From the NCBI RefSeq assembly GCF_000296465.1, contig NZ_JH815205.1:511109-575108 (forward strand): a stretch of 64,000 nt of DNA. Reading direction: 5' to 3'. Both the position numbers and the translations under genes were made by a program. This DNA comes from Barnesiella intestinihominis YIT 11860. GTDB taxonomy: Bacteria; Bacteroidota; Bacteroidia; Bacteroidales; Barnesiellaceae. The notes beneath the pieces are model-generated. The model was not told where the DNA came from and ran no database searches. It saw only the letters and a list, made by a program, of their open reading frames with translations. Positions 1 through 64,000 of this stretch are shown piece by piece (positions within the stretch are counted from its first letter, which is position 1; each line of letters opens with the position of its first letter).

Positions 1-700
1 CTGACTCCACAGGAGCCGACATATATACCTTCGCCAACAACATTTTTGCGGCCCAAATCGTAGGGATACGTCCATCGGCCGCTCTTTTTTCCGACAAGTA
101 AGTAAGAGATACCTTCAAATCATCTGTAATCATCTTGTAGACTTCTTGCAATTCTTTGCGCGGCCCCAACTGATTCTGGCCGTCTACGATATTGGGCAAT
201 GGTAATTTGCCCCAATATTGAGTCAACTCAAAAAGAATACATGCCCGATAAAAAGATATCTGTCCCAAGAACACCTTATACTGCTCGGCTTCATCGGCAG
301 AAGCAGATTTCAACAATCGATCGATATGCCATAACCCCTCACTTGCTTGCACAGCCACCGGCCAACGAATATTCCAAGCCTCTGCAATAGAAGTATTTTC
401 AGAATCATAATATCCGTCATATTTATCGAACGCCGCCTGCATAGCATTTGTCCTTACCTGATACTCACCCTGCTGAGCCTCATCGGTTCCTAAAATCGTG
501 TAAAAACCTTTCCGATTCACACGAGTCGCACGCCATTGATAGTACAGCCCATAAACAAAAGCTTGCACATTCTCTGGTTTTTCAAAAACCTGTTCGCTCG
601 ACAAACTGGTTTGCGGATCTTGCTTCAAAAAACCGTCTTCGCAAGACGATACAAAAATCGACAGAAGCAACGCTATAACGATATATCTATTAGTTTTCAT
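1..700 (-). CDS. SusD-like outer-membrane glycan-binding lipoprotein, partial (C-terminal part outside window)
   Basis: The reverse strand reads open from ATG at 698-700 to the window edge, giving about 233 residues of a protein that normally has 500-600. It starts MKTNRYIVIALLLSIFVSSC, a lipoprotein signal with a lipobox ending in Cys20, followed by EDGFLKQDP, the usual opening of SusD proteins. The helical N-terminal part with family-typical stretches such as QISFYRA and AAKMLLAKVYM is present. SusD proteins sit on the outer surface and close like a lid over the SusC pore, capturing oligosaccharides. The start codon is 19 bases after the stop of the SusC gene, so the two are cotranscribed. 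The family call is sure; the exact ligand cannot be read, but the neighbouring GH36 suggests alpha-galactosides. Confidence 0.93.
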   Translation of the reverse strand, partial: MKTNRYIVIALLLSIFVSSCEDGFLKQDPQTSLSSEQVFEKPENVQAFVYGLYYQWRATRVNRKGFYTILGTDEAQQGEYQVRTNAMQAAFDKYDGYYDSENTSIAEAWNIRWPVAVQASEGLWHIDRLLKSASADEAEQYKVFLGQISFYRACILFELTQYWGKLPLPNIVDGQNQLGPRKELQEVYKMITDDLKVSLTYLSEKRAADGRIPTIWAAKMLLAKVYMSAPVES

Positions 701-719
701 ATTCCTAACTTTTAATTTC

Positions 720-3700
720 TTAGAATGATATATTTAGACCGACAACATACATACGCGTATTGGGATACCAATCCCCGGTTTCAGGATCGAATCCTTTGTA
801 TTTCGTCGCAGTAAAGAGATTACTTCCCGTAAAATAGATGCGAAGATTGTCAAGGTAAATCTTATTGATCAATTTACGAGGGAACGTATAAGCCAACGTA
901 GCCGAACTTAACCGGAAGAACGAGGCATCTTGCAAACATAGGCTCGTACTGCCGTACCCAAATCCGCTAAACGCATGATAAGCTCTCGGTATCAATGTAT
1001 TCGTATTCTCCGGTGTCCAACGATTCAATATATCTTTATGAGCTGCACTTCTTCCATCACTGGTAACCAATGAATTATACAAGAAACTCGTTTTCTTGGC
1101 TCCATACGAATAATTCCCGACAAGCGTCAATTCCAAACCTTTCCAACTTACAGTCGTATGGATACCACCATAGAATTTAGGGTCTTTAACCCCCACGACC
1201 GTACGGTCCTTATCATTAATAATGCCGTTATGATCTCTATCCAACGGCAAAATATCTCCGGGTTGTGCCGTTCGAGAACCCAATTCGAGAGAGTTCACAT
1301 AATCCATATCCGACTCCTGTATAATCCGGTCGAACAGATACATATAAATCGTATTCAACGACTCACCCACAAACAAGTTACCCTCGGTCTGTATCTCGTT
1401 ATTCGACATACCACCTAATTTATAGATTTCCTGAGCCTGCCCGTCCAATTTGATAATCTTATTGCGATCGGCAGAAATATTAAATCCGATATTCCAATTC
1501 CAGTCCTTTGTACGAATAGGAGTGGCATTTATCGAAAATTCAATACCTCTATTCCGAAGCGTGCCTACATTGGCTAATTGATCAAGGTATCCCGAAGACG
1601 GCGACTTACTAATGGTCATCAACAAATCCTCGTTATCAATATGAAATAAATCGAGCGTAAAGCTCAAGCGATCGTTAAACATGCCATAGTCCAATCCCAC
1701 ATTAATTTGTTTCTGCTTTTCCCAGCGTAAATCGGGGTTACCATACCGTCCCCAGTTAATCAACGCACTCGTACCAAGAGTAGCTCTTACATCATAAAGC
1801 GTTTGGTAACCATAGTTGGGAATATTTTGATTACCAGCCAAACCATAGCCTACCCGAAGTCTTAGGTTATTAATGACATTCTGCGACTGCATGAACTCCT
1901 CTCCTGTAATATTCCACGAAGCAGATACCGAAGGGAAGAATCCCCATTTATTATTGGTTCCGAATTTAGATGAACCATCATAACGACCTGTAAACGTGAC
2001 ATAATAGCGACTATCGTATACATATCCCGCACGCAAGAATACAGAAGCCATAGAGTAAGTCCAAAAATCTGAATTAACGCCGAAATCCTCTTTCTTCGAA
2101 GCTCCGGCTATTGCCTTATATGAGAAAAAGTCATTACCAAAACCCTTCACATCAAGACTATTCCAATTTTGACTGTAATAAGACATATTAGCACCCAAAA
2201 CAGCCGATATCCTATGCTTCTCTTTAATTAATGTTTTGTATGAAACCGTGTTATCCCACTGCCAATTCAACATTTTATCCTTACGATGTTTAGCCTGCCC
2301 ATCGGCTGACGCTTTATAGGACTGTGTCGTTTCGGTAGAATAGTAGGTATAGTCTTCTTTACTCATATAATCAATAGAAAAGGTCGAACGTATATCAAGT
2401 CCTTTTATTGGATTGATATTGATAAAGTTAGAACTCATAAGACGAGCTTGATTCGCATCTCTGACCACATTCAAGTCCCTGATAGGATTATTATTGCTCT
2501 GGCTCTCTTCTGTGCCATATTTCATATACCAATATTCACCTGATATCGGTAACAGAGGATCTGCTCTAAGCGCCACAGGAAAAGTATTGTCATCTGCAAC
2601 AGGATGTCCCACCTGATAAACGAAGGTTGTATTAGTTCCTACCTTCAACCAAGGCTTTACCATCTGATCGAGATTGATTTTACCTGTGTAACGCTCATAG
2701 CTTACATTTTTCATTAAGCCCTCTTGCTGATTATAGTTAAAACTCATGAAGTAAGAACCCTTATCACCAGCTCCAGAAAAACTTACCGCATGATTTTGCT
2801 GATATGCATTTTGAGTAACCGCATCAAGCCAATTATACGTTTTTCCCGACAAGTAAGCCTCCATTTCATCTTCTGTAAAAATCGTATTAGGTGGAACCGT
2901 TGTCGATAAGAAATTATCCTTTATGTATTTTTCTCGTCGGGCAGGCGGTAAATTAGTCGTATTATTAAACTCATTGATATATGCCTCTACGCGGAGGTCA
3001 TGCAATTGAGAGCCATTGATCAATGGCATCTCTTTGCTGAAACTTTGCGAGCCATACCAACCGTCATAAGTAACACGAGCCTTACCTTTTTGCCCTTTTT
3101 TAGTGGTAATTACAACAACCCCATTTGCGCCGCGAGCTCCATAAATAGCAGTCGCCGAAGCATCCTTCAATACGTCGATAGTAGCTATATCATTGGGATT
3201 CAGCATCTCGAACCCTTGATCGACCAACAAACCGTCTATGACATAAATAGGAGAGGTTCCATACTGTATCGAGTTATTTCCCCGAATCTTAATGCTGGCA
3301 GCCTCTCCGGGTTTTGCACTATTCTGGATAAATACACCAGCAACTTTCCCTTGCAATGCAGTATTCAAATCGGCGGTAGGGATCTGTTGTAAGGTTTTAT
3401 CGGTCACCCTAGCGACCGATCCTGTCAAATCGCTTTTCTTCATGGAAGCACCTACAACGATTACCTCGTCCATCGCGATTCCCACAGGGTTCAATTCTAC
3501 TTGAATTTTGGCATTTCCTTTTACCCCATACTCCTGTTTCTCATATCCGATAAAAGAAAATTCAAGCACAGAACCCTTTTGAACGGTAATAGAGAACGCA
3601 CCGTCGATATTTGTCATTGCACCGATAGACGCTCCTTTTACCATTACATTAACACCCGGCAATAGTTCATCTGTTTGAGAATTTCGAACCGAACCCTCAA

Positions 3701-3779
3701 TTTTTACACTTTGTGCCATCGAACCGAACAACGGTAGGACACAAAGCAAAGTGATAAAACATAATTTCAACCTGTTCAT
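720..3779 (-). CDS. SusC-like TonB-dependent outer-membrane transporter
   Basis: This is a 1019-residue TonB-dependent receptor of the SusC/RagA type, which imports oligosaccharides across the outer membrane together with its SusD partner. A signal peptide ends near residue 22 (GSMAQ). A carboxypeptidase-D-like regulatory domain follows at about 26-100 (PGVNVMVKG, TNIDGAF), then the plug at about 110-235 with the family hallmarks IYVIDG, VLKDASATAIYGARGANGVVVITTKKG, then the barrel ending in an aromatic residue (LNISF). The N-terminal extension lacks an anti-sigma-interacting STN domain, so sigma/anti-sigma control is not indicated. It lies 41 bases after the GH36 gene and 19 before SusD. Length is normal for the family. 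Confidence 0.96.
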   Translation of the reverse strand: MNRLKLCFITLLCVLPLFGSMAQSVKIEGSVRNSQTDELLPGVNVMVKGASIGAMTNIDGAFSITVQKGSVLEFSFIGYEKQEYGVKGNAKIQVELNPVGIAMDEVIVVGASMKKSDLTGSVARVTDKTLQQIPTADLNTALQGKVAGVFIQNSAKPGEAASIKIRGNNSIQYGTSPIYVIDGLLVDQGFEMLNPNDIATIDVLKDASATAIYGARGANGVVVITTKKGQKGKARVTYDGWYGSQSFSKEMPLINGSQLHDLRVEAYINEFNNTTNLPPARREKYIKDNFLSTTVPPNTIFTEDEMEAYLSGKTYNWLDAVTQNAYQQNHAVSFSGAGDKGSYFMSFNYNQQEGLMKNVSYERYTGKINLDQMVKPWLKVGTNTTFVYQVGHPVADDNTFPVALRADPLLPISGEYWYMKYGTEESQSNNNPIRDLNVVRDANQARLMSSNFININPIKGLDIRSTFSIDYMSKEDYTYYSTETTQSYKASADGQAKHRKDKMLNWQWDNTVSYKTLIKEKHRISAVLGANMSYYSQNWNSLDVKGFGNDFFSYKAIAGASKKEDFGVNSDFWTYSMASVFLRAGYVYDSRYYVTFTGRYDGSSKFGTNNKWGFFPSVSASWNITGEEFMQSQNVINNLRLRVGYGLAGNQNIPNYGYQTLYDVRATLGTSALINWGRYGNPDLRWEKQKQINVGLDYGMFNDRLSFTLDLFHIDNEDLLMTISKSPSSGYLDQLANVGTLRNRGIEFSINATPIRTKDWNWNIGFNISADRNKIIKLDGQAQEIYKLGGMSNNEIQTEGNLFVGESLNTIYMYLFDRIIQESDMDYVNSLELGSRTAQPGDILPLDRDHNGIINDKDRTVVGVKDPKFYGGIHTTVSWKGLELTLVGNYSYGAKKTSFLYNSLVTSDGRSAAHKDILNRWTPENTNTLIPRAYHAFSGFGYGSTSLCLQDASFFRLSSATLAYTFPRKLINKIYLDNLRIYFTGSNLFTATKYKGFDPETGDWYPNTRMYVVGLNISF

Positions 3780-3820
3780 AATGTAAAATAATTAGTGTTA
3801 TTCATGCTATATATTTAGTT

Positions 3821-5998
3821 TTATTCAGCCGTAATGCGTATCACCTTACTATCGTATTCATTATACATCGTGAAGCGAAGGCCATATTTCATCAGATAGT
3901 CGCCCGAAAATACCTTTCCGTCCAACGGCGTAAACCACGAATATCCTTTGGTCTCTTTATTCAATTCCGTTACCCGATAATTTTTATCAGGGTCAAGACC
4001 TTCGAGAATCAAAGGTTGTGTATTCCCGTTGATACTTTTCTTCAAAAGATATGTGAACAATACAGCATCATTTTGGTCTTCGGTAACATACATCATAGCC
4101 GTACGTTTATTCTCATATGGAGAAAGTAGGCGATACAAATCACCGAACTGTACAATTGAGCGGATACTGTAATAGTCTTTAATCGCATTTTTCGAGAACT
4201 CTTTATCCTCGGGGGTCATATCTTTGGGTTGCAAATCCATACCCAATTTGGCAGACATCGCCACATCGAAACGGAACTTCAAGGGAACGATACGACCTGT
4301 GATGTGATTGGGAACAACCGATACGTGACTGGCTAGTGCCATAGAAGGGAAGAACTGAGTAGTCCCCCATTGTATAAAAATACGGTCGAGGGCATCGGTA
4401 TTATCACTAATCCAAAACTCATCGAAATAGGGAAGAGTCCCATAATCTATACGACCGCCTCCCCCAGAGCAGCACATCATAGAAACATCTTTATATTTGG
4501 CACGTACCCTATCGAGAACCGAGAATAATCCCCGCACATAACCGATCCAAAGATGAGACTGTTTCTCGGGGGATAAGAAATAAGAACCCGAATTCGTAAC
4601 AAAGCGATTACAATCCCATTTGATATAGGCAATACCGGGATTTTCGCTCAGCGTTTTATCTATCACCCCGAAAACAAAATCTTGCACTTTGGGATTAGAA
4701 AGATCGAGAATCAACTGATTACGACTTAAATCGAGCGGTCGATTCGGTTGCCCGATTACCCAATCGGGATGCTTTTCATACAATTCACTTTTGGGATTAA
4801 CCATTTCGGGTTCGAGCCATATACCGAATTTAATACCTTTTTTCTTCGACTCGTTCACCAAATAGCCCAACCCATGGGGAAGTTTCTTTTTGTTACAATC
4901 CCAGTCACCTAAACCGGCTTTGTCATTATCACGAGGATATTTATTAGCAAACCACCCGTCATCGAGCAAGAAAAGTTCGAATCCCATGTCTGCCGCATCC
5001 TTAATAATACCACTCAAAACCTCTTCATTAAAATTGAAGTAAGTTGCTTCCCAATTATTCAACAAAGTAGTTCTGGTCTTATCGCCCCGATATATACCAT
5101 ATTTTTTCGCCCATCGATGGAAACGTCTCGAAATGTCTCCTGTACCCTTAGACGAATAGGAATACAGCAAAGCCGGAGTTCTGAACACCTCCTTAGGATT
5201 AAGTATATATTGTGAAGCATAAGGATTAATTCCCGATATAATATGTAAATTCTCACGATGATCGACTTCGAATGAAAGACGATAGCTACCCGGCCATGCC
5301 AATGTTCCTCCTACGACCCGACCTGCCTTTTCCTGAGCTTTACCATCGAGTGAAAGATAAAAACAGGGATGCGAATGCTGATTGGAACGCACACCCAATT
5401 TCGATTCAAGATTTTTCACCCCTCTCGATAATTGAGTCTCGACCATGTTCATCTCCATTGCCCACTCACCACAGAATTGAGTGAGATGATAAGACGGTTC
5501 GTTGAAAAACAAGTGTGATGAAGCATAGTTATAAAGTGTCACCGGCTTTTTCTCGGTATGACTGATTTCGCTCCATTGCTCTATCACATCATTTTGAGCA
5601 TACGATTTGAAACAAAGTTTCACCGTGAACGGGAAATAACCATCTTTAAGCGTAATAATCGTTTGGGTTATATCATCGCTCAATTTATTTTGTTCCACAC
5701 CCTCGAAATAGAGTTCAGTAGAAGTATTTCCGTCACCATGCACTGCACGTAAAGCCGCTTCATTGACATAAGAGGTTCCGAAGGTAGGATAAGCCTCGGC
5801 TTTCGTAACCTGTGTTGCCTCTGCCTCTTTCGCATCTAAAAAAGATCCAAAATAGACTTGTCTCAGTTTTTTATCCTTATCTACTTTATAAATTAACGAG
5901 GTATTATCCGTATTTATGGATATCGTCTCCTCGGCATAAGTTGTTACTGCAAAACAAAGCAGCAAATAACACAGCATTTGTCTTCTAAGTGTTTTCAT
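3821..5998 (-). CDS. GH36 alpha-galactosidase
   Basis: The 725-residue protein matches family GH36 along its length: an N-terminal beta-sandwich, a TIM barrel from about 310, and a C-terminal beta domain. The barrel carries FLLDDGWF (344-350), WLEPEMV (394-400), the nucleophile motif IKWDCNR with Asp462, and the acid/base motif SDNTD with Asp532. CCSGGGGR (509-516) is the usual substrate-binding stretch before the acid/base. An N-terminal signal peptide of about 22 residues (ends TTYAEE) puts it in the periplasm. It would release terminal alpha-galactose from raffinose-type or galactomannan-type oligosaccharides. It lies 20 bases downstream of the symporter gene and upstream of SusC in one operon. 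Alpha-N-acetylgalactosaminidase activity occurs in GH36 relatives and cannot be excluded. Confidence 0.94.
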   Translation of the reverse strand: MKTLRRQMLCYLLLCFAVTTYAEETISINTDNTSLIYKVDKDKKLRQVYFGSFLDAKEAEATQVTKAEAYPTFGTSYVNEAALRAVHGDGNTSTELYFEGVEQNKLSDDITQTIITLKDGYFPFTVKLCFKSYAQNDVIEQWSEISHTEKKPVTLYNYASSHLFFNEPSYHLTQFCGEWAMEMNMVETQLSRGVKNLESKLGVRSNQHSHPCFYLSLDGKAQEKAGRVVGGTLAWPGSYRLSFEVDHRENLHIISGINPYASQYILNPKEVFRTPALLYSYSSKGTGDISRRFHRWAKKYGIYRGDKTRTTLLNNWEATYFNFNEEVLSGIIKDAADMGFELFLLDDGWFANKYPRDNDKAGLGDWDCNKKKLPHGLGYLVNESKKKGIKFGIWLEPEMVNPKSELYEKHPDWVIGQPNRPLDLSRNQLILDLSNPKVQDFVFGVIDKTLSENPGIAYIKWDCNRFVTNSGSYFLSPEKQSHLWIGYVRGLFSVLDRVRAKYKDVSMMCCSGGGGRIDYGTLPYFDEFWISDNTDALDRIFIQWGTTQFFPSMALASHVSVVPNHITGRIVPLKFRFDVAMSAKLGMDLQPKDMTPEDKEFSKNAIKDYYSIRSIVQFGDLYRLLSPYENKRTAMMYVTEDQNDAVLFTYLLKKSINGNTQPLILEGLDPDKNYRVTELNKETKGYSWFTPLDGKVFSGDYLMKYGLRFTMYNEYDSKVIRITAE

Positions 5999-6018
5999 GT
6001 CTAGTTGATTTTATCGCT

Positions 6019-7413
6019 TTATTTAACTAATTCTTTTTCAAGATCTTCAAGTGATTTACCCTTTGTTTCGGGAATATATTTGAGTGTAAAGAGGAATCCC
6101 AATAGGCAAATAAAGGTGTAAAGCAGGAATGTTCCCCCTGTTCCTAATCCCGAATTGAGGAATGGGAAGGTGTAGGTCAATAAGAAACTAGCTACCCACA
6201 ACGCGCCTGTACAAACCGCCATAGCAACCCCACGCACGGCATTGGGAAATATCTCTGAAAGCAACACCCATGCAATAGGACCTAATGACATGGCATACAA
6301 TCCTATCGCACACACAACCAGTATAATCATGAATATACCGCTTGCATGAACGAAATAACACCATGCCAGAATGCTATAAATAAATAATAAACCGCCAGAG
6401 CCTATCAGTACCAATTTTTTACGACCGAGCTTCTCTACCGTAAAAATAGCCACGAATGTAAATATAAGATTGGCGATGCCTGTAACAACGATATTCATCA
6501 AAATATCGGATACACCATAACCTGCCGCTTGAAATATCTCTTGTGCATAGTTAAATATGACATTGATTCCGCACCATTGCTGAAATACGGCAATAACCAA
6601 CCCTATGGATAGCACAAGACGCATTTTTTTCGAAAATAGCTGTTTGACCGCTCCCTTACCATGTTTCTTCGCTTCTGCATCCGATTCGCGATAACCGGCA
6701 CACTCAGCCAATGCATATTCTCGATTGCCTATCCGTTCCAATGCAATCATGGCCTGACGCTCATTTCCTTTTTGAATCAGCCAACGAGGGCTTTCAGGAA
6801 TAAAAAAGACTAAAACAAAAAAGAGGAACGAAGGAAAACAGACCGCATAAAACATCCATCGCCACCCCATTGTTCCATTCCAAGAGGCTGCAATATCCGC
6901 TACGGTAGCATCAGGAGCGACTGATTCTGCGATAAGCATATTGACGATTTGAGCTGACAATATCCCCAGCACAGTAGTTAACTGATTGAGTGAAACCAGC
7001 TTGCCCCTCACACTTCTCGGTGCAATCTCGGCTATATACATAGGAGAGACATCGGCTGCGAGCCCAATAGCTATTCCTCCGATAAAACGCGATATGACAA
7101 AAATCACAAAATAATCCGCCATGCCGGTACTTAGCGAAGAAAAAAAGAATACCAAAGCCGCAACTATCAACAGACGTTTCCGTCCATATTTATCGGCCAG
7201 TACCCCTGCTATCATAGCTCCTACAAGACACCCCAGCAGAGCCACACTCATCGCCACGGCCCGCATCGTGTTATCATCGGTAATTCCAAAATACGGTTCA
7301 TAAAACGGCTTCGCCCCGCCTATTACTACCCAGTCGTAACCGAATAACAATCCGCCCATTGCGGATACAAGGCATATAAAATAGACAAAACCTTTCTTAT
7401 ATTGTGCATTCAT
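6019..7413 (-). CDS. MFS sugar:proton symporter (sugar porter family, XylE-like)
   Basis: A 464-residue inner-membrane protein with about 12 membrane helices. Sugar-porter signatures are all present: LFGYDWVVIGG in helix 1, ADKYGRKRLL in the first cytoplasmic loop, RFIGGIAIGLAADVSPMYIAE, PESPRWL before the central loop, the second GRKK motif (VEKLGRKKLVL), and PETKGKSLEDLE near the C-terminus. These proteins import monosaccharides such as xylose, galactose or glucose with a proton. Its place between the GH36 enzyme and a mutarotase-like cytoplasmic protein suggests it takes up the galactose or other sugar released in the periplasm. The exact sugar is inferred from context only. It starts 28 bases after the stop of the DUF5107 gene. 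Confidence 0.92.
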   Translation of the reverse strand: MNAQYKKGFVYFICLVSAMGGLLFGYDWVVIGGAKPFYEPYFGITDDNTMRAVAMSVALLGCLVGAMIAGVLADKYGRKRLLIVAALVFFFSSLSTGMADYFVIFVISRFIGGIAIGLAADVSPMYIAEIAPRSVRGKLVSLNQLTTVLGILSAQIVNMLIAESVAPDATVADIAASWNGTMGWRWMFYAVCFPSFLFFVLVFFIPESPRWLIQKGNERQAMIALERIGNREYALAECAGYRESDAEAKKHGKGAVKQLFSKKMRLVLSIGLVIAVFQQWCGINVIFNYAQEIFQAAGYGVSDILMNIVVTGIANLIFTFVAIFTVEKLGRKKLVLIGSGGLLFIYSILAWCYFVHASGIFMIILVVCAIGLYAMSLGPIAWVLLSEIFPNAVRGVAMAVCTGALWVASFLLTYTFPFLNSGLGTGGTFLLYTFICLLGFLFTLKYIPETKGKSLEDLEKELVK

Positions 7414-7441
7414 GTGTATAAATTTTAAGAGTCAGTTTCTT

Positions 7442-10400
7442 TCACAGCACATTCAATCCTTGATGGTTGATATCGAGCTCTCTCACTTTTCCGAGAAATC
7501 TTTCTGCTGTCTTTCTATCGTTCAAGCCCAAATATCCAAGCCCCATCACCAAATTACAATGTATCTGGTTGCGCAGATTGAGATCGTCCTCCCAAATCAA
7601 CAAATCGGGTAGAGAAACAGCAAAGTAATCGATTTTCACATGGTCGAAGAGATGCTGTTCCCCATGATTGATAAGCTTATTGAAACGGCTTCGAGCTTTC
7701 TTTTCGTCTCCCAACTTACGCCAAGCAAGTCCTTGATAATATATCTTGTCAGGTTGTTGGTCGTTATAGAAGAATGCAATCGCAGGTTCGGCTGAACCGA
7801 CCGTAGCCTTTCTAAAATAAAGTTCGGCATTTTCCTTATCACCCAATCCTTCATAGGCACAACCCATAAAATAATGTATATCGTTTTCTTCGGCCCCCGC
7901 GAGTTTTCCTTCTCCAAGATTGAAAGGATAGTATTCTGTCTCTCTAAGTAAATCGATAGCATCTTGATAACGTTTTTCGGCAATTGCCTTTTTCGCCAAT
8001 TCAATGCGGCAGATTATATACTGTCCAGAAATCTTACCCTCTCCGCCTTCCCACGGATGGAATTTTCTCGAAGCAATCAAAGATTTGGCTTTTTCATACT
8101 CGCCCAATTGATTATATAAGGTAACACGCTCTACACTAAGGTCGTCGCGTCTCTCCACCAAATCGAGATGCTTTTCAAGGAATGCCAAACGTTCTTTATG
8201 CGGACGACGCAACTTCTTATAGAGTTGATCCAATTCCATCAAAATGCGATCGTCGTTCGTATCGAGAGCAAACGCTTTTTCAAGACAAGCCAACGCATCT
8301 TCTTTCCTGTTGCGTTTGTTGTAATATCCCAATGCAAGATTACGCAAAACAGTAGGGAATTGATCGTCAAGTTCTACCGAACGTTCCCAACAAGCGATAG
8401 CTTCATCGTGCTGACGAGCTCCATACCAAAAGTTTCCAAGATAATACCATGCTTTGGAATCATTCGGTTGCAATCTATTTGCATCTTGCAGCATAAGAAC
8501 TTCTTCCAATTTATTAGGGAAACAATAGTCGGGAGCCATCTGAGACGCTTTCTTGTAATAATCGATAGCTTTAAGCACATCGTCCGATTTCGATGCAAAG
8601 TAACCAAGTGCATAATAAACCATCGGATATACTATTCCATCGTTTTTGTTTACCCACAAAAGGAGAAGTCGCTCAGCTTCCGCATAAAGTCCGGCATTGG
8701 CAAAATCCAACGCATACTCGATATAAGAATGTACCGATGTCGTCTCGTTCATCAAAGCCATCATCTCGTCGAGAGCTTGTTGCGCAGATTCCCCACCAAG
8801 CAAATAAAGCTCGAATCGGCATCCCATATTAAACTTATCTATCGAGAGAGACTCTGCTATGAGCGTAGCCGCAGCTTCTTTTTTACCCAATTTGCGAAGA
8901 ATACTTGCTTTCAACTGACGTGCTTTATGATTGTGCCAGTTACGCACCAATGAACGATCGATATGTTCGAGAGCTTTCTCGAAATCATTTCTAATACAAT
9001 CAATTTGGGCAAGAGCGTAATATGCGGAATCTTGTTGGGCAGCACCCCAAGTCGCTTTAAAAAAAGCATCATAAGCTTCGTCAAACTTACCTTGCATTTT
9101 AAGACTCCAACCCAAATTGTAATGAGGTTCTCCGTCAATCGGGTTGGGATTGCGTTCTATCAATGTGGCGATGGCAGCCTCAAAATAAGATTGAGCTTTT
9201 GCAAACTGGCCTCTACGCATCAAGAACAACCCCATGGCATTATTACAACGCACATCACCCGGTTCACGAGACAAAGCCTCCATATAGTAATCGGTAGGAT
9301 TATACGTAGCATGACGATACTGTTCCAAATGTAACCCGGTCAGATACAATTGTTCTATGCTTGCGATATCTTTGGGATCTTTGGCTGCTTTCGCAGGATC
9401 GGGGATAGGTTTGATTTCCTTTTTTTCGGCCTCGTATTCTACCAACACCTTACCATTATTATCGTATACGCATAACTTTAAAGAATCAAATTCGACACCA
9501 TTTAAAGCGAACGATTCTTTTACCGGTTCGGCAGGAGACATGTCGTGAATGCTGTCCAAATAGACTTTTCCACCGCATGTCACCAGAATTCTCACACTTT
9601 TATATATACTTGTCGTGTAGAGGATTACTTCTCCTTTATCCTCATTCTTTTTTAGTGTAACAATCGCCTCTTTTGTCGCATTTTTCACCATACCGACAGC
9701 ACTGTAAGGCATGAAATATTGCTTCCACTCTTTCTCCTCATACGGTTGCAACCATGTAAAATCGGGCTGATTATCACAATACATACCCGTCATAAGTTCT
9801 ATATAAGGGCCATCTTCATCGGTCAAGTTTCTATCCCATGCCTGTCCGAAATCCCCACACCCCCATGTCCATTGCTTCTTACCCGCATTGACATGATGAT
9901 CGGCCACATGCAACAGTCCGGCCTCTACGTTTTCCTCGTATCCTCCCACAAAATCATACTTGGAATTGATTGCCATATAAGAGGTAGGAACCGGAATATT
10001 TTTATACTTCGAAATATCCACACCCGAAGAATAATCCTGTTTATAGTAAACTCCGGTAGCAATAGGGAAACTCGATACCGCACGTTTACCATGGTCAAAC
10101 ACGGCATTCACATCGGGCGGAAACACCGAATAATAATCCTTATGGACTACAACCGCAGGATTCGCCCACCACAAGAACGTTTGCGGTAACGAGGTGCGAT
10201 TATATACTTTCGCTTTTATTTCAAGATATGCTTTTCCCGGATATAGGGTAAACCCAGCCATTCCTTTTGTGCGAAACATTCGTTCCACCTCAGAACACCA
10301 CACCGTAACACTTCCATCAGGAAATTCCTCTATCGTACATTCCGTTGGCAAATATGTCGAAGGACGGTGATGTTGAGGCCAGTTAAATTCGATACCACCC

Positions 10401-10777
10401 GAAATCCACGGACCAGTCAACCCCACGAGTGCCGGCTTGATTACTTGATTATAATATACGAAATGACGTTGTTTAATTTTATCGTACGCCATTTGAACCC
10501 GACCACCAAGCTCGGGAAGAATCATTATTTTCAGATATTCGTTTTCCAAGAAAACAGCACGATAAGCTTTCTCCTTCTTTTCATCACATATTTTTTCCAC
10601 TACCGGATAGGGATATACCACTCCCGAACTGCCTTGATAAACTCTCTTTTCTATAAAAACCGGATTTTTCTCCTCTTTACCGATCTCATAAGTCGGCAAC
10701 ATAACGGTTTCTTCCCAAGCCTTTACTTCGCTTTTCTTTACAGTACTTTTGATAAGATATTTTGTGATATTTTCCAT
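7442..10777 (-). CDS. DUF5107 domain protein with long TPR array, cytoplasmic
   Basis: A 1111-residue protein with no signal peptide or membrane segment, so probably cytoplasmic. The first 330 residues or so match the DUF5107 type, a beta-rich fold like galactose mutarotases and other sugar-ring-binding proteins; WWANPAVVVH, GGIEFNWPQHH and MTGMYCDNQPDFTWLQPYE look like pocket segments. A linker domain follows, and from about 470 to the end a long series of tetratricopeptide repeats is visible (for example GLFLMRRGQFAKAQSYFEAA, WYYLGNFWYGARQHDEAIAC). The family is common next to sugar porters in Bacteroidota but its reaction is not established to my knowledge. It is the first gene of the operon, so it is the gene most directly exposed to the divergent AraC-linked promoter. 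A role in handling or sensing imported sugar is inference. Confidence 0.85.
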   Translation of the reverse strand: MENITKYLIKSTVKKSEVKAWEETVMLPTYEIGKEEKNPVFIEKRVYQGSSGVVYPYPVVEKICDEKKEKAYRAVFLENEYLKIMILPELGGRVQMAYDKIKQRHFVYYNQVIKPALVGLTGPWISGGIEFNWPQHHRPSTYLPTECTIEEFPDGSVTVWCSEVERMFRTKGMAGFTLYPGKAYLEIKAKVYNRTSLPQTFLWWANPAVVVHKDYYSVFPPDVNAVFDHGKRAVSSFPIATGVYYKQDYSSGVDISKYKNIPVPTSYMAINSKYDFVGGYEENVEAGLLHVADHHVNAGKKQWTWGCGDFGQAWDRNLTDEDGPYIELMTGMYCDNQPDFTWLQPYEEKEWKQYFMPYSAVGMVKNATKEAIVTLKKNEDKGEVILYTTSIYKSVRILVTCGGKVYLDSIHDMSPAEPVKESFALNGVEFDSLKLCVYDNNGKVLVEYEAEKKEIKPIPDPAKAAKDPKDIASIEQLYLTGLHLEQYRHATYNPTDYYMEALSREPGDVRCNNAMGLFLMRRGQFAKAQSYFEAAIATLIERNPNPIDGEPHYNLGWSLKMQGKFDEAYDAFFKATWGAAQQDSAYYALAQIDCIRNDFEKALEHIDRSLVRNWHNHKARQLKASILRKLGKKEAAATLIAESLSIDKFNMGCRFELYLLGGESAQQALDEMMALMNETTSVHSYIEYALDFANAGLYAEAERLLLLWVNKNDGIVYPMVYYALGYFASKSDDVLKAIDYYKKASQMAPDYCFPNKLEEVLMLQDANRLQPNDSKAWYYLGNFWYGARQHDEAIACWERSVELDDQFPTVLRNLALGYYNKRNRKEDALACLEKAFALDTNDDRILMELDQLYKKLRRPHKERLAFLEKHLDLVERRDDLSVERVTLYNQLGEYEKAKSLIASRKFHPWEGGEGKISGQYIICRIELAKKAIAEKRYQDAIDLLRETEYYPFNLGEGKLAGAEENDIHYFMGCAYEGLGDKENAELYFRKATVGSAEPAIAFFYNDQQPDKIYYQGLAWRKLGDEKKARSRFNKLINHGEQHLFDHVKIDYFAVSLPDLLIWEDDLNLRNQIHCNLVMGLGYLGLNDRKTAERFLGKVRELDINHQGLNVL

Positions 10778-10921
10778 GATATAAACATATCTTTTTGAAT
10801 ATTCTTTTTAATATTACAAATATATGGCAAATATAAACTTGAAAGCAAGGGGAAAAAATGTATGTAATATTTGAAAATATGTATATTATATTCTTATATT
10901 TGCCATATAATATCTAATAAT
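10778..10921. promoter_or_regulatory. Divergent promoter region with perfect 16-bp inverted repeat (candidate AraC operator)
   Basis: TATATGGCAAATATAA at 10821-10836 and its exact reverse complement at 10894-10909 flank the middle of this gap, 73 bp centre to centre, about seven helical turns. Each arm contains a Bacteroidota -7 box TATATTTG: on the minus strand at 10828-10835 for the DUF5107 operon and on the plus strand at 10895-10902 for the regulator gene. The regulator promoter also has a -33 TTTG at 10870-10873, 21 bases before its -7 box. I find no TTTG at the matching place for the DUF5107 operon, as expected of a promoter needing an activator. The symmetry beyond the promoter boxes suggests a binding site for the adjacent AraC protein. 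Confidence 0.6.
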
Positions 10922-11827
10922 ATGAGTATCAAAACTTTTATTCCATCTGGATTTCCGGGAGAAAGGGAGATTATCATTCCTGCTGATTTATTGGATTCTA
11001 TAATAAACAACCCCGTTACAGAACAATTGTATGTCACTCATATAGGATATTACCCAAATGCCAAATGTCATTATAGAGAACGACCTATCGGAGCAGAACA
11101 ATACATATTTATATATTGTGAAAACGGAATTGGTTGGGTAGAATACAATGGAGAACGCATGACATTAGCCAAAGACCAATTCATTATACTACCACCCTAT
11201 GAGAAACATGCATATGGATCGGGCGATAAGAAATCATGGAGCATATATTGGCTTCATTTTAAAGGAACAAATGCGCCTTTTTTCAATTCAATCATGGGGC
11301 GCAGCATTGAAATAAAAGATGCCGACAACAGCCGTATCCAAGATCGACTCATATTATTCGCCGAGATATATCGTAACATCGAACACGATATATATGACCT
11401 CGAAAATCTTCAATACGCATCTTTCTGTCTAATGCATTTTTTAGCCTCTCTAAAATATATAAAATCATTTCGGGAAATAAAAACCATCGGGAAAATCGAC
11501 AATATCCAAAAATGTATACAATTCATGAAAGATCATTTAGAAGAAAAAATTACCCTTAGTGATATTGCCGATTTCAGTGGTTATTCCATAACTCGAATCA
11601 ATGCCCTTTTCAGAACGGAAACCGGAGTAACACCTATGGAATATTTTTCTAATCTAAAAATCCAAAGAGCCTGTAAATACCTCAGAGATTCTGATTTAAA
11701 AATTAAAGAAATCGCTTTCAAATTAAATTATTTTGACCAATTTCATTTTTCAAAGAATTTCTATAAAAAAATAGGAATACCCCCATTAAAATACCGCAAA
11801 ATGGTCCAAACAAAAGATACAATTTGA
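10922..11827 (+). CDS. AraC family transcriptional regulator with cupin sensor domain
   Basis: The chosen start is the ATG at 10922 (MSIKTFIPSG), giving 301 residues; an upstream in-frame ATG at 10871 would place the start inside the promoter and operator. Residues about 40-110 form a cupin-like sugar-sensing domain (GIGWVEYNGERMTLAKDQF, PPYEKHAYGS). The last 100 residues hold two helix-turn-helix units of the AraC/XylS type: ITLSDIADFSGYSITRINALFR and LKIKEIAFKLNYFDQFHFSKNF, ending with GIPPLKYRK. These regulators usually activate sugar-use operons when ligand binds. It is read away from the DUF5107-symporter-GH36-SusCD operon and shares its promoter region, so it most likely controls that operon. 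FolB follows after 20 bases. Confidence 0.92.
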   Translation: MSIKTFIPSGFPGEREIIIPADLLDSIINNPVTEQLYVTHIGYYPNAKCHYRERPIGAEQYIFIYCENGIGWVEYNGERMTLAKDQFIILPPYEKHAYGSGDKKSWSIYWLHFKGTNAPFFNSIMGRSIEIKDADNSRIQDRLILFAEIYRNIEHDIYDLENLQYASFCLMHFLASLKYIKSFREIKTIGKIDNIQKCIQFMKDHLEEKITLSDIADFSGYSITRINALFRTETGVTPMEYFSNLKIQRACKYLRDSDLKIKEIAFKLNYFDQFHFSKNFYKKIGIPPLKYRKMVQTKDTI

Positions 11828-11847
11828 CTCAATAAAACCACATTTGT

Positions 11848-12201
11848 ATGAGAACCTCCATTCACATTGGGACCCTGCGCTTCTACGCCCATCACGGAGT
11901 ACTGCCCCAAGAACAAAAAGTAGGGAACTATTTCAAAATAGAGACCACTCTTTATACGGACTTCTCCCGAGCTCTCGTTACGGACGAACTGACCGATACA
12001 CTCAACTACGCAGAAATCTGTAAAATCATTTCTGACGAAATGGCCATACCCTCTCGCTTACTTGAACACGTTGCAGGGCGAATCATCAACTCGCTTCGTT
12101 CTCATTATCCACAAATAACAGGAGGTCGATTAATCGTTACCAAAGAAAAGCCTCCAATCCCCGGCGACATTCGCGATGTGTCGGTCATTGTCGAATGGTA
12201 G
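11848..12201 (+). CDS. folB: Dihydroneopterin aldolase
   Basis: A 117-residue protein of the usual length for FolB, which converts 7,8-dihydroneopterin to 6-hydroxymethyl-dihydropterin and glycolaldehyde in folate synthesis. It starts IHIGTLRFYAHHGVLPQEQKVG, the conserved opening with a tyrosine-like active region and Glu, and contains DELTDTLNYAEI and LLEHVAGRI, the pterin-binding Glu segment, then VTKEKPPIPGDI near the end. It is a housekeeping gene sitting 20 bases downstream of the araC-type regulator, on the same strand, so some read-through is possible. It converges with rpiB, leaving 14 bases between the two stops. Confidence 0.95.
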   Translation: MRTSIHIGTLRFYAHHGVLPQEQKVGNYFKIETTLYTDFSRALVTDELTDTLNYAEICKIISDEMAIPSRLLEHVAGRIINSLRSHYPQITGGRLIVTKEKPPIPGDIRDVSVIVEW

Positions 12202-12215
12202 ACTTTCTTCCCCAA

Positions 12216-12671
12216 CTAACGGTCAGCAGGTATTTTATCGATTCTCCTTTGATGGCGACCTCCCTCGAAATCGGTATTCAAAAATACGTCGACTATCTCT
12301 CGGCAAAGTTCTCCCGAAATAAATCGGCCGGGCATAACTAACACGTTAGCATCATTATGTTGACGAGCCAATGCTGCAATCTCAGTCGTCCAACACAATG
12401 CCGCACGGATTCCCTGATGTTTGTTCAGGGTCATATTTATACCATTCCCACTACCGCAAATAGCGATACCCGGATAACATTCACCCGCTTCCACAGCCAA
12501 AGCCAAAGGATGTGCGAAGTCGGGATAGTCGCAACTATCTGTCGAATATGTCCCAAAATCCTTATATGCGATACCTCGAACATCAAGTTCCTGCATAACA
12601 ATCTGCTTCATCTCATAACCGGCATGATCGCATGCTAATCCCACCGGCTTTCCCTCTTTTAATATGCTCAT
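12216..12671 (-). CDS. rpiB: Ribose 5-phosphate isomerase B (RpiB/LacAB family)
   Basis: A 151-residue protein with the RpiB signatures: GLACDHAGYEMK at the N-terminus (Asp-His phosphate and ring-opening residues), DFGTYSTDSCDYPDFA, the GSGNGI anion-hole loop, and RAALCWTTEIAALARQHNDANVLVMPGR. It interconverts ribose 5-phosphate and ribulose 5-phosphate in the pentose phosphate pathway; some relatives use allose 6-phosphate. In many RpiB enzymes the catalytic loop reads CGTGIG or CGSGNG with an active-site Cys, and here the motif is AICGSGNGI, so the Cys is present. It is convergent with folB. A possible -7 box TATTTTTG lies on the minus strand at 12766-12773, but no good -33 box is seen. Confidence 0.93.
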   Translation of the reverse strand: MSILKEGKPVGLACDHAGYEMKQIVMQELDVRGIAYKDFGTYSTDSCDYPDFAHPLALAVEAGECYPGIAICGSGNGINMTLNKHQGIRAALCWTTEIAALARQHNDANVLVMPGRFISGELCREIVDVFLNTDFEGGRHQRRIDKIPADR

Positions 12672-13031
12672 AAATTTTACAGTTCAATTAAACTATAATA
12701 GGGAATAAAAACACAAAGTCGGCATCTTGATGTCCAAACACCCCTGTTTTTGCATCCCACGGATACAAAAATACGAAATATTTTGAGATATAGACCGATT
12801 CAAATATAATAAAGTAGGGAAGTACAAGTCAATGGTATAAGGTTTTGTCGGGCAACATTCTTCCTCTCTGTCGAAAAAACAGAGAATTGACGGGTTGAAA
12901 AGTGCCCTCGCTTTTTGCTTACCCATAGCTTTTTATCTCACTTTCTATATCTGTCCGGCACAGCAGAAGCCACGAAAATCTCTCACATATACAATCTTTC
13001 TATATTACTCTAAGACAAATTCAAACAGCTC
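12672..13031. other. Intergenic gap, 360 bases, no gene supported
   Basis: Between rpiB and the GxGYxYP gene I see no convincing gene. An open frame at 12693-12926 on the minus strand has an unlikely composition, rich in Cys, Phe and Arg, with no family resemblance. A short 7-bp hairpin (TCTCTGT at 12865-12871, ACAGAGA at 12879-12885) lacks a T-run. The gap probably holds the rpiB promoter and the end of the large minus-strand operon. Confidence 0.6.
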
Positions 13032-14915
13032 TTATTCTATCACCGAACCATGTTCTTTCAAATAGATACGCAACAATTCGAAAAATGCAGGTGCATCTAA
13101 CAATACAATACTATCATCTTGCGCTTTCACCTCATTCATCACCTCACAATACCAAGTAGGTTGTTTCAGAATATTACGAAACCAATGGAACGGTAATGCA
13201 GAACGCTCTTTTACACGTTCCACGATTCTTTTGGCGGCAACTTTCGGGTCACCGTCATTGATGTCCAAATCGGCTCGTATTACAGGCATATTGCCATGTA
13301 ACAGGGCGGTTGCAATCTTCTGAGGCACAATACCATTCGGGCTAAAAGAAGCATAACAGTCCAAACCCTCTTTATTCAATCCCGGGGCATGTCCGTCAAT
13401 AACAAAACCGGTAATCGACAATCCCCATTTCTTATAATACTTTTTACAGTGCTTACCCCATGTTTCCAAACCGGACGGAAGCCCAGACTCTCGCGGTTCT
13501 TGCAACATACCAGGCATGATATATCCCGCTCCATTATCGGCCGCAGCGAAATAATCATTTTCAGTGGCCGTTGTGCGGAAGTTATGCATAATATGGGGCA
13601 CGCGCTCAGCCAATACGGGACTGATACACCACATCAGAGGCAATTTTCCACGGTTCGGGTCGTCCCATATAGAAGGTGTTCTTTGTGATATCCATGCGGA
13701 AGCATCATAATCGCCGACATAAAAAATAATAAAATTCCTGCCATCTACATTTACTTTACCGTCAGCCGTCAACAACCCTCTTTCTCTTAATTCTTTATGA
13801 GAAATCCAATTTTGAGTATATTGCTTTTTGGTAGGGAAATGTTGCCAAAAAGAGGCATTCGCCAATGCGCCATAGCCAATAGCATCTGCATCCTTAAAAG
13901 CATTGTATGCACTGATGATACGGCTGAACTCCCATTCCGTAGGCACATCATCGTGGCTACCAGAAGCATGCATTGTGTATTTATAAGCCCACGCAGGAAA
14001 ACCTCCTATGTAGCACATCTTTTCATTGTTATTTTGCCGATAAGCCAACAGCAACATTTCTTTCAGTGTATTCAAATCAGTGCCAACAGCTTGGGTAGGA
14101 TCATCAGTGGCCGGTTCATCTCCCCACGGAGATAAATCGAAGAAAAAGGCTCCTTTACTTACAAAAAAATCGTGGTTGCACAAAGTGTGGTGATTCCTTA
14201 CGGTGGCAAAAGGTTTCTGCTTCCAATACTGATCAATGTAATAAGCGGCAAACTCCGTATTGCACTTTCCGGTTTTCATATACTTCTCTATAAACCAAAC
14301 ATAAGGATCGTTCTTCAAGGATCCGGTAGAGTAGCGTTCCGTTCCCGGAATCTTTGTCCCTTTCTTACCGGTAAACATAGAAGTGCCATCAGGGTTCAAC
14401 AACCATCTTTTTACCGGCAATTTAGGCCCGTGCAATACAAGACGATCATACAAACTTCCCGGAGTTTCATCATAACGAATAGCCACCAAATTTTCAATTC
14501 CTGCTACCGAGGATGCCACATTACTGGTAGAGGCGATGTTTCCATCATAAACGACTACCCCCTCTATATAAGGAGCATATACCGTGAATAAATCCTCCAT
14601 TGTCTGGTATGTCCGTGTCTCACGTCCATACAACCATTCACCTTTCTGACGATATTTATTCCACCAATAACCATCGATATCGTGATTACCCTCCATTACA
14701 AAGTAAACATACAACCGGGGAGCATCCCTGTTTACCACTCCTTGCAAAGTAGAGACCGCATGAACATCGTCCCAAGCTACATCGAGTCCTTCTTTGGTAT
14801 TCAAGTCGGTATTGAGTGTATAACGTAGATCATAAATACCGATTTCCGCATTGGCAAAAGCCGTATATATCATCAACAATAATACAGCTACGATTTTTAA
14901 ATATCTATTTATCAT
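13032..14915 (-). CDS. Secreted GxGYxYP-family protein (putative glycoside hydrolase), copy 1
   Basis: A 627-residue protein with a signal peptide (MINRYLKIVAVLLLMIYTAF, cleaved after ANA at 23). Residues about 25-260 fit the GxGYxYP N-terminal domain (VVNRDAPRLYVYF at 60-72), and the C-terminal half holds the motif region DNGAGYIMPG at 460-469, the local form of the family name. Acidic clusters GDYD (401-404), WDDP (417-420) and HDDVPTEWEF (321-330) are candidates for active-site residues. The Pfam family is listed as a putative glycoside hydrolase; to my knowledge the reaction is not defined. It is the last gene of the SusCD operon, 27 bases after GH51, and is closely similar along its whole length to the first 620 residues of the protein at 32494-35010. 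Confidence 0.85.
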   Translation of the reverse strand: MINRYLKIVAVLLLMIYTAFANAEIGIYDLRYTLNTDLNTKEGLDVAWDDVHAVSTLQGVVNRDAPRLYVYFVMEGNHDIDGYWWNKYRQKGEWLYGRETRTYQTMEDLFTVYAPYIEGVVVYDGNIASTSNVASSVAGIENLVAIRYDETPGSLYDRLVLHGPKLPVKRWLLNPDGTSMFTGKKGTKIPGTERYSTGSLKNDPYVWFIEKYMKTGKCNTEFAAYYIDQYWKQKPFATVRNHHTLCNHDFFVSKGAFFFDLSPWGDEPATDDPTQAVGTDLNTLKEMLLLAYRQNNNEKMCYIGGFPAWAYKYTMHASGSHDDVPTEWEFSRIISAYNAFKDADAIGYGALANASFWQHFPTKKQYTQNWISHKELRERGLLTADGKVNVDGRNFIIFYVGDYDASAWISQRTPSIWDDPNRGKLPLMWCISPVLAERVPHIMHNFRTTATENDYFAAADNGAGYIMPGMLQEPRESGLPSGLETWGKHCKKYYKKWGLSITGFVIDGHAPGLNKEGLDCYASFSPNGIVPQKIATALLHGNMPVIRADLDINDGDPKVAAKRIVERVKERSALPFHWFRNILKQPTWYCEVMNEVKAQDDSIVLLDAPAFFELLRIYLKEHGSVIE

Positions 14916-14942
14916 TTTTCTATGTTTTATTTTTGTTATCTA

Positions 14943-17474
14943 TTATTTTTCACACGGTATTCTCAATACAGTCAGCGAATTGGCCTGACAATCAATAGTA
15001 AATTCACTGCTAATTCCCGATAACTCGGTGACGTTCGGAACAATTTTCAAAGGATCGCTGAAACTATTTTCATCAAATCTGTCGTCTGCACCTAATACAA
15101 TTTTAGTTCCTTTCGATGCCAGATTTTTCGCCTTATCCAATTGTAACCTGACTTTCCAGTTACCGGCCTCGGCATTTACCAATTTAACAATAACTTCTTT
15201 TCGCTCTCTGTCATAACCCGATACGACATAATGTTTTTTCTTAGGAGCATAAGTATATTCATATTGTAGCTCATCGTTAAGAAAACATTTCCAATGAGCA
15301 CCCTCGATTTCGATTCTCACCGTATACCATTGATCAGTCTTAATAGATGCCGTATTTCGATAATCAAATAACGAAATAGGACCTTCATTATTCACCTCTC
15401 GAAAAATAACAGACTCATTAGTGTGGCTTCCTATGTCCGCCATAAAATAATTATTCGAATCCGTGCCGCCAAACACAATTCTGAATCCTTCTGTTCCAGA
15501 AATTTTTTTGGCCTTCAACTCAATCGTACAATCATCAAACTCCCTATCTTCAAGGATAGCCAAAGCATCTATTCCTTTCTGGCTCTGAGACAAAAGATTT
15601 CCTTCCATTTTCCAATCGCCGCGAATTATAGTCCATTTATCCACGAAATCACTCCACCCCGAAGTATATATTTCTTCGCCATTTACAATGACTTTCAAAT
15701 CTTTAAATTGAGCTTCCGTATTATTCGTACCCAATCCGATAAATCCATTTGTGCGGAATACCGGCTCAGGAGAAGCAGGTTTTAAATCTGTGTGTAAATT
15801 CACATCAGGGCGATTCTCCGAGAACATTTTTAACACATAGTAATTCGTACGGCCATAAACTGAATCATTTTTCAGCACTAACAAATGATCTTTTCCGTGA
15901 GCCGCATTCTCTATCAACGGAGCATAAGATACCATTTGAACTTTATCCGCATTCCTTTCAACCCCCGTCAGATAAGCAGCCTCTGCCAAAGACGAATAGA
16001 GAGAGGGTCTGCCGATAGCCGCATATTCCCCCACATAGATTTTATACGGAATATCATCGGGCAACTTATCATAAACATCTGCATTATTATAGAACCAACC
16101 AGCCGTCTCATAATAATGGGGATCCAAGATATCTATTTTCTCCGCCTCTTGAATATAAGGGCTGAACATGAGAGCACATACGACCTCTATCTGAGGATAT
16201 TTTTCTTTGATGGCTTTATAAAAACGATTATAGTTTTTCACGTAACGAAGCCCTACATTTTCGTTTCCCACCTCTACGTATTTGAGAGGGAAAGGGGCTG
16301 CATGACCATTCTCCGCTCTTCTCTTTCCGTAAACGGTGGTCGTATCGCCCAACGCATACTCGACAGCATCCAAAGCATCTTGAATCAAATTATCAATCCG
16401 ATTCTCTTCTTCCCAATAGTCACCATTCCGAAACAGGCAAGACATACCGGCATTACAAACGAACAGACCATCGGCATCAATATCTTCACAAAATTGTAAG
16501 AATTCATGATAACCGAATCCATAGGTACTACGATATCCCCACAAATTATATTCTCCGGGGCGTTTCACAATATCACCTATCGTTTCTTTCCATTTGATAC
16601 GGTTATCCATAGTTAACCCTTCGACTATGCATCCGCCCGGCCAACGAACAAAATCGGGTCGCAAGTCTCGAAGCATCCCGGCAACATCTTCTCTCAAACC
16701 ATTTTTATGTCCGCAAAAAGTGTTCTCGGGAAACATGGATACAAAATCGATATATACTTTCCCTTTATGAGGTAACAGCAAAGCAAAACGAAGATCATTC
16801 GCTGTCGTGTCGACTGTAAAAGCTCCCTCATAATGATTCCACGAACCATCACGTTCTATCTGGAAATTCTTAGAAACAACTATCTGTTCTTCGCAATCCA
16901 GCAAGGCCGCCGTCACTACCGTATTCTTCAATTCTTCCGTAAACAGATAAAATTGGAAATTATACCTTTGTCCCTCTGTAACGGCTATTCCCCAGTAACC
17001 GTCATTCACAACCCATACATCGGATGCGGACGCACCCAAATCGATAAATAAGGCATGGGGAGTAGCGTTATTCAGTGGCTTAACCTCGGTTATCTCATAA
17101 AAAGGAGGCCTCGTATCGGAAACACACTTCACTTCCCAGCTTTCCATAAAAAGCGAATCGTTCCAAGCGATACTAAAATGGTTAATGGAATCATTGGAAT
17201 AGCAATGCAAAGGTTTGGCAACTGCCTTTCCATCTTTCAACACCGTGCCGGAAGGTAAAGTACCATCTTCAAAGCCACGATTTCTTATCATTTCTGCATA
17301 TAAACCGCCATCTCCAGAATGAGTAATCTCTTCAAAAAAGATACCATACAAGGAGGGAGGTATCTCGGCCTCTTCCCTTGACAAGTCGATCGTTACTACA
17401 TCGACGGGCTGATTGCAGGACATAAAGAGGAATAAACCTCCAAATTGCATTATTTTTTTGATCCACTTTTCCAC
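14943..17474 (-). CDS. GH51 alpha-L-arabinofuranosidase, lipoprotein, with inserted beta-sandwich
   Basis: The 843-residue protein starts with a lipoprotein signal (lipobox FMSC, Cys20). GH51 features follow: PSLYGIFFEEITHSGDGGLYAE (40-61), FVRWPGGC (275-282), the acid/base in EVGNEN (Glu405) and the nucleophile in YVGEY (Glu483), then SYAPLIEN (516-523). Between about 100 and 245 there is a carbohydrate-binding-like beta domain, and between about 565 and 760 a concanavalin/DUF1080-like beta-sandwich that ordinary bacterial GH51 enzymes lack. A C-terminal beta domain closes the protein. It should remove terminal arabinofuranose; D-configured or other furanosides are possible. It lies 3 bases after the DUF4964/4965-type gene and 27 before the GxGYxYP gene. 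Confidence 0.9.
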   Translation of the reverse strand: MEKWIKKIMQFGGLFLFMSCNQPVDVVTIDLSREEAEIPPSLYGIFFEEITHSGDGGLYAEMIRNRGFEDGTLPSGTVLKDGKAVAKPLHCYSNDSINHFSIAWNDSLFMESWEVKCVSDTRPPFYEITEVKPLNNATPHALFIDLGASASDVWVVNDGYWGIAVTEGQRYNFQFYLFTEELKNTVVTAALLDCEEQIVVSKNFQIERDGSWNHYEGAFTVDTTANDLRFALLLPHKGKVYIDFVSMFPENTFCGHKNGLREDVAGMLRDLRPDFVRWPGGCIVEGLTMDNRIKWKETIGDIVKRPGEYNLWGYRSTYGFGYHEFLQFCEDIDADGLFVCNAGMSCLFRNGDYWEEENRIDNLIQDALDAVEYALGDTTTVYGKRRAENGHAAPFPLKYVEVGNENVGLRYVKNYNRFYKAIKEKYPQIEVVCALMFSPYIQEAEKIDILDPHYYETAGWFYNNADVYDKLPDDIPYKIYVGEYAAIGRPSLYSSLAEAAYLTGVERNADKVQMVSYAPLIENAAHGKDHLLVLKNDSVYGRTNYYVLKMFSENRPDVNLHTDLKPASPEPVFRTNGFIGLGTNNTEAQFKDLKVIVNGEEIYTSGWSDFVDKWTIIRGDWKMEGNLLSQSQKGIDALAILEDREFDDCTIELKAKKISGTEGFRIVFGGTDSNNYFMADIGSHTNESVIFREVNNEGPISLFDYRNTASIKTDQWYTVRIEIEGAHWKCFLNDELQYEYTYAPKKKHYVVSGYDRERKEVIVKLVNAEAGNWKVRLQLDKAKNLASKGTKIVLGADDRFDENSFSDPLKIVPNVTELSGISSEFTIDCQANSLTVLRIPCEK

Positions 17475-17477
17475 AAT

Positions 17478-19997
17478 CTATTTCCTTTTATTTCTAAGAT
17501 AATAATCCAATGATTTCATAAAGACACCTCCGACCACCGAACGCGCCCGAAAGTTTATATAGTCGGCATTCAATGTTTCATACCAATCGCCCAAAGGGAC
17601 TCTCGAAGAAGTCTCATTCACATATTTCCAAATCGGTCGTATCAACTCTTGAAAATCACCTTCCGAGTCGGCCATTGTGGCACTCCATACGGTATCGTCA
17701 GTTTTACCCCATGTAAAGCGATTGTCCAAAGGCAACCCGTATTTGTTCTGGGTTTTCAGATAGAAAGTGACTTCCTTTTTCATTATACGGTCTGGCAATA
17801 TATTAAGGCCCAAAACTTTATCCCATACAAAATTATACTTCTGGCTCCAAGTACCCGGCATATCGAAAGCTAACCGATAGTGGTCTCCGTCATCGGCTCT
17901 CCGTTCCCACTCAATGGCCATTCTTTTAGCCATTTCGGTAAATTTCTTGGCCTCCTCCGGCTTATTCAACATTTCGGCCAAGCGACCATAACCGGCAATC
18001 GCCATAATGGCTTTGGCCGAAAGATTGGCATTGTGCGCCAAATGTCCCGCAAAATCTTCGGTGCACAACTGATTTTCAGGATCCATACCTGCCTCGGCCA
18101 AATAATTGCTCCAAGCCGTCAAGATTTCCCAATGTTTTGCCGCATAGTCTGCATTCCCATCGACAATAGCGATCGCAGTCGTCATAATCAACATATTCCC
18201 CGTTTCTTCCACAGGCATATCTCCTTGATAAGTTTGCCCATTTGCCAAAGGATATGTACCGACATCGTGTGCAGCAAAAGGCTTTTTCCAACGGCCCGAC
18301 TCGCTATAATCGAAAATGAAATCCAGCATAGCTTTCATTATTTCTGTATTATACCGAATAAAAATAGGACAAGAAGGATATGTCACATCAACCGTACCGA
18401 TAGACCCGTTGCTGTTATTTTCCTTAGAAAAAAAGAACAACTCACCGGCGGGGCCACAAACCAGTTTATGAGCCGATATAGCTTGGCGATAAGAGGCTGC
18501 ACAAAGTTCGGCATACTGCTGTCCTCCGGCTTCAACAGCGTCTTTCATAACCTTATAATCCCACTCGTCACATCGCTGCATGTTTTTTTTATAATTCTTT
18601 CGGGCATCGGCCAATGCGGCGTCCATCGTCGGATATTTTTTCTTCCAATACGCTTTCAGGTTTTTCCCGAAATATTGTACAGAGGCAATATCGTCATAAC
18701 CGATCATCAAATATCCTTCGGATTTCCGTTCTCTCACATTGCCCAGATTTTCGCTATACGCTAAAAGAATTTCTTCCTTATCCAAACGTACCGATGTCCG
18801 AGATATTTTTGTATCCGGCAGTATTCCTTTTCCTGCAAAACTCTCTTGAATAGAGCGGGGAGTTCCCACAGACATATCAGAAGATTCAGATAGGTTACCG
18901 GCCAGATAAAAGTATCCCCAATCGATACAAATAATATCACCGCTTTTACCTAAAACATTCTGCTCTAATGTCCCCGTTTTCAGAATATGAATGTCGGAAG
19001 ATCGATAGTTTTCTACACTTACTTCTTGATCCAAACTGTTAACCGCCCATCGGGGAGTCGCAGAAAAATAAATCTGCACATCGTGAGCGCATTTATCCAA
19101 TGACCGGACTTCATAACTAATATAATTAACCGGGCTACTCAATAAATCCAAATCATTCAAGACCAATGGACTCGTAAATTTCAAGTCCAATTGGACAGGA
19201 CCACAATAAAAAGAATAATAGGTCTGGGTAGGTAATACGCTTACCTTTGTCTGTTCGGCTTCCGTACCGAAAAAAGACTCCATTTCATCATCGGTAAATA
19301 GGCCGAAATCGACATAAGCTCCTCCCTTCGTATTGTGACAATGGGCTGCAATGAGATTATCTTCTGCGGTTAGCGATTTCACTTGTTCTGCATCCAACGG
19401 TTGCACGACATAATTCCGCCACTTGTATCCCGTGCTCACTAACATCTGCCCATTCAGATACAGTTCAAAAACATCATCGTGCGAATAAACGAGATATAAC
19501 CGTTTCTTCGAGATATTCTTATCTTCGATCGAAAACTTCCTACGTATCCAAATATCCCCCTGATTCCACTCGGTTTTAACATGAGGCATATCGGCGCTCC
19601 CGAAAGCCCCCGCACCTTCCTGCCATTCCGTATCATTATACTCTTTTGTATACCAATCGGCATAAGGCATTGTATTCGTATATCTGGCTGTCCATTCCTC
19701 GTCTCGGGCATCTTTCAAAATTGAAGTTAAAGCCTGTTCGCCTTTTCCCATGAACCGATAGCATTTACCATCGACCCTTAAAACGCCTGTCAAAGAATGT
19801 TCTGTTCCTGTCCAATGCCGAACTTCATCTTCATACAGCTTATCGGTATGTGACCACGCCGAAATGTAAGGATCGATGGTAACCAAAGGATAGGCCGGAA
19901 CTCTCAAATTAGAAACGGGCACTTCCTTGTTATTCCCGGCTTCCACAAAGACACCCCAAAAAGTAGTTAATAGCAAAAATAAAATACCTCGTTTCAT
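17478..19997 (-). CDS. DUF4964/DUF5127/DUF4965/DUF1793-type protein (often named glutaminase A), secreted
   Basis: An 839-residue protein with a 20-residue signal peptide (ends VEAG). The opening NLRVPAYPLVTIDPYISAWS is the DUF4964 hallmark. A beta-galactosidase-type jelly-roll lies at about 90-225 (AYADWYT region to GGAYVDFG), then DUF5127-like sequence, and an (alpha/alpha)6-barrel part from about 490 with HKLVCGPAGELFFFSKENNSNG, GTYPLANGQ, MPVEETGNM and TEDFAGHLAHNANLS. These proteins are annotated as glutaminase because of a fungal relative, but their position in glycan loci and barrel fold point to carbohydrate as substrate; that is inference. It is in the middle of the SusCD operon, 19 bases after the CBM-like gene and 3 before GH51. 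Confidence 0.82.
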   Translation of the reverse strand: MKRGILFLLLTTFWGVFVEAGNNKEVPVSNLRVPAYPLVTIDPYISAWSHTDKLYEDEVRHWTGTEHSLTGVLRVDGKCYRFMGKGEQALTSILKDARDEEWTARYTNTMPYADWYTKEYNDTEWQEGAGAFGSADMPHVKTEWNQGDIWIRRKFSIEDKNISKKRLYLVYSHDDVFELYLNGQMLVSTGYKWRNYVVQPLDAEQVKSLTAEDNLIAAHCHNTKGGAYVDFGLFTDDEMESFFGTEAEQTKVSVLPTQTYYSFYCGPVQLDLKFTSPLVLNDLDLLSSPVNYISYEVRSLDKCAHDVQIYFSATPRWAVNSLDQEVSVENYRSSDIHILKTGTLEQNVLGKSGDIICIDWGYFYLAGNLSESSDMSVGTPRSIQESFAGKGILPDTKISRTSVRLDKEEILLAYSENLGNVRERKSEGYLMIGYDDIASVQYFGKNLKAYWKKKYPTMDAALADARKNYKKNMQRCDEWDYKVMKDAVEAGGQQYAELCAASYRQAISAHKLVCGPAGELFFFSKENNSNGSIGTVDVTYPSCPIFIRYNTEIMKAMLDFIFDYSESGRWKKPFAAHDVGTYPLANGQTYQGDMPVEETGNMLIMTTAIAIVDGNADYAAKHWEILTAWSNYLAEAGMDPENQLCTEDFAGHLAHNANLSAKAIMAIAGYGRLAEMLNKPEEAKKFTEMAKRMAIEWERRADDGDHYRLAFDMPGTWSQKYNFVWDKVLGLNILPDRIMKKEVTFYLKTQNKYGLPLDNRFTWGKTDDTVWSATMADSEGDFQELIRPIWKYVNETSSRVPLGDWYETLNADYINFRARSVVGGVFMKSLDYYLRNKRK

Positions 19998-20016
19998 AAT
20001 CCTGTTTTTTGTTTGG

Positions 20017-20892
20017 TCATTCTGTTACTAATATTTTCTTCACGACCGCACCACCATTCCCTCTTGTTATCCTGACAATGTAAAATCCGGGAGCGACCGA
20101 TACGAATGCCGAACAATCGGAAAGCCTCAATTCTTTCACTTTCAATCCTTCGGGAGAATAAACCTCGACATTACTTATAGGTGTCGCAGAATTAATTCTA
20201 AAACCCAATTTACCGCCAACGACAATCAGTTTTTCCTCCTCTATATCCATCACGGAAACGACATCACTCTTATCCAGATAAACATTAGCCACGTTCGCAC
20301 TATTCCCGCGCCAGACCATTTTCAAACGATGCTTACCGGATAGTTCTCCCAAAGTTCCTTTGCCAAATTCATACTTCGTCAAAGACCCTGTACGAATCAG
20401 TTCTACGCTGGCAAAAGGGACCAATTCATTTGCCCCGAACGTTTTCAGACAGGCCGAATGGTTTCTCCACCGGACATATATGGCATGAGAACCAGTAATG
20501 TTTACACTTAACGGAGCCGACGCTTCTTTATACTCTCCCTCTTTCGTCTGTTCCACAGGAATCGATGCCACAGGGACCGCCGTATCTTCTATATAAATAT
20601 CAAAGAAGCCGTCCTCGCAATCTCCGGGGTGCGTGTATTCCACCATAAACCGGTTATACAAACCATACCTTGCATCCCCGAAATCAATATCTCTGATACG
20701 TATCCTCGTTCCCGAACTCGTATTAATTATAGATTCGGTCTTTCCATCATACTTAGCGCCTTCTGTACCCTTATTGACGATAACAACTTGATAAAGGCCT
20801 CCTCCTTTGGCCGGAATACGAATATCCCCGGCATATGCAGGCTTTGCGGCAACAAGGAACGACAGAAGTAAAAACAGAAAGAATTTATTCAT
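20017..20892 (-). CDS. Secreted CBM6-like protein with type IX secretion-like C-terminal tail
   Basis: Start chosen at the ATG 20890-20892 (MNKFFLFLLLSFLVAAKPAYAG), which leaves a clear signal peptide and overlaps the previous gene by 8 bases (ATGAATAA); a GGAGGAA stretch lies just upstream. The 291-residue product has a beta-sandwich at about 20-160 resembling CBM6-like domains (IDFGDARYGLYNRFMVEY, FFDIYIEDTAVPVASIPV, AIYVRWRN). The last 75 residues (SNVEVYSPEGLKVKEL, FVSVAPGFYIVRITR, KKILVTE) match the C-terminal sorting domains used by the type IX secretion system. I predict a surface or secreted glycan-binding protein with no catalytic domain. The start overlap means translational coupling with the GxGYxYP-like gene upstream. 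Confidence 0.72.
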   Translation of the reverse strand: MNKFFLFLLLSFLVAAKPAYAGDIRIPAKGGGLYQVVIVNKGTEGAKYDGKTESIINTSSGTRIRIRDIDFGDARYGLYNRFMVEYTHPGDCEDGFFDIYIEDTAVPVASIPVEQTKEGEYKEASAPLSVNITGSHAIYVRWRNHSACLKTFGANELVPFASVELIRTGSLTKYEFGKGTLGELSGKHRLKMVWRGNSANVANVYLDKSDVVSVMDIEEEKLIVVGGKLGFRINSATPISNVEVYSPEGLKVKELRLSDCSAFVSVAPGFYIVRITRGNGGAVVKKILVTE

Positions 20893-22864
20893 GCCCATTT
20901 CCTCCATTCTTTTCAATATACTCTTTTAGCGTAGCACAAAGATCCATGGGCAATAAAAACTCATATGTATTCGGCAAATAACTTTCGACACGCTGTAATT
21001 CACGAATCAACCGTTCATATCCTCCTACTCCGCCGTAACTGGCCGCAATCAGATAAACATTCCGAAAAACAGGCTTTTGCCCGTTGGGTTTTACACTTAT
21101 CAAATCTTTATACACATCGCCCTCTTCCCAACAATGAGCTCCTTGTAGAATACAGACAACACCTTCGCCGTCTTTACCAACCTCATAACGTTCCTTATTA
21201 TTTTCAAAACCATCAAAAACGCCCTGCAAGCCACAAGTTTGCATATATCTCCCAAAACGTTCTTTATTAGTTGTATTCCACAGGCAAGCAGTATGGAAGC
21301 CGGCTGTTTCCAACCATTTTTGATTGGTTTCCAGCCATTTCTCATAATTATTTTCATTGTATTTATCGCCATAGATAAACTGGAATCCAGAGGGACCGGC
21401 GACTAATTCATCATTGGGAGTCAGATTTTTATAAAAATACTCCAACAAAACGGGATTCAACTCTTGCAAAGATGCAGCCATTGTCATACCTACCGGAACC
21501 TTTCCCCTACCCGGAGCATTCTTAAACATATTGTACATTTGATTGGAGTCGAATTGCACGTTATCTCCATCACTCCATATAAGACTCACATAGATTTTGC
21601 CGGGCAATGCCTCTATGGCTTGACCCTTACGCTGTTGGAAAGCTTTCCTCGGGAACGAGCACCAAAAACTTCCGTTTGCATAATAATCACTAACCATAAA
21701 ACCTACATTATACGGATTGGTTGCATTATTCAGAGCATCCCCGTCTTTTCCTGCCCCATAACCCATTGTGGAAGAACCCGGTTGATAGTCTATTTTATCA
21801 CAAATCTTCTGGATCATGGCAAACTCATCGGGATCCGAATCGCTTAAAAAAAATACAAACCCTTTGGAGGCTGCTGCATAATCATATATCTTCCACGGAT
21901 TGGAAACATAGTCACTACGCAAACCGGCAGAAAAGCTCAGAGACTTATGACATCCGTCGGCCAAGTTATCGATAGCCCACTGATAGGCCTCCAATTTAGT
22001 GGCCCAATTATTCGAAATGTCTTCACATTCTATATTCCAATCCAGTTCATTGTTAAAAAATTCCTTTATCTCCTTAGTAACTGGAATCCCTTTTTGCTGT
22101 GCACAAATCATTTGTGCCAAGCACCAAGTCCATTCCTTATCAGGATCCCAAAGGACCATCTTTTTAAAACGATCTTTATACTTATCGACCAACGTAGCTA
22201 ATCCCGCATATTTTTCTTCCGAATAATTTCCCCGTAAGAGGTTCCACGTTTCCCCCTGTTTCCCATAAACGTCTTCGAACTGTGTCTGGTGATGATCTTC
22301 ATACACCAAGTAAACCTCCGCATTGCTCTGGTTCAACACGCCCTGAGCAACGGCCGCCGTTATTTTACCATAACTGTCATCACCCCTAACATCAATTACC
22401 GAAATCTGGCTTAAAGGCACATTCTGATTTTTGAAAAAAAGACCTTCCTGAGGTTGTTTATCGGATTCATAAGAATCGAGATGGGGAAGTTCCTGTGCAA
22501 TTGTAAAATCGGTCTTAGGTTCCAAAAGCATGTCATCTAAATAAAAATCGAATCCGGTCTGCTCCGTCGGTTTCATAACATTTGCCATCTCGACCCAAAC
22601 ACGATCATAGTCCCCCGAACCGAAATCGATCTCTCCCAAATCCAATGTCAAACCATCGCTTGTCCCTTTTATTCCCTCATCTGTAAAAACCACCGAGGTC
22701 TTGGGGTCATAAACGACCGACACCTTCGATTCTTCCATAGGCAGAATCATAGCATCCTGTGAAGGAGAATCGATATCCCCATTCGTTAAAGGAGCAGCCT
22801 GTGACATGACTGCCACAGTGCTGCTCAAACCAGATGCCAATATTATAGCATACTTTACATTCAT
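20885..22864 (-). CDS. Divergent secreted GxGYxYP-like protein with partial CBM-like N-terminus, copy 2
   Basis: A 659-residue protein with a signal peptide of about 22 residues (MNVKYAIILASGLSSTVAVM). Residues 45-120 (DLGEIDFGSGDYDRVWVEM, DFYLDD) look like half of the CBM6-like domain seen whole in the following gene. From about 155 it follows the GxGYxYP family: AAVAQGVLNQSNAEVYLVYE matches the VVNRDAPRLYVYF segment of the other two copies; GRGKVPVGMTMAASLQELNPVLLEYFY matches RGKLPLMWCISPVLAERVPHIMHNF; and the family motif has become AGPSGFQFIYGD (489-500). SDGDN (431-435) aligns with the acidic GDYD of copy 1. It is clearly related but distant, so its activity may differ. It lies 11 bases after DUF3823 and overlaps the next gene. 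Confidence 0.75.
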   Translation of the reverse strand: MNVKYAIILASGLSSTVAVMSQAAPLTNGDIDSPSQDAMILPMEESKVSVVYDPKTSVVFTDEGIKGTSDGLTLDLGEIDFGSGDYDRVWVEMANVMKPTEQTGFDFYLDDMLLEPKTDFTIAQELPHLDSYESDKQPQEGLFFKNQNVPLSQISVIDVRGDDSYGKITAAVAQGVLNQSNAEVYLVYEDHHQTQFEDVYGKQGETWNLLRGNYSEEKYAGLATLVDKYKDRFKKMVLWDPDKEWTWCLAQMICAQQKGIPVTKEIKEFFNNELDWNIECEDISNNWATKLEAYQWAIDNLADGCHKSLSFSAGLRSDYVSNPWKIYDYAAASKGFVFFLSDSDPDEFAMIQKICDKIDYQPGSSTMGYGAGKDGDALNNATNPYNVGFMVSDYYANGSFWCSFPRKAFQQRKGQAIEALPGKIYVSLIWSDGDNVQFDSNQMYNMFKNAPGRGKVPVGMTMAASLQELNPVLLEYFYKNLTPNDELVAGPSGFQFIYGDKYNENNYEKWLETNQKWLETAGFHTACLWNTTNKERFGRYMQTCGLQGVFDGFENNKERYEVGKDGEGVVCILQGAHCWEEGDVYKDLISVKPNGQKPVFRNVYLIAASYGGVGGYERLIRELQRVESYLPNTYEFLLPMDLCATLKEYIEKNGGNGHE

Positions 22865-22875
22865 ATTTTATAATT

Positions 22876-23658
22876 TTATTTTTCAACAGTTTGTGCCGGA
22901 ACAACAATTTCTTTTATCGTACTAAAATTATATCGTTTTTGAGGATTAGCGGTACGGACTCCAATACGCACCCAATATTTCCCCGGATCCAAATTTCTTA
23001 CATTCTTTTCTACCACTTGGAAAGGTACTCCGGGTTCATAATCGCCACGTTCAAATTCCTTTTTAGCTCTTATCGTATACTTGGTTTCCGAATTATTCAC
23101 TCCCACATTAGGAGATTTGCTGGAAATAAAAACTTGGGCTTCGCTCAAAGTATACAACCCCTCGTCCAAACCTTCCGTATTGACTTCCTTCTCTGTATCT
23201 TCAATCGTATATTTGATCTCCAAATTATTCTGTTTGCTACCGGTCAATGTGATTTCATCTATATTCACACGAGCATAAGGTATAACGGAATAATCCAATC
23301 GGGTCAAACGATTCTCTTTCAAATACACGACTTCCGGTTCGGGAGCGTAAAATGCGCCTTCTTTCAAAGTAATCCGATATTTCCCGGCAAAAATTTTCGT
23401 ATTCAAAAAAGTGCCATCGGCTTTCCCCCAAAAGAATCGGGACTGGGTATTGGCGTGTCCCGCCTCTTCCCAACTTAACTCATAATATTCGACTTTATAG
23501 CTATTTGCCGCTTCTGCCTGCAAAGACTCGTTGGTCTTACGGTCGACAACAGTCCCTTCCAAACCGGAATTCGGAGCTTCATAATTGTCATATTCAAAAT
23601 AGTTGCAGGACGAGAGAAGCAATGCCGACAAACCAAATATATAATATAACCTTTTCAT
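22876..23658 (-). CDS. DUF3823 domain lipoprotein (SusE/F-position surface glycan-binding protein)
   Basis: A 260-residue lipoprotein with signal MKRLYYIFGLSALLLSSC and lipobox Cys18. The region after it (SGLEGTVVDRKTNESLQAEA, DGTFLNTKIFAGKYRITLKEGAFY, PYARVNIDEI) is typical of DUF3823: a transthyretin/prealbumin-like beta domain followed by a second beta domain ending KYWVRIGVRTANP. These proteins follow SusD in many loci and are thought to sit on the cell surface and bind glycan, like SusE and SusF. It lies 14 bases after the SusD gene and 11 before the divergent GxGYxYP gene. Ligand unknown. Confidence 0.85.
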   Translation of the reverse strand: MKRLYYIFGLSALLLSSCNYFEYDNYEAPNSGLEGTVVDRKTNESLQAEAANSYKVEYYELSWEEAGHANTQSRFFWGKADGTFLNTKIFAGKYRITLKEGAFYAPEPEVVYLKENRLTRLDYSVIPYARVNIDEITLTGSKQNNLEIKYTIEDTEKEVNTEGLDEGLYTLSEAQVFISSKSPNVGVNNSETKYTIRAKKEFERGDYEPGVPFQVVEKNVRNLDPGKYWVRIGVRTANPQKRYNFSTIKEIVVPAQTVEK

Positions 23659-23672
23659 ATTTTATTACGCTT

Positions 23673-25472
23673 TTAATTATAATACGGATTTTGTTTCAAT
23701 TTCTCATTCTTGGCAATTTCCCCATCAGGAATTCTCTCATAATACATTTTTACATCGAATGTATAATAGTATTTATTGGCAACGACTTCCTCGAATATAT
23801 ACTTCTGTTTGTTAATATCGAAATATGGACACAAACCCGTATACTGCTTGGTCTCGATTTCTTTATCGGCAATTCTCCAACGTCTCAAATCCCAATACGT
23901 GTGATTTTCAAAAGCCAGCTCGATTCTGCGTTCGTGTCTAACCTTATCTACGGTCAAATCGCTCAAAGAAAGTTGCTTAATATCTGCACGACTGCGGATA
24001 TCATTTATCCAAAGCAAGGCATCGTCCAAATGCTGCCCCATTTCTACCGCCGCTTCGGCTCCATTCAAGAGAGCTTCTGCATATCTGAACTCAATCCAAT
24101 GTTGTTCCGAATAATTTTCGATGACTTCTGATTGCGGCATATTCTCGTTCAAGTACTTGCGCATAAAGAAACCAGTCATATTACCCGAATAATTTCCACT
24201 TCCGCTTTTCCCTACAATATGATAAACCTGTCCGTCATTGGCCGTATAAACAGCCTCCTCATAATTCGTGGCATTTTCCTTCTTGCTACCATCTTCTATG
24301 ATCAATCCCTTTTGTATAGAACAAGGCTCTCCCTTGAAAATAGCATTCGGATAAATGATCGAACCGCCAAAACGGGCATCCATATTTTGAAACAGCTCCG
24401 AAGGATCATCGAAATAAGTGTCCTTCGCTCTTTCTGCGAAATTTGCAGGAGTACCGTCTTTGTGTTCAAACATTTCAACAAATTCCAATGTAGGGTTCAT
24501 ATTGGAAGAAAAACCGTTTCCACGGTATTGGTAAGGAACGAAATAAACATCCCAGCCATGTGCGTTTACATTGCGTTGGAAATATTTACAGAAAATATTC
24601 TCTGGGCTGTCCTCGGCAAGGAACAGCTCGGCAAAATTTTTCTCTTTATCCGAGTTCTTCCTATACAACGAAAATCTCTTCGATTTTTCAAGTTCCTTTA
24701 CAGCTTTATAAGCTAATTCGAAATAATCGTTTGCCAAAGCCTTATCGATACCGACCAAACCATTCAAATCAACGGTTCCATAACGCGCGATACTACCGGC
24801 ATACAGCATAGCGCGAGACTTCAATGCCAAAGCAGCATATTTGGTGGCACGTCCTTTTCCCAAAATCTCCTCATTATCGGGCAACAGACGGAAAGCCTCG
24901 TCTAAATCTTCCGCAATAAAATCATAGCAGGCCTTTTCCGTATCTCTCGGTACTTTCAGCGATTCAATATCGCCTACATACTCTTGCGGTTCTCTCAATA
25001 TAGGTACACCACCATATCTTTTCACCATTGCAAAATAGCAGTAAGCCCGGATAAAATGAGCCTCTCCCATCCATGCATCAGCAAGAACCGTATTCTGGAA
25101 ATTGGATTTATAGGCCGGGAAATTTTTCAAAAAGTAATTCACCCGACGAATTTTTCCATAATCCCAACAGCCCCACCAAGTTCCATCACCGATGGTCGAA
25201 ATATCATCGCTGGAACTACACATAGCCTCACCCGATACATTCGGTAAACGACCTTGCCCTTTACCCGATACATTGAATCCTTGTTGTGTATAGCGAAAGT
25301 CCTCTATGGGTAAGTCATAGTAAAGAGTCGTCATATAAGACGTTATACCCGATTCTGAATTAAAAATCGCATCATCTTGTATAATATTAATGGGCGGCAC
25401 ATCTAAGTAATCACACGAATAAAACGATAGGGCCATCACCAATGCCGATACTAATATCTTATTTATTCTCAT
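23673..25472 (-). CDS. SusD-like outer-membrane glycan-binding lipoprotein (RagB/SusD family)
   Basis: A 599-residue RagB/SusD protein. The signal MRINKILVSALVMALSFYSC ends in lipobox Cys20, followed by DYLDVPP. Helical repeats of TPR type fill the N-terminal half (AHFIRAYCYFAMVKRYGGVPIL, KYAALALKSRAMLYAGSIA), and the C-terminal signature HERRIELAFENHTYWDLRRWR is complete, followed by the usual tail LKQNPYYN. It forms the surface lid of the SusC pore encoded 11 bases upstream. The DUF3823 gene follows after 14 bases. Length and architecture are ordinary; the ligand must be inferred from the surrounding GH92, GH51 and GH43 enzymes. Confidence 0.96.
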   Translation of the reverse strand: MRINKILVSALVMALSFYSCDYLDVPPINIIQDDAIFNSESGITSYMTTLYYDLPIEDFRYTQQGFNVSGKGQGRLPNVSGEAMCSSSDDISTIGDGTWWGCWDYGKIRRVNYFLKNFPAYKSNFQNTVLADAWMGEAHFIRAYCYFAMVKRYGGVPILREPQEYVGDIESLKVPRDTEKACYDFIAEDLDEAFRLLPDNEEILGKGRATKYAALALKSRAMLYAGSIARYGTVDLNGLVGIDKALANDYFELAYKAVKELEKSKRFSLYRKNSDKEKNFAELFLAEDSPENIFCKYFQRNVNAHGWDVYFVPYQYRGNGFSSNMNPTLEFVEMFEHKDGTPANFAERAKDTYFDDPSELFQNMDARFGGSIIYPNAIFKGEPCSIQKGLIIEDGSKKENATNYEEAVYTANDGQVYHIVGKSGSGNYSGNMTGFFMRKYLNENMPQSEVIENYSEQHWIEFRYAEALLNGAEAAVEMGQHLDDALLWINDIRSRADIKQLSLSDLTVDKVRHERRIELAFENHTYWDLRRWRIADKEIETKQYTGLCPYFDINKQKYIFEEVVANKYYYTFDVKMYYERIPDGEIAKNEKLKQNPYYN

Positions 25473-25483
25473 CGTATTTCAAA

Positions 25484-28400
25484 TTAGAATGATAAATTCA
25501 ATCCAAAGTTAAAGTTTCTCATAATCGGATACAGGTATCCATAATTCCCTTCCGGATGCTCGGGATCGACGAAATCCAAATTAGATAGCGTAAATAAATT
25601 ATAGCCATTTGCAAATATCCTCAAACGATCCACTTTGAATTTACGAGTGATATGCTGGGGTATTGTATAGCCAATTTCCACGCTTTTCAACCGTAAATAA
25701 GAAGCATCGTATGTCGTCTGTTTACATCTTGCATAATTCACGCTATAAGATCCGGCATCACGGGTCGTAGGCCATTTTCCGGGAATCCAGTTCCCATTTT
25801 CGTCCTGACGATATCTGTCATAAAAATGAGCCAAACCGTTTCCACCGAAACACAACGGGTATTGCAATTGCTCGAAATAGATCACATTGAATCCACCACC
25901 GCCTTGGAACAACAGGTTCACATCAAACCCTTTCCACTCGGCAGCGATAGTAGCACCGAATGTCATTTTGGGATTTCCGTTATCATTGGTGTGCTCGTAC
26001 ACGTTCGGATAAACATCACTGTCATCGATGATTCCGTCGCCATTCCAGTCTTCATATTTCCAGTCACCCGGCAACTGGGTAGCACCACCCTGACCGTCTT
26101 GAATAGGCGACCGCCAAATATCCTCCATCGAAGTAAATTGTCCGTTTGAGCCATAAGCCCACCCCATATCGGAATATCGGTTTGAATATTTATTTCTCCA
26201 TCTATCATAGGAATTCACTGCATCCCCTTCCTCCAAATGTCTGTTCTGACGACGAGTCAATGCAAAATTCAAACTTACCGAATAGTTGAAATCATTAATC
26301 TTATTGCGATGTCCCAATACGATTTCAAAACCTTTATACAAATCTTGATTCAAATTTTCTTCCGGCAATTCAGCACCTATAGTACCGGGAACTTCACCAC
26401 TTCTCTTTCCTAACAGACCATCTCTGTATCTCCAAAAGAAATCTACCTGTGCAGACAGCATACCATTCCAAAGATCAAGATCGGTTCCCACGTTCAAGGT
26501 CTTCGACTTATACCAAGTTATCAGTTCATTCGGTAGACCTCTGAAACCCAATCCTTTATAGACAACATCGCCGAATACATAACTGGCGCCCGGATAATCA
26601 TATCCCGACAAATATTGATAGGACGAGGAACCATCGTCACCCATAGCTCCATAAGATGCTCTTAACTTCCAATTCGTAATAAAGGACAGCGGAGCAAATT
26701 CTTTGATAAAGCTCTCTTCCGAAATTCTATATCCGACAGAGGCCGATGGGAAAAATCCCCAACGATGTCCTTTGGCAAACTTGGAAGAACCGTCATAACG
26801 GAAGCTAACTTCTGCCAAATATTTGGATTGATAATCGTAATTGACACGTCCGACTAGACCCATATTCGTTACACGATAAATCTGGCCAGCATCGGCATTA
26901 CCGATTTGCTCTTCTTCGGAGCCTGCAAAAATCTCGTCTACGGCATCCATCTCGAAGTTTCTTTTTGCCCACAAGTTATCCTCTTCCTTTGCACTTTGTT
27001 CGTACAAAAACAAGACTTTCAAGTTATGTTTCTCTGCAAAAAGACGCTCATAGTTCAAAGAAGCCTGTAATTGATTCTGTGCTCCCTCCCATGATTTTCT
27101 GTAAATAGAAGAAGGCGATGAATATATCTGAGAATTATAAACATCTTTCTCCCTATCGTATTTATATAATGTATATTGTTTTTGAAATTCTTTCTGTTGA
27201 TAGTTCTTATAATCATAAGCATACAAAAACTTAGCACTTAATCCTTTCAAAAAAGGAGCTTTATAAGTCAATGTAAATGTAGTATTCAAGGTTCGGTTTA
27301 TCCTACGCTTATAACCGGATTGATCGGCATCGGTAATCATAAGCGGATTCAAACCATACATCACGTCATTAGGAAAACTCTCATTATTATTGGCATACGG
27401 AGTTTCCGTAGGTTTAAGCATCCAAATAGCTTTGAACTGTTCCCAAGTATCTTTATAAGGTTGATTCTTTTCATCGGACATCGCACCGATCAACAATTCG
27501 GCTTTCAAATCTTTTGTAACATCGAAACTCAAATTGGAACGGATATTATAACGATGGTAATTTAAATCGCCGGTTTTCCAAATACCGTCTTCGCCATAGT
27601 AACCAAAAGAAAGGAAATATTGTGTACGCTTCCCGCTTCCGCTGGCCGTTACATTGTGATGGGTTTGAGGGACCAAATTTTTCATAGCCAAATCATACCA
27701 GTCGGTTCCTCCCTCCCGGCGGAAACGAGCTACATCTTCTTCCGTGAAAGTGGTATTAATACCTCTACCCATATTTTTATCAGCTTCACGAACAAGCTCG
27801 GCATATTGAGCAGCATCCAAAACATCAGGCAAGCCCGACGGATTCTGGAAACCGAAACTTCCGGTATAATCAATTCGGGTCTTACCGCTCTCACCCTTAC
27901 GAGTCGTCACCAATAACACGCCATTCGATGCACGCATACCATAAATAGCGGCAGATGCGTCTTTCAATACAGACACGCTCTCGATATCGTTAGCTTCCAA
28001 CCGCTGGAAATCTGACACCTCTCTTACGACACCATCAATAACGACCAAAGGAGTACCCAATCCACGGATATCCATCTTGGCATCATAACTACCCGGCTCT
28101 CCCGTACGTTGTTGAATACGCACACCCGGCAATTTACCGGCCAACATATTTTGGACATTCGAAGTGGGTGTAACGGTCAGTTCATCTGTTCCTATCGTAC
28201 TGACTGCTCCTGTTAAAGTAGCTTTTTTCTGTGTGCCGTAACCTACGACCACTACTTCATCTAATATCTGATCATCTTCACTTAAAGTCACATTCACTAC
28301 GGTTTTTCCCTTCAAGGCAACATTTTTCGAAGCAAAGCCGATCAATGAGAATTTCAATTCCGCTTTGTCCAATTTGTCACCGGATACATTCAAATTGAAA

Positions 28401-28636
28401 ACACCGTCTATATTCGACATCGTACCGGTATTAGTTCCCACCACTACGACATTAACCCCGGGTAAAGGTTCCCCGGACTGATCCCTCACTACCCCTGAAA
28501 TTTTCTGCTGTTGATCATTTTCTGCTAAAACCGTAGCGCAGCCTACCACAACAAAAAATAAAAATAGGAATGAATGAGAATAATGGGAAAGCATTGAAAC
28601 CGCCTTTTCCATATAAAAGAAATTGTTTTTTTTCAT
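25484..28636 (-). CDS. SusC-like TonB-dependent outer-membrane transporter of the large locus
   Basis: The start is taken at ATG 28634-28636 ([15 protein letters not shown]) rather than an in-frame ATG 14 codons upstream, because it gives a normal signal peptide; the mature part begins near [10 protein letters not shown]. The product has 1050 residues: carboxypeptidase-D-like domain ([24 protein letters not shown]), plug with [33 protein letters not shown] and [26 protein letters not shown], then a barrel ending in FGLNLSF. No STN domain is present. It is followed after 11 bases by SusD. A hairpin at 28714-28744 lies between it and the gene before it, and I find no TAnnTTTG box in the 118 bases upstream, so it may depend partly on read-through. 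Confidence 0.95.
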   Translation of the reverse strand: [1050 protein letters not shown]

Positions 28637-28713
28637 GCGTCCTGTTAGATTATTGTTATTCAACCATTTCCTTAACAAGCAATTGCAATTTTAGAATTTA
28701 AAAAAGATAGGAA

Positions 28714-28744
28714 AGGAGAGGACCGACTAAGCGAATCCTCTCCT
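28714..28744 (-). terminator. Hairpin between GLUG protein gene and SusC gene (terminator or attenuator)
   Basis: AGGAGAGGA at 28714-28722 pairs perfectly with TCCTCTCCT at 28736-28744, a 9-bp stem with a 13-base loop. Read on the minus strand it lies 11 bases after the stop of the GLUG gene and is followed, 8 bases later, by six T residues (28701-28706). It could end part of the transcripts before SusC, setting different levels for GH92-GLUG and for the SusCD operon. Confidence 0.55.
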
Positions 28745-28754
28745 ATTTGATTTT

Positions 28755-30041
28755 TTATTTTACAACCTTAAATGCTTGGGAAGCTCCGGTTGAAACGATA
28801 TTGACTACATAGATACCTTTTCCGGTCAAAGAAATATTCTCTATTGTATTTTCAGCTATTTGTTTAGCCACCAACACACCATTCGTCGTATAGACATAGA
28901 TCATTTCATTTCCATTCAAACCTTCTGCTCGGATACCGTCGGTAGTCACATAAACGTTATAAGCGGCTTTTTCGACATTTGTAACTCCACTTGTGCTTGT
29001 TTGCCATTTAAATACCGGATAAGGAGAGATAGTGGGATCTATTGTCCATATTTCATCAAAATCCCAACCCATATCGTCTGCATAAAACGATTCGGTCAGT
29101 TCCTCTACCGTTTCTCCATTATCGGTATCGATTCCCGTTCCCTCTGTTACGGCTTGACCATTCAATAAAACCGAAGAGTGCGCATAATTATCAGAAACAT
29201 CTCCACCGTTTCTCTTTCCTACAACACGATGTGTCACTTCGACTTCGCCTATAATATCCTTGTTCAAAGACAAACAGGAAATAACCGCGCCACCATCATT
29301 AGCACCGACAATACCACCGACATTGGTTTTACCTTCGATAGTAGAAGTCGAATAACAATACATCACTGTGGCATTTCCAGAACTAACGATTCCACCTACG
29401 GCATCCCCGGTCTCACCATCAGTAGACTTAGCCATTACATTACAATCGGCCGTATAACAGTCTGTGATTACAGTAGTACCGGCACAAGGCCCAACGAGGC
29501 CGCTGGAATTAGAACCTGTTCCAATGTTCGAACAAGAACTGTTGATAACTCCCACTTGCTCAATCGTAGCATTACGAGTTAATCCCGTCAAGATACCTAA
29601 ACGCCCGCCACCAATGACAGTCACATTATCAAGCAATAAATTTCTAATCGTACCACCGTCAACAACGCCGAAAACACTCATATCATGCGCACCGGTATCA
29701 TCTCCATGCTTAGCCATCAAATTGGAAATCTTATGCCCATTACCATCAAACGTACCGCTAAAACGTTGGTCCGAACCATCTCCGCTTCCCCATTCTCCTA
29801 ACGGCCACCAACCGCCTTCTTTTTCATAAGAAGCAAAATCCAAATCGGCCATCAATTTAAAATAGGAGCCCCGATTCTCGCGTACAGCATCGAACTGAGC
29901 TTCCGTCTCAATCAAATAGGGATCTGACTTTGACCCAGTACCCCCGGCATACAAATCACTTTCCTGTGCCCAAACACTCGAAACCAGCATCATGCTGCAA
30001 AAACAAGATGCTACAATCTTTTTGTAATCATTCTTTTCCAT
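28755..30041 (-). CDS. Secreted GLUG-repeat protein with type IX secretion-like tail
   Basis: A 428-residue protein with a signal peptide (ends VWAQ, residue 26). Residues about 30-250 form a right-handed beta-helix-like region of GLUG type (GGTGSKSDPYLIETEAQFDAV, FSGTFDGNGHKISNLM, GGIVSSGNATVMYCYSTSTIEGKTNVGGIVG). The segment DDMGWDFDEIWTIDPTISPYPVFKW (322-346) is the usual end of such arrays. Residues about 352-428 (YNVYVTTDGIRAEGLNGNEMIYVY, VLVAKQIAEN, KGIYVVNI) are a type IX sorting-like domain. Role probably surface binding of glycan or attachment; no catalytic motif is seen. It lies 31 bases after GH92, and its GLUG part is closely similar to the last 210 residues of the protein at 32494-35010. 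Confidence 0.78.
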   Translation of the reverse strand: MEKNDYKKIVASCFCSMMLVSSVWAQESDLYAGGTGSKSDPYLIETEAQFDAVRENRGSYFKLMADLDFASYEKEGGWWPLGEWGSGDGSDQRFSGTFDGNGHKISNLMAKHGDDTGAHDMSVFGVVDGGTIRNLLLDNVTVIGGGRLGILTGLTRNATIEQVGVINSSCSNIGTGSNSSGLVGPCAGTTVITDCYTADCNVMAKSTDGETGDAVGGIVSSGNATVMYCYSTSTIEGKTNVGGIVGANDGGAVISCLSLNKDIIGEVEVTHRVVGKRNGGDVSDNYAHSSVLLNGQAVTEGTGIDTDNGETVEELTESFYADDMGWDFDEIWTIDPTISPYPVFKWQTSTSGVTNVEKAAYNVYVTTDGIRAEGLNGNEMIYVYTTNGVLVAKQIAENTIENISLTGKGIYVVNIVSTGASQAFKVVK

Positions 30042-30072
30042 GACATTAAAACTTTAAATTATTAATAACACT

Positions 30073-32340
30073 TTATTTAATAGCGGATTTCGGACGACAA
30101 TCCATATTCGCCCCAAAATCCTTATTCGGTTTATTTCCCATTGTAATAACCAATGTTCCCCCATTCACTATATCGGCATGAGAGATGTAAGACTTATCAT
30201 ACGGTCGACCGTTCAACTGAACCGACTGAATATATTTGTTCTCTCTTGAATTATTGACCGTCCTTATTTCAAACACCTTATTTTCTGGCAATTTCAAAGC
30301 GACCTTATCAAAAATCGGTCTTCCGAAAACATAGATTCCATTAGAAGGATTGACCGGATAAAAACCTAAGGACGAAAACACATACCACGAAGACATCTGC
30401 CCGCAATCCTCGTTACCCTGTAACCCGTCGGATGAATCATGATACATTTGTGACAATATATAATCGACTTTCTCCGCCGTTTTCCACTGCAACCCAGCAT
30501 ACGAATAAAGATATACGGTATGATGTCCGGGTTCATTGCCATGTGCATATTGCCCTATCAGACCGGAAATATCAGGAGATGCCGCATCGCCCAAATCGGC
30601 ATTAACCGAAAACAAACTATCTAATTTCGAAACAAAAGCGTCATCACCACCCAACAAAGAAATGAGACCTTCCACATCATGAGGGACTAACCATGTATAT
30701 TGCCAACCATTTCCTTCGCAATAAGCATCGTTCCGATGAGTTGAATGAACAGGATTAAACGGAGTAAGCCAAGAACCATCTTGATTTTTTCCTCTGAAAA
30801 AGCGGGTGTCCTTGTCCCAATATTTTTGATATGCCAAAGCTCTCTTCGAAAAATATTCATAGTCATCTACCTTACCCAGCTTTCGAGCCACTTGTGCCAC
30901 TCCCCAATCTGCAATGGCATATTCCAATCCCTTAGCTACCGATTCCTTCTCTTTATCTGCCGGAATATATTCAAGTTTTGTCACATACGATAATCCCTTA
31001 TAATCAGACATCATTGAAGCCTTCATTGCTTGATAAGCCCGTTCGTAATTAAAACCTTTCATATTTTTCAATATAGCATCCGCTATAACAGGAACCGACT
31101 GAATACCTATCATTTCATTCGTGTCCGAGCCATACAAATGCCAAACCGGCAAACGTCCTTGTTGCTCATAAATAGCCAACATCGAATTAATAAAATCGGG
31201 AACACGCTCCGGCTGCACCAACGTATATAATGGGTGAGCCGCACGATACGTATCCCACAATGAGAATACGGTATAATTGGTGAAACCCGGATCTCCATAC
31301 ACATTTTTGTCGGTACCTCTATATTCCTTGTTACAATCATTGAACATAGCCGGTTGTATAAACGCATGATATAAAGCTGTATAAAAAATACGTTTGGCTA
31401 CTGTATCCGTAGTCGATACTTGCAGTTTGGACAATTCGGCATTCCATTTGGCAGTCGTCTCATCTACAACCCGTTCAAAATTCCAATCGGCGATTTCTTG
31501 CCGAATATTAGCCGCCGCATTTTCCATACTCACCGGCGATATTCCCACTTTCACATCAAGTCTCTCGACATCAGATGCGACAATTACATTTCCCTTCACG
31601 TCGATGCCTTGTAAAACATTTCCTTGTACCGGTATCGAATCGTGAAACAAAGCTAAACGTATCGGTTCGGAGAAAACAGCCGTAAAATAGATTTGCTGTT
31701 GCTTCGACCAACCAGAGGAACAACGATAACCACTGACAGTAGTATCGTTTACTTGTTCCAGATATGTATCGGTAGGACGATCATCGCCATTGGCATCCTT
31801 TAAATTAATCATCACATACTTTTCGACATTCTTCGGGAAAGTGTATCTGTGAAAGGCAACTCGGTCCGACGCCGTCAATTCTACTTTTGTACGATGAGTT
31901 TTCAATACTACTCCATAATATCCGGGTAAAGCCGTTTCATCGCTCTTAGAATAATAAGAAGCATAACCCGATAAGGGATTATCTTGGGTTCCCGGCTGCG
32001 TACGCATTTTCCCCGTATATGGCATAAATAACAAATCGCCCGTGTCGCTACAACCGGTTCCATTGAGATGCAAATGTGAAAATCCTATTACAATCGAATC
32101 GGAGTAATGATAACCCGAACACCAATCCCACCCTTTATTTATATTGTTAGGACCGATCTGCACGGCTCCGAATGGAGCAGCGACTCCTAAAAACGTATGA
32201 CCATGTCCGCCGGTTCCTATATACGGGTCCACATAATTTACCGGAGCAAATATCGCCGATTCGATATTTTCGTCTTTTACTCTACACGATACAAGTAAAA
32301 ATAAAATAGAAATGAATACAATTAAAGGTTCTTTTTTCAT
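30073..32340 (-). CDS. GH92 exo-alpha-mannosidase, lipoprotein, classical active site
   Basis: A 755-residue GH92 enzyme with lipoprotein signal (lipobox LVSC, Cys19). The N-terminal beta-sandwich carries VDPYIGTGGHGHTFLGVAAPFGAVQIGP and GFSHLHLNGTGCSD. The (alpha/alpha)6 barrel has FSLWDTYRAAHPLYTL (359-374), DAYCEGNGWQYTW (538-550), the catalytic-acid motif HGNEPGHH with Glu603, and GNEDCGQMSSWYVFSSLGFYPV (642-663) containing the base Asp. GH92 enzymes are calcium-dependent inverting exo-alpha-mannosidases, mostly acting on alpha-1,2, 1,3 or 1,4-linked mannose. It is the first gene after the operator-bearing promoter at 32364-32473 and is followed by the GLUG gene after 31 bases. Confidence 0.94.
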   Translation of the reverse strand: MKKEPLIVFISILFLLVSCRVKDENIESAIFAPVNYVDPYIGTGGHGHTFLGVAAPFGAVQIGPNNINKGWDWCSGYHYSDSIVIGFSHLHLNGTGCSDTGDLLFMPYTGKMRTQPGTQDNPLSGYASYYSKSDETALPGYYGVVLKTHRTKVELTASDRVAFHRYTFPKNVEKYVMINLKDANGDDRPTDTYLEQVNDTTVSGYRCSSGWSKQQQIYFTAVFSEPIRLALFHDSIPVQGNVLQGIDVKGNVIVASDVERLDVKVGISPVSMENAAANIRQEIADWNFERVVDETTAKWNAELSKLQVSTTDTVAKRIFYTALYHAFIQPAMFNDCNKEYRGTDKNVYGDPGFTNYTVFSLWDTYRAAHPLYTLVQPERVPDFINSMLAIYEQQGRLPVWHLYGSDTNEMIGIQSVPVIADAILKNMKGFNYERAYQAMKASMMSDYKGLSYVTKLEYIPADKEKESVAKGLEYAIADWGVAQVARKLGKVDDYEYFSKRALAYQKYWDKDTRFFRGKNQDGSWLTPFNPVHSTHRNDAYCEGNGWQYTWLVPHDVEGLISLLGGDDAFVSKLDSLFSVNADLGDAASPDISGLIGQYAHGNEPGHHTVYLYSYAGLQWKTAEKVDYILSQMYHDSSDGLQGNEDCGQMSSWYVFSSLGFYPVNPSNGIYVFGRPIFDKVALKLPENKVFEIRTVNNSRENKYIQSVQLNGRPYDKSYISHADIVNGGTLVITMGNKPNKDFGANMDCRPKSAIK

Positions 32341-32363
32341 TACAGCATTTTATGTGTGTGAGA

Positions 32364-32473
32364 CAAAAGTAAGATTATAATATTAACAAAAACATTAATA
32401 ATACATTAAGAATCCACGATTCAAGCATACATAAAGTAGATTTTTTACTACCGAAACATTAACAAAACATTAA
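32364..32473 (-). promoter_or_regulatory. Promoter with phased TTAA triad and distal dyad, upstream of GH92 (site R1)
   Basis: On the minus strand the -7 box TACTTTTG occupies 32364-32371. Reading upstream (increasing coordinate), hexamers TATTAA, CATTAA and CATTAA begin at 32381, 32393 and 32404: spacings 12 and 11, with the first beginning 10 bp beyond the -7 box. A second pair of CATTAA begins at 32457 and 32468, spaced 11, and 53 bp beyond the third hexamer. No TTTG -33 box is evident. The leader to the GH92 start codon is about 20 bases. The same proximal layout occurs at 37504 and 38904. Confidence 0.65.
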
Positions 32474-32493
32474 TATTCGAGAGGTATCATTTT

Positions 32494-35010
32494 TCAATTC
32501 ACTTTTCCCGTTATTCCTCCGACATTCGTAATTCCTTCTATCCGACAAGTCGAGTAACAATCGATGATTTCGCTATCTTCACTCATGGAACTGGATATAC
32601 CACCCGCACAATCCTTCGCATAAACATTTCCACCCTTCACAGAACAGTTTTTTACCACCGACCGGTAAAGTGGTCCTGTCAAACCTCCGGCATTCGATCC
32701 ATGATCCGATAATCGATTTTCACATTGGCTATCGAGTATATCGACCTGTTCTATCTTTGTAGAAAAGGTAGCGCCTGTCAGAACTCCTAAACGCCCCTCT
32801 CCAATGATGCTGCAATTTTCAACTTTCAAGTTGATAATCTCTGCACCTTCTGTCACACCAAAAATACTCAGGTCATGAGCTTTTCGTTCCACCGACAAAT
32901 TCCTAATCGAATATCCACCTCCATCAAAAAAGCCACGAAAACGCTCCATAGCATTATCTCCACTTCCCCATTCGCCCAAAGGCCACCAACTTTGGCCATC
33001 TTCTCTGACATAATCAGAAAAATCGAGGTCGTTAATCAATCGAAAGCATTGGCTTCTATACTCCCTTATATGGTCGAACTGTTGCGGAGTAGAAATAAGA
33101 AACGGATCTTCCCTACTCCCCGTACCACCGGCAAAAGGAGCAGTTTCCTTCAAATAAATCCGCAAAAGCTCAAAAAAAGACGGGGCATCCAACAAACAGA
33201 TACTATCATCTATTTTTTTCAGTTCCTCGACTACCTCTACATACCACGTAGGAGATTTTATTATATTTCTAAACCAATGAAAAGGCAACCCCTCTCTTTC
33301 TCTTATTCTATTGACGATAGCTACCGCAGCATCTTTGGGCTCGACATCATTGATATCGTAATCGGCCCTCAACACAGGCATATTTCCAAAAAGCATACTC
33401 CACGAAGATAGTTTCTGAGGAACGATTCCATTGGGACTAAACGATCGATAACATTCCATTCCTTCCCAATTCAAACCGGGAGCATAACCGTCGACAATAA
33501 AGCCGGTAATGCTCAATCCCCATTTCTCATAATAGGGCTTGCAGTGTTCCGCCCACGATTGTAATCCAGAAGGTAATCCCGAAATAGGTCTGGGTTCTTG
33601 TAACATTCCGGGACTCAAATATCCGGCTCCGTTGTCCGATGCGACAAAATAATCATTCTTAGTAGCCGTTTTTCTAAAATTATGTAACACATGAGGCACG
33701 CGCTCCTGTAATACCGGACTTATGGCCCACATCATCGGGACTTTTCCTCTATTGGGGTCGTCCCAAGTAAGCGAGGTAAATTGGCTCACCCACGATGAAG
33801 CATCATAATCCCCCACATAAAATATCAGAAAGTTCCTTCCTTTCACGTCGACTTTACCGTCTTCGGTCAACAATCCTCTTTGCTTCAACTCTTCATGAGT
33901 AACCCACGGTTGCGAATACCGTTCCTCCAAAGGGAAATGCTGCCAAAAAGAGGCATTTGCCAACGCTCCGATTGCAATTGCATCGGCATCTTTAAAAGCG
34001 TTGTAAGCGCTGATAAGACGTAAAAACTCCCACTCCGTAGGAACATCGTCGTGGATACCGCCGGCATGCTTCGTATATTTAAATGCCCATGAGGGGAACC
34101 CTCCTATATAGCAATACTTTTCACCTTTATTCTGTTGGTATGCCAACAATAGCATTTCTTTAAGGGTAGCCAAATCAGTCCCTACCTTTTGAGTCGGTTC
34201 GTCTGTTGCCGGTTCGTCTCCCCACGGTGATAAATCGAAAAAGAAAGCTCGCTTGCTAATGAAAAAATCATGATTAGAAAGCGTATGATGATTCCGTACC
34301 GTAGCACCGGGATTTTGCTTCCAATATTGATCCAAATAATAAGCGGCATATTCCGTGTTGCACTTGCCGGTTTTCATATAATTCTCTATATACCAAATGT
34401 ACGGATCGTTTTTTATAGAGCCTGTACTGCCTCGATTCGTCCCCGGAATCACCCCCGATCCCGTAAACATAACACTTCCATCTTCATTGATCAATCTACG
34501 CTTTACTTTCAATCGGGGACCACCCAAAACTAAGCGGCTATACAAACTCTCGGAATCAAGATCATAACGGATCGGCAAAAGGTCTTCCGCACCCGCAACG
34601 GCAGAAGCGACATTGCTTGTGGACGGAACTCTCTCATCATAAAGTACCACCCCCTTTATGTATCCGGCGTAAGCCGACACCAAGTCTTCAATGGTATTAT
34701 ACGTCACCGTTTCCTTTCGATACAACCACTGCCCTTTCCTACGATACTTATTCAACCAATATTTATCAATATCCAATTGATCCCTATCCACAAAAAAGAC
34801 ATATAATTGCGGAGCATCCCGATTGACGATTCCTTGCAAGGCCGAAACGACATGTACATCGTCCCAAGCGACATTGCGTCCCTTTGGTGTCGACAAGTCG
34901 GTTTCCAAAGTATAATGCAGGTCATAAAGCCCTATCGCCTCTTGGCCGGCTACCTTATAGCAACCCAATACCCAAAACAGCACTCCATAGATAAGAACTC
35001 TCTTCATCAT
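32494..35010 (-). CDS. GxGYxYP-family protein fused to GLUG domain, copy 3
   Basis: Start chosen at ATG 35008-35010 (MMKRVLIYGVLFWVLGC), with AAGAGG upstream; a GTG three codons earlier is also possible. The first 620 residues are a near full-length match to the GxGYxYP protein at 13032-14915: VVSALQGIVNRDAPQLYVFF, GDEPATDEPTQKVGTD, NFLIFYVGDYDASSW, DNGAGYLSPGMLQEPR. From about codon 33144 to the stop a GLUG domain of about 215 residues is fused (FAGGTGSREDPFLISTPQQF, WWPLGEWGSGD, CYSTCRIEGITNVGGITG), closely similar to residues 30-246 of the neighbour at 28755. It stops where the neighbour continues with about 180 more residues and a type IX tail, so the fusion looks 3'-truncated. Putative glycan-active surface protein. 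Confidence 0.83.
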   Translation of the reverse strand: MMKRVLIYGVLFWVLGCYKVAGQEAIGLYDLHYTLETDLSTPKGRNVAWDDVHVVSALQGIVNRDAPQLYVFFVDRDQLDIDKYWLNKYRRKGQWLYRKETVTYNTIEDLVSAYAGYIKGVVLYDERVPSTSNVASAVAGAEDLLPIRYDLDSESLYSRLVLGGPRLKVKRRLINEDGSVMFTGSGVIPGTNRGSTGSIKNDPYIWYIENYMKTGKCNTEYAAYYLDQYWKQNPGATVRNHHTLSNHDFFISKRAFFFDLSPWGDEPATDEPTQKVGTDLATLKEMLLLAYQQNKGEKYCYIGGFPSWAFKYTKHAGGIHDDVPTEWEFLRLISAYNAFKDADAIAIGALANASFWQHFPLEERYSQPWVTHEELKQRGLLTEDGKVDVKGRNFLIFYVGDYDASSWVSQFTSLTWDDPNRGKVPMMWAISPVLQERVPHVLHNFRKTATKNDYFVASDNGAGYLSPGMLQEPRPISGLPSGLQSWAEHCKPYYEKWGLSITGFIVDGYAPGLNWEGMECYRSFSPNGIVPQKLSSWSMLFGNMPVLRADYDINDVEPKDAAVAIVNRIREREGLPFHWFRNIIKSPTWYVEVVEELKKIDDSICLLDAPSFFELLRIYLKETAPFAGGTGSREDPFLISTPQQFDHIREYRSQCFRLINDLDFSDYVREDGQSWWPLGEWGSGDNAMERFRGFFDGGGYSIRNLSVERKAHDLSIFGVTEGAEIINLKVENCSIIGEGRLGVLTGATFSTKIEQVDILDSQCENRLSDHGSNAGGLTGPLYRSVVKNCSVKGGNVYAKDCAGGISSSMSEDSEIIDCYSTCRIEGITNVGGITGKVN

Positions 35011-35181
35011 GCGACTCACCTCTTAAATTTTCAGACTTTTTATACCACGCCATCAAGATCACCTCCACCGATTTTACTTTTCATCAAGCAGTAAAAAGTA
35101 GTTTTCATGAGGTCAAAACATAGTCACCTCCGGTTTATCCGAACCGGAACACCTCGAATGTACATGGGATTTATTTGATTC
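35011..35181 (-). promoter_or_regulatory. Leader between GH92 and GxGYxYP-GLUG genes with repeated GGAGGTGA boxes
   Basis: The 171 bases between these genes contain, on the minus strand, several GAGGTG boxes resembling strong ribosome-binding sites, two of them as GGAGGTGA (read from near 35122 and 35071). One precedes a short overlapping reading frame beginning MAWYKKSENLRGE, in another frame than the main gene. A second small frame at 35040-35108 encodes 22 residues (MKTTFYCLMKSKIGGG then DLDGVV). No TAnnTTTG promoter or TTAA triad is seen, so this is probably an intra-operon leader. Confidence 0.35.
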
Positions 35182-37476
35182 TTACTTATCCTCGTTAGTC
35201 AAAGAATACGGGAAATCTTCATCGTTTATTCCGCGCTCTGTATTAGGCATATGACTCATATCGAAATCAAGAACAGCGCCGTCCATCAACTCCTCGTGTT
35301 TCAACCAATTGTGGTTATACTCTTTCCCGTTCATTTTCAGAGAACGTATATATCTATTTTCGTTCGTGTTGTCGGGAGCATTCAAAACGATCTGCTTTCC
35401 ATTTTCCAACGTAAGAATCGCCTTTTTAAAGAGCGGAGCTCCCATCACATACTCCCCTGAGCCCGGACATACCGGATAAAAGCCCAACGCAGAAAATATA
35501 TACCATGCAGAAGTCTGACCATTATCTTCATCTCCACAATAGCCGTCAGGATAAGGAGTATACAGCTTATCCATCACTTCCCTTAACCAATATTGCGCTT
35601 TCCAAGGCTGCCCGGCGTAATTATAAAGATAAATCATATGTTGGATAGGCTGGTTGCCATGTGCATAATTGCCCATATTCATAATCTGCATTTCCTTTAT
35701 TTCATGAATGCACTGCCCGTAATAACTATCGTCATAAATAGGAGGAACCACAAAAACAGAATCCAACATGGAGACAAAGTTCTCCTTCCCTCCCATCAGA
35801 TCGATGAGTCCCTGCACATCATGAAACACGCTCCATGTATAATGCCAACTGTTGCCTTCGGTAAAAGCATCGCCCCATTTATACGGACTGAAAGGAGACT
35901 GAAATGTACCATCTTCGTTTTTCCCGCGCATCAGATTGTTCTCTTTATCGAAAACGAACCGATAGTTTTTACTCCTTTCCCGATAAAGATCGATTTCTTC
36001 CTGCGGACGGTTCAATTGTTGCGCCAGTCTCATAATACACCAATCATCATAGGCATATTCCAATGTGCGCGCCACATTCTCGTTAATACCTACATTATAA
36101 GGTACATATCCTTTTTGATTGTAATATTCATATCCCAATCTTCCCGTCGAAGGAACTTGGGGGTGCACATGATTCGCTCCGTGCAGAACAGCCTCATACA
36201 ACAAATCGATCTTTTCTGTCTGGCATCCTTTCAAATAAGCATCAGCCACAACAGATGCCGAATTATTACCCACCATGCAGTGACGGTGTCCCGGGCTGGC
36301 CCATTCGGGTAAAAATCCACTTTCTTCATAACTGTTTGCCAATCCTTCTTGAATTTCTTTGTTGACAGAAGGATACATAAGGTTCAAGAAGGGAAATAAA
36401 GCGCGGAACGTGTCCCAAAATCCGGTATCTGTATACATATATCCTCTCCTCACTTCTCCATTGTAAGGACTATAATGGACAATATTTCCATATTTATCTA
36501 CTTCATAAAACTTACGGGGAAACAATAAAGAACGATACAAGCAAGAGTAGAAAGTACGTAGTTGTTCATCAGTTCCCCCTTCTACTCTCACTCTATTCAT
36601 TACATCGTTCCAAGCATTTCGAGCAGACTCTTTTACCTCGTTAAAATTTCTACTGCCCAGTTCTTCCAAATTCAACCATGCCTGCTCTTCACTGATAAAA
36701 GAAGAACTTACCTTTACACCAATCTTTTCACCTTTATAAGTCTTGAATCCCAACACAGCACCGACATGATTATCTTCTACCTCTCTTTTACCTTTTATAA
36801 TTTTATCTCCGCTCCATACTTCTGCCGAGGCAAAAGGCTTATCAAATTTCATCACGAAGTAATTTCTAAAATTATCCGGTACTCCCCCGCTATTTTTAGT
36901 CGTATAGCCGGTTACCGTGCCATTTTCCTCATCTATCTGAACAAAAGACCCGTTATCGAATGCATCTACTACGATATACGACTCTTCACTTTCTGGGAAA
37001 GTAAACCTAAAATAAGCCGAACGTTCCGTCGGAGTAATTTCTGTTTTCACATCATGGTCAGCCAAATACACACTATAATAATAAGGCTTTGCCGTCTCAG
37101 CTTTATGAGAAAACCAGCTTCCTCGCTCATTTTGCAAGAACTTTTTACCCCCGGCCACCGGCATCAATGCAAACTGCCCATAATCATTGATCCACGGACT
37201 GGGCTGATGTGTCTGCTTAAATCCTTTTATCTTATCGTCGGTATAACAATAGGCCCAGCCATTTCCCATATCTCCCGTTTGCGGTGTCCAGAAATTCATT
37301 CCCCACGGTAATGCGACAGCCGGATAGGTATTGCCCGTAGACAAGGTAAACTTAGATTGAGTTCCCACTAACGGATTCACATAGTCAACCGGTGAAAAAG
37401 AAGTAGAAAGCACCTCTTTACCTCCGCACGATATAAGTAAAACAGATAAAAATACAAGTAAAGAAACTTTTTTCAT
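35182..37476 (-). CDS. GH92-family lipoprotein with Gln in place of the catalytic acid Glu
   Basis: Start chosen at ATG 37474-37476 (MKKVSLLVFLSVLLISC), a lipoprotein signal; an ATG ten codons upstream overlaps the promoter. The product of 764 residues is a full-length GH92 protein: PVDYVNPLVGTQSKFTLSTGN, TGFWDTFRALFPF, DAFTEGNSWHYTWSV, and DEDNGQTSAWYIFSALGFYPV. Where the neighbour has HGNEPGHH with the acid Glu, this protein reads HGNQPIQH; the Gln codon is CAG at 35650-35652 (residue 609 from the chosen start). In the GH92 enzyme CcMan5, which removes mannose from mannose-1-phospho-6-mannose, a Gln at this place has been described, since a phosphate leaving group needs no acid. I therefore predict mannose-1-phosphodiester cleavage, by inference. 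Confidence 0.9.
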   Translation of the reverse strand: MKKVSLLVFLSVLLISCGGKEVLSTSFSPVDYVNPLVGTQSKFTLSTGNTYPAVALPWGMNFWTPQTGDMGNGWAYCYTDDKIKGFKQTHQPSPWINDYGQFALMPVAGGKKFLQNERGSWFSHKAETAKPYYYSVYLADHDVKTEITPTERSAYFRFTFPESEESYIVVDAFDNGSFVQIDEENGTVTGYTTKNSGGVPDNFRNYFVMKFDKPFASAEVWSGDKIIKGKREVEDNHVGAVLGFKTYKGEKIGVKVSSSFISEEQAWLNLEELGSRNFNEVKESARNAWNDVMNRVRVEGGTDEQLRTFYSCLYRSLLFPRKFYEVDKYGNIVHYSPYNGEVRRGYMYTDTGFWDTFRALFPFLNLMYPSVNKEIQEGLANSYEESGFLPEWASPGHRHCMVGNNSASVVADAYLKGCQTEKIDLLYEAVLHGANHVHPQVPSTGRLGYEYYNQKGYVPYNVGINENVARTLEYAYDDWCIMRLAQQLNRPQEEIDLYRERSKNYRFVFDKENNLMRGKNEDGTFQSPFSPYKWGDAFTEGNSWHYTWSVFHDVQGLIDLMGGKENFVSMLDSVFVVPPIYDDSYYGQCIHEIKEMQIMNMGNYAHGNQPIQHMIYLYNYAGQPWKAQYWLREVMDKLYTPYPDGYCGDEDNGQTSAWYIFSALGFYPVCPGSGEYVMGAPLFKKAILTLENGKQIVLNAPDNTNENRYIRSLKMNGKEYNHNWLKHEELMDGAVLDFDMSHMPNTERGINDEDFPYSLTNEDK

Positions 37477-37503
37477 GGAATCGTTTTTTTTTATTTTTTG
37501 TGA

Positions 37504-37601
37504 CAAAAGTAAGCCGGGGCAATTAATAAAACCATTAATAGAATATTAATTATCCATATGCAATACTTATTTCCGAATCAAAAACATTAATAAGGCATTA
37601 A
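37504..37601 (-). promoter_or_regulatory. Promoter with phased TTAA triad and distal dyad, upstream of GH92(Gln) (site R2)
   Basis: The minus-strand -7 box TACTTTTG lies at 37504-37511. Hexamers AATTAA, CATTAA and TATTAA begin at 37521, 37533 and 37544: spacings 12 and 11, the first beginning 10 bp beyond the -7 box. A further CATTAA pair begins at 37585 and 37596, spaced 11, and 41 bp beyond the third hexamer, about four helical turns. The leader to the start codon at 37476 is about 20 bases. The proximal layout is identical in spacing to sites R1 and R3. Confidence 0.65.
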
Positions 37602-37840
37602 CAATTCTCATAAGAAAGGGAGCGACATAACAAGATTAATAACAGGGGGAACCACTCGACAATCAGCATAAAAACAATTCTTTCAAATAAAGCTATCGAG
37701 GTCAACGTTATTGCCTCATATCTTTCCATATATTTTACCGCAAATAGTCACGTGTAGAAAACAACATCGCCTCAAACAAGAAAATTTTCATTGAGTTGTT
37801 TTTCTTGTTTGAGGCGGTGATACATTTCTGATACTATTCG
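37507..37840. other. Intergenic gap, 334 bases, holding promoter R2 and the GH43 terminator
   Basis: No gene is supported here. The part near 37504-37601 holds the GH92 promoter with its TTAA repeats, and 37765-37819 the terminator hairpin of the GH43 gene. The 160 bases between them show nothing I can name. Confidence 0.7.
37765..37819 (-). terminator. Strong hairpin terminator after the GH43 gene
   Basis: GCCTCAAACAAGAAAA at 37769-37784 pairs perfectly with its reverse complement at 37800-37815, and the stem extends outward to 37765 and 37819 with one G-U pair, giving about 20 bp around a 15-base loop. It lies 21 bases after the GH43 stop on the minus strand. This separates the GH43 transcript from the GH92 promoter R2. 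Confidence 0.75.
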
Positions 37841-38881
37841 CTAATCCGTAAGCCTATTGACACCGACACCGTCGAAAGTCATCTTCACCGGTTTAATAAA
37901 ACCATTTTCGTCAAAATACATACGGTCGATACAAATCTCTCTATGATTTGGAATCGTATCGCCCAATGGGTGGCGATGATAAACAATATACCACTCGTCT
38001 TTCCCCGGTATCTGAATGACCGAATGATGTCCCGCACCTGTACCCACACTCTCGTCTTGTTGCAATATTTTCCCAATACGCTCGAAAGGGCCGAACGGAG
38101 AATCGGCAATGGCATAAGCCACACTATAATCCGAACCTCCCCAACTGCCTTCCGACCACATAAAATAATATTTGTTATTCCGTTTCAACATAAAAGGTCC
38201 CTCCACATAATTCTCAGGTGTGACAGATTTATAATAAGAACCATCGTCAAAAGGAACGAGACTCAATAAATCCGAACTCAATTTTACCATATTACAATGA
38301 TGCCAGCCTCCATAATACATATAATAACTACCGTCGTCATCTTTAAAAACGAACTGATCGATCGGCTGAGCGCCGTTCACAATCTTATCGATCAAAGGTT
38401 TCCCCAAAACGTCTTTAAATGGGCCTGCCGGGTTATCAGCCACAGCGACACCGATTCCACCATATTGCTCATCATTCTGGATATCATTCCCTCCGAAAAA
38501 CAGATAATATTTGCCATTCACCCGAACAATAGACGGAGCCCATAAGGCAAATTCCAACCACTTTATATTCTCAACAGACAACACTTTGGGATGCTTAGTC
38601 CAGTGAACCATATCTTTTGATGAAAAAGCATCCATATAAGTCTGTATATTATAGACCTGATGAATGGCCCGCGTTTCTTTTTTCAATTCGGGAAAATCTG
38701 CGCTATCGGCTCCGAAAGGAATATCGGACAACGTAGGATATATCCAATATTCATCATCGAAGACAACCCCTTCTGGATCGGCATACCAACCCTCGACAAT
38801 AGGATTGCCACTATACTCTTTCTCATGCTTACACGCCACCAACAGCAGCGCCAAACTCAATACAATAATACTTCTCATCAT
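37841..38881 (-). CDS. GH43-family glycosidase, lipoprotein (arabinofuranosidase or xylosidase type)
   Basis: A 346-residue single-domain GH43 protein; lipoprotein signal MMRSIIVLSLALLLVAC with Cys17. The five-bladed propeller residues are in place: base Asp35 in WYADPEGVV, the pKa-tuning Asp175 in QPIDQFVF, and acid Glu227 in NYVEGPFML. Other family stretches are FALWAPSIVRVNGKYYLFFG and TGAGHHSVIQIPGKDEWYIVYHRHP. It should remove terminal arabinofuranose or xylose. It stands alone as a single-gene transcript between promoter R3 and its own terminator, and is read away from the membrane SARP-like regulator. GH43 subfamily cannot be settled by eye. Confidence 0.91.
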   Translation of the reverse strand: MMRSIIVLSLALLLVACKHEKEYSGNPIVEGWYADPEGVVFDDEYWIYPTLSDIPFGADSADFPELKKETRAIHQVYNIQTYMDAFSSKDMVHWTKHPKVLSVENIKWLEFALWAPSIVRVNGKYYLFFGGNDIQNDEQYGGIGVAVADNPAGPFKDVLGKPLIDKIVNGAQPIDQFVFKDDDGSYYMYYGGWHHCNMVKLSSDLLSLVPFDDGSYYKSVTPENYVEGPFMLKRNNKYYFMWSEGSWGGSDYSVAYAIADSPFGPFERIGKILQQDESVGTGAGHHSVIQIPGKDEWYIVYHRHPLGDTIPNHREICIDRMYFDENGFIKPVKMTFDGVGVNRLTD

Positions 38882-38903
38882 GTGTCATTTTTAATTAATG
38901 TAA

Positions 38904-39002
38904 CAAAAATAAACGTCGGCCGTTAACGGAAATATTAATAAACCATTAACAAACGAACTTCGGTGCACAGTAAAAACACCCTGTACATTAATAATATATT
39001 AT
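38904..39002 (-). promoter_or_regulatory. Promoter with phased TTAA triad and distal dyad, upstream of GH43 (site R3)
   Basis: The minus-strand -7 box TATTTTTG lies at 38904-38911. Hexamers CGTTAA, TATTAA and CATTAA begin at 38921, 38933 and 38944: spacings 12 and 11, the first 10 bp beyond the -7 box, exactly as in R1 and R2. A distal pair CATTAA and TATTAT begins at 38986 and 38997, spaced 11, and 42 bp beyond the third hexamer. The distal pair lies about 48 bp upstream of the -33 box of the divergent regulator gene, so it could also serve autoregulation. Confidence 0.65.
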
Positions 39003-39049
39003 TTTTACAATCAATTCCATAAAAAGATTCCATAAATATAATTTTTTTC

Positions 39050-39080
39050 TTTGTAACCCTCCTAAACCATATTATCTTTG
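39050..39080 (+). promoter_or_regulatory. Consensus Bacteroidota promoter of the membrane SARP-like regulator
   Basis: A -33 TTTG at 39050-39053 is followed after exactly 19 bases by the -7 box TATCTTTG at 39073-39080, matching the TTTG-N19-TAnnTTTG pattern. The start codon at 39103 is about 16 bases beyond the expected transcription start. Unlike the structural genes of the locus, the regulator has both boxes, fitting constant low-level expression. Confidence 0.75.
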
Positions 39081-39102
39081 CAAAAAACAGTTATAAGTAT
39101 TC

Positions 39103-41676
39103 ATGCAAAAGACGCTTATATTTCTGCTCTTAATGTTGGCCCTGATACCGGTTGAAGCACAAAATATTTCATCTGGATTATATTTTGCTGCCCACACCTC
39201 CATTAAAGAAGAAAGAACATCGCTTATCCTATCTCCCGAGTTCGACGCCTCAAAAGGTCTAACATTAGATTTCGATATTAAATTCAGACCCGAAGAACAT
39301 AACTACGGATATGTCTTTCGAATCATAATCGACGATGAAAAGAGTTTCGATTTGATAGCGAATATTACACCCGAAAAAAGAGCGTTGAATTTGATAGAAG
39401 GGAACAACGTCTATCTGGCTTTCGATGAAGAACTCCTTAATCAATACTCATGGAATAAATGGGCGCATATCCGGTGCTCAATCTATCCGGATAGTTTACG
39501 GCTCATCTTCGACAATCAAACATTGCAAAGCCAGTATAAATTCATCAATATCAAGAACGTGAAATTCTACTTCGGATACTCCGATCATGAAAAGTTTCAT
39601 TCTTCCGATGTCCCTCCGATGTCTATACGCAACATAAAAATCACAGACAATAAAAATAAAACAATTGCATATTGGCCTTTAAAAGAACATCTGTCACATT
39701 CCTGTTTGGATAGTCTGTATCAGATTCCGGCGACAGTCACCAATCCTACATGGGAAATAAATAAACACACCAAGTGGGTAAAAGAAAAAACATTAGCATT
39801 ACCCATATATACACAAATCTGCCATGCTCCGTCAAAAGGGAATATTTATTTTGCCAACAGCTCATTTGTACTCGTTTATTCGACTATCGACAATACATTA
39901 GATACGATTTATCCTGCTCATGGAGCTCCATACACAGAAATAAACAATCAACTCATTTACCAGCCTTATTACGATGAATTATGGTCATACGATTTCGATC
40001 CCTTGAAACAGATGTCTATATTCAATTTCAAGGATAACACATGGACAAACAATGACCGTGAAATAAAAAATCCGGAATATTCTCAACACAATACGTTTAT
40101 ATCGCCCAATGACTCGTGTCTGTATATTTTTGGCGGATATGGTAATTATCAATATAAGAACTTGATACTTAAAAAAGGACGGACACAGGACGACTGGATT
40201 CCGGTATCGTACAACGAAGAAATACCTCCGCGTTATCTAAGCGGATCGGACTACAAAAACAGAGACACGATATTGGTGTTCGGCGGCTGTGGCAACCCGC
40301 AAGGGAAACAAGAATTAGGAGTCATAAATTATTACGATCTTTATGCGATAGACATCAACACATTCAAAACAAAGAAATTGTGGACTATCCCCAACGATAC
40401 GAAAAACTTCGTCGTCGGTAATCATATTGTTACAGACGAAACGAATAACAAGCTATACGCTTTATGTTTTCCGAATGATTGTTCGAACAGCTATATCTTG
40501 CTAAAATCGTTCGATTTGACAGATGGGAATAACTGTACGAACTATGCCGATACAATCCCTTTCTCCTTCAATGATGTAAATTCTTTCTGTACACTCTACT
40601 ACGACTCGTTACAGTCGAAGCTGTATGCCGTAACCAATTATAACTACAACAATAAATCAAATATAAACATATACTCATTAGCTTATCCCCCGTTAAAAAT
40701 AGAAGATACGCTGCAAACAGTTGCAGGACATAAGGCACTTGTTACAAAGACAGGGTTCTTCATAGGTATAGGAATTTGCATAATTGCAGGTATGGGCTGT
40801 ATGTACCTCTGCTACCGAAAAAAGAAAAGGAGAAGAAAAGAAAGCCACATTCCTCACAATCCTCCGGTCGTTACAAATACGGATCGTTCCTCCAAGACAA
40901 CTACCCAAGACGAAAACTATAAGCCCCAACCGGACATTCACAAAAAATCATCTATTCTTTTCTTAGATGGATTTCAAGTATGGGATAAAAATGGTGCAGA
41001 TATCACCAAATCATTCACACCTATTTTGAAACAACTGCTCATTCTTATCATATTATATAGCGTAAATAACAAGAAAGGGATTTCAAACGTCACTCTGAGA
41101 GAGTTGCTTTGGTTTGATAAAACAGACGAAAGTGCCCAAAATAACCGCCGAGTAAATATCCGAAAACTAAAACTTTTGCTGGAAAAACTCGACGGTGTAG
41201 AACTTGTAAAAGAAAGCACCTATTGGGCGTTAAAGTTCACTCACGCTTATTGCGATTATATCGATGTTTGTAATTGGATCGACAAAGTAAAAAACAAAGA
41301 ACCTATCACAGCCGAAAACATCAATGATTTACCCTTAAACCTGCTATCGGGACAATTATTGCCATATGTCCAAACAGACTGGTTGGATTCTTTCAAGTCC
41401 GATTACACGAATTCCGTATTAGATATGGCAATAAATTTATCCAAGCAAGAATATATAAAGGGAAACAACGAATTATTAATTCAGATAGCCAACAGCATGT
41501 TTGCACACGACAAAACAGACGAGTATGCATTGATTCTCAAATGCCACACATTATATAAACAAGGAAGAACCAGCTTGGCCAAAACGACATTCGACACATT
41601 CTGCAATGAATATAAAGCAATGCTGAATACGAATTACACAAAAACATTCAATGAAGTAATTAATTGTCAATTGTAA
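39103..41676 (+). CDS. Membrane-spanning SARP/BTAD-type regulator with extracytoplasmic LamG and propeller sensor
   Basis: An 857-residue protein joining sensor and DNA-binding parts in one chain. Residues 1-19 are a signal peptide or first membrane anchor. About 20-215 resemble a LamG/concanavalin beta-sandwich (LTLDFDIKFRPEEHNYGYVFRI, WNKWAHIRCSIYPDSLRLIFD). About 230-530 form a Kelch-like propeller (NDSCLYIFGGYG, RDTILVFGGCGN). One membrane helix lies at 551-570, followed by the stop-transfer run YRKKKRRRK. After a linker, 617-712 is a winged helix of the OmpR/SARP kind (LLWFD, NNRRVNIRKLKLLLEKL, STYWALKF), and 713-857 is helical and BTAD-like (WLDSFKSDY, ALILKCHTLYKQGRTSLA). It is read away from GH43 and beside the TTAA-bearing promoters, so it probably senses a glycan in the periplasm and activates the locus. 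The ligand is unknown. Confidence 0.82.
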   Translation: MQKTLIFLLLMLALIPVEAQNISSGLYFAAHTSIKEERTSLILSPEFDASKGLTLDFDIKFRPEEHNYGYVFRIIIDDEKSFDLIANITPEKRALNLIEGNNVYLAFDEELLNQYSWNKWAHIRCSIYPDSLRLIFDNQTLQSQYKFINIKNVKFYFGYSDHEKFHSSDVPPMSIRNIKITDNKNKTIAYWPLKEHLSHSCLDSLYQIPATVTNPTWEINKHTKWVKEKTLALPIYTQICHAPSKGNIYFANSSFVLVYSTIDNTLDTIYPAHGAPYTEINNQLIYQPYYDELWSYDFDPLKQMSIFNFKDNTWTNNDREIKNPEYSQHNTFISPNDSCLYIFGGYGNYQYKNLILKKGRTQDDWIPVSYNEEIPPRYLSGSDYKNRDTILVFGGCGNPQGKQELGVINYYDLYAIDINTFKTKKLWTIPNDTKNFVVGNHIVTDETNNKLYALCFPNDCSNSYILLKSFDLTDGNNCTNYADTIPFSFNDVNSFCTLYYDSLQSKLYAVTNYNYNNKSNINIYSLAYPPLKIEDTLQTVAGHKALVTKTGFFIGIGICIIAGMGCMYLCYRKKKRRRKESHIPHNPPVVTNTDRSSKTTTQDENYKPQPDIHKKSSILFLDGFQVWDKNGADITKSFTPILKQLLILIILYSVNNKKGISNVTLRELLWFDKTDESAQNNRRVNIRKLKLLLEKLDGVELVKESTYWALKFTHAYCDYIDVCNWIDKVKNKEPITAENINDLPLNLLSGQLLPYVQTDWLDSFKSDYTNSVLDMAINLSKQEYIKGNNELLIQIANSMFAHDKTDEYALILKCHTLYKQGRTSLAKTTFDTFCNEYKAMLNTNYTKTFNEVINCQL

Positions 41677-42048
41677 TCCGCAACTACATAGAAGAATAAA
41701 AACGAACGTTCATCGAGACCGGTCAATAATCGTCCATATATATTTATTTATATCGGACTCTCGTTAAAATACAAAAAATATACACCGAAAAAATTTTATA
41801 TCCTGAATATTTCTCAAAATCGATCTTTACTTTCCCTCGTCAATATTAAATTATTGAACCTTCTGAATAATAATTTGTTATTACAAGAAAGGACAATTCC
41901 CACCGCTACGCTACACCTCCATATAGACAAATGACACGAGAAAGAAAATTTATACAAAACTTAACATATTGAATAAAAAGCAATTAGGCAATTAGCCACA
42001 GAAAATATACATTTGCATCTGAACTCGTGAGAGAAACAAATTAATTAT
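41677..42048. other. Intergenic gap, 372 bases, with a -7 box for the next gene
   Basis: The gap is AT-rich and shows no gene. A -7 box TACATTTG at 42008-42015 lies 33 bases before the start codon at 42049; no TTTG stands at the -33 place. I see no clear terminator for the regulator gene. Confidence 0.5.
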
Positions 42049-43245
42049 ATGAAACAATTCATTCGATATACGATATTATGCGTCGGATACATTTTAGGCT
42101 CCCAAAGTCTTTTGTACGCCGAAACGCCAACCGATAGTATAGATACTATTCCTACCGACTCGATTATCGCAAAAAAAGATACCACCGTAAAAAAACTGAA
42201 CATATTCCAAAAGGTTCTGAAATACTTCGATGACTCCAATGCTCCACGCCCCGATAAAAAATTCGATTTCGGTATCATCGGAGGACCTCACTATTCTTCC
42301 ACGACAAAGCTGGGAATAGGCTTGGCTGCCTCGGGGACATACCGGTTACGAAGAGACTCGATCACACAACTCTCCAACGTTTCGCTTTATGGAGATGCCA
42401 CGACCACAGGCTTTCTTTTGATAGGAGTAAAAGGGAATAATATCTTTCCCAAAAATAAATTCAGGATAGATTACGACTTTTATTTATACACATTCCCGAG
42501 TGACTTTTGGGGCATAGGTTACGAAAACGGAAATAACAACGCCAACAAAAGCTCCTACGACAGACTGGAAACTATTTTACGTATCGACTGGCTGGCTCGC
42601 TTACATAAGGACCTCTACGGAGGAATTTCTACGGGATTTAACTGGGTGAAAGGATCGGATTTCACAAAAATCGAACTACTCGAAGGAGAAGCCCGAGAAG
42701 TAATCAGCACGAGTATAGGAGCCACACTTGTATACGACAGTCGCGATTTTATTACCAACGCAGCAAAAGGAGTTTATATAAAAGTTAACCAACGATTCTT
42801 CCCCAAATTCTTGGGCAATAAAAAAGCGTTTACTCGCACCGATTTCATTTTCGATTATTATCACCGCCTATGGGAAGGAGCGATCCTTGCTTTTGACCTA
42901 CATGGAGAATTCAATTACGGCGATGTACCCTGGAATATGCTTGCAGCTTTGGGAGGGTCGGCCCGTATGCGAGGATACTACGAAGGCAGATACCGAGACA
43001 AAAATTTAATCGAAACTCAAATAGAACTCCGTCAACACATTTGGAGGCGAAATGGCATAGCCGTATGGGTAGGAGCAGGAAACGTATTTCCTTCGTTCTC
43101 AGGTTTTAAATGGGGACATACACTCCCCAATTACGGAATAGGCTATCGCTGGGAGTTCAAAAACCGAGTCAATGTACGACTCGACTACGGATTCGGAAAA
43201 AAAGGACAATCGGGATTTTTATTCAACATCAATGAAGCATTTTAA
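42049..43245 (+). CDS. BamA/TamA-like outer-membrane beta-barrel protein (surface antigen family)
   Basis: A 398-residue protein with a signal peptide (MKQFIRYTILCVGYILGSQSLLYAE). After a short linker it consists of a 16-strand-type barrel like the C-terminal half of BamA: GIGLAASGTYRLRRD, GGISTGFNWV, ATLVYDSRDFITNAAKGVYIKVNQRFF, GDVPWNMLAALGGSARMRGYYEGRYRDKNLIETQIELRQ (the RMRGY loop corresponds to the conserved VRGF/Y of Omp85 lid loops), ending in Phe (FLFNINEAF). POTRA domains are absent, so it is not the assembly factor itself. These short Omp85-like proteins are common in Bacteroidota with unknown roles. Its last 14 bases overlap the phosphoethanolamine transferase gene. Confidence 0.85.
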   Translation: MKQFIRYTILCVGYILGSQSLLYAETPTDSIDTIPTDSIIAKKDTTVKKLNIFQKVLKYFDDSNAPRPDKKFDFGIIGGPHYSSTTKLGIGLAASGTYRLRRDSITQLSNVSLYGDATTTGFLLIGVKGNNIFPKNKFRIDYDFYLYTFPSDFWGIGYENGNNNANKSSYDRLETILRIDWLARLHKDLYGGISTGFNWVKGSDFTKIELLEGEAREVISTSIGATLVYDSRDFITNAAKGVYIKVNQRFFPKFLGNKKAFTRTDFIFDYYHRLWEGAILAFDLHGEFNYGDVPWNMLAALGGSARMRGYYEGRYRDKNLIETQIELRQHIWRRNGIAVWVGAGNVFPSFSGFKWGHTLPNYGIGYRWEFKNRVNVRLDYGFGKKGQSGFLFNINEAF

Positions 43246-44917
43246 TCAAATATTTACACAGAGGCGCATATTTTGGATTTTTTCGGGAATCATGTTGGTT
43301 CCCAATATTTTTCTATGTTTTACAGAACAATTGCCACTCCTGTTCAAAGTCTCCTATATCCTCATTCCGGGAGCTTTATACCTTTTGTTATTAATTCTCT
43401 CCCGCAAACCGGGAATCACCTTTTGGGCTCTTTTTCCCCTTCATTTCATAGGCGCGTTTCAATTGGTACTACTCTATCTTTTCGGTAATTCCATTATCGC
43501 CTCAGACATGTTCCTGAACATGTTTACGACCAACAGCGGAGAGGCTTTCGAATTACTCGATAAATTGGCTCCGGCGGTAGTAGGCGTATTCTTACTTTAT
43601 CTTCCGGCATTGGCTCTTGCCGTTTACTCCATACGTCGCACCGAGACCCTCACACCTCTTTTTCAAAAAAGAGTGTTCATGTTGGCTATGCTCATGATCG
43701 GTAGTGGAATACTTGTTTACACACCTGCTCACCGAAAATATCCTCATACGGCAAGGCTCGACAACCTTTACCCCATCAACGCGTTCAACAATGCCCGATT
43801 CGCCGTGGACAGTTGGGAAGCAGCAAAGAACTATCCACGCACATCGAGAAAATTCGACTACCGGGCCACATCGACAAGAGACACCGAACTCCCCGAAATC
43901 TATATCTTCGTAATCGGAGAAACCTCCCGCGCCGGAAACTGGGGGCTATATGGGTACGAACGAAATACGACCCCCAAACTCGACGCCATGCCCGATGTCA
44001 TTCATTTCGACGATGTACTGACACAAATCAATGCGACTCATAAAAGCGTTCCGTTAATGCTATGCCCCGCCGATGCACTCAATTACAATGAGATATACCG
44101 ACAAAAGAGTCTTATTTCGGCATTTAAACAAGCCGGATTCCACACGTCGTTTCTCTCCAACCAACTGCGCAACGGATCATTTACCGAGTTCTTCGCCGAC
44201 GAAGCAGACTGTACGATCTATTTCGCCGCACCGAAAAATAAACCGCATCTACATGACGATGTACTATTATCCGCAGTCGACTCGTTACTGAACATAGGTA
44301 AAACGAAGCAACTCATTATCCTTCACACCTATGGCTCCCACTTCAATTACTGTGAACGATACAATACCGATTGTCGAATATTCACCCCCGACCACATTAA
44401 AGAAATCGATCATAAGAACAAGCAAGCCATGATAAATGCCTATGACAACTCGATCGTTGCCACCGACAAATTCTTGGCACAAGTTATCGATAAACTCGAC
44501 CGAACCGGAAAAACTTCGGCCATGCTGTATCTCTCCGACCACGGGGAAGATCTGCTCGACGATGAACGTAATCGATTTCTGCACGCCTCCCCCATTCCCA
44601 CCTATTACCAGCTTCACATACCCTTTGTCATTTGGTTCTCGGATAATTACTCTACTCTTTTCCCCGATGACATACGACAAGCCCGGAATCGGCATACCAC
44701 CCCATTCGACTCGCGAGTCGTATTCCACACCCTACTGGGTATCGGAGGCATCGAAACCGAATATCGCGATGACCAACTCTCCCTCATAAGTCCGTCGTTT
44801 CATCTCGAAAAAAGATATTATGTAGGAGAACAAAACATACCTATTCCTGTTCGACGTCTGCCACTCGAAGAAGAAGATTTACAAGCCTTCGAACGATACG
44901 GAATCTCTCCCCGATAA
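43232..44917 (+). CDS. Phosphoethanolamine transferase (EptA-like, sulfatase superfamily)
   Basis: Start chosen at ATG 43232 (MKHFNQIFTQRRIFW), overlapping the barrel gene by 14 bases; the frame is open further up but only within that gene. The 561-residue product has about five N-terminal membrane helices up to residue 165, then a periplasmic alkaline-phosphatase-fold domain. Catalytic motifs: FVIGETSRAGNWGLYGYERNTTP with the nucleophile Thr near residue 231, NATHKSVPLML, LHTYGSHFNYCERY, and LYLSDHGEDLLDD with metal-binding Asp-His. These enzymes move phosphoethanolamine from phosphatidylethanolamine to lipid A or another glycan, raising resistance to cationic peptides. The overlap with the barrel gene suggests coupled translation. 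The acceptor cannot be told from sequence. Confidence 0.9.
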   Translation: MKHFNQIFTQRRIFWIFSGIMLVPNIFLCFTEQLPLLFKVSYILIPGALYLLLLILSRKPGITFWALFPLHFIGAFQLVLLYLFGNSIIASDMFLNMFTTNSGEAFELLDKLAPAVVGVFLLYLPALALAVYSIRRTETLTPLFQKRVFMLAMLMIGSGILVYTPAHRKYPHTARLDNLYPINAFNNARFAVDSWEAAKNYPRTSRKFDYRATSTRDTELPEIYIFVIGETSRAGNWGLYGYERNTTPKLDAMPDVIHFDDVLTQINATHKSVPLMLCPADALNYNEIYRQKSLISAFKQAGFHTSFLSNQLRNGSFTEFFADEADCTIYFAAPKNKPHLHDDVLLSAVDSLLNIGKTKQLIILHTYGSHFNYCERYNTDCRIFTPDHIKEIDHKNKQAMINAYDNSIVATDKFLAQVIDKLDRTGKTSAMLYLSDHGEDLLDDERNRFLHASPIPTYYQLHIPFVIWFSDNYSTLFPDDIRQARNRHTTPFDSRVVFHTLLGIGGIETEYRDDQLSLISPSFHLEKRYYVGEQNIPIPVRRLPLEEEDLQAFERYGISPR

Positions 44918-45295
44918 TACAATACTTGCATCCTTGATTCTCTTTACTTCTCCTAAATAAAGGAGAAGCGAATATTCATATTTTTATATTTTATAACTAT
45001 TATAATAGACCGACAAGGGAAAAGCAATAATCAAATATTTACTACAAAATAAATATTCTATACGCTGTTACACTTTCAAAATTCAAGAAATTCACTTTAA
45101 TATAAGACAAAAGCTATTTTTAAAAAATCTATATTTTAAATCAATTTCAGAGAAATCAGCCCCAAATTAGTTAAAATAGCATAAATACAATACAGGTAAT
45201 ACGACAATATCGATGTATTATTTAATATTATAAATATTTTTGCAAATAGAGTTTCATTACAAACCAAAAATATTCATTATCAATTCTGTTTCACT
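44918..45295. other. Intergenic gap, 378 bases, AT-rich, terminator and promoter only
   Basis: After the hairpin at 44947-44968 the gap is very AT-rich with no gene. A -7 box TATTTTTG at 45235-45242 lies 54 bases before the start codon at 45296. No TTTG is found at the expected -33 place. Confidence 0.55.
44947..44968 (+). terminator. Hairpin terminator after the phosphoethanolamine transferase gene
   Basis: CTTCTCCT at 44947-44954 pairs perfectly with AGGAGAAG at 44961-44968 around a six-base loop, 29 bases after the stop. A T-rich stretch follows from about 44976. The stem is short, so confidence is moderate. Confidence 0.55.
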
Positions 45296-48200
45296 ATGAA
45301 AAAAAATCTAATCACATTTTGCTTTTTATTGCTATTATTTGTGCCCTTTGGTACAAAAGCGCATCTGATCGCTCCACGGAACGCATCAGAAAAAACGACT
45401 GTCATTCCGGCCTCCCGAATCTCCTCTCCAAAGGGACTTACAAAAGTTTTGGAAAACACAGTCGACGGAACGACCCTTTATGGGAACCTTATCTTTGCTC
45501 AAAGTTGGGGAAACGATTCCAGTCCTATGGGTATCTACAAATTCAATACGACAGACAACCCTAAGGCAGAATTGGTGTATCGTTCCGAAGCCGGACCGAT
45601 AGGAGCCAATGGAGGAGCGACTCTCGTCGATGCAAAATATTTCTACTGTATTACCTATACAAAATTAAGCGGTACGACGATAAGCAACGAATTGATTTGT
45701 TACGACATCGAATCGTGGACAGAGGTAAGCCGTAAAGCTATACCTTTAACGACTATTTCCACCGACATGACTTGGAATCCGGCAGACCAAAAAGTGTACG
45801 GAGCCTTCTACAACACGACTAAAAACGGTTATGTATTCGGAACTCTCGACCTTGAAACCGGTGCAGTAAACAAACTATCGGATATCACTCTGCAAGACGA
45901 CAAGGGATATCCTGCCGGATTCGTAGTCATAGCAGCCAATTCCATCGGTGAAGTATATGGCATTTCCCAAATGGGAGATTTATACAAATTCAATACCGAA
46001 GACGGCTCATATAGCCTTATCGGAGCTACCGGATACACACCTCTTTACCAACAAAGCGGATGCTTCGACTTCACGACCAAGCAACTTTATTGGGCAGCCT
46101 GCAACGAAAATTCCTCCGGTATTTATCAAGTAAACACCGATACGGGAGAGGCTACACTACTCGGGTCCTTTAACGATTTGGAAGAATTTGTGGGACTATA
46201 TTCCCTAAGTCCTAACGCAGACCTCGAAGGGCCGGGAAGCGTTACCGACATCGACATCGCATTCGAAGGAGCAGCCCTTTCAGGTACAATAACTTTCAAA
46301 CTCCCCACTACGACTGTCAGTGGTAACAAACTCTCCGGCGATATAAACTACACCGTTGAAATAGACGATGAAACCCTTTCGTCAGGCACATCGACCGCCG
46401 GTTCGCTTGTCGAACTGCCGATAACCCTATCCGAAGGGAATCACACTTTGGGAATCACGACACATACAATACATGGCACAGGTCCGGCTTACAAGGCCTC
46501 ATTCTATGTCGGCACAGATACTCCGGCAACGGTCACAGGAATCACGGTCAACCGAGAAAGCGACAATGTAACAATCGCATGGGAAGCAGTAACGAAGGGT
46601 CAACATGGAGGATACGTAGATATAAGCCTATTGACTTATAACGTCATACGCAAACCCGACAACAAGATTATCGCTACCCGAACAACCGAAACGACCGTCA
46701 CGGATACAGAGCTACCTCTCATTCTGAGTGAATACACATACGAAATCATAGTCTCAGACGGCACTCGACAAAGTGATCCCGCTCTATCCGACGGAATAAT
46801 GCTCGGTTCATATCTCGAACCACCTTACAACCATTCGTTCAAGTCGATGGATAGTTTCGACCAATATACTATCATCAATGCCAACGAGGACGACAAAGCA
46901 TGGACGGCAACGGTCAACGGTGCACAACTCAATTATAGCCGCACACTCGCCGCCGACGACTGGATCGTCTCTCCGGCCATGAAGTTGAAAGCGGGTTTCC
47001 TATATACCCTCATCTTAAAAGGACGTTCCAGTAGCGCCACTTACAAAGAACGGTTTGAAGTAAAATACGGGACAGAAGCAACAGCCGACGCTTTGACAAA
47101 CGTCATTATAGAACCTAATTTCTTCACAACCTCGAAAGAAGAGACCTTCCAAGCTGTATTCTCGCCTCAATCCGACGGAACATATTATATAGGTATTCAC
47201 GGTATCAGCGATAAATACATGGGGTCGTTATATATCTATTCCATCGAAATTACAGAGCCGATCAACGCGCTTGCCCCAGCAGCGACAGACGAAATGAACG
47301 CTGTTGCCGCTCCCGAAGGAGCGCTCGGAGCGACCATATCGGCGACCGCCCCCTCTAAGCGAGCCGATGGCAGCAACTTGACAACAATCGCCAAAGCCGA
47401 AATTTGGAACAAAACAAAAGAAAGACTTGTAGGAAGCATCGACAATCCACAACCCGGTAGCGAAGTATCCATAACCGATACTCAGGCTGCTAACGGATTC
47501 AATACCTACTCGATCGCATTCTTTAATGAGGCTGGAAAAGGATACGAAACAGAATGCAATGCATACATCGGGATAGACATTCCCACCGCTGTTATAAACC
47601 CACACGTAGTACAAGCCGGAGACAAGGCAGTACTTACATGGGAAGCACCTGTGACAGGTATCAACGGCGGTTACATCGACCCCGAAAAACTAACCTACCA
47701 GATTTCGCAATTGCAGCCGATGTCTGTTTCGACTGCCACCGAAATAACCGGACTTACCTATACCGACGAATCATTGAACGCCGATTCGGGACAAATGCTT
47801 CTAAGTTATCAAATAAGCGCAAAAAGTATCGCAGGCGAGGGCGAAGCCACACCTACCAACTCCATACTTTTCGGGACTCCCTATCCGGCTCCATTCACAG
47901 AGTCTTGGCCTGAGGGTAAAACCGAAAACGACCCGTGGGCAATCGACATCGTCGAAAAAGGATATGGCGATTGGTCGGTAACACAGACCAGTTTCTCCAC
48001 AATATTGGGAGCACAAGACGGCGATGACGGTTGGATATCGTTCAGCGGACCCGGCTCGTACCGACTGGTTTCTCCCAAAATAAACGTCGCTACACTCGAA
48101 AATCCGGTGTTGAAAATATGGGTAAATAATCCCGACGGGTTATCCGAGATTCATATTCAGGCAAGTGTCGATTTAGGTACAAATTGGACAACGCTTCTCG

Positions 48201-49798
48201 AAATCAACAGCGCAGACAATAATATATGGAAATGCCACGCCATCGACCTTAGTAACTATCGCAACGCAGACTTCCTGCAAATAGGTATTCTCGGAGCAAC
48301 CGAAGATTGGGGCGCCGAAAGCGTCATGATCGATAACCTGCGAATTTTCGACCAACTGGCAAACGATCTTGTTCTGAATGGATTTACAGGTCCCGAATCG
48401 GTTATCGGGGCAAAGCCGGCAGACTATTCTGTCAAGATATATAACGATGGAACCAATGAGGCTACCGACTACAAAGTATGTATCTATTCGGGAGACAAAC
48501 TCATTGCGGAACAAAACGGTAAACCCATACGATCCGATGCCTACGAGACTTTCGATTTCGTCCTTTCGTCACCGGTAAACAGTACGGTCTTCGACCTCAC
48601 TGCAAAAATAGAATTCGATGGCGATCTCGACACAGACAACAACTCGGCTGCACTGTCGGTCGCAGTCGAACGACCCAAATATCCCACCATCGACAACCTC
48701 AGTGCCGAAGATAACGACAACTCGGTATCGCTCACATGGAGCAGACCCGCTTTATCCTGTATCCCCGATCCCGCTACCGACGACATCGAAAGTTACGAAG
48801 AGTGGAGTATCGGCGGAATTGACGACAGTAATCGTACCGGAACCATCGGAGACTACACGGTGTACGACAACGATGGTCAAACGACGGCCAAGATAAACGC
48901 ATGGGCTCCCCAATACCCGAACAGCGAAGCGAAAATGGCATTCCAAGTCATGAGTACGAACTCCGAATCTCTGTCACAACAATTGACTTTCTATGGCCTC
49001 ACCGCTCACTCGGGCAAACAATTGTTCGCTTGTTGGAGTACTATGGGAGGAGCTGCCAACGACGATTACCTGATATTACCCGAGCTTAAAGATGGCAATA
49101 GAAGTATCAGTTTCTGGGCTCGCTCAATTCCTTTTATGTATGGAGGAGAAGGCTATGACAAGTTCGAGATCGTGTACTCGACCGGCAACAACGACATCGA
49201 CAACTTCGTAATCCTCGAAGGTAGCGAAACAATCGTCCCCGATGGATTGGAGCGAGATCCTGAAAACGGATACAACAAATACAGCTTCGAACTGCCGGAC
49301 AATGCCAAATATGTCGCAATCCACTGTATATCTTCGGGCAAAATCGGTTTGCTCATCGACGATATAGAGTTTATTGCAGCCAATATGCCCGATGAAACGC
49401 TTATCCTCAATGGATATAACCTGTATCGCAATGGCGAACTGTACAAACAACTCCCGGCGACCGAGGGCTATACCGACACGGAAATAGAAAAAGGAAACAT
49501 TTATACCTACAATGTCACGGCCGTATTCGATAAAGGAGAATCGCCATATTCCAACACGGTTACGGTAGATAGGTCTCAATCGGGTATCGATGAGACATCT
49601 GGAAACCCGATAAAAGTATATGCCGCCGGCCACACGATCGTCATTGAAAATGTCGATAACCGGCAAGCCGAAATATTCAAAATAGACGGTAGCAAAATTT
49701 TCGACGAGATTATTTCTTACAAAGACCGGATTCGCGTTGAAACCGGCATATATATTGTTCGCATCGATGGAAAATCGTTCAAAGTCATAGTCCGATAA
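45296..49798 (+). CDS. Large secreted multi-domain protein: propeller, fibronectin III and cleaved-adhesin/MAM-like domains, type IX tail
   Basis: A 1500-residue secreted protein with a signal peptide (ends GTKAH, about residue 23). Residues about 55-310 form a propeller-like region (LYKFNTEDGSYSLIGATGY, IYQVNTDTGEATLLGSF). Then come Ig/fibronectin III modules (TDIDIAFEGAALSG, VTGITVNRESDNVTIAWEA) alternating with three jelly-roll domains of the cleaved-adhesin or choice-of-anchor-J kind at about 505-660, 870-1030 and 1170-1370 (AADDWIVSPAMKLKAG, DDGWISFSGPGSYRLVSPKI, NDDYLILPELKDG). The last 70 residues (AAGHTIVIENVDNRQAEIFKIDG, GIYIVRIDGKSFKVIV) match type IX sorting domains. Similar proteins act as adhesins or carry proteases in Porphyromonas; no protease motif is seen here. 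Single-gene transcript with its own terminator. Confidence 0.83.
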   Translation: MKKNLITFCFLLLLFVPFGTKAHLIAPRNASEKTTVIPASRISSPKGLTKVLENTVDGTTLYGNLIFAQSWGNDSSPMGIYKFNTTDNPKAELVYRSEAGPIGANGGATLVDAKYFYCITYTKLSGTTISNELICYDIESWTEVSRKAIPLTTISTDMTWNPADQKVYGAFYNTTKNGYVFGTLDLETGAVNKLSDITLQDDKGYPAGFVVIAANSIGEVYGISQMGDLYKFNTEDGSYSLIGATGYTPLYQQSGCFDFTTKQLYWAACNENSSGIYQVNTDTGEATLLGSFNDLEEFVGLYSLSPNADLEGPGSVTDIDIAFEGAALSGTITFKLPTTTVSGNKLSGDINYTVEIDDETLSSGTSTAGSLVELPITLSEGNHTLGITTHTIHGTGPAYKASFYVGTDTPATVTGITVNRESDNVTIAWEAVTKGQHGGYVDISLLTYNVIRKPDNKIIATRTTETTVTDTELPLILSEYTYEIIVSDGTRQSDPALSDGIMLGSYLEPPYNHSFKSMDSFDQYTIINANEDDKAWTATVNGAQLNYSRTLAADDWIVSPAMKLKAGFLYTLILKGRSSSATYKERFEVKYGTEATADALTNVIIEPNFFTTSKEETFQAVFSPQSDGTYYIGIHGISDKYMGSLYIYSIEITEPINALAPAATDEMNAVAAPEGALGATISATAPSKRADGSNLTTIAKAEIWNKTKERLVGSIDNPQPGSEVSITDTQAANGFNTYSIAFFNEAGKGYETECNAYIGIDIPTAVINPHVVQAGDKAVLTWEAPVTGINGGYIDPEKLTYQISQLQPMSVSTATEITGLTYTDESLNADSGQMLLSYQISAKSIAGEGEATPTNSILFGTPYPAPFTESWPEGKTENDPWAIDIVEKGYGDWSVTQTSFSTILGAQDGDDGWISFSGPGSYRLVSPKINVATLENPVLKIWVNNPDGLSEIHIQASVDLGTNWTTLLEINSADNNIWKCHAIDLSNYRNADFLQIGILGATEDWGAESVMIDNLRIFDQLANDLVLNGFTGPESVIGAKPADYSVKIYNDGTNEATDYKVCIYSGDKLIAEQNGKPIRSDAYETFDFVLSSPVNSTVFDLTAKIEFDGDLDTDNNSAALSVAVERPKYPTIDNLSAEDNDNSVSLTWSRPALSCIPDPATDDIESYEEWSIGGIDDSNRTGTIGDYTVYDNDGQTTAKINAWAPQYPNSEAKMAFQVMSTNSESLSQQLTFYGLTAHSGKQLFACWSTMGGAANDDYLILPELKDGNRSISFWARSIPFMYGGEGYDKFEIVYSTGNNDIDNFVILEGSETIVPDGLERDPENGYNKYSFELPDNAKYVAIHCISSGKIGLLIDDIEFIAANMPDETLILNGYNLYRNGELYKQLPATEGYTDTEIEKGNIYTYNVTAVFDKGESPYSNTVTVDRSQSGIDETSGNPIKVYAAGHTIVIENVDNRQAEIFKIDGSKIFDEIISYKDRIRVETGIYIVRIDGKSFKVIVR

Positions 49799-49826
49799 AT
49801 CGTTCGACTGATCGATTATCCTTATT

Positions 49827-49864
49827 CATAAAGGCTAAACCCTTTTCAGGGTTTAGCCTTTATG
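49827..49864 (+). terminator. Strong rho-independent-type terminator after the large secreted protein gene
   Basis: CATAAAGGCTAAACCC at 49827-49842 is perfectly complementary to 49849-49864, a 16-bp stem with a six-base loop TTTTCA, 28 bases after the stop codon. The A-rich start and T-rich end of the stem make it work in both directions in principle. Confidence 0.85.
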
Positions 49865-50053
49865 CTATCGGCGAACAAGCACACGTCAAGTTTTATTACC
49901 CTTCATTCACACCTTTTTTGCCTGTTCCGAAAGTCCGAATAAAAAAAGTACTTATATTTGTAGAACATAAAAACAGAGGCGAAGCGACACGACATCATAA
50001 ATTTATATGTCGTCTGCACAATCTGTTTCGACAAATACACTAACAATACCTAT

Positions 50054-50815
50054 ATGGACAGTACAGCGCTTTCGAGATCAGACAGCATAGTTCTCATTCC
50101 CACTTACAATGAGAAAGAAAACATTGCCGCAATTATCCATGCCGTATTCGAACTTCCCCGTCAGTTCCATATACTCATCATCGACGACAACTCCCCCGAC
50201 GGAACAGGAGCGATTGTCAAAGATTTACAAAAACAATTTCCGGGCGCTCTCCACCTCATGGAACGAACCGGGAAACAAGGGCTGGGAACAGCCTATATTG
50301 CAGGATTCAAGTGGGCTATCGAACACCGATACGAATATATTTTCGAGATGGATGCCGATTTCTCCCACAACCCCAAAGACCTGATGAATCTGTTAGCCGC
50401 TTGCAAAACCGGTGGTGCGGATATGGCTATCGGTTCCCGCTACGTCACGGGAGTGAACGTAGTTAATTGGCCTATGGGAAGAGTCATGATGTCCTATTTC
50501 GCATCAAAGTATGTGCGTTTCGTCACCGGTATGAAAATACACGACACGACCGCAGGATTCGTTTGTTACCGACGTCGGGTACTCGAAACGATCGGACTCG
50601 ATTCAATCCGATTCAAAGGATATGCCTTTCAAATCGAAATGAAATTCACGACCTACAAATACGGATTCACCATCAAAGAAGTACCCATTATATTCATTAA
50701 CCGAGTATTGGGTGAAAGTAAAATGAACACCAGCATATTCGGTGAAGCTGTATTCGGAGTCATCAGATTAAAAATAAACAGTTGGTTCCGCAAATACCCC
50801 AAGCAGGGAAATTAA
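50054..50815 (+). CDS. Polyprenol monophosphomannose synthase (GT2, Dpm1-like)
   Basis: A 253-residue soluble GT2 enzyme of Dpm1 type, which moves mannose from GDP-mannose to a polyprenyl phosphate, giving a lipid-linked sugar donor for periplasmic glycosylation. The GT-A fold signatures are IVLIPTYNEKENI, HILIIDDNSPDGTG (with the DDNSPDGT nucleotide-binding stretch), EMDADFSHNP (DAD metal motif), GSRYVTG and GFVCYRRRVL. It lacks the C-terminal membrane helices of some Dpm1 relatives, being the short form. A -7 box TATATTTG lies at 49953-49960. Dihydroorotase follows after 28 bases in the same direction; this pairing is common in Bacteroidales by my recollection. Confidence 0.9.
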   Translation: MDSTALSRSDSIVLIPTYNEKENIAAIIHAVFELPRQFHILIIDDNSPDGTGAIVKDLQKQFPGALHLMERTGKQGLGTAYIAGFKWAIEHRYEYIFEMDADFSHNPKDLMNLLAACKTGGADMAIGSRYVTGVNVVNWPMGRVMMSYFASKYVRFVTGMKIHDTTAGFVCYRRRVLETIGLDSIRFKGYAFQIEMKFTTYKYGFTIKEVPIIFINRVLGESKMNTSIFGEAVFGVIRLKINSWFRKYPKQGN

Positions 50816-50843
50816 CCGCCGACGCCTCAAAAGACAACCGGTC

Positions 50844-52217
50844 ATGTGCAGAACAATCATTACAAACGGAACAATCGTAAACGATGGAGAACATTTCATC
50901 GGGAGCATCATCGTCAAAGGAGAGTTTATCGAATCCGTCATAAAGGGAAAACTTCCTGAAAATATCGTATGCAACACAGACCGTATCATCGACGCCTCGG
51001 GCAAATGGATTCTCCCCGGAGTTATCGACGACCAAGTGCATTTCAGAGAGCCGGGACTCACTCATAAAGCCGAGATCGCCACCGAATCGGTTGCAGCGGT
51101 CGCAGGAGGAATCACCTCCTTTATGGAAATGCCCAATACCGTTCCCCAAACGACGACCCTCGAAGCCCTTGAATGGAAATACTCTCGTGCAGCCGAAGTT
51201 TCCCCGGCGAACTATTCTTTTTATATCGGCGCTACCAACGATAATTTCGAGGTACTGAAACAGGTTGACTTCTCACAGGTTTGTGGTGTAAAAATTTTCA
51301 TGGGATCATCTACCGGAAATATGCTGGTAGACAGCGAAAAAACATTACGACGGATCTTCGCCGAAATTCCTGCGCTCATCGCCGTACATTGCGAACAAGA
51401 ATCCATCATACAAGCTAACAAAAAATATTATACCGAACGCTTCGGAGAGGATTTACCCATTTTCTTCCACCCTCTTATCCGCAGTGCCGAGGCCTGCTAT
51501 ACATCTTCGGCCAAAGCCGTGGAATTAGCGACAAGATACGATACCCGATTGCATGTCCTACACCTCTCCACGGCACGGGAAATGTCTCTTTTCGACAATC
51601 ATAAACCACTCTCGGAGAAACATATCACGGGCGAAGTATGCGTGCACCATCTCTGGTTCGACGACAACGACTACGCCCAATTCGGGAACCGCATAAAATG
51701 GAATCCTGCCATCAAAACCTGTGCCGATCGTCGGGCTCTGCTCGATGCACTTCGATGCGGCAAACTCGATGTCGTGGCGACAGACCACGCCCCTCACCTA
51801 TGGAGCGAAAAACAAGGTTCCTGTCTGAAAGCGGCATCCGGTGGTCCGCTGATACAGCATTCCTTGCAAACCATGTTGGAACTTTCTCTAAAAGGAGAAT
51901 TCACGATCGAGCAAGTCGTTGAAAAGATGTGCCACGCTCCGGCGACGCTCTACCGCATCGACCGCCGGGGATACCTGCGCTCCGGGCACTACGCCGATAT
52001 CGTTGTCGTCGACCCTTGCAAACCCTACACAGTAACAACAGAAAATATTCTGTCGAAATGTAAATGGTCTCCTTTCGAGGGACACACATTCCCAATATCG
52101 ATCGATCGTACTTTCGTCAACGGAAACGAAGTATTCTCCGAAGGGAAAGTATGCAATCGAACCCGAGGAAAACGACTTACATTCCACGATAATCCAACTC
52201 AAAACAAAAATGTTTAG
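50844..52217 (+). CDS. pyrC: Dihydroorotase (amidohydrolase family), DQVH-type metal site
   Basis: A 457-residue amidohydrolase matching Bacteroidota dihydroorotases, which close carbamoyl-aspartate to dihydroorotate in pyrimidine synthesis. Seen are WILPGVIDDQVHFREPGLTHKAE, MEMPNTVPQTTT, the carboxylated-lysine segment GVKIFMGSSTGNML, AVHCEQE, LHVLHLSTARE and ATDHAPHLWSEKQ with the catalytic Asp. In most members the first metal motif is HxH; here it reads QVH (Gln64, codon 51033-51035), so one His ligand is replaced. I recall this as usual for the Bacteroidota clade, and do not take it as loss of function. It follows the mannosyltransferase gene by 28 bases. Alternative calls in the family are allantoinase or hydantoinase, less likely given NTVPQTT and GSSTGNML. 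Confidence 0.88.
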   Translation: MCRTIITNGTIVNDGEHFIGSIIVKGEFIESVIKGKLPENIVCNTDRIIDASGKWILPGVIDDQVHFREPGLTHKAEIATESVAAVAGGITSFMEMPNTVPQTTTLEALEWKYSRAAEVSPANYSFYIGATNDNFEVLKQVDFSQVCGVKIFMGSSTGNMLVDSEKTLRRIFAEIPALIAVHCEQESIIQANKKYYTERFGEDLPIFFHPLIRSAEACYTSSAKAVELATRYDTRLHVLHLSTAREMSLFDNHKPLSEKHITGEVCVHHLWFDDNDYAQFGNRIKWNPAIKTCADRRALLDALRCGKLDVVATDHAPHLWSEKQGSCLKAASGGPLIQHSLQTMLELSLKGEFTIEQVVEKMCHAPATLYRIDRRGYLRSGHYADIVVVDPCKPYTVTTENILSKCKWSPFEGHTFPISIDRTFVNGNEVFSEGKVCNRTRGKRLTFHDNPTQNKNV

Positions 52218-52344
52218 AAAGTATTATATATGTTAATTTTTATATAAAACCCATTTCCCAATATTTATAAATGTCAATCATATGTTTTTTTTCGAATCGT
52301 TTTATTACTTTTATAGTCTCAAAACGAAACTATTTTATAACGAA

Positions 52345-53241
52345 ATGAAACACATTAGACTTATTTTTTCAGCGATACTCTTATCGCTCGTCGTTCCATG
52401 CGGATACGCACAAACACTACAAGACTCATTGGCTATCGCCCATGCACAATGGCATACCGATACGTTGCAACACGGAGCAGTATGCATGTACACGAATATA
52501 CACGTATTCGATTCACCCCAACAAATTTCTATCATAAAATACGATCCTAAAAAGTATAAAACTCAAATCGTACAAGCTCCGCAAATGACGATGACCAGCC
52601 ATTTGGCAAAGGAAAATCAGGCCGAAGCCGCAATCAACGGCAGCTACTTCAATGTAAAAACAGGAGCCCCCACGACATTCATACGGCTCGACGGTATCGT
52701 TCGTGGAGAAACCACCCGTGCCGAAGCCTTTCGCACAGACGGGGCTATCTCCACAGATAAAAACAAAATAAAAATTCATACCTTCGACTCCATTACAAGT
52801 AAAAAATTGGGCAAAAAATACAAAAACATTTTGGCCGCAGGACCTCTATTGTTGAAAAACGGAGTACGCCAAATGGCTCCGACCTTCCCAGAAAACACAG
52901 GCAAAGCCACCAAAGGAAACGCCCACAGTTCCGACGTTCCACAAGGTTTCTTCAAACGCCACCCTCGTGCTTTTATCGGCATTACCCCAGACAACCAAAT
53001 CATGATGGTAGTGGTGGACGGCCGTTTCAAAAAACACTCGGTAGGTATGTCTATCGATGAACTATCTTATTTGGCAAAACAATTAGGCATGCGCGACGCA
53101 CTGAATCTCGATGGTGGAGGGTCTTCCACCTTGTGGAACAATAAAACGGGAATCGTCAATCACCCGTACGATAACAAAAAATTCGACCACGAAGGAGAAA
53201 GAGAAGTAAGCAACGCCATACTTGTTATTCCTAATAAATAA
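52345..53241 (+). CDS. Phosphodiester glycosidase family protein (NAGPA-like), secreted
   Basis: Start chosen at ATG 52345 (MKHIRLIFSAILLSLVVPCGYAQ), a clean signal peptide; an in-frame ATG 21 codons earlier would spoil it. The 298-residue product carries the phosphodiester glycosidase domain (PF09992 type) at about 75-295: AAINGSYFNVKTGAPTTFIR, AAGPLLLKNG, RHPRAFIGITPDNQIMMVVVDGR, and the hallmark MRDALNLDGGGSSTLW. The animal relative removes N-acetylglucosamine from GlcNAc-1-phospho-6-mannose; bacterial members are thought to cut sugar-phosphate diesters. It is the first of three genes (gaps of 9 and 37 bases) with a phosphoesterase and an alkaline phosphatase, which together could strip sugar, then phosphate, from phosphorylated glycans. 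Confidence 0.87.
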   Translation: MKHIRLIFSAILLSLVVPCGYAQTLQDSLAIAHAQWHTDTLQHGAVCMYTNIHVFDSPQQISIIKYDPKKYKTQIVQAPQMTMTSHLAKENQAEAAINGSYFNVKTGAPTTFIRLDGIVRGETTRAEAFRTDGAISTDKNKIKIHTFDSITSKKLGKKYKNILAAGPLLLKNGVRQMAPTFPENTGKATKGNAHSSDVPQGFFKRHPRAFIGITPDNQIMMVVVDGRFKKHSVGMSIDELSYLAKQLGMRDALNLDGGGSSTLWNNKTGIVNHPYDNKKFDHEGEREVSNAILVIPNK

Positions 53242-53250
53242 AGATTTACC

Positions 53251-55236
53251 ATGAAAACACTGTTGAAAACCATAGGAATCGTAAGTACACTGATTGGCAG
53301 CTCATTTTTATTTCAAAACTGTTCCGAAAAAGAGAGTATTCCGGAAGGTATTATCCCCCCTACCGACTCGGTAAGCTCAAAGATAGAAATTAAAAATTTC
53401 TCGATCGAAGCCCAAATTCATACCTCACCGGACAGTACGGTTACCATGCAAGGCGAAGGATTTCTGCAATCCGATACAGTCGCTTTGATATCCGAGACCG
53501 CCGCCAACAATACCTATGCGTTACCTCTTGCCTCGGTTACGAAACAGAGTGCCGACATTGTCATGCCGAAAAATATCGTCTCCGATACATACCAGTTATG
53601 GCTCAAACGGGAAACAGATTCCTGCCGATTGGGAAAAACGACATTGATTATCGAGAATGCCGTAGACTTAAACATTCCCGATATTGCCGGCATGACTCTC
53701 AAAGGTGTAGTATATTGCGAAAATAAACCCTTACCCAATGTCGTCGTATCCGACGGATATAACGTAGTACAGACCGACGAGCAAGGACGATATTATATAC
53801 AATCCGATAAAAAAAGTGGATTTGTATTTATCTCTGTTCCGGGAAATTACGAAGTTGCGATTAAAGACAACAACCAACCCGTTTTTTTCTATCGTTTGGC
53901 AAAAGACGATTCCGTAGAACAACACGACTTCGAACTCACCGCAACCGACAACACCAATCATGTTTTATTAGCCTTAGCCGATATGCACTTGGCCAACCGC
54001 AACAATGACCTATCTCAGTTTAAACTGAGATTTCTACCAGACTTAAATACCACGGTAGAAAAATATAGGTCAGAAGGCAAAAAAGTATACGGCCTCACGT
54101 TGGGCGATATGACTTGGGATCAATATTGGTATTCCAATCGTTATGATTTAAGCAAGTACCTGATCACTATCAAATCGGTCGATCTGCCCATTTTCAACTG
54201 TACAGGAAATCACGATAACAACCCTTACTGTGCAGACGACTGGCAAGCCGAGCAGGCTTATAAAGATATCATAGGGCCAACTTACTATTCTTTCAATTTG
54301 GGGAATGCACACTATATTGTATTGGACAACATTCAATACATCAATACAGGAGCCAGTCAAGGAACGATCGGCAAACGTAACTACAACAAGAAACTCACGG
54401 AAGACCAGCTCAATTGGTTAAAAAAGGACTTAGCGACCGTTACCGACAAAAATGCGCCACTATTCGTAGCCATGCACGCACAACTATATGCCAACCCCAC
54501 ATCTTTACCACAAAAAAATACTATTTCCATGAGCGGAGGATCGACACTGGTCAACTACCTCAAAGAATTTACCAACGCTCATATTATCACTGGGCATACC
54601 CACATCAATTACACCATCGAACCCTCCGATCAACTTATCGAACATAACATTGCAGCGGTATGCGCGACATGGTGGTGGACCGGTAAAAACGGATATGCAA
54701 ACAACCATATTTGCAAAGACGGTTCACCCGGTGGGTACAAAATATTCACAATAAACGACAACGATGTAAAATGGCTCTACAAAGGAATCAAAGAGGAAGA
54801 ATCGAAACAGTTCCGCAGCTACGACCTGAACCAATGTCATATTACAGCCGAAGCCTTTGCCCCTGAGTCCACAGAAGCGGAAATGGGAGCTTACAGCGAT
54901 ACTTACGGGACAAAAAATAATAAGAACGAGATATTGGTCAATGTTTGGGGATATGACCCGGAATGGAAAGTCGAGATGACCGAAAACGGCAAACCTTTGG
55001 AGGTGACACGAGTCGTTGCCAAAGACCCCTTACATATTATTTCTTACGAAGCCAAAAGGCTAAACGTAGGGGCTACCCCGACAGCCGATTTCGTTTCCTG
55101 TGCGACCGCCCATATGTTCAAGGCCACAGCATCGAACGCAACCTCTACCATAGAAATAAAAGTAACAGACCGATTTGGAAATACATACAGTGAAACAATG
55201 AATCGGCCCAAATCACTCAGTTGCTCTATGAAATAA
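53251..55236 (+). CDS. Calcineurin-like metallophosphoesterase lipoprotein with N- and C-terminal beta domains
   Basis: A 661-residue lipoprotein (signal ending FLFQNC, Cys24). Residues about 45-135 are an IPT/TIG-like beta domain (VTMQGEGFLQSDTVALIS); 150-230 a transthyretin-like MetallophosN domain (TLKGVVYCENKPLPNVVVSDG); 235-480 the phosphoesterase core with LADMHL (Asp-x-His), LGDMTWDQ, CTGNHDNN, FVAMHAQ and TGHTHINY, all metal ligands in place; 490-655 the MetallophosC beta domain. Bacteroidota proteins of this layout are secreted; substrates are not known. It lies 9 bases after the phosphodiester glycosidase gene and 37 before the alkaline phosphatase gene, so it probably works in the same pathway on phosphodiesters or phosphomonoesters. 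Confidence 0.89.
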   Translation: MKTLLKTIGIVSTLIGSSFLFQNCSEKESIPEGIIPPTDSVSSKIEIKNFSIEAQIHTSPDSTVTMQGEGFLQSDTVALISETAANNTYALPLASVTKQSADIVMPKNIVSDTYQLWLKRETDSCRLGKTTLIIENAVDLNIPDIAGMTLKGVVYCENKPLPNVVVSDGYNVVQTDEQGRYYIQSDKKSGFVFISVPGNYEVAIKDNNQPVFFYRLAKDDSVEQHDFELTATDNTNHVLLALADMHLANRNNDLSQFKLRFLPDLNTTVEKYRSEGKKVYGLTLGDMTWDQYWYSNRYDLSKYLITIKSVDLPIFNCTGNHDNNPYCADDWQAEQAYKDIIGPTYYSFNLGNAHYIVLDNIQYINTGASQGTIGKRNYNKKLTEDQLNWLKKDLATVTDKNAPLFVAMHAQLYANPTSLPQKNTISMSGGSTLVNYLKEFTNAHIITGHTHINYTIEPSDQLIEHNIAAVCATWWWTGKNGYANNHICKDGSPGGYKIFTINDNDVKWLYKGIKEEESKQFRSYDLNQCHITAEAFAPESTEAEMGAYSDTYGTKNNKNEILVNVWGYDPEWKVEMTENGKPLEVTRVVAKDPLHIISYEAKRLNVGATPTADFVSCATAHMFKATASNATSTIEIKVTDRFGNTYSETMNRPKSLSCSMK

Positions 55237-55273
55237 AAGAAAGAAAAACAATAACATTAACACACAAAAGCCT

Positions 55274-56680
55274 ATGAAACAATTTGCAAAAAAGTCTTTG
55301 GTTCTTTTCATCGCCCTATTCTTTACGGCCGCATTATCCGCAAAAACACCCAAATACATCTTTTATTGTATCGGTGACGGCATGAGTTTTGCCCATGTAA
55401 TGGCAACCCAACTTTTCTACGAAAACGGGAACTATGAAGATGGAAACGAATCGCTGGTTTTCCTCGATTTCCCTGTCCGTTCCGCCATCAGAACCTATGC
55501 CAACAATAGTCTCATCACTTGCTCTGCTGCCGCAGGCACAGCATTGGCTACCGGCCATAAAACCAATTTAGCTCATATCGGAATCGGTCCTGACAAACAA
55601 CCGTTAACCTCCGTTGCCAAACAACTGAGAGACAAAGGATATGCAATCGGAATTATCACCAGCGGGCAACTCGACGATGCTACCCCTGCGGCCTTTTATG
55701 CTGGGCAAATGCGAAACGACACCTACCAAATAGGTAAAGAAGGTGCAGATAGCCAATTCGATTTTTTAGCCGGGAGTACATTAATGAAACCATTTAACAG
55801 GAGAGACCCAAGCCAACCTTATATATACGACTACTATCGCCAAAAAGGCTACACGGTATGCCGAGGTCCGGAAGGCTATAACTCCAAAAAAAATGCAGAC
55901 AAAATACTCCTAGTAGATACCGACACCACACTCAAAAAATGGTTACCCTACGTGATAGAAAGGGAGCCCGGTAAATTAGGTTTGGAGTTTATGGTTCAAG
56001 CCGGTATAGAAAAACTATATAAAAAGAAAAATAAAAAAGGATTTTTCATGATGATCGAAGGCGCAAGTATCGATCACGCTTCTCACCCCCGCGATATAGC
56101 TACGGCAATTAAGGAAACTATCGAATTCGATCGAAGTGTACGCTTGGCATACGAATTCTATAAGAAACACCCCGATGAAACTCTCATCATCGTAACCGCC
56201 GACCACGAAACCGGAGGGCTCACCATTGGAGAAACGACTACACACCCTTTCAACTGGGAGTATGTAAACTATCAGAAAATGTCCAAAGAATCCCTCTCCA
56301 AATTATTTCAAAAAATGAGAGAGACAGGAGAAATAGATACTTGGGAAAAAACAAAAAAAATATTGGCCGAGAACACCGGATTATGGGATAAAATTCCTGT
56401 AAACGCAGGGGAGGAGGCCCAGTTAATGCAATGCTACTACGAGACGATTGTTAAAAAAAGCAGTAAACAGGAAATTACACTATATGCAAAAAGCGAACCT
56501 CTCGTTGCCGATGCCATTGCTCTATTGAATAAAAAAATAGGAGTAGGCTGGACTAGCTTTTCACACACGGGTGGATTCGTTCCATTCTACGCCATCGGCT
56601 GCCAAGCCCGACAATTCGGAGCTTTGAACGATAACATTGAAATACCCAATACGATTCGGAAAATCATGAAAATAAAATAA
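55274..56680 (+). CDS. Periplasmic alkaline phosphatase
   Basis: A 468-residue alkaline phosphatase with a signal peptide (ends ALSAK, about 23). Motifs: YCIGDGMSFAH (metal Asp), TCSAAAGTALATGHKTN with nucleophile Ser84, MIEGASIDHASHPRD (metal-binding Glu, Asp, His), TADHETGGLTIG (metal Asp-His) and SHTGGFVPFYAIG with the final metal His. It removes phosphate from monoesters and would supply free phosphate after the two upstream enzymes have opened phosphodiesters. It is the last gene of the operon, followed by a 13-bp-stem terminator at 56751-56795. Confidence 0.93.
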   Translation: MKQFAKKSLVLFIALFFTAALSAKTPKYIFYCIGDGMSFAHVMATQLFYENGNYEDGNESLVFLDFPVRSAIRTYANNSLITCSAAAGTALATGHKTNLAHIGIGPDKQPLTSVAKQLRDKGYAIGIITSGQLDDATPAAFYAGQMRNDTYQIGKEGADSQFDFLAGSTLMKPFNRRDPSQPYIYDYYRQKGYTVCRGPEGYNSKKNADKILLVDTDTTLKKWLPYVIEREPGKLGLEFMVQAGIEKLYKKKNKKGFFMMIEGASIDHASHPRDIATAIKETIEFDRSVRLAYEFYKKHPDETLIIVTADHETGGLTIGETTTHPFNWEYVNYQKMSKESLSKLFQKMRETGEIDTWEKTKKILAENTGLWDKIPVNAGEEAQLMQCYYETIVKKSSKQEITLYAKSEPLVADAIALLNKKIGVGWTSFSHTGGFVPFYAIGCQARQFGALNDNIEIPNTIRKIMKIK

Positions 56681-56750
56681 GTCAATTGACTCCCATACTC
56701 CCCCAAAAACAATCTCTCTAAAAAAGTTACAGATTGTAATCGGCAAAAGG

Positions 56751-56795
56751 AAAGAGCCTAGTCAAACTCTATTTTGAGTATCGACTAGGCTCTTT
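56751..56795 (+). terminator. Hairpin terminator after the alkaline phosphatase operon
   Basis: AAAGAGCCTAGTC at 56751-56763 is perfectly complementary to GACTAGGCTCTTT at 56783-56795. The 19-base loop holds a smaller ACTC/GAGT pair. A run of T (56792-56795) ends the stem. It lies 70 bases after the stop codon. Confidence 0.75.
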
Positions 56796-56992
56796 TCATT
56801 GCCCTCGAAGATCTTCAAGTCTCAGGCTAAAAGTTTATCTTGGTTAAAATTGAGCATTGGCTTCCTTATTGCATTTCTCTCACGTTCCATGATCGGGCAG
56901 GGCACAGCAAAGCCTAAGGCTGACGATAACGTCCCATTCCAGTCTCTTCGAAGAAGAGTTAAAAGAGAGCATATTATGTTTTTTGAAGGTCT

Positions 56993-57160
56993 ACCCCCTC
57001 GCCCTACGGGCACTCCCCCTATATTTTGCTGTGCAAAACACAGGGGAGAGAGGATTAAAACTATCCAACCTACTCTCTGCCGTGTCCCGTAACATTACGG
57101 GGTGCTGCGTTAGCAATAGGGGAGAAACCGAAGAAACAACAGTTGCTGAGGAGAGGGGGT
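56993..57160. repeat. GC-rich repeat-like element with terminal and internal inverted repeats (MITE/REP-like)
   Basis: A block of 168 bases stands out from its AT-rich surroundings. It is bounded by ACCCCCTC at 56993-57000 and the inverse GAGGGGGT at 57153-57160. Inside, CTCCCCCT at 57013-57020 faces AGGGGAGAG (57042-57050) around the stem TTTTGC/GCAAAA, and CCCGTAA/TTACGGG at 57086-57101 is a perfect 7-bp hairpin with a two-base loop. This looks like a folded non-coding repeat such as a MITE or REP. Whether other copies exist cannot be seen from this window. Confidence 0.4.
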
Positions 57161-57315
57161 GGAATATACAAGGACAATCCTCACTAATTATCGACTGAGT
57201 TCTGATTTCCTCTTGAACTATCATCAAGCACATGAACAACGAGCCGGACTAAAAATAAAAAGAGCTATCTCTCGCCCGAGAGTAGCTCCAATTCTTTCCT
57301 TGTTTAAGTTGCAAA

Positions 57316-57504
57316 TTATTCAGCAACAACAGCAGCAGAGTCAACTGCAACAGAGTCAGCAGCAACAGTATCAACTACTTCTACTGCAACTTCTTCTACA
57401 ACAGCAACGCTATCAGTAGCTTCTGTAGATTCAGCGGCTTTATTGCCACAAGAAGCGAAAGACATTGCAAATGCAACAGCGAAGAACAAAACTAACTTTT
57501 TCAT
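57316..57504 (-). CDS. Small low-complexity acidic lipoprotein
   Basis: The chosen start is ATG 57502-57504 with AAGGA just upstream; the product is 62 residues. MKKLVLFFAVAFAMSFASC is a clear lipoprotein signal with lipobox Cys19, followed by GNKAAES and then an acidic low-complexity tail built from Val, Ala, Asp, Ser and Glu (TEATDSVAVVEEVAVEVVDT, VAADSVAVDSAAVVAE). A -7 box TACCTTTG lies on the minus strand at 57554-57561. Similar tiny lipoproteins are frequent in Bacteroidales, with no known role; I infer an envelope location only. The tail is encoded by CAACAG-like triplet runs, prone to length change. Confidence 0.75.
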   Translation of the reverse strand: MKKLVLFFAVAFAMSFASCGNKAAESTEATDSVAVVEEVAVEVVDTVAADSVAVDSAAVVAE

Positions 57505-57647
57505 TTCCTTCAAATTAAAGATAAAACAATATTTTTTTGCTTCAAAAACGCCACAAAGGTATATATTCTTTTTATATGTTGTACTCTTAATCTTACTTTT
57601 TTTTCAGAATCTTTCATTTTTTCTGTAAAAAATGATTCAAAAAAAGT

Positions 57648-59315
57648 TCAATTATCATATAAATATCGTTTTATACTCCTTTTAGGTGTTTTCTCGAATT
57701 CATTCGGATAAAGTTGAATGCGAGTAATCTGTTCATATGGAGCCAACATCTTATTTAAATTATTTCTGACCTCCTCCATAGCCATCGGTAAATCTCTATT
57801 AGAGACACCGTAACTATCCATCGCTTCATAGTCGGGACATACCAAAGCGACTAATTTCCCGTCCCGCTCGACAATTAGGCTTTCCATCACAAAAGGCATA
57901 TTATTCAGTTTAGCCTCTATTTCCTCGGGATAAATATTTTGCCCGTTCGAAGTGAGAATCATTGTCTTAGAGCGACCCTTTATAAAAATAGTACCATCGG
58001 CGCTTATGGTTCCCATATCACCGGTATGCAACCACCCGTCCTCATCGAGAACCGCTTTCGTCGCCTCCTCGTTTTTATAATAACCTTTCATCACATGTTC
58101 GCCCCGCACACATATTTCACCGGGAATATTTTCCGGATCGAGAGAATCTATTTTGGTCTCTACATACCCGAACAATGTCCGCCCCGACGATCCCGGTCTA
58201 AACTCCCGATGGGGTGTATAACTGATCAACGGAGCGCATTCGGTCATTCCATATCCCACCGTAAAGGGAAATTTTATTTTATGCAAGAAAGTCTCTACCT
58301 CCCTATTTATCGGGGCTCCACCCACAATCACCTCCTCGAATCGGCCTCCGAAAGCATCGATCAGTTTCTTCCTCACCTGTCCGTAAATACGACTATCCAA
58401 TATAGGAATATTTAACGCCCACCGCATAGGCGTTTTATTGAGCAACGGCTGTATCTGTTTTTTATAAATTTTTTCTAAAATCAAAGGAACACAAATAATC
58501 AAATTAGGTCTTATCTCTTCCAACGCTTTCAGCAAAATTTTAGGGGAAGGAATCTTACCCAACAACGTGATATGTGTACCCACGGCCAAAGGAACCAACA
58601 AATCGAAGGCACACCCGTAAGCATGAGCCAACGGTAGAAACGAAATGCATTTGCTACCTTTATAATGCAAGTGAGAACGAACACCGAACATGACATTCCC
58701 CGCCAAATTGTTCCCGGTTAGCATCACTCCCTTACTAAATCCGGTTGTCCCCGATGTATAATTAATCAAAATAACTTTGTCGTTATCCAAATCGGCATAC
58801 TTGATGTCCTCTCTATTGAAACCGTTCGGATAAGTAGCTTTGAATTTCCGCTTCATCTCCCGCAAACACTTGGCAATCTCCTCGCCATCGCGTTGCACAA
58901 GGCAAGAAAAATCTTGTAAAGAAATAGCAGCCCTCACTTCGGGTAACTTCTCCATTTCGATATTTTCCCAAATATGATCGCCGACAAACAGCAACACCGA
59001 ATCGGAATGATTGATAATATGATGTATATCATGAGGATTGAACTCTTGAAGGATCGGAACCAAAATAGCACCATACGAAACGGTAGCCATAAAGGCGATA
59101 CACCAGTTAGACGTATTTTTTCCCACTAATGCGATCTTATCGCCTCTTCTGATTTGACAATGGCGAAAAAGGATATGCAATTTTGCGATTTCTCGCGCCA
59201 TGTCTTCATACGTGAGCGTACGTTGTTCATTATAATCGGTCAAAGCTGGCAAATCCCAGTTTTCACGAAAACTCGACTCATATAGCTTTATAAAATTTTC
59301 GGGAATCATATTCAA
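57648..59315 (-). CDS. Long-chain acyl-CoA synthetase / AMP-dependent ligase
   Basis: A 555-residue member of the ANL superfamily that activates a fatty acid through an acyl-adenylate and joins it to CoA. The ATP-binding loop ILINYTSGTTGFSKGVMLTG (A3 motif) is complete, as are VGYGMTECAPLISYTP, GEICVRGEHVMKGYYKNEEATK, DGWLHTGDMG, GRSKTMILTSNGQNIYPEEIE and the final catalytic Lys in FEKTPKRSIKRYLY. There is no signal peptide. A second Met at codon 3 is an alternative start. It has a full consensus promoter at 59335-59365 and stands as a single gene divergent from mtaB. Confidence 0.92.
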   Translation of the reverse strand: MNMIPENFIKLYESSFRENWDLPALTDYNEQRTLTYEDMAREIAKLHILFRHCQIRRGDKIALVGKNTSNWCIAFMATVSYGAILVPILQEFNPHDIHHIINHSDSVLLFVGDHIWENIEMEKLPEVRAAISLQDFSCLVQRDGEEIAKCLREMKRKFKATYPNGFNREDIKYADLDNDKVILINYTSGTTGFSKGVMLTGNNLAGNVMFGVRSHLHYKGSKCISFLPLAHAYGCAFDLLVPLAVGTHITLLGKIPSPKILLKALEEIRPNLIICVPLILEKIYKKQIQPLLNKTPMRWALNIPILDSRIYGQVRKKLIDAFGGRFEEVIVGGAPINREVETFLHKIKFPFTVGYGMTECAPLISYTPHREFRPGSSGRTLFGYVETKIDSLDPENIPGEICVRGEHVMKGYYKNEEATKAVLDEDGWLHTGDMGTISADGTIFIKGRSKTMILTSNGQNIYPEEIEAKLNNMPFVMESLIVERDGKLVALVCPDYEAMDSYGVSNRDLPMAMEEVRNNLNKMLAPYEQITRIQLYPNEFEKTPKRSIKRYLYDN

Positions 59316-59334
59316 GATTTAAATAGTTTGGCAA

Positions 59335-59365
59335 CAAAGATAGTACAAACAAAAACAGAAACAAA
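59335..59365 (-). promoter_or_regulatory. Consensus promoter of the acyl-CoA synthetase gene
   Basis: On the minus strand the -33 TTTG (59362-59365) and the -7 box TATCTTTG (59335-59342) are separated by exactly 19 bases, a full match to the Bacteroidota pattern. The start codon is about 20 bases further on. Confidence 0.75.
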
Positions 59366-59532
59366 TGATATTCGGTTGTACCAAATCCTGTTTATTTGTG
59401 CATTTGCCGACAAATATACAACATAGTTTGCAAAATAGCTTCCTCATAAACAACTATTAGAAATCTATGGGAAGGTATTTTCAAACGAAATGAGTACCTT
59501 TGTTTTTTATTTTGCATTACGACCGGCTGAAT

Positions 59533-60849
59533 ATGATAGACGTCCATACATTCGAAAATAAAACAGCGGCCTACTATACATTGGGCTGTAAACTTAATTT
59601 TGCCGAGACCTCCACACTTGGAAAAATTCTCGAAGAAAACGGCATTCGCAAAGTACGACCGGGAGAGAAAGCAGACATTTGCGTGGTCAATACTTGTTCG
59701 GTAACCGAACTGGCCGATAAAAAATGTCGTCAGACAATCCGAAAGATAGCCCGGCAACACCCCGGAGCGTTTATTGTCGTCACCGGCTGCTATGCACAAC
59801 TCAAACCCGAAGAAATATCCCATATTCCCGATGTCGATTTGATCTTAGGAGCTGAACAAAAACTCGATATCCTGCAATACTTGGGAGACTTGCAGAAAAA
59901 ACAAAAAGGAAATATCGTCACGACCCCTACCAAAGACATCAAAAAATTCTCTCCCTCTTGTTCCCGAGGTGACCGCACCCGATATTTTTTAAAAGTTCAA
60001 GACGGTTGCGACTACTTCTGTACCTATTGTACAATTCCGTTCGCACGGGGCAGAAGCCGAAGCGGAACCATCGAACAACTTACCGCACAAGCTCGGGAAG
60101 TAGCCCTGTCCGGAGGAAAAGAAATTGTCATTACCGGAGTCAACATAGGAGACTTCGGCAAACAAACCGGAGAAACCTTTCTCGACCTCATCGAGTCCCT
60201 CGATCAAGTAGAAGGAATCGAACACTACCGTATATCCTCGATAGAACCCAATCTACTGACCGACGACATCATTTCGTTCGTGGCCCGATCGAAACGATTC
60301 GCCCCTCATTTCCATATACCTCTGCAATCGGGTAGCGACACCGTTTTGAAGTTGATGCACCGTCACTACGACACCGATTTATTTGCCCGTAAAATCGAAA
60401 CCATACGGGAAAAGATACCCGATGCGTTCATCGGCGTCGATCTCATTACCGGTGTACGGGGCGAAACCGAAGAACTGTTCGAGGAAAGCCGTCGTTTCGT
60501 CGAAAGCCTCGACATTTCACAACTACACGTGTTTACCTACTCCGAAAGACCCGGAACGCAAGCGTTGAAAATCAATCCGGTCGTTCCTGTCCCCGAAAGA
60601 CACGAGCGTTGCCGCCGCATGCTCGAAATCTCCGAGAAGAAATTGCACGACTTCTATTATAAATTCCAAGGGACAACACGTCCCGTATTGTTCGAGCAAC
60701 CGCGTAAAGGAGCTCCCATGCACGGATTCACCGACAATTACATACGGGTAGAAATGCCCTATCGTAAAGAATGGATAAATACTTGTCGTCCTGTTAAATT
60801 AGGAGAATTTAACGAGTCGGGAGATGCTCTGCTCGCAATCGAAATATAA
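59533..60849 (+). CDS. mtaB: tRNA t6A37 methylthiotransferase MtaB (radical SAM)
   Basis: Start chosen at ATG 59533 (MIDVHTFENKTAAYYTLGC), 438 residues, the normal length for MtaB; an upstream in-frame start adds eleven residues overlapping the promoter. The N-terminal cluster domain has Cys in TLGCKLN, VVNTCSVTELADKKC and VTGCYAQ. The radical SAM site is DGCDYFCTYCTIPFARG (CxxxCxxC), followed by GVNIGDFG and PLQSGSD. It adds a methylthio group to t6A at position 37 of certain tRNAs. MiaB and RimO are the other family members; TLGCKLN and the short C-terminal part favour MtaB. A -7 box TACCTTTG is at 59495-59502. The acyltransferase gene follows after 9 bases. Confidence 0.93.
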   Translation: MIDVHTFENKTAAYYTLGCKLNFAETSTLGKILEENGIRKVRPGEKADICVVNTCSVTELADKKCRQTIRKIARQHPGAFIVVTGCYAQLKPEEISHIPDVDLILGAEQKLDILQYLGDLQKKQKGNIVTTPTKDIKKFSPSCSRGDRTRYFLKVQDGCDYFCTYCTIPFARGRSRSGTIEQLTAQAREVALSGGKEIVITGVNIGDFGKQTGETFLDLIESLDQVEGIEHYRISSIEPNLLTDDIISFVARSKRFAPHFHIPLQSGSDTVLKLMHRHYDTDLFARKIETIREKIPDAFIGVDLITGVRGETEELFEESRRFVESLDISQLHVFTYSERPGTQALKINPVVPVPERHERCRRMLEISEKKLHDFYYKFQGTTRPVLFEQPRKGAPMHGFTDNYIRVEMPYRKEWINTCRPVKLGEFNESGDALLAIEI

Positions 60850-60858
60850 ATTCGTGAT

Positions 60859-61770
60859 ATGAAAAAAGAGACTCTTCAAAATATCGTCTATTCTCCGCTT
60901 CACCTGTGGTTCAAACTGCATGCTATTCTGCCCATGCGGATACTATATATTCTATCCGATATTTTATATTTCCCTCTATATCACATCGTTCATTACAGAA
61001 AAAAACTAGTATCCGAAAATCTGCGCAAAGCGTTTCCCGATAAGACCGACAAGGAACTGAAACAACTGGAACAGAAATTTTATCACCACTTCTGCGACTA
61101 TATCGTCGAAACTATAAAGCTAATGCATATCTCCGACGAGGAAATGCGTCGCCGCATGAAATTCGAACAGGTAGAAATCATAGACCGTCTCTTTGCAGAA
61201 AACCGCTCTATCATTATCCTGTTAGGGCATTTCGGTAATTGGGAATGGGTTCCGTCCGTAACGCTGTGGACCCACACACCCGATGTCATGTTCGCACAAA
61301 TATATCGCCCCTTGAAAAACAAGTGGTTCGATCGTTTTTTCCTGAAACTTCGTTCCCGATTCGGTTCCGTATGTATTGCCAAACAAGATACGTTAAGAGC
61401 CATCTTACAAATGAAACGTTCGGGCAAACCGTCCATTACAGGCTTCATGTCCGATCAAACCCCCTCACCGACAAATATACACCATTGGGCCCGATTCCTT
61501 TCGCAAGACTCTCCCGTATTGACCGGATTCGAAAAAATCGCCCGTAAAACGGATTTCGCCGTTCTTTACTTCGATGTCGAAATCGTTAAGCGCGGATACT
61601 ACAAAACGACTATACGGGAAATAGCCCTGCGCCCCAACGAACTGCCCGAATTCGAAATCACCGATCGCTACACGGCCATCATGGAAAAAACGATTCTCAG
61701 GAATCCGTGGGCATGGTTGTGGACTCACAAACGTTGGAAATACAAACACGAGGATTTTCCCGGTACATGA
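60859..61770 (+). CDS. Lipid A biosynthesis lauroyl/myristoyl-type acyltransferase (LpxL/HtrB family)
   Basis: A 303-residue LpxL/HtrB-family acyltransferase with a single N-terminal membrane anchor (LHAILPMRILYILSDILYFPLY). The catalytic block is LLGHFGNWEW with the His-x4-Glu pair; MFAQIYRPLKNKWFDRFFLKLRSRFG and FMSDQTPSP follow, and the protein ends NPWAWLWTHKRWKYK, the usual ending of the family. It adds secondary acyl chains to lipid A on the inner membrane. It lies 9 bases after mtaB, and the glycosyltransferase gene starts one base after its stop, so the three are cotranscribed. Confidence 0.93.
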   Translation: MKKETLQNIVYSPLHLWFKLHAILPMRILYILSDILYFPLYHIVHYRKKLVSENLRKAFPDKTDKELKQLEQKFYHHFCDYIVETIKLMHISDEEMRRRMKFEQVEIIDRLFAENRSIIILLGHFGNWEWVPSVTLWTHTPDVMFAQIYRPLKNKWFDRFFLKLRSRFGSVCIAKQDTLRAILQMKRSGKPSITGFMSDQTPSPTNIHHWARFLSQDSPVLTGFEKIARKTDFAVLYFDVEIVKRGYYKTTIREIALRPNELPEFEITDRYTAIMEKTILRNPWAWLWTHKRWKYKHEDFPGT

Positions 61771-61771
61771 T

Positions 61772-62767
61772 ATGAAAAAAATCGCTGTCATTATACTCAA
61801 CTGGAATGGAGCGGATTTACTGCGTAAATTTCTTCCTTCGGTATGTGCCCATACCAATGCCGATATAGCCGATGTCATAGTCGTTGACAATGGTTCCGAC
61901 GATAACTCGGTCGAAGTTCTCAAACAGGAATTTCCACAAGTTAAAACGCTGCTATTCCCTCAAAATTACGGATTCGCCGCAGGCTACAACAAAGCGTTGG
62001 AGATGCTGGATTACAAATACGCCGTATTGCTTAACTCCGATGTCGAAACCACTCCACACTGGCTCGAACCTCTGTTGGAATTTGCGGAGGGCAATCTCGA
62101 TGTAGCGGCTTGTCAACCCAAAATCAAGTCATTAAGGAAGCGTGAAGAATTCGAATACGCAGGTGCGGCCGGCGGATTTATCGATCGTTACGGTTACCCG
62201 TTCTGCCGGGGAAGAATTTTCAATACCCTCGAAACCGACCGGGGACAATACGACGATATATGCGACATCTTCTGGGCCAGTGGTGCGGCTCTTTTCGTCC
62301 GCTCTGAAATCTATAAAAAAGTCGGAGGATTAGATCCTTCATTCTTCGCGCACATGGAAGAGATTGATCTTTGCTGGCGCATCCATCTCGCAGGATACCG
62401 CATCGCTGTCGTACCGCAAAGCACGGTCTATCACTTGGGAGGAGCATCACTCGATGCCGCCAATCCCCGGAAAACCTATCTCAACTTTCGCAATAACCTT
62501 TTAATGCTGCACAAGAACCTGCCCTGCAAAGAAGGGAAAAAGACGCTGTTTGTCCGCAGGCTTTATGACACGCTGGCTTTTGTGCGATTCGCCCTTTTAG
62601 GACAGTTTTCCCATGCCCGTGCCATACTACGCGCCCACAACGACTTTCGGCAAATGCGTAAACGATACACCGAATTTCCGAATACCGATTTGTTAAAAAC
62701 ATTCCCCGAATCCGGGCGCAACATAACAATAGACTATTTTCTCAAAGGGAAAAAACGATTCCGATAA
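61772..62767 (+). CDS. GT2 family glycosyltransferase (rhamnosyltransferase-like)
   Basis: A 331-residue GT-A fold glycosyltransferase: AVIILNWNGADLL, VIVVDNGSDDNS, LFPQNYGFAAGYNKAL, VLLNSDVETTPHWLEP (Asp-Val metal motif) and FFAHMEEIDLCWRIHLAGYRI, with the EIDLCWR acceptor motif typical of rhamnosyltransferase-like enzymes of cell-surface glycan synthesis. No membrane helices are evident. The start codon is one base after the acyltransferase stop. The donor and acceptor sugars are unknown; the company of an LpxL-like gene suggests an envelope glycan. It converges with sufS, 9 bases apart. Confidence 0.89.
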   Translation: MKKIAVIILNWNGADLLRKFLPSVCAHTNADIADVIVVDNGSDDNSVEVLKQEFPQVKTLLFPQNYGFAAGYNKALEMLDYKYAVLLNSDVETTPHWLEPLLEFAEGNLDVAACQPKIKSLRKREEFEYAGAAGGFIDRYGYPFCRGRIFNTLETDRGQYDDICDIFWASGAALFVRSEIYKKVGGLDPSFFAHMEEIDLCWRIHLAGYRIAVVPQSTVYHLGGASLDAANPRKTYLNFRNNLLMLHKNLPCKEGKKTLFVRRLYDTLAFVRFALLGQFSHARAILRAHNDFRQMRKRYTEFPNTDLLKTFPESGRNITIDYFLKGKKRFR

Positions 62768-62776
62768 AAACCGGTT

Positions 62777-63994
62777 CTACCGAAACATCTGAACGACACG
62801 CTTCACAGCCGCAACAAATGCTTCCGCTTCGGCTTTCGTATTATATGCGGCGAACGAGGCTCGCACTGTACCCTCGATACCGAGAGAGGTCATTAACGGT
62901 TGTGCACAATGATGCCCCGTGCGAACGGCAACACCCAGTTTATCGAGCAACATACCCATATCGTAGTGGTGTATCCCGTCCACCAAAAACGAAATAACCG
63001 AACTTTTATGTTCCGAAGTACCGAATATACGCATACCTTCTATGTCTTGCAATCGATCGGTCGTATAACGCAACAATTCGTTTTCATGAGCGGCAATAGA
63101 TTCCAATCCTATATGATCGACATAATCCAAAGCCGTCGCAAAAGCGCTCGTCCCCACATAGTCCGGTGTACCGGCCTCGAACTTGAAAGGCAACTCCCCG
63201 AAAGTCGTACCCGAAAAATCGACATGAGCGATCATCTCCCCGCCTCCTTGATAAGGAGGCATGGCATCGAGCCACTTTTCTTTACCGTATAACACACCTA
63301 TCCCCGTAGGTCCATATACTTTATGAGCCGAGAACACATAGAAATCGGCATCGAGCTCCTGTACATTCACCCGCAAATGAGGTACGGCTTGTGCGCCGTC
63401 CACCAAGACAGGAACCCCCTGCGCATGAGCGTAAGCGATCATTTCACGCACCGGATTAATCGTCCCCAATACATTCGAGACATGGGCGACACCGACCAAA
63501 CGAGTATGCCCATTGAAAAGAGACTTATATGTATCGACGTTCAAATCTCCACGTTCGTCGATGGGAACTACCCGGAGCTTGATATTGCGCCGGCGCTGCA
63601 AAAGTTGCCACGGCACGATATTGGCATGGTGTTCCATAACGGTGAGAATAATCTCGTCGCCGTCGTGCAGGAACTCATCTCCAAAAGAAGAAGCCACCAA
63701 ATTGATTGCCTCCGTTGTTCCTCTTGTAAAAATAACTTCCGAAGACGAACCGGCCCCGATGAACTGTTGCACCCGACGGCGGGCAGCTTCGTGGGCATCG
63801 GTAGCCTCTTGGCTAAGCGTATGGACTCCACGATGCACGTTTGCATTTACCCGATAGTAAGTATCGGCAATATGATCGACCACACACTTGGGAGTCTGAG
63901 ACGTAGCGCCGTTATCCAAATAGATTAACGGTCGTCCCGAAATCTCCCGACTCAGAATAGGAAAATCTTCCCTTATTTTTTCGACATCAAACAT
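62777..63994 (-). CDS. sufS: Cysteine desulfurase SufS (group II)
   Basis: The whole 405-residue protein is present, starting six bases inside the window edge. Fold-type I PLP enzyme: YLDNGATSQTP, ILTVMEHHANIVPW, HVSNVLGTINPV, VDGAQAVPH, FSAHKVYGPTGIGVLYG with the PLP-binding Lys, and RTGHHCAQPLM with the active-site Cys in the short loop typical of the SufS type. It takes sulfur from cysteine for Fe-S cluster assembly, normally with SufBCD and SufE or SufU, whose genes would lie beyond the right edge. The radical SAM protein MtaB nearby uses such clusters. The start is the first Met, MFDVEKIREDFP. Confidence 0.95.
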   Translation of the reverse strand: MFDVEKIREDFPILSREISGRPLIYLDNGATSQTPKCVVDHIADTYYRVNANVHRGVHTLSQEATDAHEAARRRVQQFIGAGSSSEVIFTRGTTEAINLVASSFGDEFLHDGDEIILTVMEHHANIVPWQLLQRRRNIKLRVVPIDERGDLNVDTYKSLFNGHTRLVGVAHVSNVLGTINPVREMIAYAHAQGVPVLVDGAQAVPHLRVNVQELDADFYVFSAHKVYGPTGIGVLYGKEKWLDAMPPYQGGGEMIAHVDFSGTTFGELPFKFEAGTPDYVGTSAFATALDYVDHIGLESIAAHENELLRYTTDRLQDIEGMRIFGTSEHKSSVISFLVDGIHHYDMGMLLDKLGVAVRTGHHCAQPLMTSLGIEGTVRASFAAYNTKAEAEAFVAAVKRVVQMFR

Positions 63995-64000
63995 AACGGC

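Follow-up and report, generated by a model that had tools for sequence, protein, structure and literature searches.

A putative transmembrane SARP-like regulator and TTAA triads at a polysaccharide utilization locus of Barnesiella intestinihominis

Introduction

The SARP family, which includes AfsR, ActII-ORF4, DnrI and PimR with EmbR as a structural relative, is characterized by a winged helix of the OmpR type with a helical BTAD domain immediately behind it. The DNA sites of OmpR-family winged helices are direct repeats of about 11 bp and, in ToxR and CadC, the winged helix is cytoplasmic and N-terminal and the sensor periplasmic and C-terminal. For SARPs, the repeats are placed 11 or 22 bp apart and the last one lies 8 bp from the -10 element (excerpt of PMC10936776). 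PimR recognizes a triplet plus a secondary doublet, with the half-site CGGCAAG (excerpt of PMC5930380).

Regulators described for polysaccharide utilization loci (PUL) include hybrid two-component systems, SusR-like proteins, ECF sigma/anti-sigma pairs and cytoplasmic sugar regulators (excerpts of PMC3878776 and PMC10766802). In the SusR-like type, encoded beside susCD, a single protein combines periplasmic sugar sensing with a C-terminal DNA-binding domain, and the motifs predicted for SusR are pairs of sites at a distance of 67 or 77 bp (excerpt of PMC3878776). The hybrid systems (HTCS) BT2628 and BT3786 are membrane sensors of alpha-mannan loci, and the HTCS_Man motif is made of two 16-bp sites separated by a 5-bp spacer (same excerpt). 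Here we compare with these systems a stretch of 64,000 nucleotides of Barnesiella intestinihominis YIT 11860 (the window), for which an initial annotation had proposed that a membrane SARP-like regulator acts on 11-bp direct repeats.

Results

Organization of the locus

The features of the locus are collected in Table 1. The GxGYxYP gene adjacent to R1 is presumably transcribed by read-through from the GH92 promoter, and the R1 promoter would drive the susCD genes besides the second GH92 gene; the genes located further along the minus strand are probably members of the PUL operon. The SARP-like gene had been presented as the sole regulator of the locus, and this holds among the PUL genes scanned, but an AraC-family gene was found 1.2 kb past the far end of the PUL. 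A paralogue search found no further regulators of this family in the window genome, where it has a single member.

Table 1. Coordinates of the features of the locus (positions in the window, or residues of the regulator).
Feature	Position	Strand	Remark
AraC-family gene	10871-11827
Rest of PUL: DUF3823, GxGYxYP (two), CBM6-like, glutaminase-A-like/DUF5127, alpha-L-arabinofuranosidase	13032-23658	-
SusD-like lipoprotein	23673-25472	-
SusC-like TonB-dependent receptor	25484-28678	-	presumed co-transcription with R1 promoter
Second GH92	30073-32340	-	domain scan; putative target of R1
TAnnTTTG (-7) box, second GH92 promoter	32364-32371	-	11 bp from R1
R1, TTAA triad (11,12)	32383-32409	-	upstream of second GH92
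TTAA dyad (11 bp), second GH92 promoter	32459-32473	-	49 bp upstream of R1
GxGYxYP putative glycoside hydrolase	32494-35019	-	without own triad
GH92 (first)	35182-37476	-	domain scan; ATG at 37476; putative target of R2
TAnnTTTG (-7) box, GH92 promoter	37504-37511	-	11 bp from R2
R2, TTAA triad (11,12)	37523-37549	-	upstream of GH92; conserved in Bacteroides nordii and Bacteroides salyersiae
TTAA dyad (11 bp), GH92 promoter	37587-37601	-	37 bp upstream of R2; conserved
GH43	37841-38881	-	domain scan; putative target of R3
TAnnTTTG (-7) box, GH43 promoter	38904-38911	-	11 bp from R3
R3, TTAA triad (11,12)	38923-38949	-	upstream of GH43; conserved in Bacteroides nordii and Bacteroides salyersiae
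Regulator's own promoter	39050-39080	+	TTTG 39050-39053, N19, TATCTTTG 39073-39080; without triad
Transmembrane SARP-like regulator, 857 aa	39103-41676	+	divergent from GH43
Hydrophobic stretch, read as signal peptide	N-terminal		by eye
Jellyroll	residues ~25-215		structure model
Kelch propeller	residues ~220-532		structure model
TM helix	residues ~551-571		followed by RKKKRRRK 572-579
Winged helix	residues ~616-712		structure model
Helical BTAD-like domain	residues ~718-853		structure model

TTAA triads and promoter boxes

Three triads of pattern TTAA-N7-TTAA-N8-TTAA were found on the minus strand, the repeats being spaced by 11 then 12 bp along the direction of transcription, and each triad is followed downstream by a TAnnTTTG box. 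The 11-12 bp period noticed initially is thus confirmed, whereas the gap to the box, given as 10 bp, amounts to 11 bp from TTAA to TA and to 10 only if it is counted to the preceding T. Two of the promoters also carry a TTAA dyad, located 70 and 58 bp from the triad (centre to centre), and the third has none; beyond the triads and these two dyads, no pair of TTAA words spaced by 11 or 12 bp was found in the whole 64 kb. A TTG at 37506 falls inside the promoter box of the first GH92 gene.

Footprint comparison with Bacteroides nordii and Bacteroides salyersiae, the closest cultured relatives identified (regulator protein 82-85% identical), showed that R2 and R3 are preserved together with their boxes, as is the dyad of R2; no more than two triads were detected in these species and neither has a counterpart of R1. 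The regulator's own promoter has the announced consensus boxes, conserved in both species, and no triad, suggesting that the sensor is made constantly. Such a constitutive promoter is compatible with an activator and a repressor alike.

Occurrence of the triads in genomes

The exact triad occurs at 5 sites of the window genome (3.44 Mb), 3 of which are at the locus, against 1 for the pattern read backwards, and allowing 7 or 8 bp for each of the two gaps gives 7 distinct triads, again 3 at the locus, against 6 in the backward control. When the TAnnTTTG box at 11 bp was added to the exact triad, 3 sites, all in the locus, were recovered (control: 0). Further targets elsewhere in this genome were rejected, the remaining triads having no box at 11 bp; one of them (C2:447901), which has a similar counterpart in genome G006, overlaps the beginning of a 308-aa ORF and was set aside. 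In G006, two of the four triads are at the regulator, and one of these extends over the 3' end of the regulator's coding sequence.

Without the box, triads show no genome-wide excess: 360 were counted in 20 genomes (with sites located for some of them only) against 365 for the backward pattern. Nor is the triad with its box exclusive to the regulator family: within the order, it was present in 48 of the 363 genomes without a detected member and in 11 of the 30 with one, a modest association (Fisher p 0.002, window genome included). Since at most two candidates per genome were scored in this survey, its per-genome family counts are minimum values; in two of the 30 family genomes (G215 and G306), all matches are short, with E close to 0.001.

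Association of the triads with the regulator family

A scan with two conserved peptides, one of them in the winged helix, gave 78 family loci in named records, nearly all from Bacteroidota; owing to this choice, they do not sample the family at random. In 37 of the 78, an exact 11/12-bp triad lies at most 600 bp from the regulator. In a first, partly overlapping set of 31 loci, including the window and the truncated L057, a triad was found beside the regulator in 14, whereas dinucleotide shuffles gave a mean of 0.275 and a maximum of 3. The co-occurrence test suggested with the initial proposal is therefore positive, across many genera. After removal of nine loci that are close to the window or belong to first-set genomes, the latter being L110, L125, L138, L150, L154 and L156 and the others L107, L108 and L111, 30 of 69 retained a triad at this distance. 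The flanks (72,576 bp) contain 43 triads for 1.4 expected, against 15 in 773,235 bp situated more than 2.5 kb away.

When all 256 tetramers were ranked, TTAA came first (37 loci), ahead of the shifted words TAAT/ATTA (27) and of all others (at most 6). The 11/11 spacing was counted 33 times, the mean across 676 spacing pairs being 0.74, and the gap separating triad and TAnnTTTG, scored anywhere in the loci, was 11 bp in 16 cases and any other value up to 44 in at most 4. Orientation was scored as well: with one mismatch tolerated, a triad lies 11 bp ahead of 15 of 71 boxes directed outward from the regulator, none of 94 directed inward and 5 of 908 distant ones (outward versus distant, Fisher 2e-14, association p-values being overstated because related loci are not independent). 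Triad-based autoregulation was accordingly discarded for the 78-locus set. One locus of the first set (L042) has an exact triad and box facing the 3' end of the regulator gene.

As controls, 30 susC promoters belonging to 16 of these genomes were used, which are the best-scoring matches listed and not a random draw; a triad was present in one, L215, located in a regulator's own locus. A detected regulator is situated about 5 kb from L215 and likewise from L207, which has no triad, and a Fisher comparison of 37/78 with 0/29 was left unused because L207 is not a clean control.

Orthologous regulators without repeats nearby had been named as the observation that would count against the proposal, and they exist in part: in 41 of the 78 loci, the 600 bp next to the regulator contain no exact triad. 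No such triad was detected at the Draconibacterium loci L114 and L116 or at five of six Pedobacter loci (L147, L157, L159, L166 and L170; L160 has one). The relative L038 (46-47% identity) has no triad in 19.9 kb, and 17 of the 31 first-set loci have none in the flanking intergenic stretches. With one mismatch allowed, an 11/11 triad appears in 20 of the 41 (mean over 121 spacings, 3.5); with two, it appears in 25, a count shared with other spacings, and is not distinctive any more (mean 17.7). A tetramer scan of these 41 loci for an alternative half-site gave TAAT/ATTA in 7 loci and weaker words in at most 4, so no second specificity was found.

The regulator protein

The model of residues 612-857 has a pLDDT of 94. 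Foldseek returned six matches at E<=0.001, all of them AfsR or EmbR and over the full length, and the VIA comparison aligned the same structures (AfsR 8hvr and 8k60, EmbR 2fez and 2ff4) with Z of 14.3-13.1 over 227-236 residues, the best match (14.3) covering 229 residues at 4.9 A. The ToxR winged helix was also among the VIA matches (Z 7.9); those of the full-length model spanned the propeller. The SARP hallmark, an OmpR-type winged helix and a BTAD helical domain in immediate succession, is present in the model, in support of the initial assignment of the protein as SARP-like.

It is the fold that revealed this relation, Pfam, NCBIfam and PDB sequence searches giving at most weak hints. Trans_reg_C (PF00486) and BTAD (PF03704) did not match the window protein at E<=0.1 and each weakly matched 2 of 29 family members (best E 0.074 and 0.037, respectively). 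In classical SARPs the SARP domain is N-terminal, whereas here the module is C-terminal behind a TM helix, so the regulator should be regarded as a variant. The predicted topology places the C-terminus inside and the jellyroll and propeller outside. No histidine kinase, receiver (Response_reg) or AraC domain was detected in the protein by Pfam scan.

Discussion

Comparative genomics and the modelled fold support the TTAA triads as putative target sites of the regulator, which is most likely a one-component, glycan-responsive activator of the inner membrane acting through them. The periplasmic jellyroll and Kelch propeller would sense a glycan fragment and the single TM helix would relay the signal to the cytoplasmic C-terminal SARP module, winged helix and BTAD, whose protomers may occupy neighbouring TTAA half-sites, one for each turn of 11 bp. 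The triads end 11 bp before the -7 box and, if the half-site is read as the heptamer TTAATnn, 8 bp are left, which is the distance given for SARPs between the last repeat and the -10 element (excerpt of PMC10936776). At the level of sequence, the SARP-like promoter geometry initially proposed, direct repeats of about 11 bp with the last one close to the box, was thus recovered. The bound SARP would then replace a -33 element and bring RNA polymerase to the GH92, GH43 and susCD genes, resulting in activation and not in repression.

The modelled succession of winged helix and BTAD is common to the regulator and the SARP family, and the triad with its upstream dyad parallels the triplet plus doublet described for PimR (excerpt of PMC5930380). 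The differences are the C-terminal position of the module behind a TM helix, the jellyroll and Kelch part, the occurrence in Bacteroidota and not in actinomycetes, the PUL genes as neighbours, the half-site TTAAT against CGGCAAG and a sequence below the Pfam cut-offs. With the SusR-like proteins, as they appear in the excerpt of PMC3878776, the regulator shares the susCD neighbourhood and would share the single-chain layout, with sugar sensing in the periplasm and DNA binding at the C-terminus; the distances between triad and dyad are of the order of those predicted for SusR, but the main sites are 11/12-bp triads and one promoter has no dyad. According to the same excerpt, the HTCS are likewise membrane sensors at alpha-mannan-type loci, but no kinase, receiver or AraC domain was detected here, and the HTCS_Man motif differs from the triads. 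Like CadC and ToxR, the regulator would tether a winged helix to the inner membrane together with a periplasmic sensor, but in reversed order (sensor N-terminal, winged helix C-terminal) and, in the model, with an additional BTAD.

Binding of the repeats by another protein, the second observation named initially as refuting the proposal, would be the case if the triads were Pho-box-like operators of a PhoB/OmpR-type response regulator, the locus answering phosphate or another two-component signal and the SARP-like protein acting elsewhere; this is unlikely. The 11-bp repeats of OmpR-family winged helices and the three Trans_reg_C proteins of the window genome agree with such operators, as do the triads with box that precede, in other genomes, two genes for PhoB-type response regulators (L104, L105) and one for a metallophosphoesterase (L087). 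Moreover, PhoP and AfsR of Streptomyces bind overlapping sites (excerpt of PMC10936776). However, the locus contains every exact site with box of the window genome, no distant gene having one, and the triads track the SARP-like gene and face away from it, which disfavours a genome-wide response regulator since its sites would not follow this gene. The window regulator itself differs from this type by the absence of an N-terminal receiver. Among the literature matches listed for a Pho box, none mentions 'Bacteroidetes'.

Repression, in which the SARP-like protein bound to the triads would restrain transcription until the glycan appears, is quite improbable: a site overlapping the -33 region would also permit occlusion of the polymerase, but SARPs are described as activators, at promoters with poor -35 elements (excerpt of PMC10936776). 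We hold it very doubtful that the AraC-family protein, or another regulator of the locus, binds the triads, since, despite the proximity of its gene to the arabinofuranosidase-containing PUL, no triad is found near that gene and elsewhere the triads follow the SARP-like one. An AT-rich coincidence or general promoter decoration is scarcely credible in view of the shuffles, the spacing spectra, the tetramer ranking and the control promoters, even though TTAA is common in the flanking intergenic stretches (~31% GC) and bare triads do not exceed the backward control, and it could still hold for single sites.

Among the matches listed in a search of open-access papers without preprints, which is weak evidence of absence, none describes a SARP-type or Kelch-SARP regulator of a polysaccharide locus; a paper mentioning BTAD concerns contractile injection systems (excerpt of PMC8213781). 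The pairing of regulator and triads recurs beside sugar-harvesting gene clusters in many Bacteroidota. From their record names, the family genomes presumably span Bacteroidales, Cytophagales, flavobacteria and sphingobacteria.

Most likely, these proteins form a new family of SARP-type activators of polysaccharide loci. We lean towards the view that they represent an undescribed class of Bacteroidota PUL regulators, transmembrane SARPs with Kelch-based glycan sensing, whose membrane-tethered assembly on TTAA triads would attract RNA polymerase and thereby place the start of PUL transcription at the inner membrane, the SARP being an ancient module extending beyond the secondary metabolism of actinomycetes. 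If so, PULs would possess another dedicated class of regulators, with a short and readable operator from which the regulons and transcription starts of many such loci could be predicted, and which might serve as a minimal part for glycan-responsive expression. The SARP promoter geometry, repeat period and box distance, would then extend outside the actinomycetes as a general property of the fold.

TTAA triads at the promoters of the locus

Three minus-strand promoters of the polysaccharide utilization locus (PUL) each carry a triad of TTAA cores, spaced 11 then 12 bp along transcription, and at all three a TAnnTTTG sequence, the Bacteroidetes -7 box, begins 11 bp past the last TTAA. These triads (R1, R2 and R3) precede the second GH92, the GH92 and the GH43 genes, respectively, and two of the three promoters possess an extra TTAA dyad upstream. 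No further dyad at 11 or 12 bp was found in the 64-kb window, and no exact triad with box occurs outside this locus in the 3.44-Mb genome. Bare triads are found genome-wide at background level; the distinctive feature is their placement at the box and next to the regulator gene, not the triads as such.

Features of the window and their positions
Feature	Positions	Strand	Remarks
Polysaccharide utilization locus	13032-38881	minus	GH43, two GH92, three GxGYxYP, SusC/SusD, arabinofuranosidase
Regulator gene, 857 aa	39103-41676	plus	divergent from GH43
AraC-family regulator and RpiB-like isomerase	10871-12671		directly past the far end of the PUL
Protein with AGGTGS...DLDFxxY...WWPLGEWGSGD module	28755-30041		cross-hits of the module also in L037, another locus
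Protein with a similar module	32494-35019		module in the C-terminal part

The regulator and its fold

With Pfam, the regulator displayed solely Kelch-type repeats, which stay below the curated cut-offs, and one stray weak match, and its relation to SARPs is barely visible to sequence profiles. The protein was modelled by AlphaFold2 with 29 relatives (mean pLDDT 86), giving a jellyroll (~25-215), a Kelch propeller (~220-532), a hydrophobic helix directly followed by RKKKRRRK (572-579), and a C-terminal module. In structure comparison the propeller reaches a Z of 21.8 with Kelch chains such as LZTR1 and those of KLHDC type. When the C-terminal module was modelled alone (pLDDT 94), Foldseek retrieved at E<=0.001 only EmbR and the promoter-bound AfsR. 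The VIA Z scores for these two were 14.3 to 13.1, followed by response-regulator winged helices falling to 10.0. Because of these sole matches and of this gap, the SARP-like nature proposed in the initial annotation is borne out for the modelled fold.

Distribution of the family and conservation of the sites

Family members are present in 2 of 9 genomes of the window's family and in 30 of the 393 genomes sampled from its order, the window genome included, and 78 family loci were found in the GTDB species collection. Hosts include Bacteroides nordii, B. salyersiae, Coprobacter secundus, Draconibacterium, Pedobacter, Chitinophaga, Emticicia and marine flavobacteria, with one weak match in a Neomarinimicrobiota MAG (L184). 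The fetched DNA of the 78 loci contains SusC/SusD-like genes in 49, GH92-like in 26, GH43-like in 12 and any of these in 61. One uncultured Bacteroidaceae contig, CALUIR010000015.1, harbors two distinct members (L109 and L112; 57% and 44% identity to the window regulator), and an exact triad is absent from both loci.

The GH43 and GH92 promoters of the two Bacteroides species preserve the TTAA cores of the window, the distances between them and the box, and also the dyad upstream of R2. Numerous positions among and next to the cores have changed; some further short stretches are likewise conserved. Just two triads were detected per species, and R1 has no counterpart. In the same comparison of window 25484-41676, GH43 is 91%, GH92 86-92% and the regulator 82-85% identical, but SusC 45% and 71% (the latter an incomplete gene where the fetched DNA ends). 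This segment is a mosaic and probably a transferred locus.

Association of the triads with the regulator gene

In a first set of 31 family loci, window included, 14 bear a triad in an intergenic stretch adjoining the regulator, against a mean of 0.275 loci (maximum 3) in dinucleotide shuffles. Counted by stretches, triads occur in 15/50 beside the regulator versus 10/163 elsewhere in the same loci, and in 1/7 next to homologs whose likeness is confined to the C-terminal module. Homologs alike in this module alone are found at L066-L073, where the SusC, SusD and GH92 of the window have no match in the fetched DNA.

In the second set (the 78 GTDB loci), an exact triad lies within 600 bp of the regulator in 37, and in 30 of 69 after nine close or shared loci were set aside. 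Some contigs of this set end too soon; where each flank extends for 300 bp or more, the triad is present in 34 of 67 loci. The flanks contain 43 triads in 72,576 bp (expected 1.4), and the 773,235 bp lying over 2.5 kb from the regulator contain 15. TTAA ranks first of the 256 tetramers (37 loci), and the 11/11 spacing occurs 33 times, where the 676 spacing pairs average 0.74. It is followed by 22/11 (13) and 11/22 (10), a pattern to be expected if binding takes place along a single helix face. Since the loci share descent, the p-values overstate the significance.

The co-occurrence that the initial annotation proposed to test holds for part of the family: about half of the loci (41 of 78) lack an exact triad in the 600 bp around the regulator, and 20 of these keep a one-mismatch 11/11 triad (mean 3.5 over 121 spacings). 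With two mismatches the signal is lost (25 versus 17.7 in the same 41 loci). The loci from Draconibacterium still show no triad, nor does L038, a close relative.

Geometry and direction

Anywhere in the second-set loci, the gap between triad and box is 11 bp in 16 cases and 33 bp in 4, other gaps being rarer. From 600 bp upstream to 400 bp downstream of the regulator, an exact triad 11 bp from the box was found at 9/71 boxes pointing away from the regulator (15/71 with one mismatch) and at 0/94 boxes pointing toward it, versus 4/908 distant boxes (5/908 with one mismatch). The outward bias argues that the triads serve the neighbouring operon and not the regulator gene. One contrary case was seen in the first set (L042:8547-8605), where a single triad is flanked by TAnnTTTG boxes at gaps of 11 and 12, the minus-strand box facing a SusC-like gene and the plus-strand one the regulator gene's 3' end; as boxes lie on both sides, these may be two promoters with a common operator.

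Among 30 control SusC promoters, chosen by SusC score and drawn from 16 of these genomes, a single one has a triad (L215, G038:C117), and it belongs to the locus of a regulator 5.1 kb away; L207, another control SusC at ~5 kb from a regulator, lacks a triad.

Similar sites in genomes without the family

A triad with box occurs in 48 of 363 genomes of the order without detected family member, and the backward-read pattern in 17 of 393. Some of these family-free sites precede two PhoB-type response-regulator genes (L104:1501-2274 and L105:1501-2253), so the half-site class is not exclusive and appears common to other winged-helix regulators of the order. Others, likewise with the 11 bp gap (L086, L096, L101, L087, L093), precede a TonB receptor, a metallophosphoesterase and small CarboxypepD_reg proteins; together the genes may form a separate response-regulator regulon using the same repeat class. 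Such TTAA sites may be bound by several factors, as the PhoB-type cases suggest, but this leaves the coupling of triads to the SARP-like gene unexplained.

Proposed mode of action

The regulator is probably a transmembrane SARP-type activator acting via the TTAA triads. PMC10936776 places SARP repeats 11 or 22 bp apart and the last of them 8 bp short of the box; the triads here show this distance when the half-site is counted as the heptamer TTAATnn. The triad plus dyad at two promoters resembles the operators of PimR, whose main operator has three repeats and whose secondary operator has two (PMC5930380). On the basis of this distance and layout, we propose that SARP protomers would sit side by side on the triad and substitute for the missing -33 contact. 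The periplasmic part would bind a glycan, upon which the bound protomers, tethered to the membrane, would recruit RNA polymerase. The analysis itself establishes the modelled fold, the sites with their spacing and direction, and the association; membrane topology, DNA binding, activation, action from the membrane and the glycan ligand are drawn from these by inference.

The regulators that PMC3878776 and PMC10766802 name for such loci include HTCS, SusR-like proteins, cytoplasmic regulators and ECF sigma/anti-sigma pairs. As far as PMC3878776 describes them, HTCS and SusR motifs have another layout than these triads, though the triad-to-dyad distance at the two promoters, 70 and 58 bp when measured between centres, is of the order known for SusR sites. 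No published description of the family was found among the matches listed in the open-access literature. Module and proposed mode of working are like those of SARPs, whereas the architecture is non-classical, and the family is regarded here as a variant of the SARP kind.
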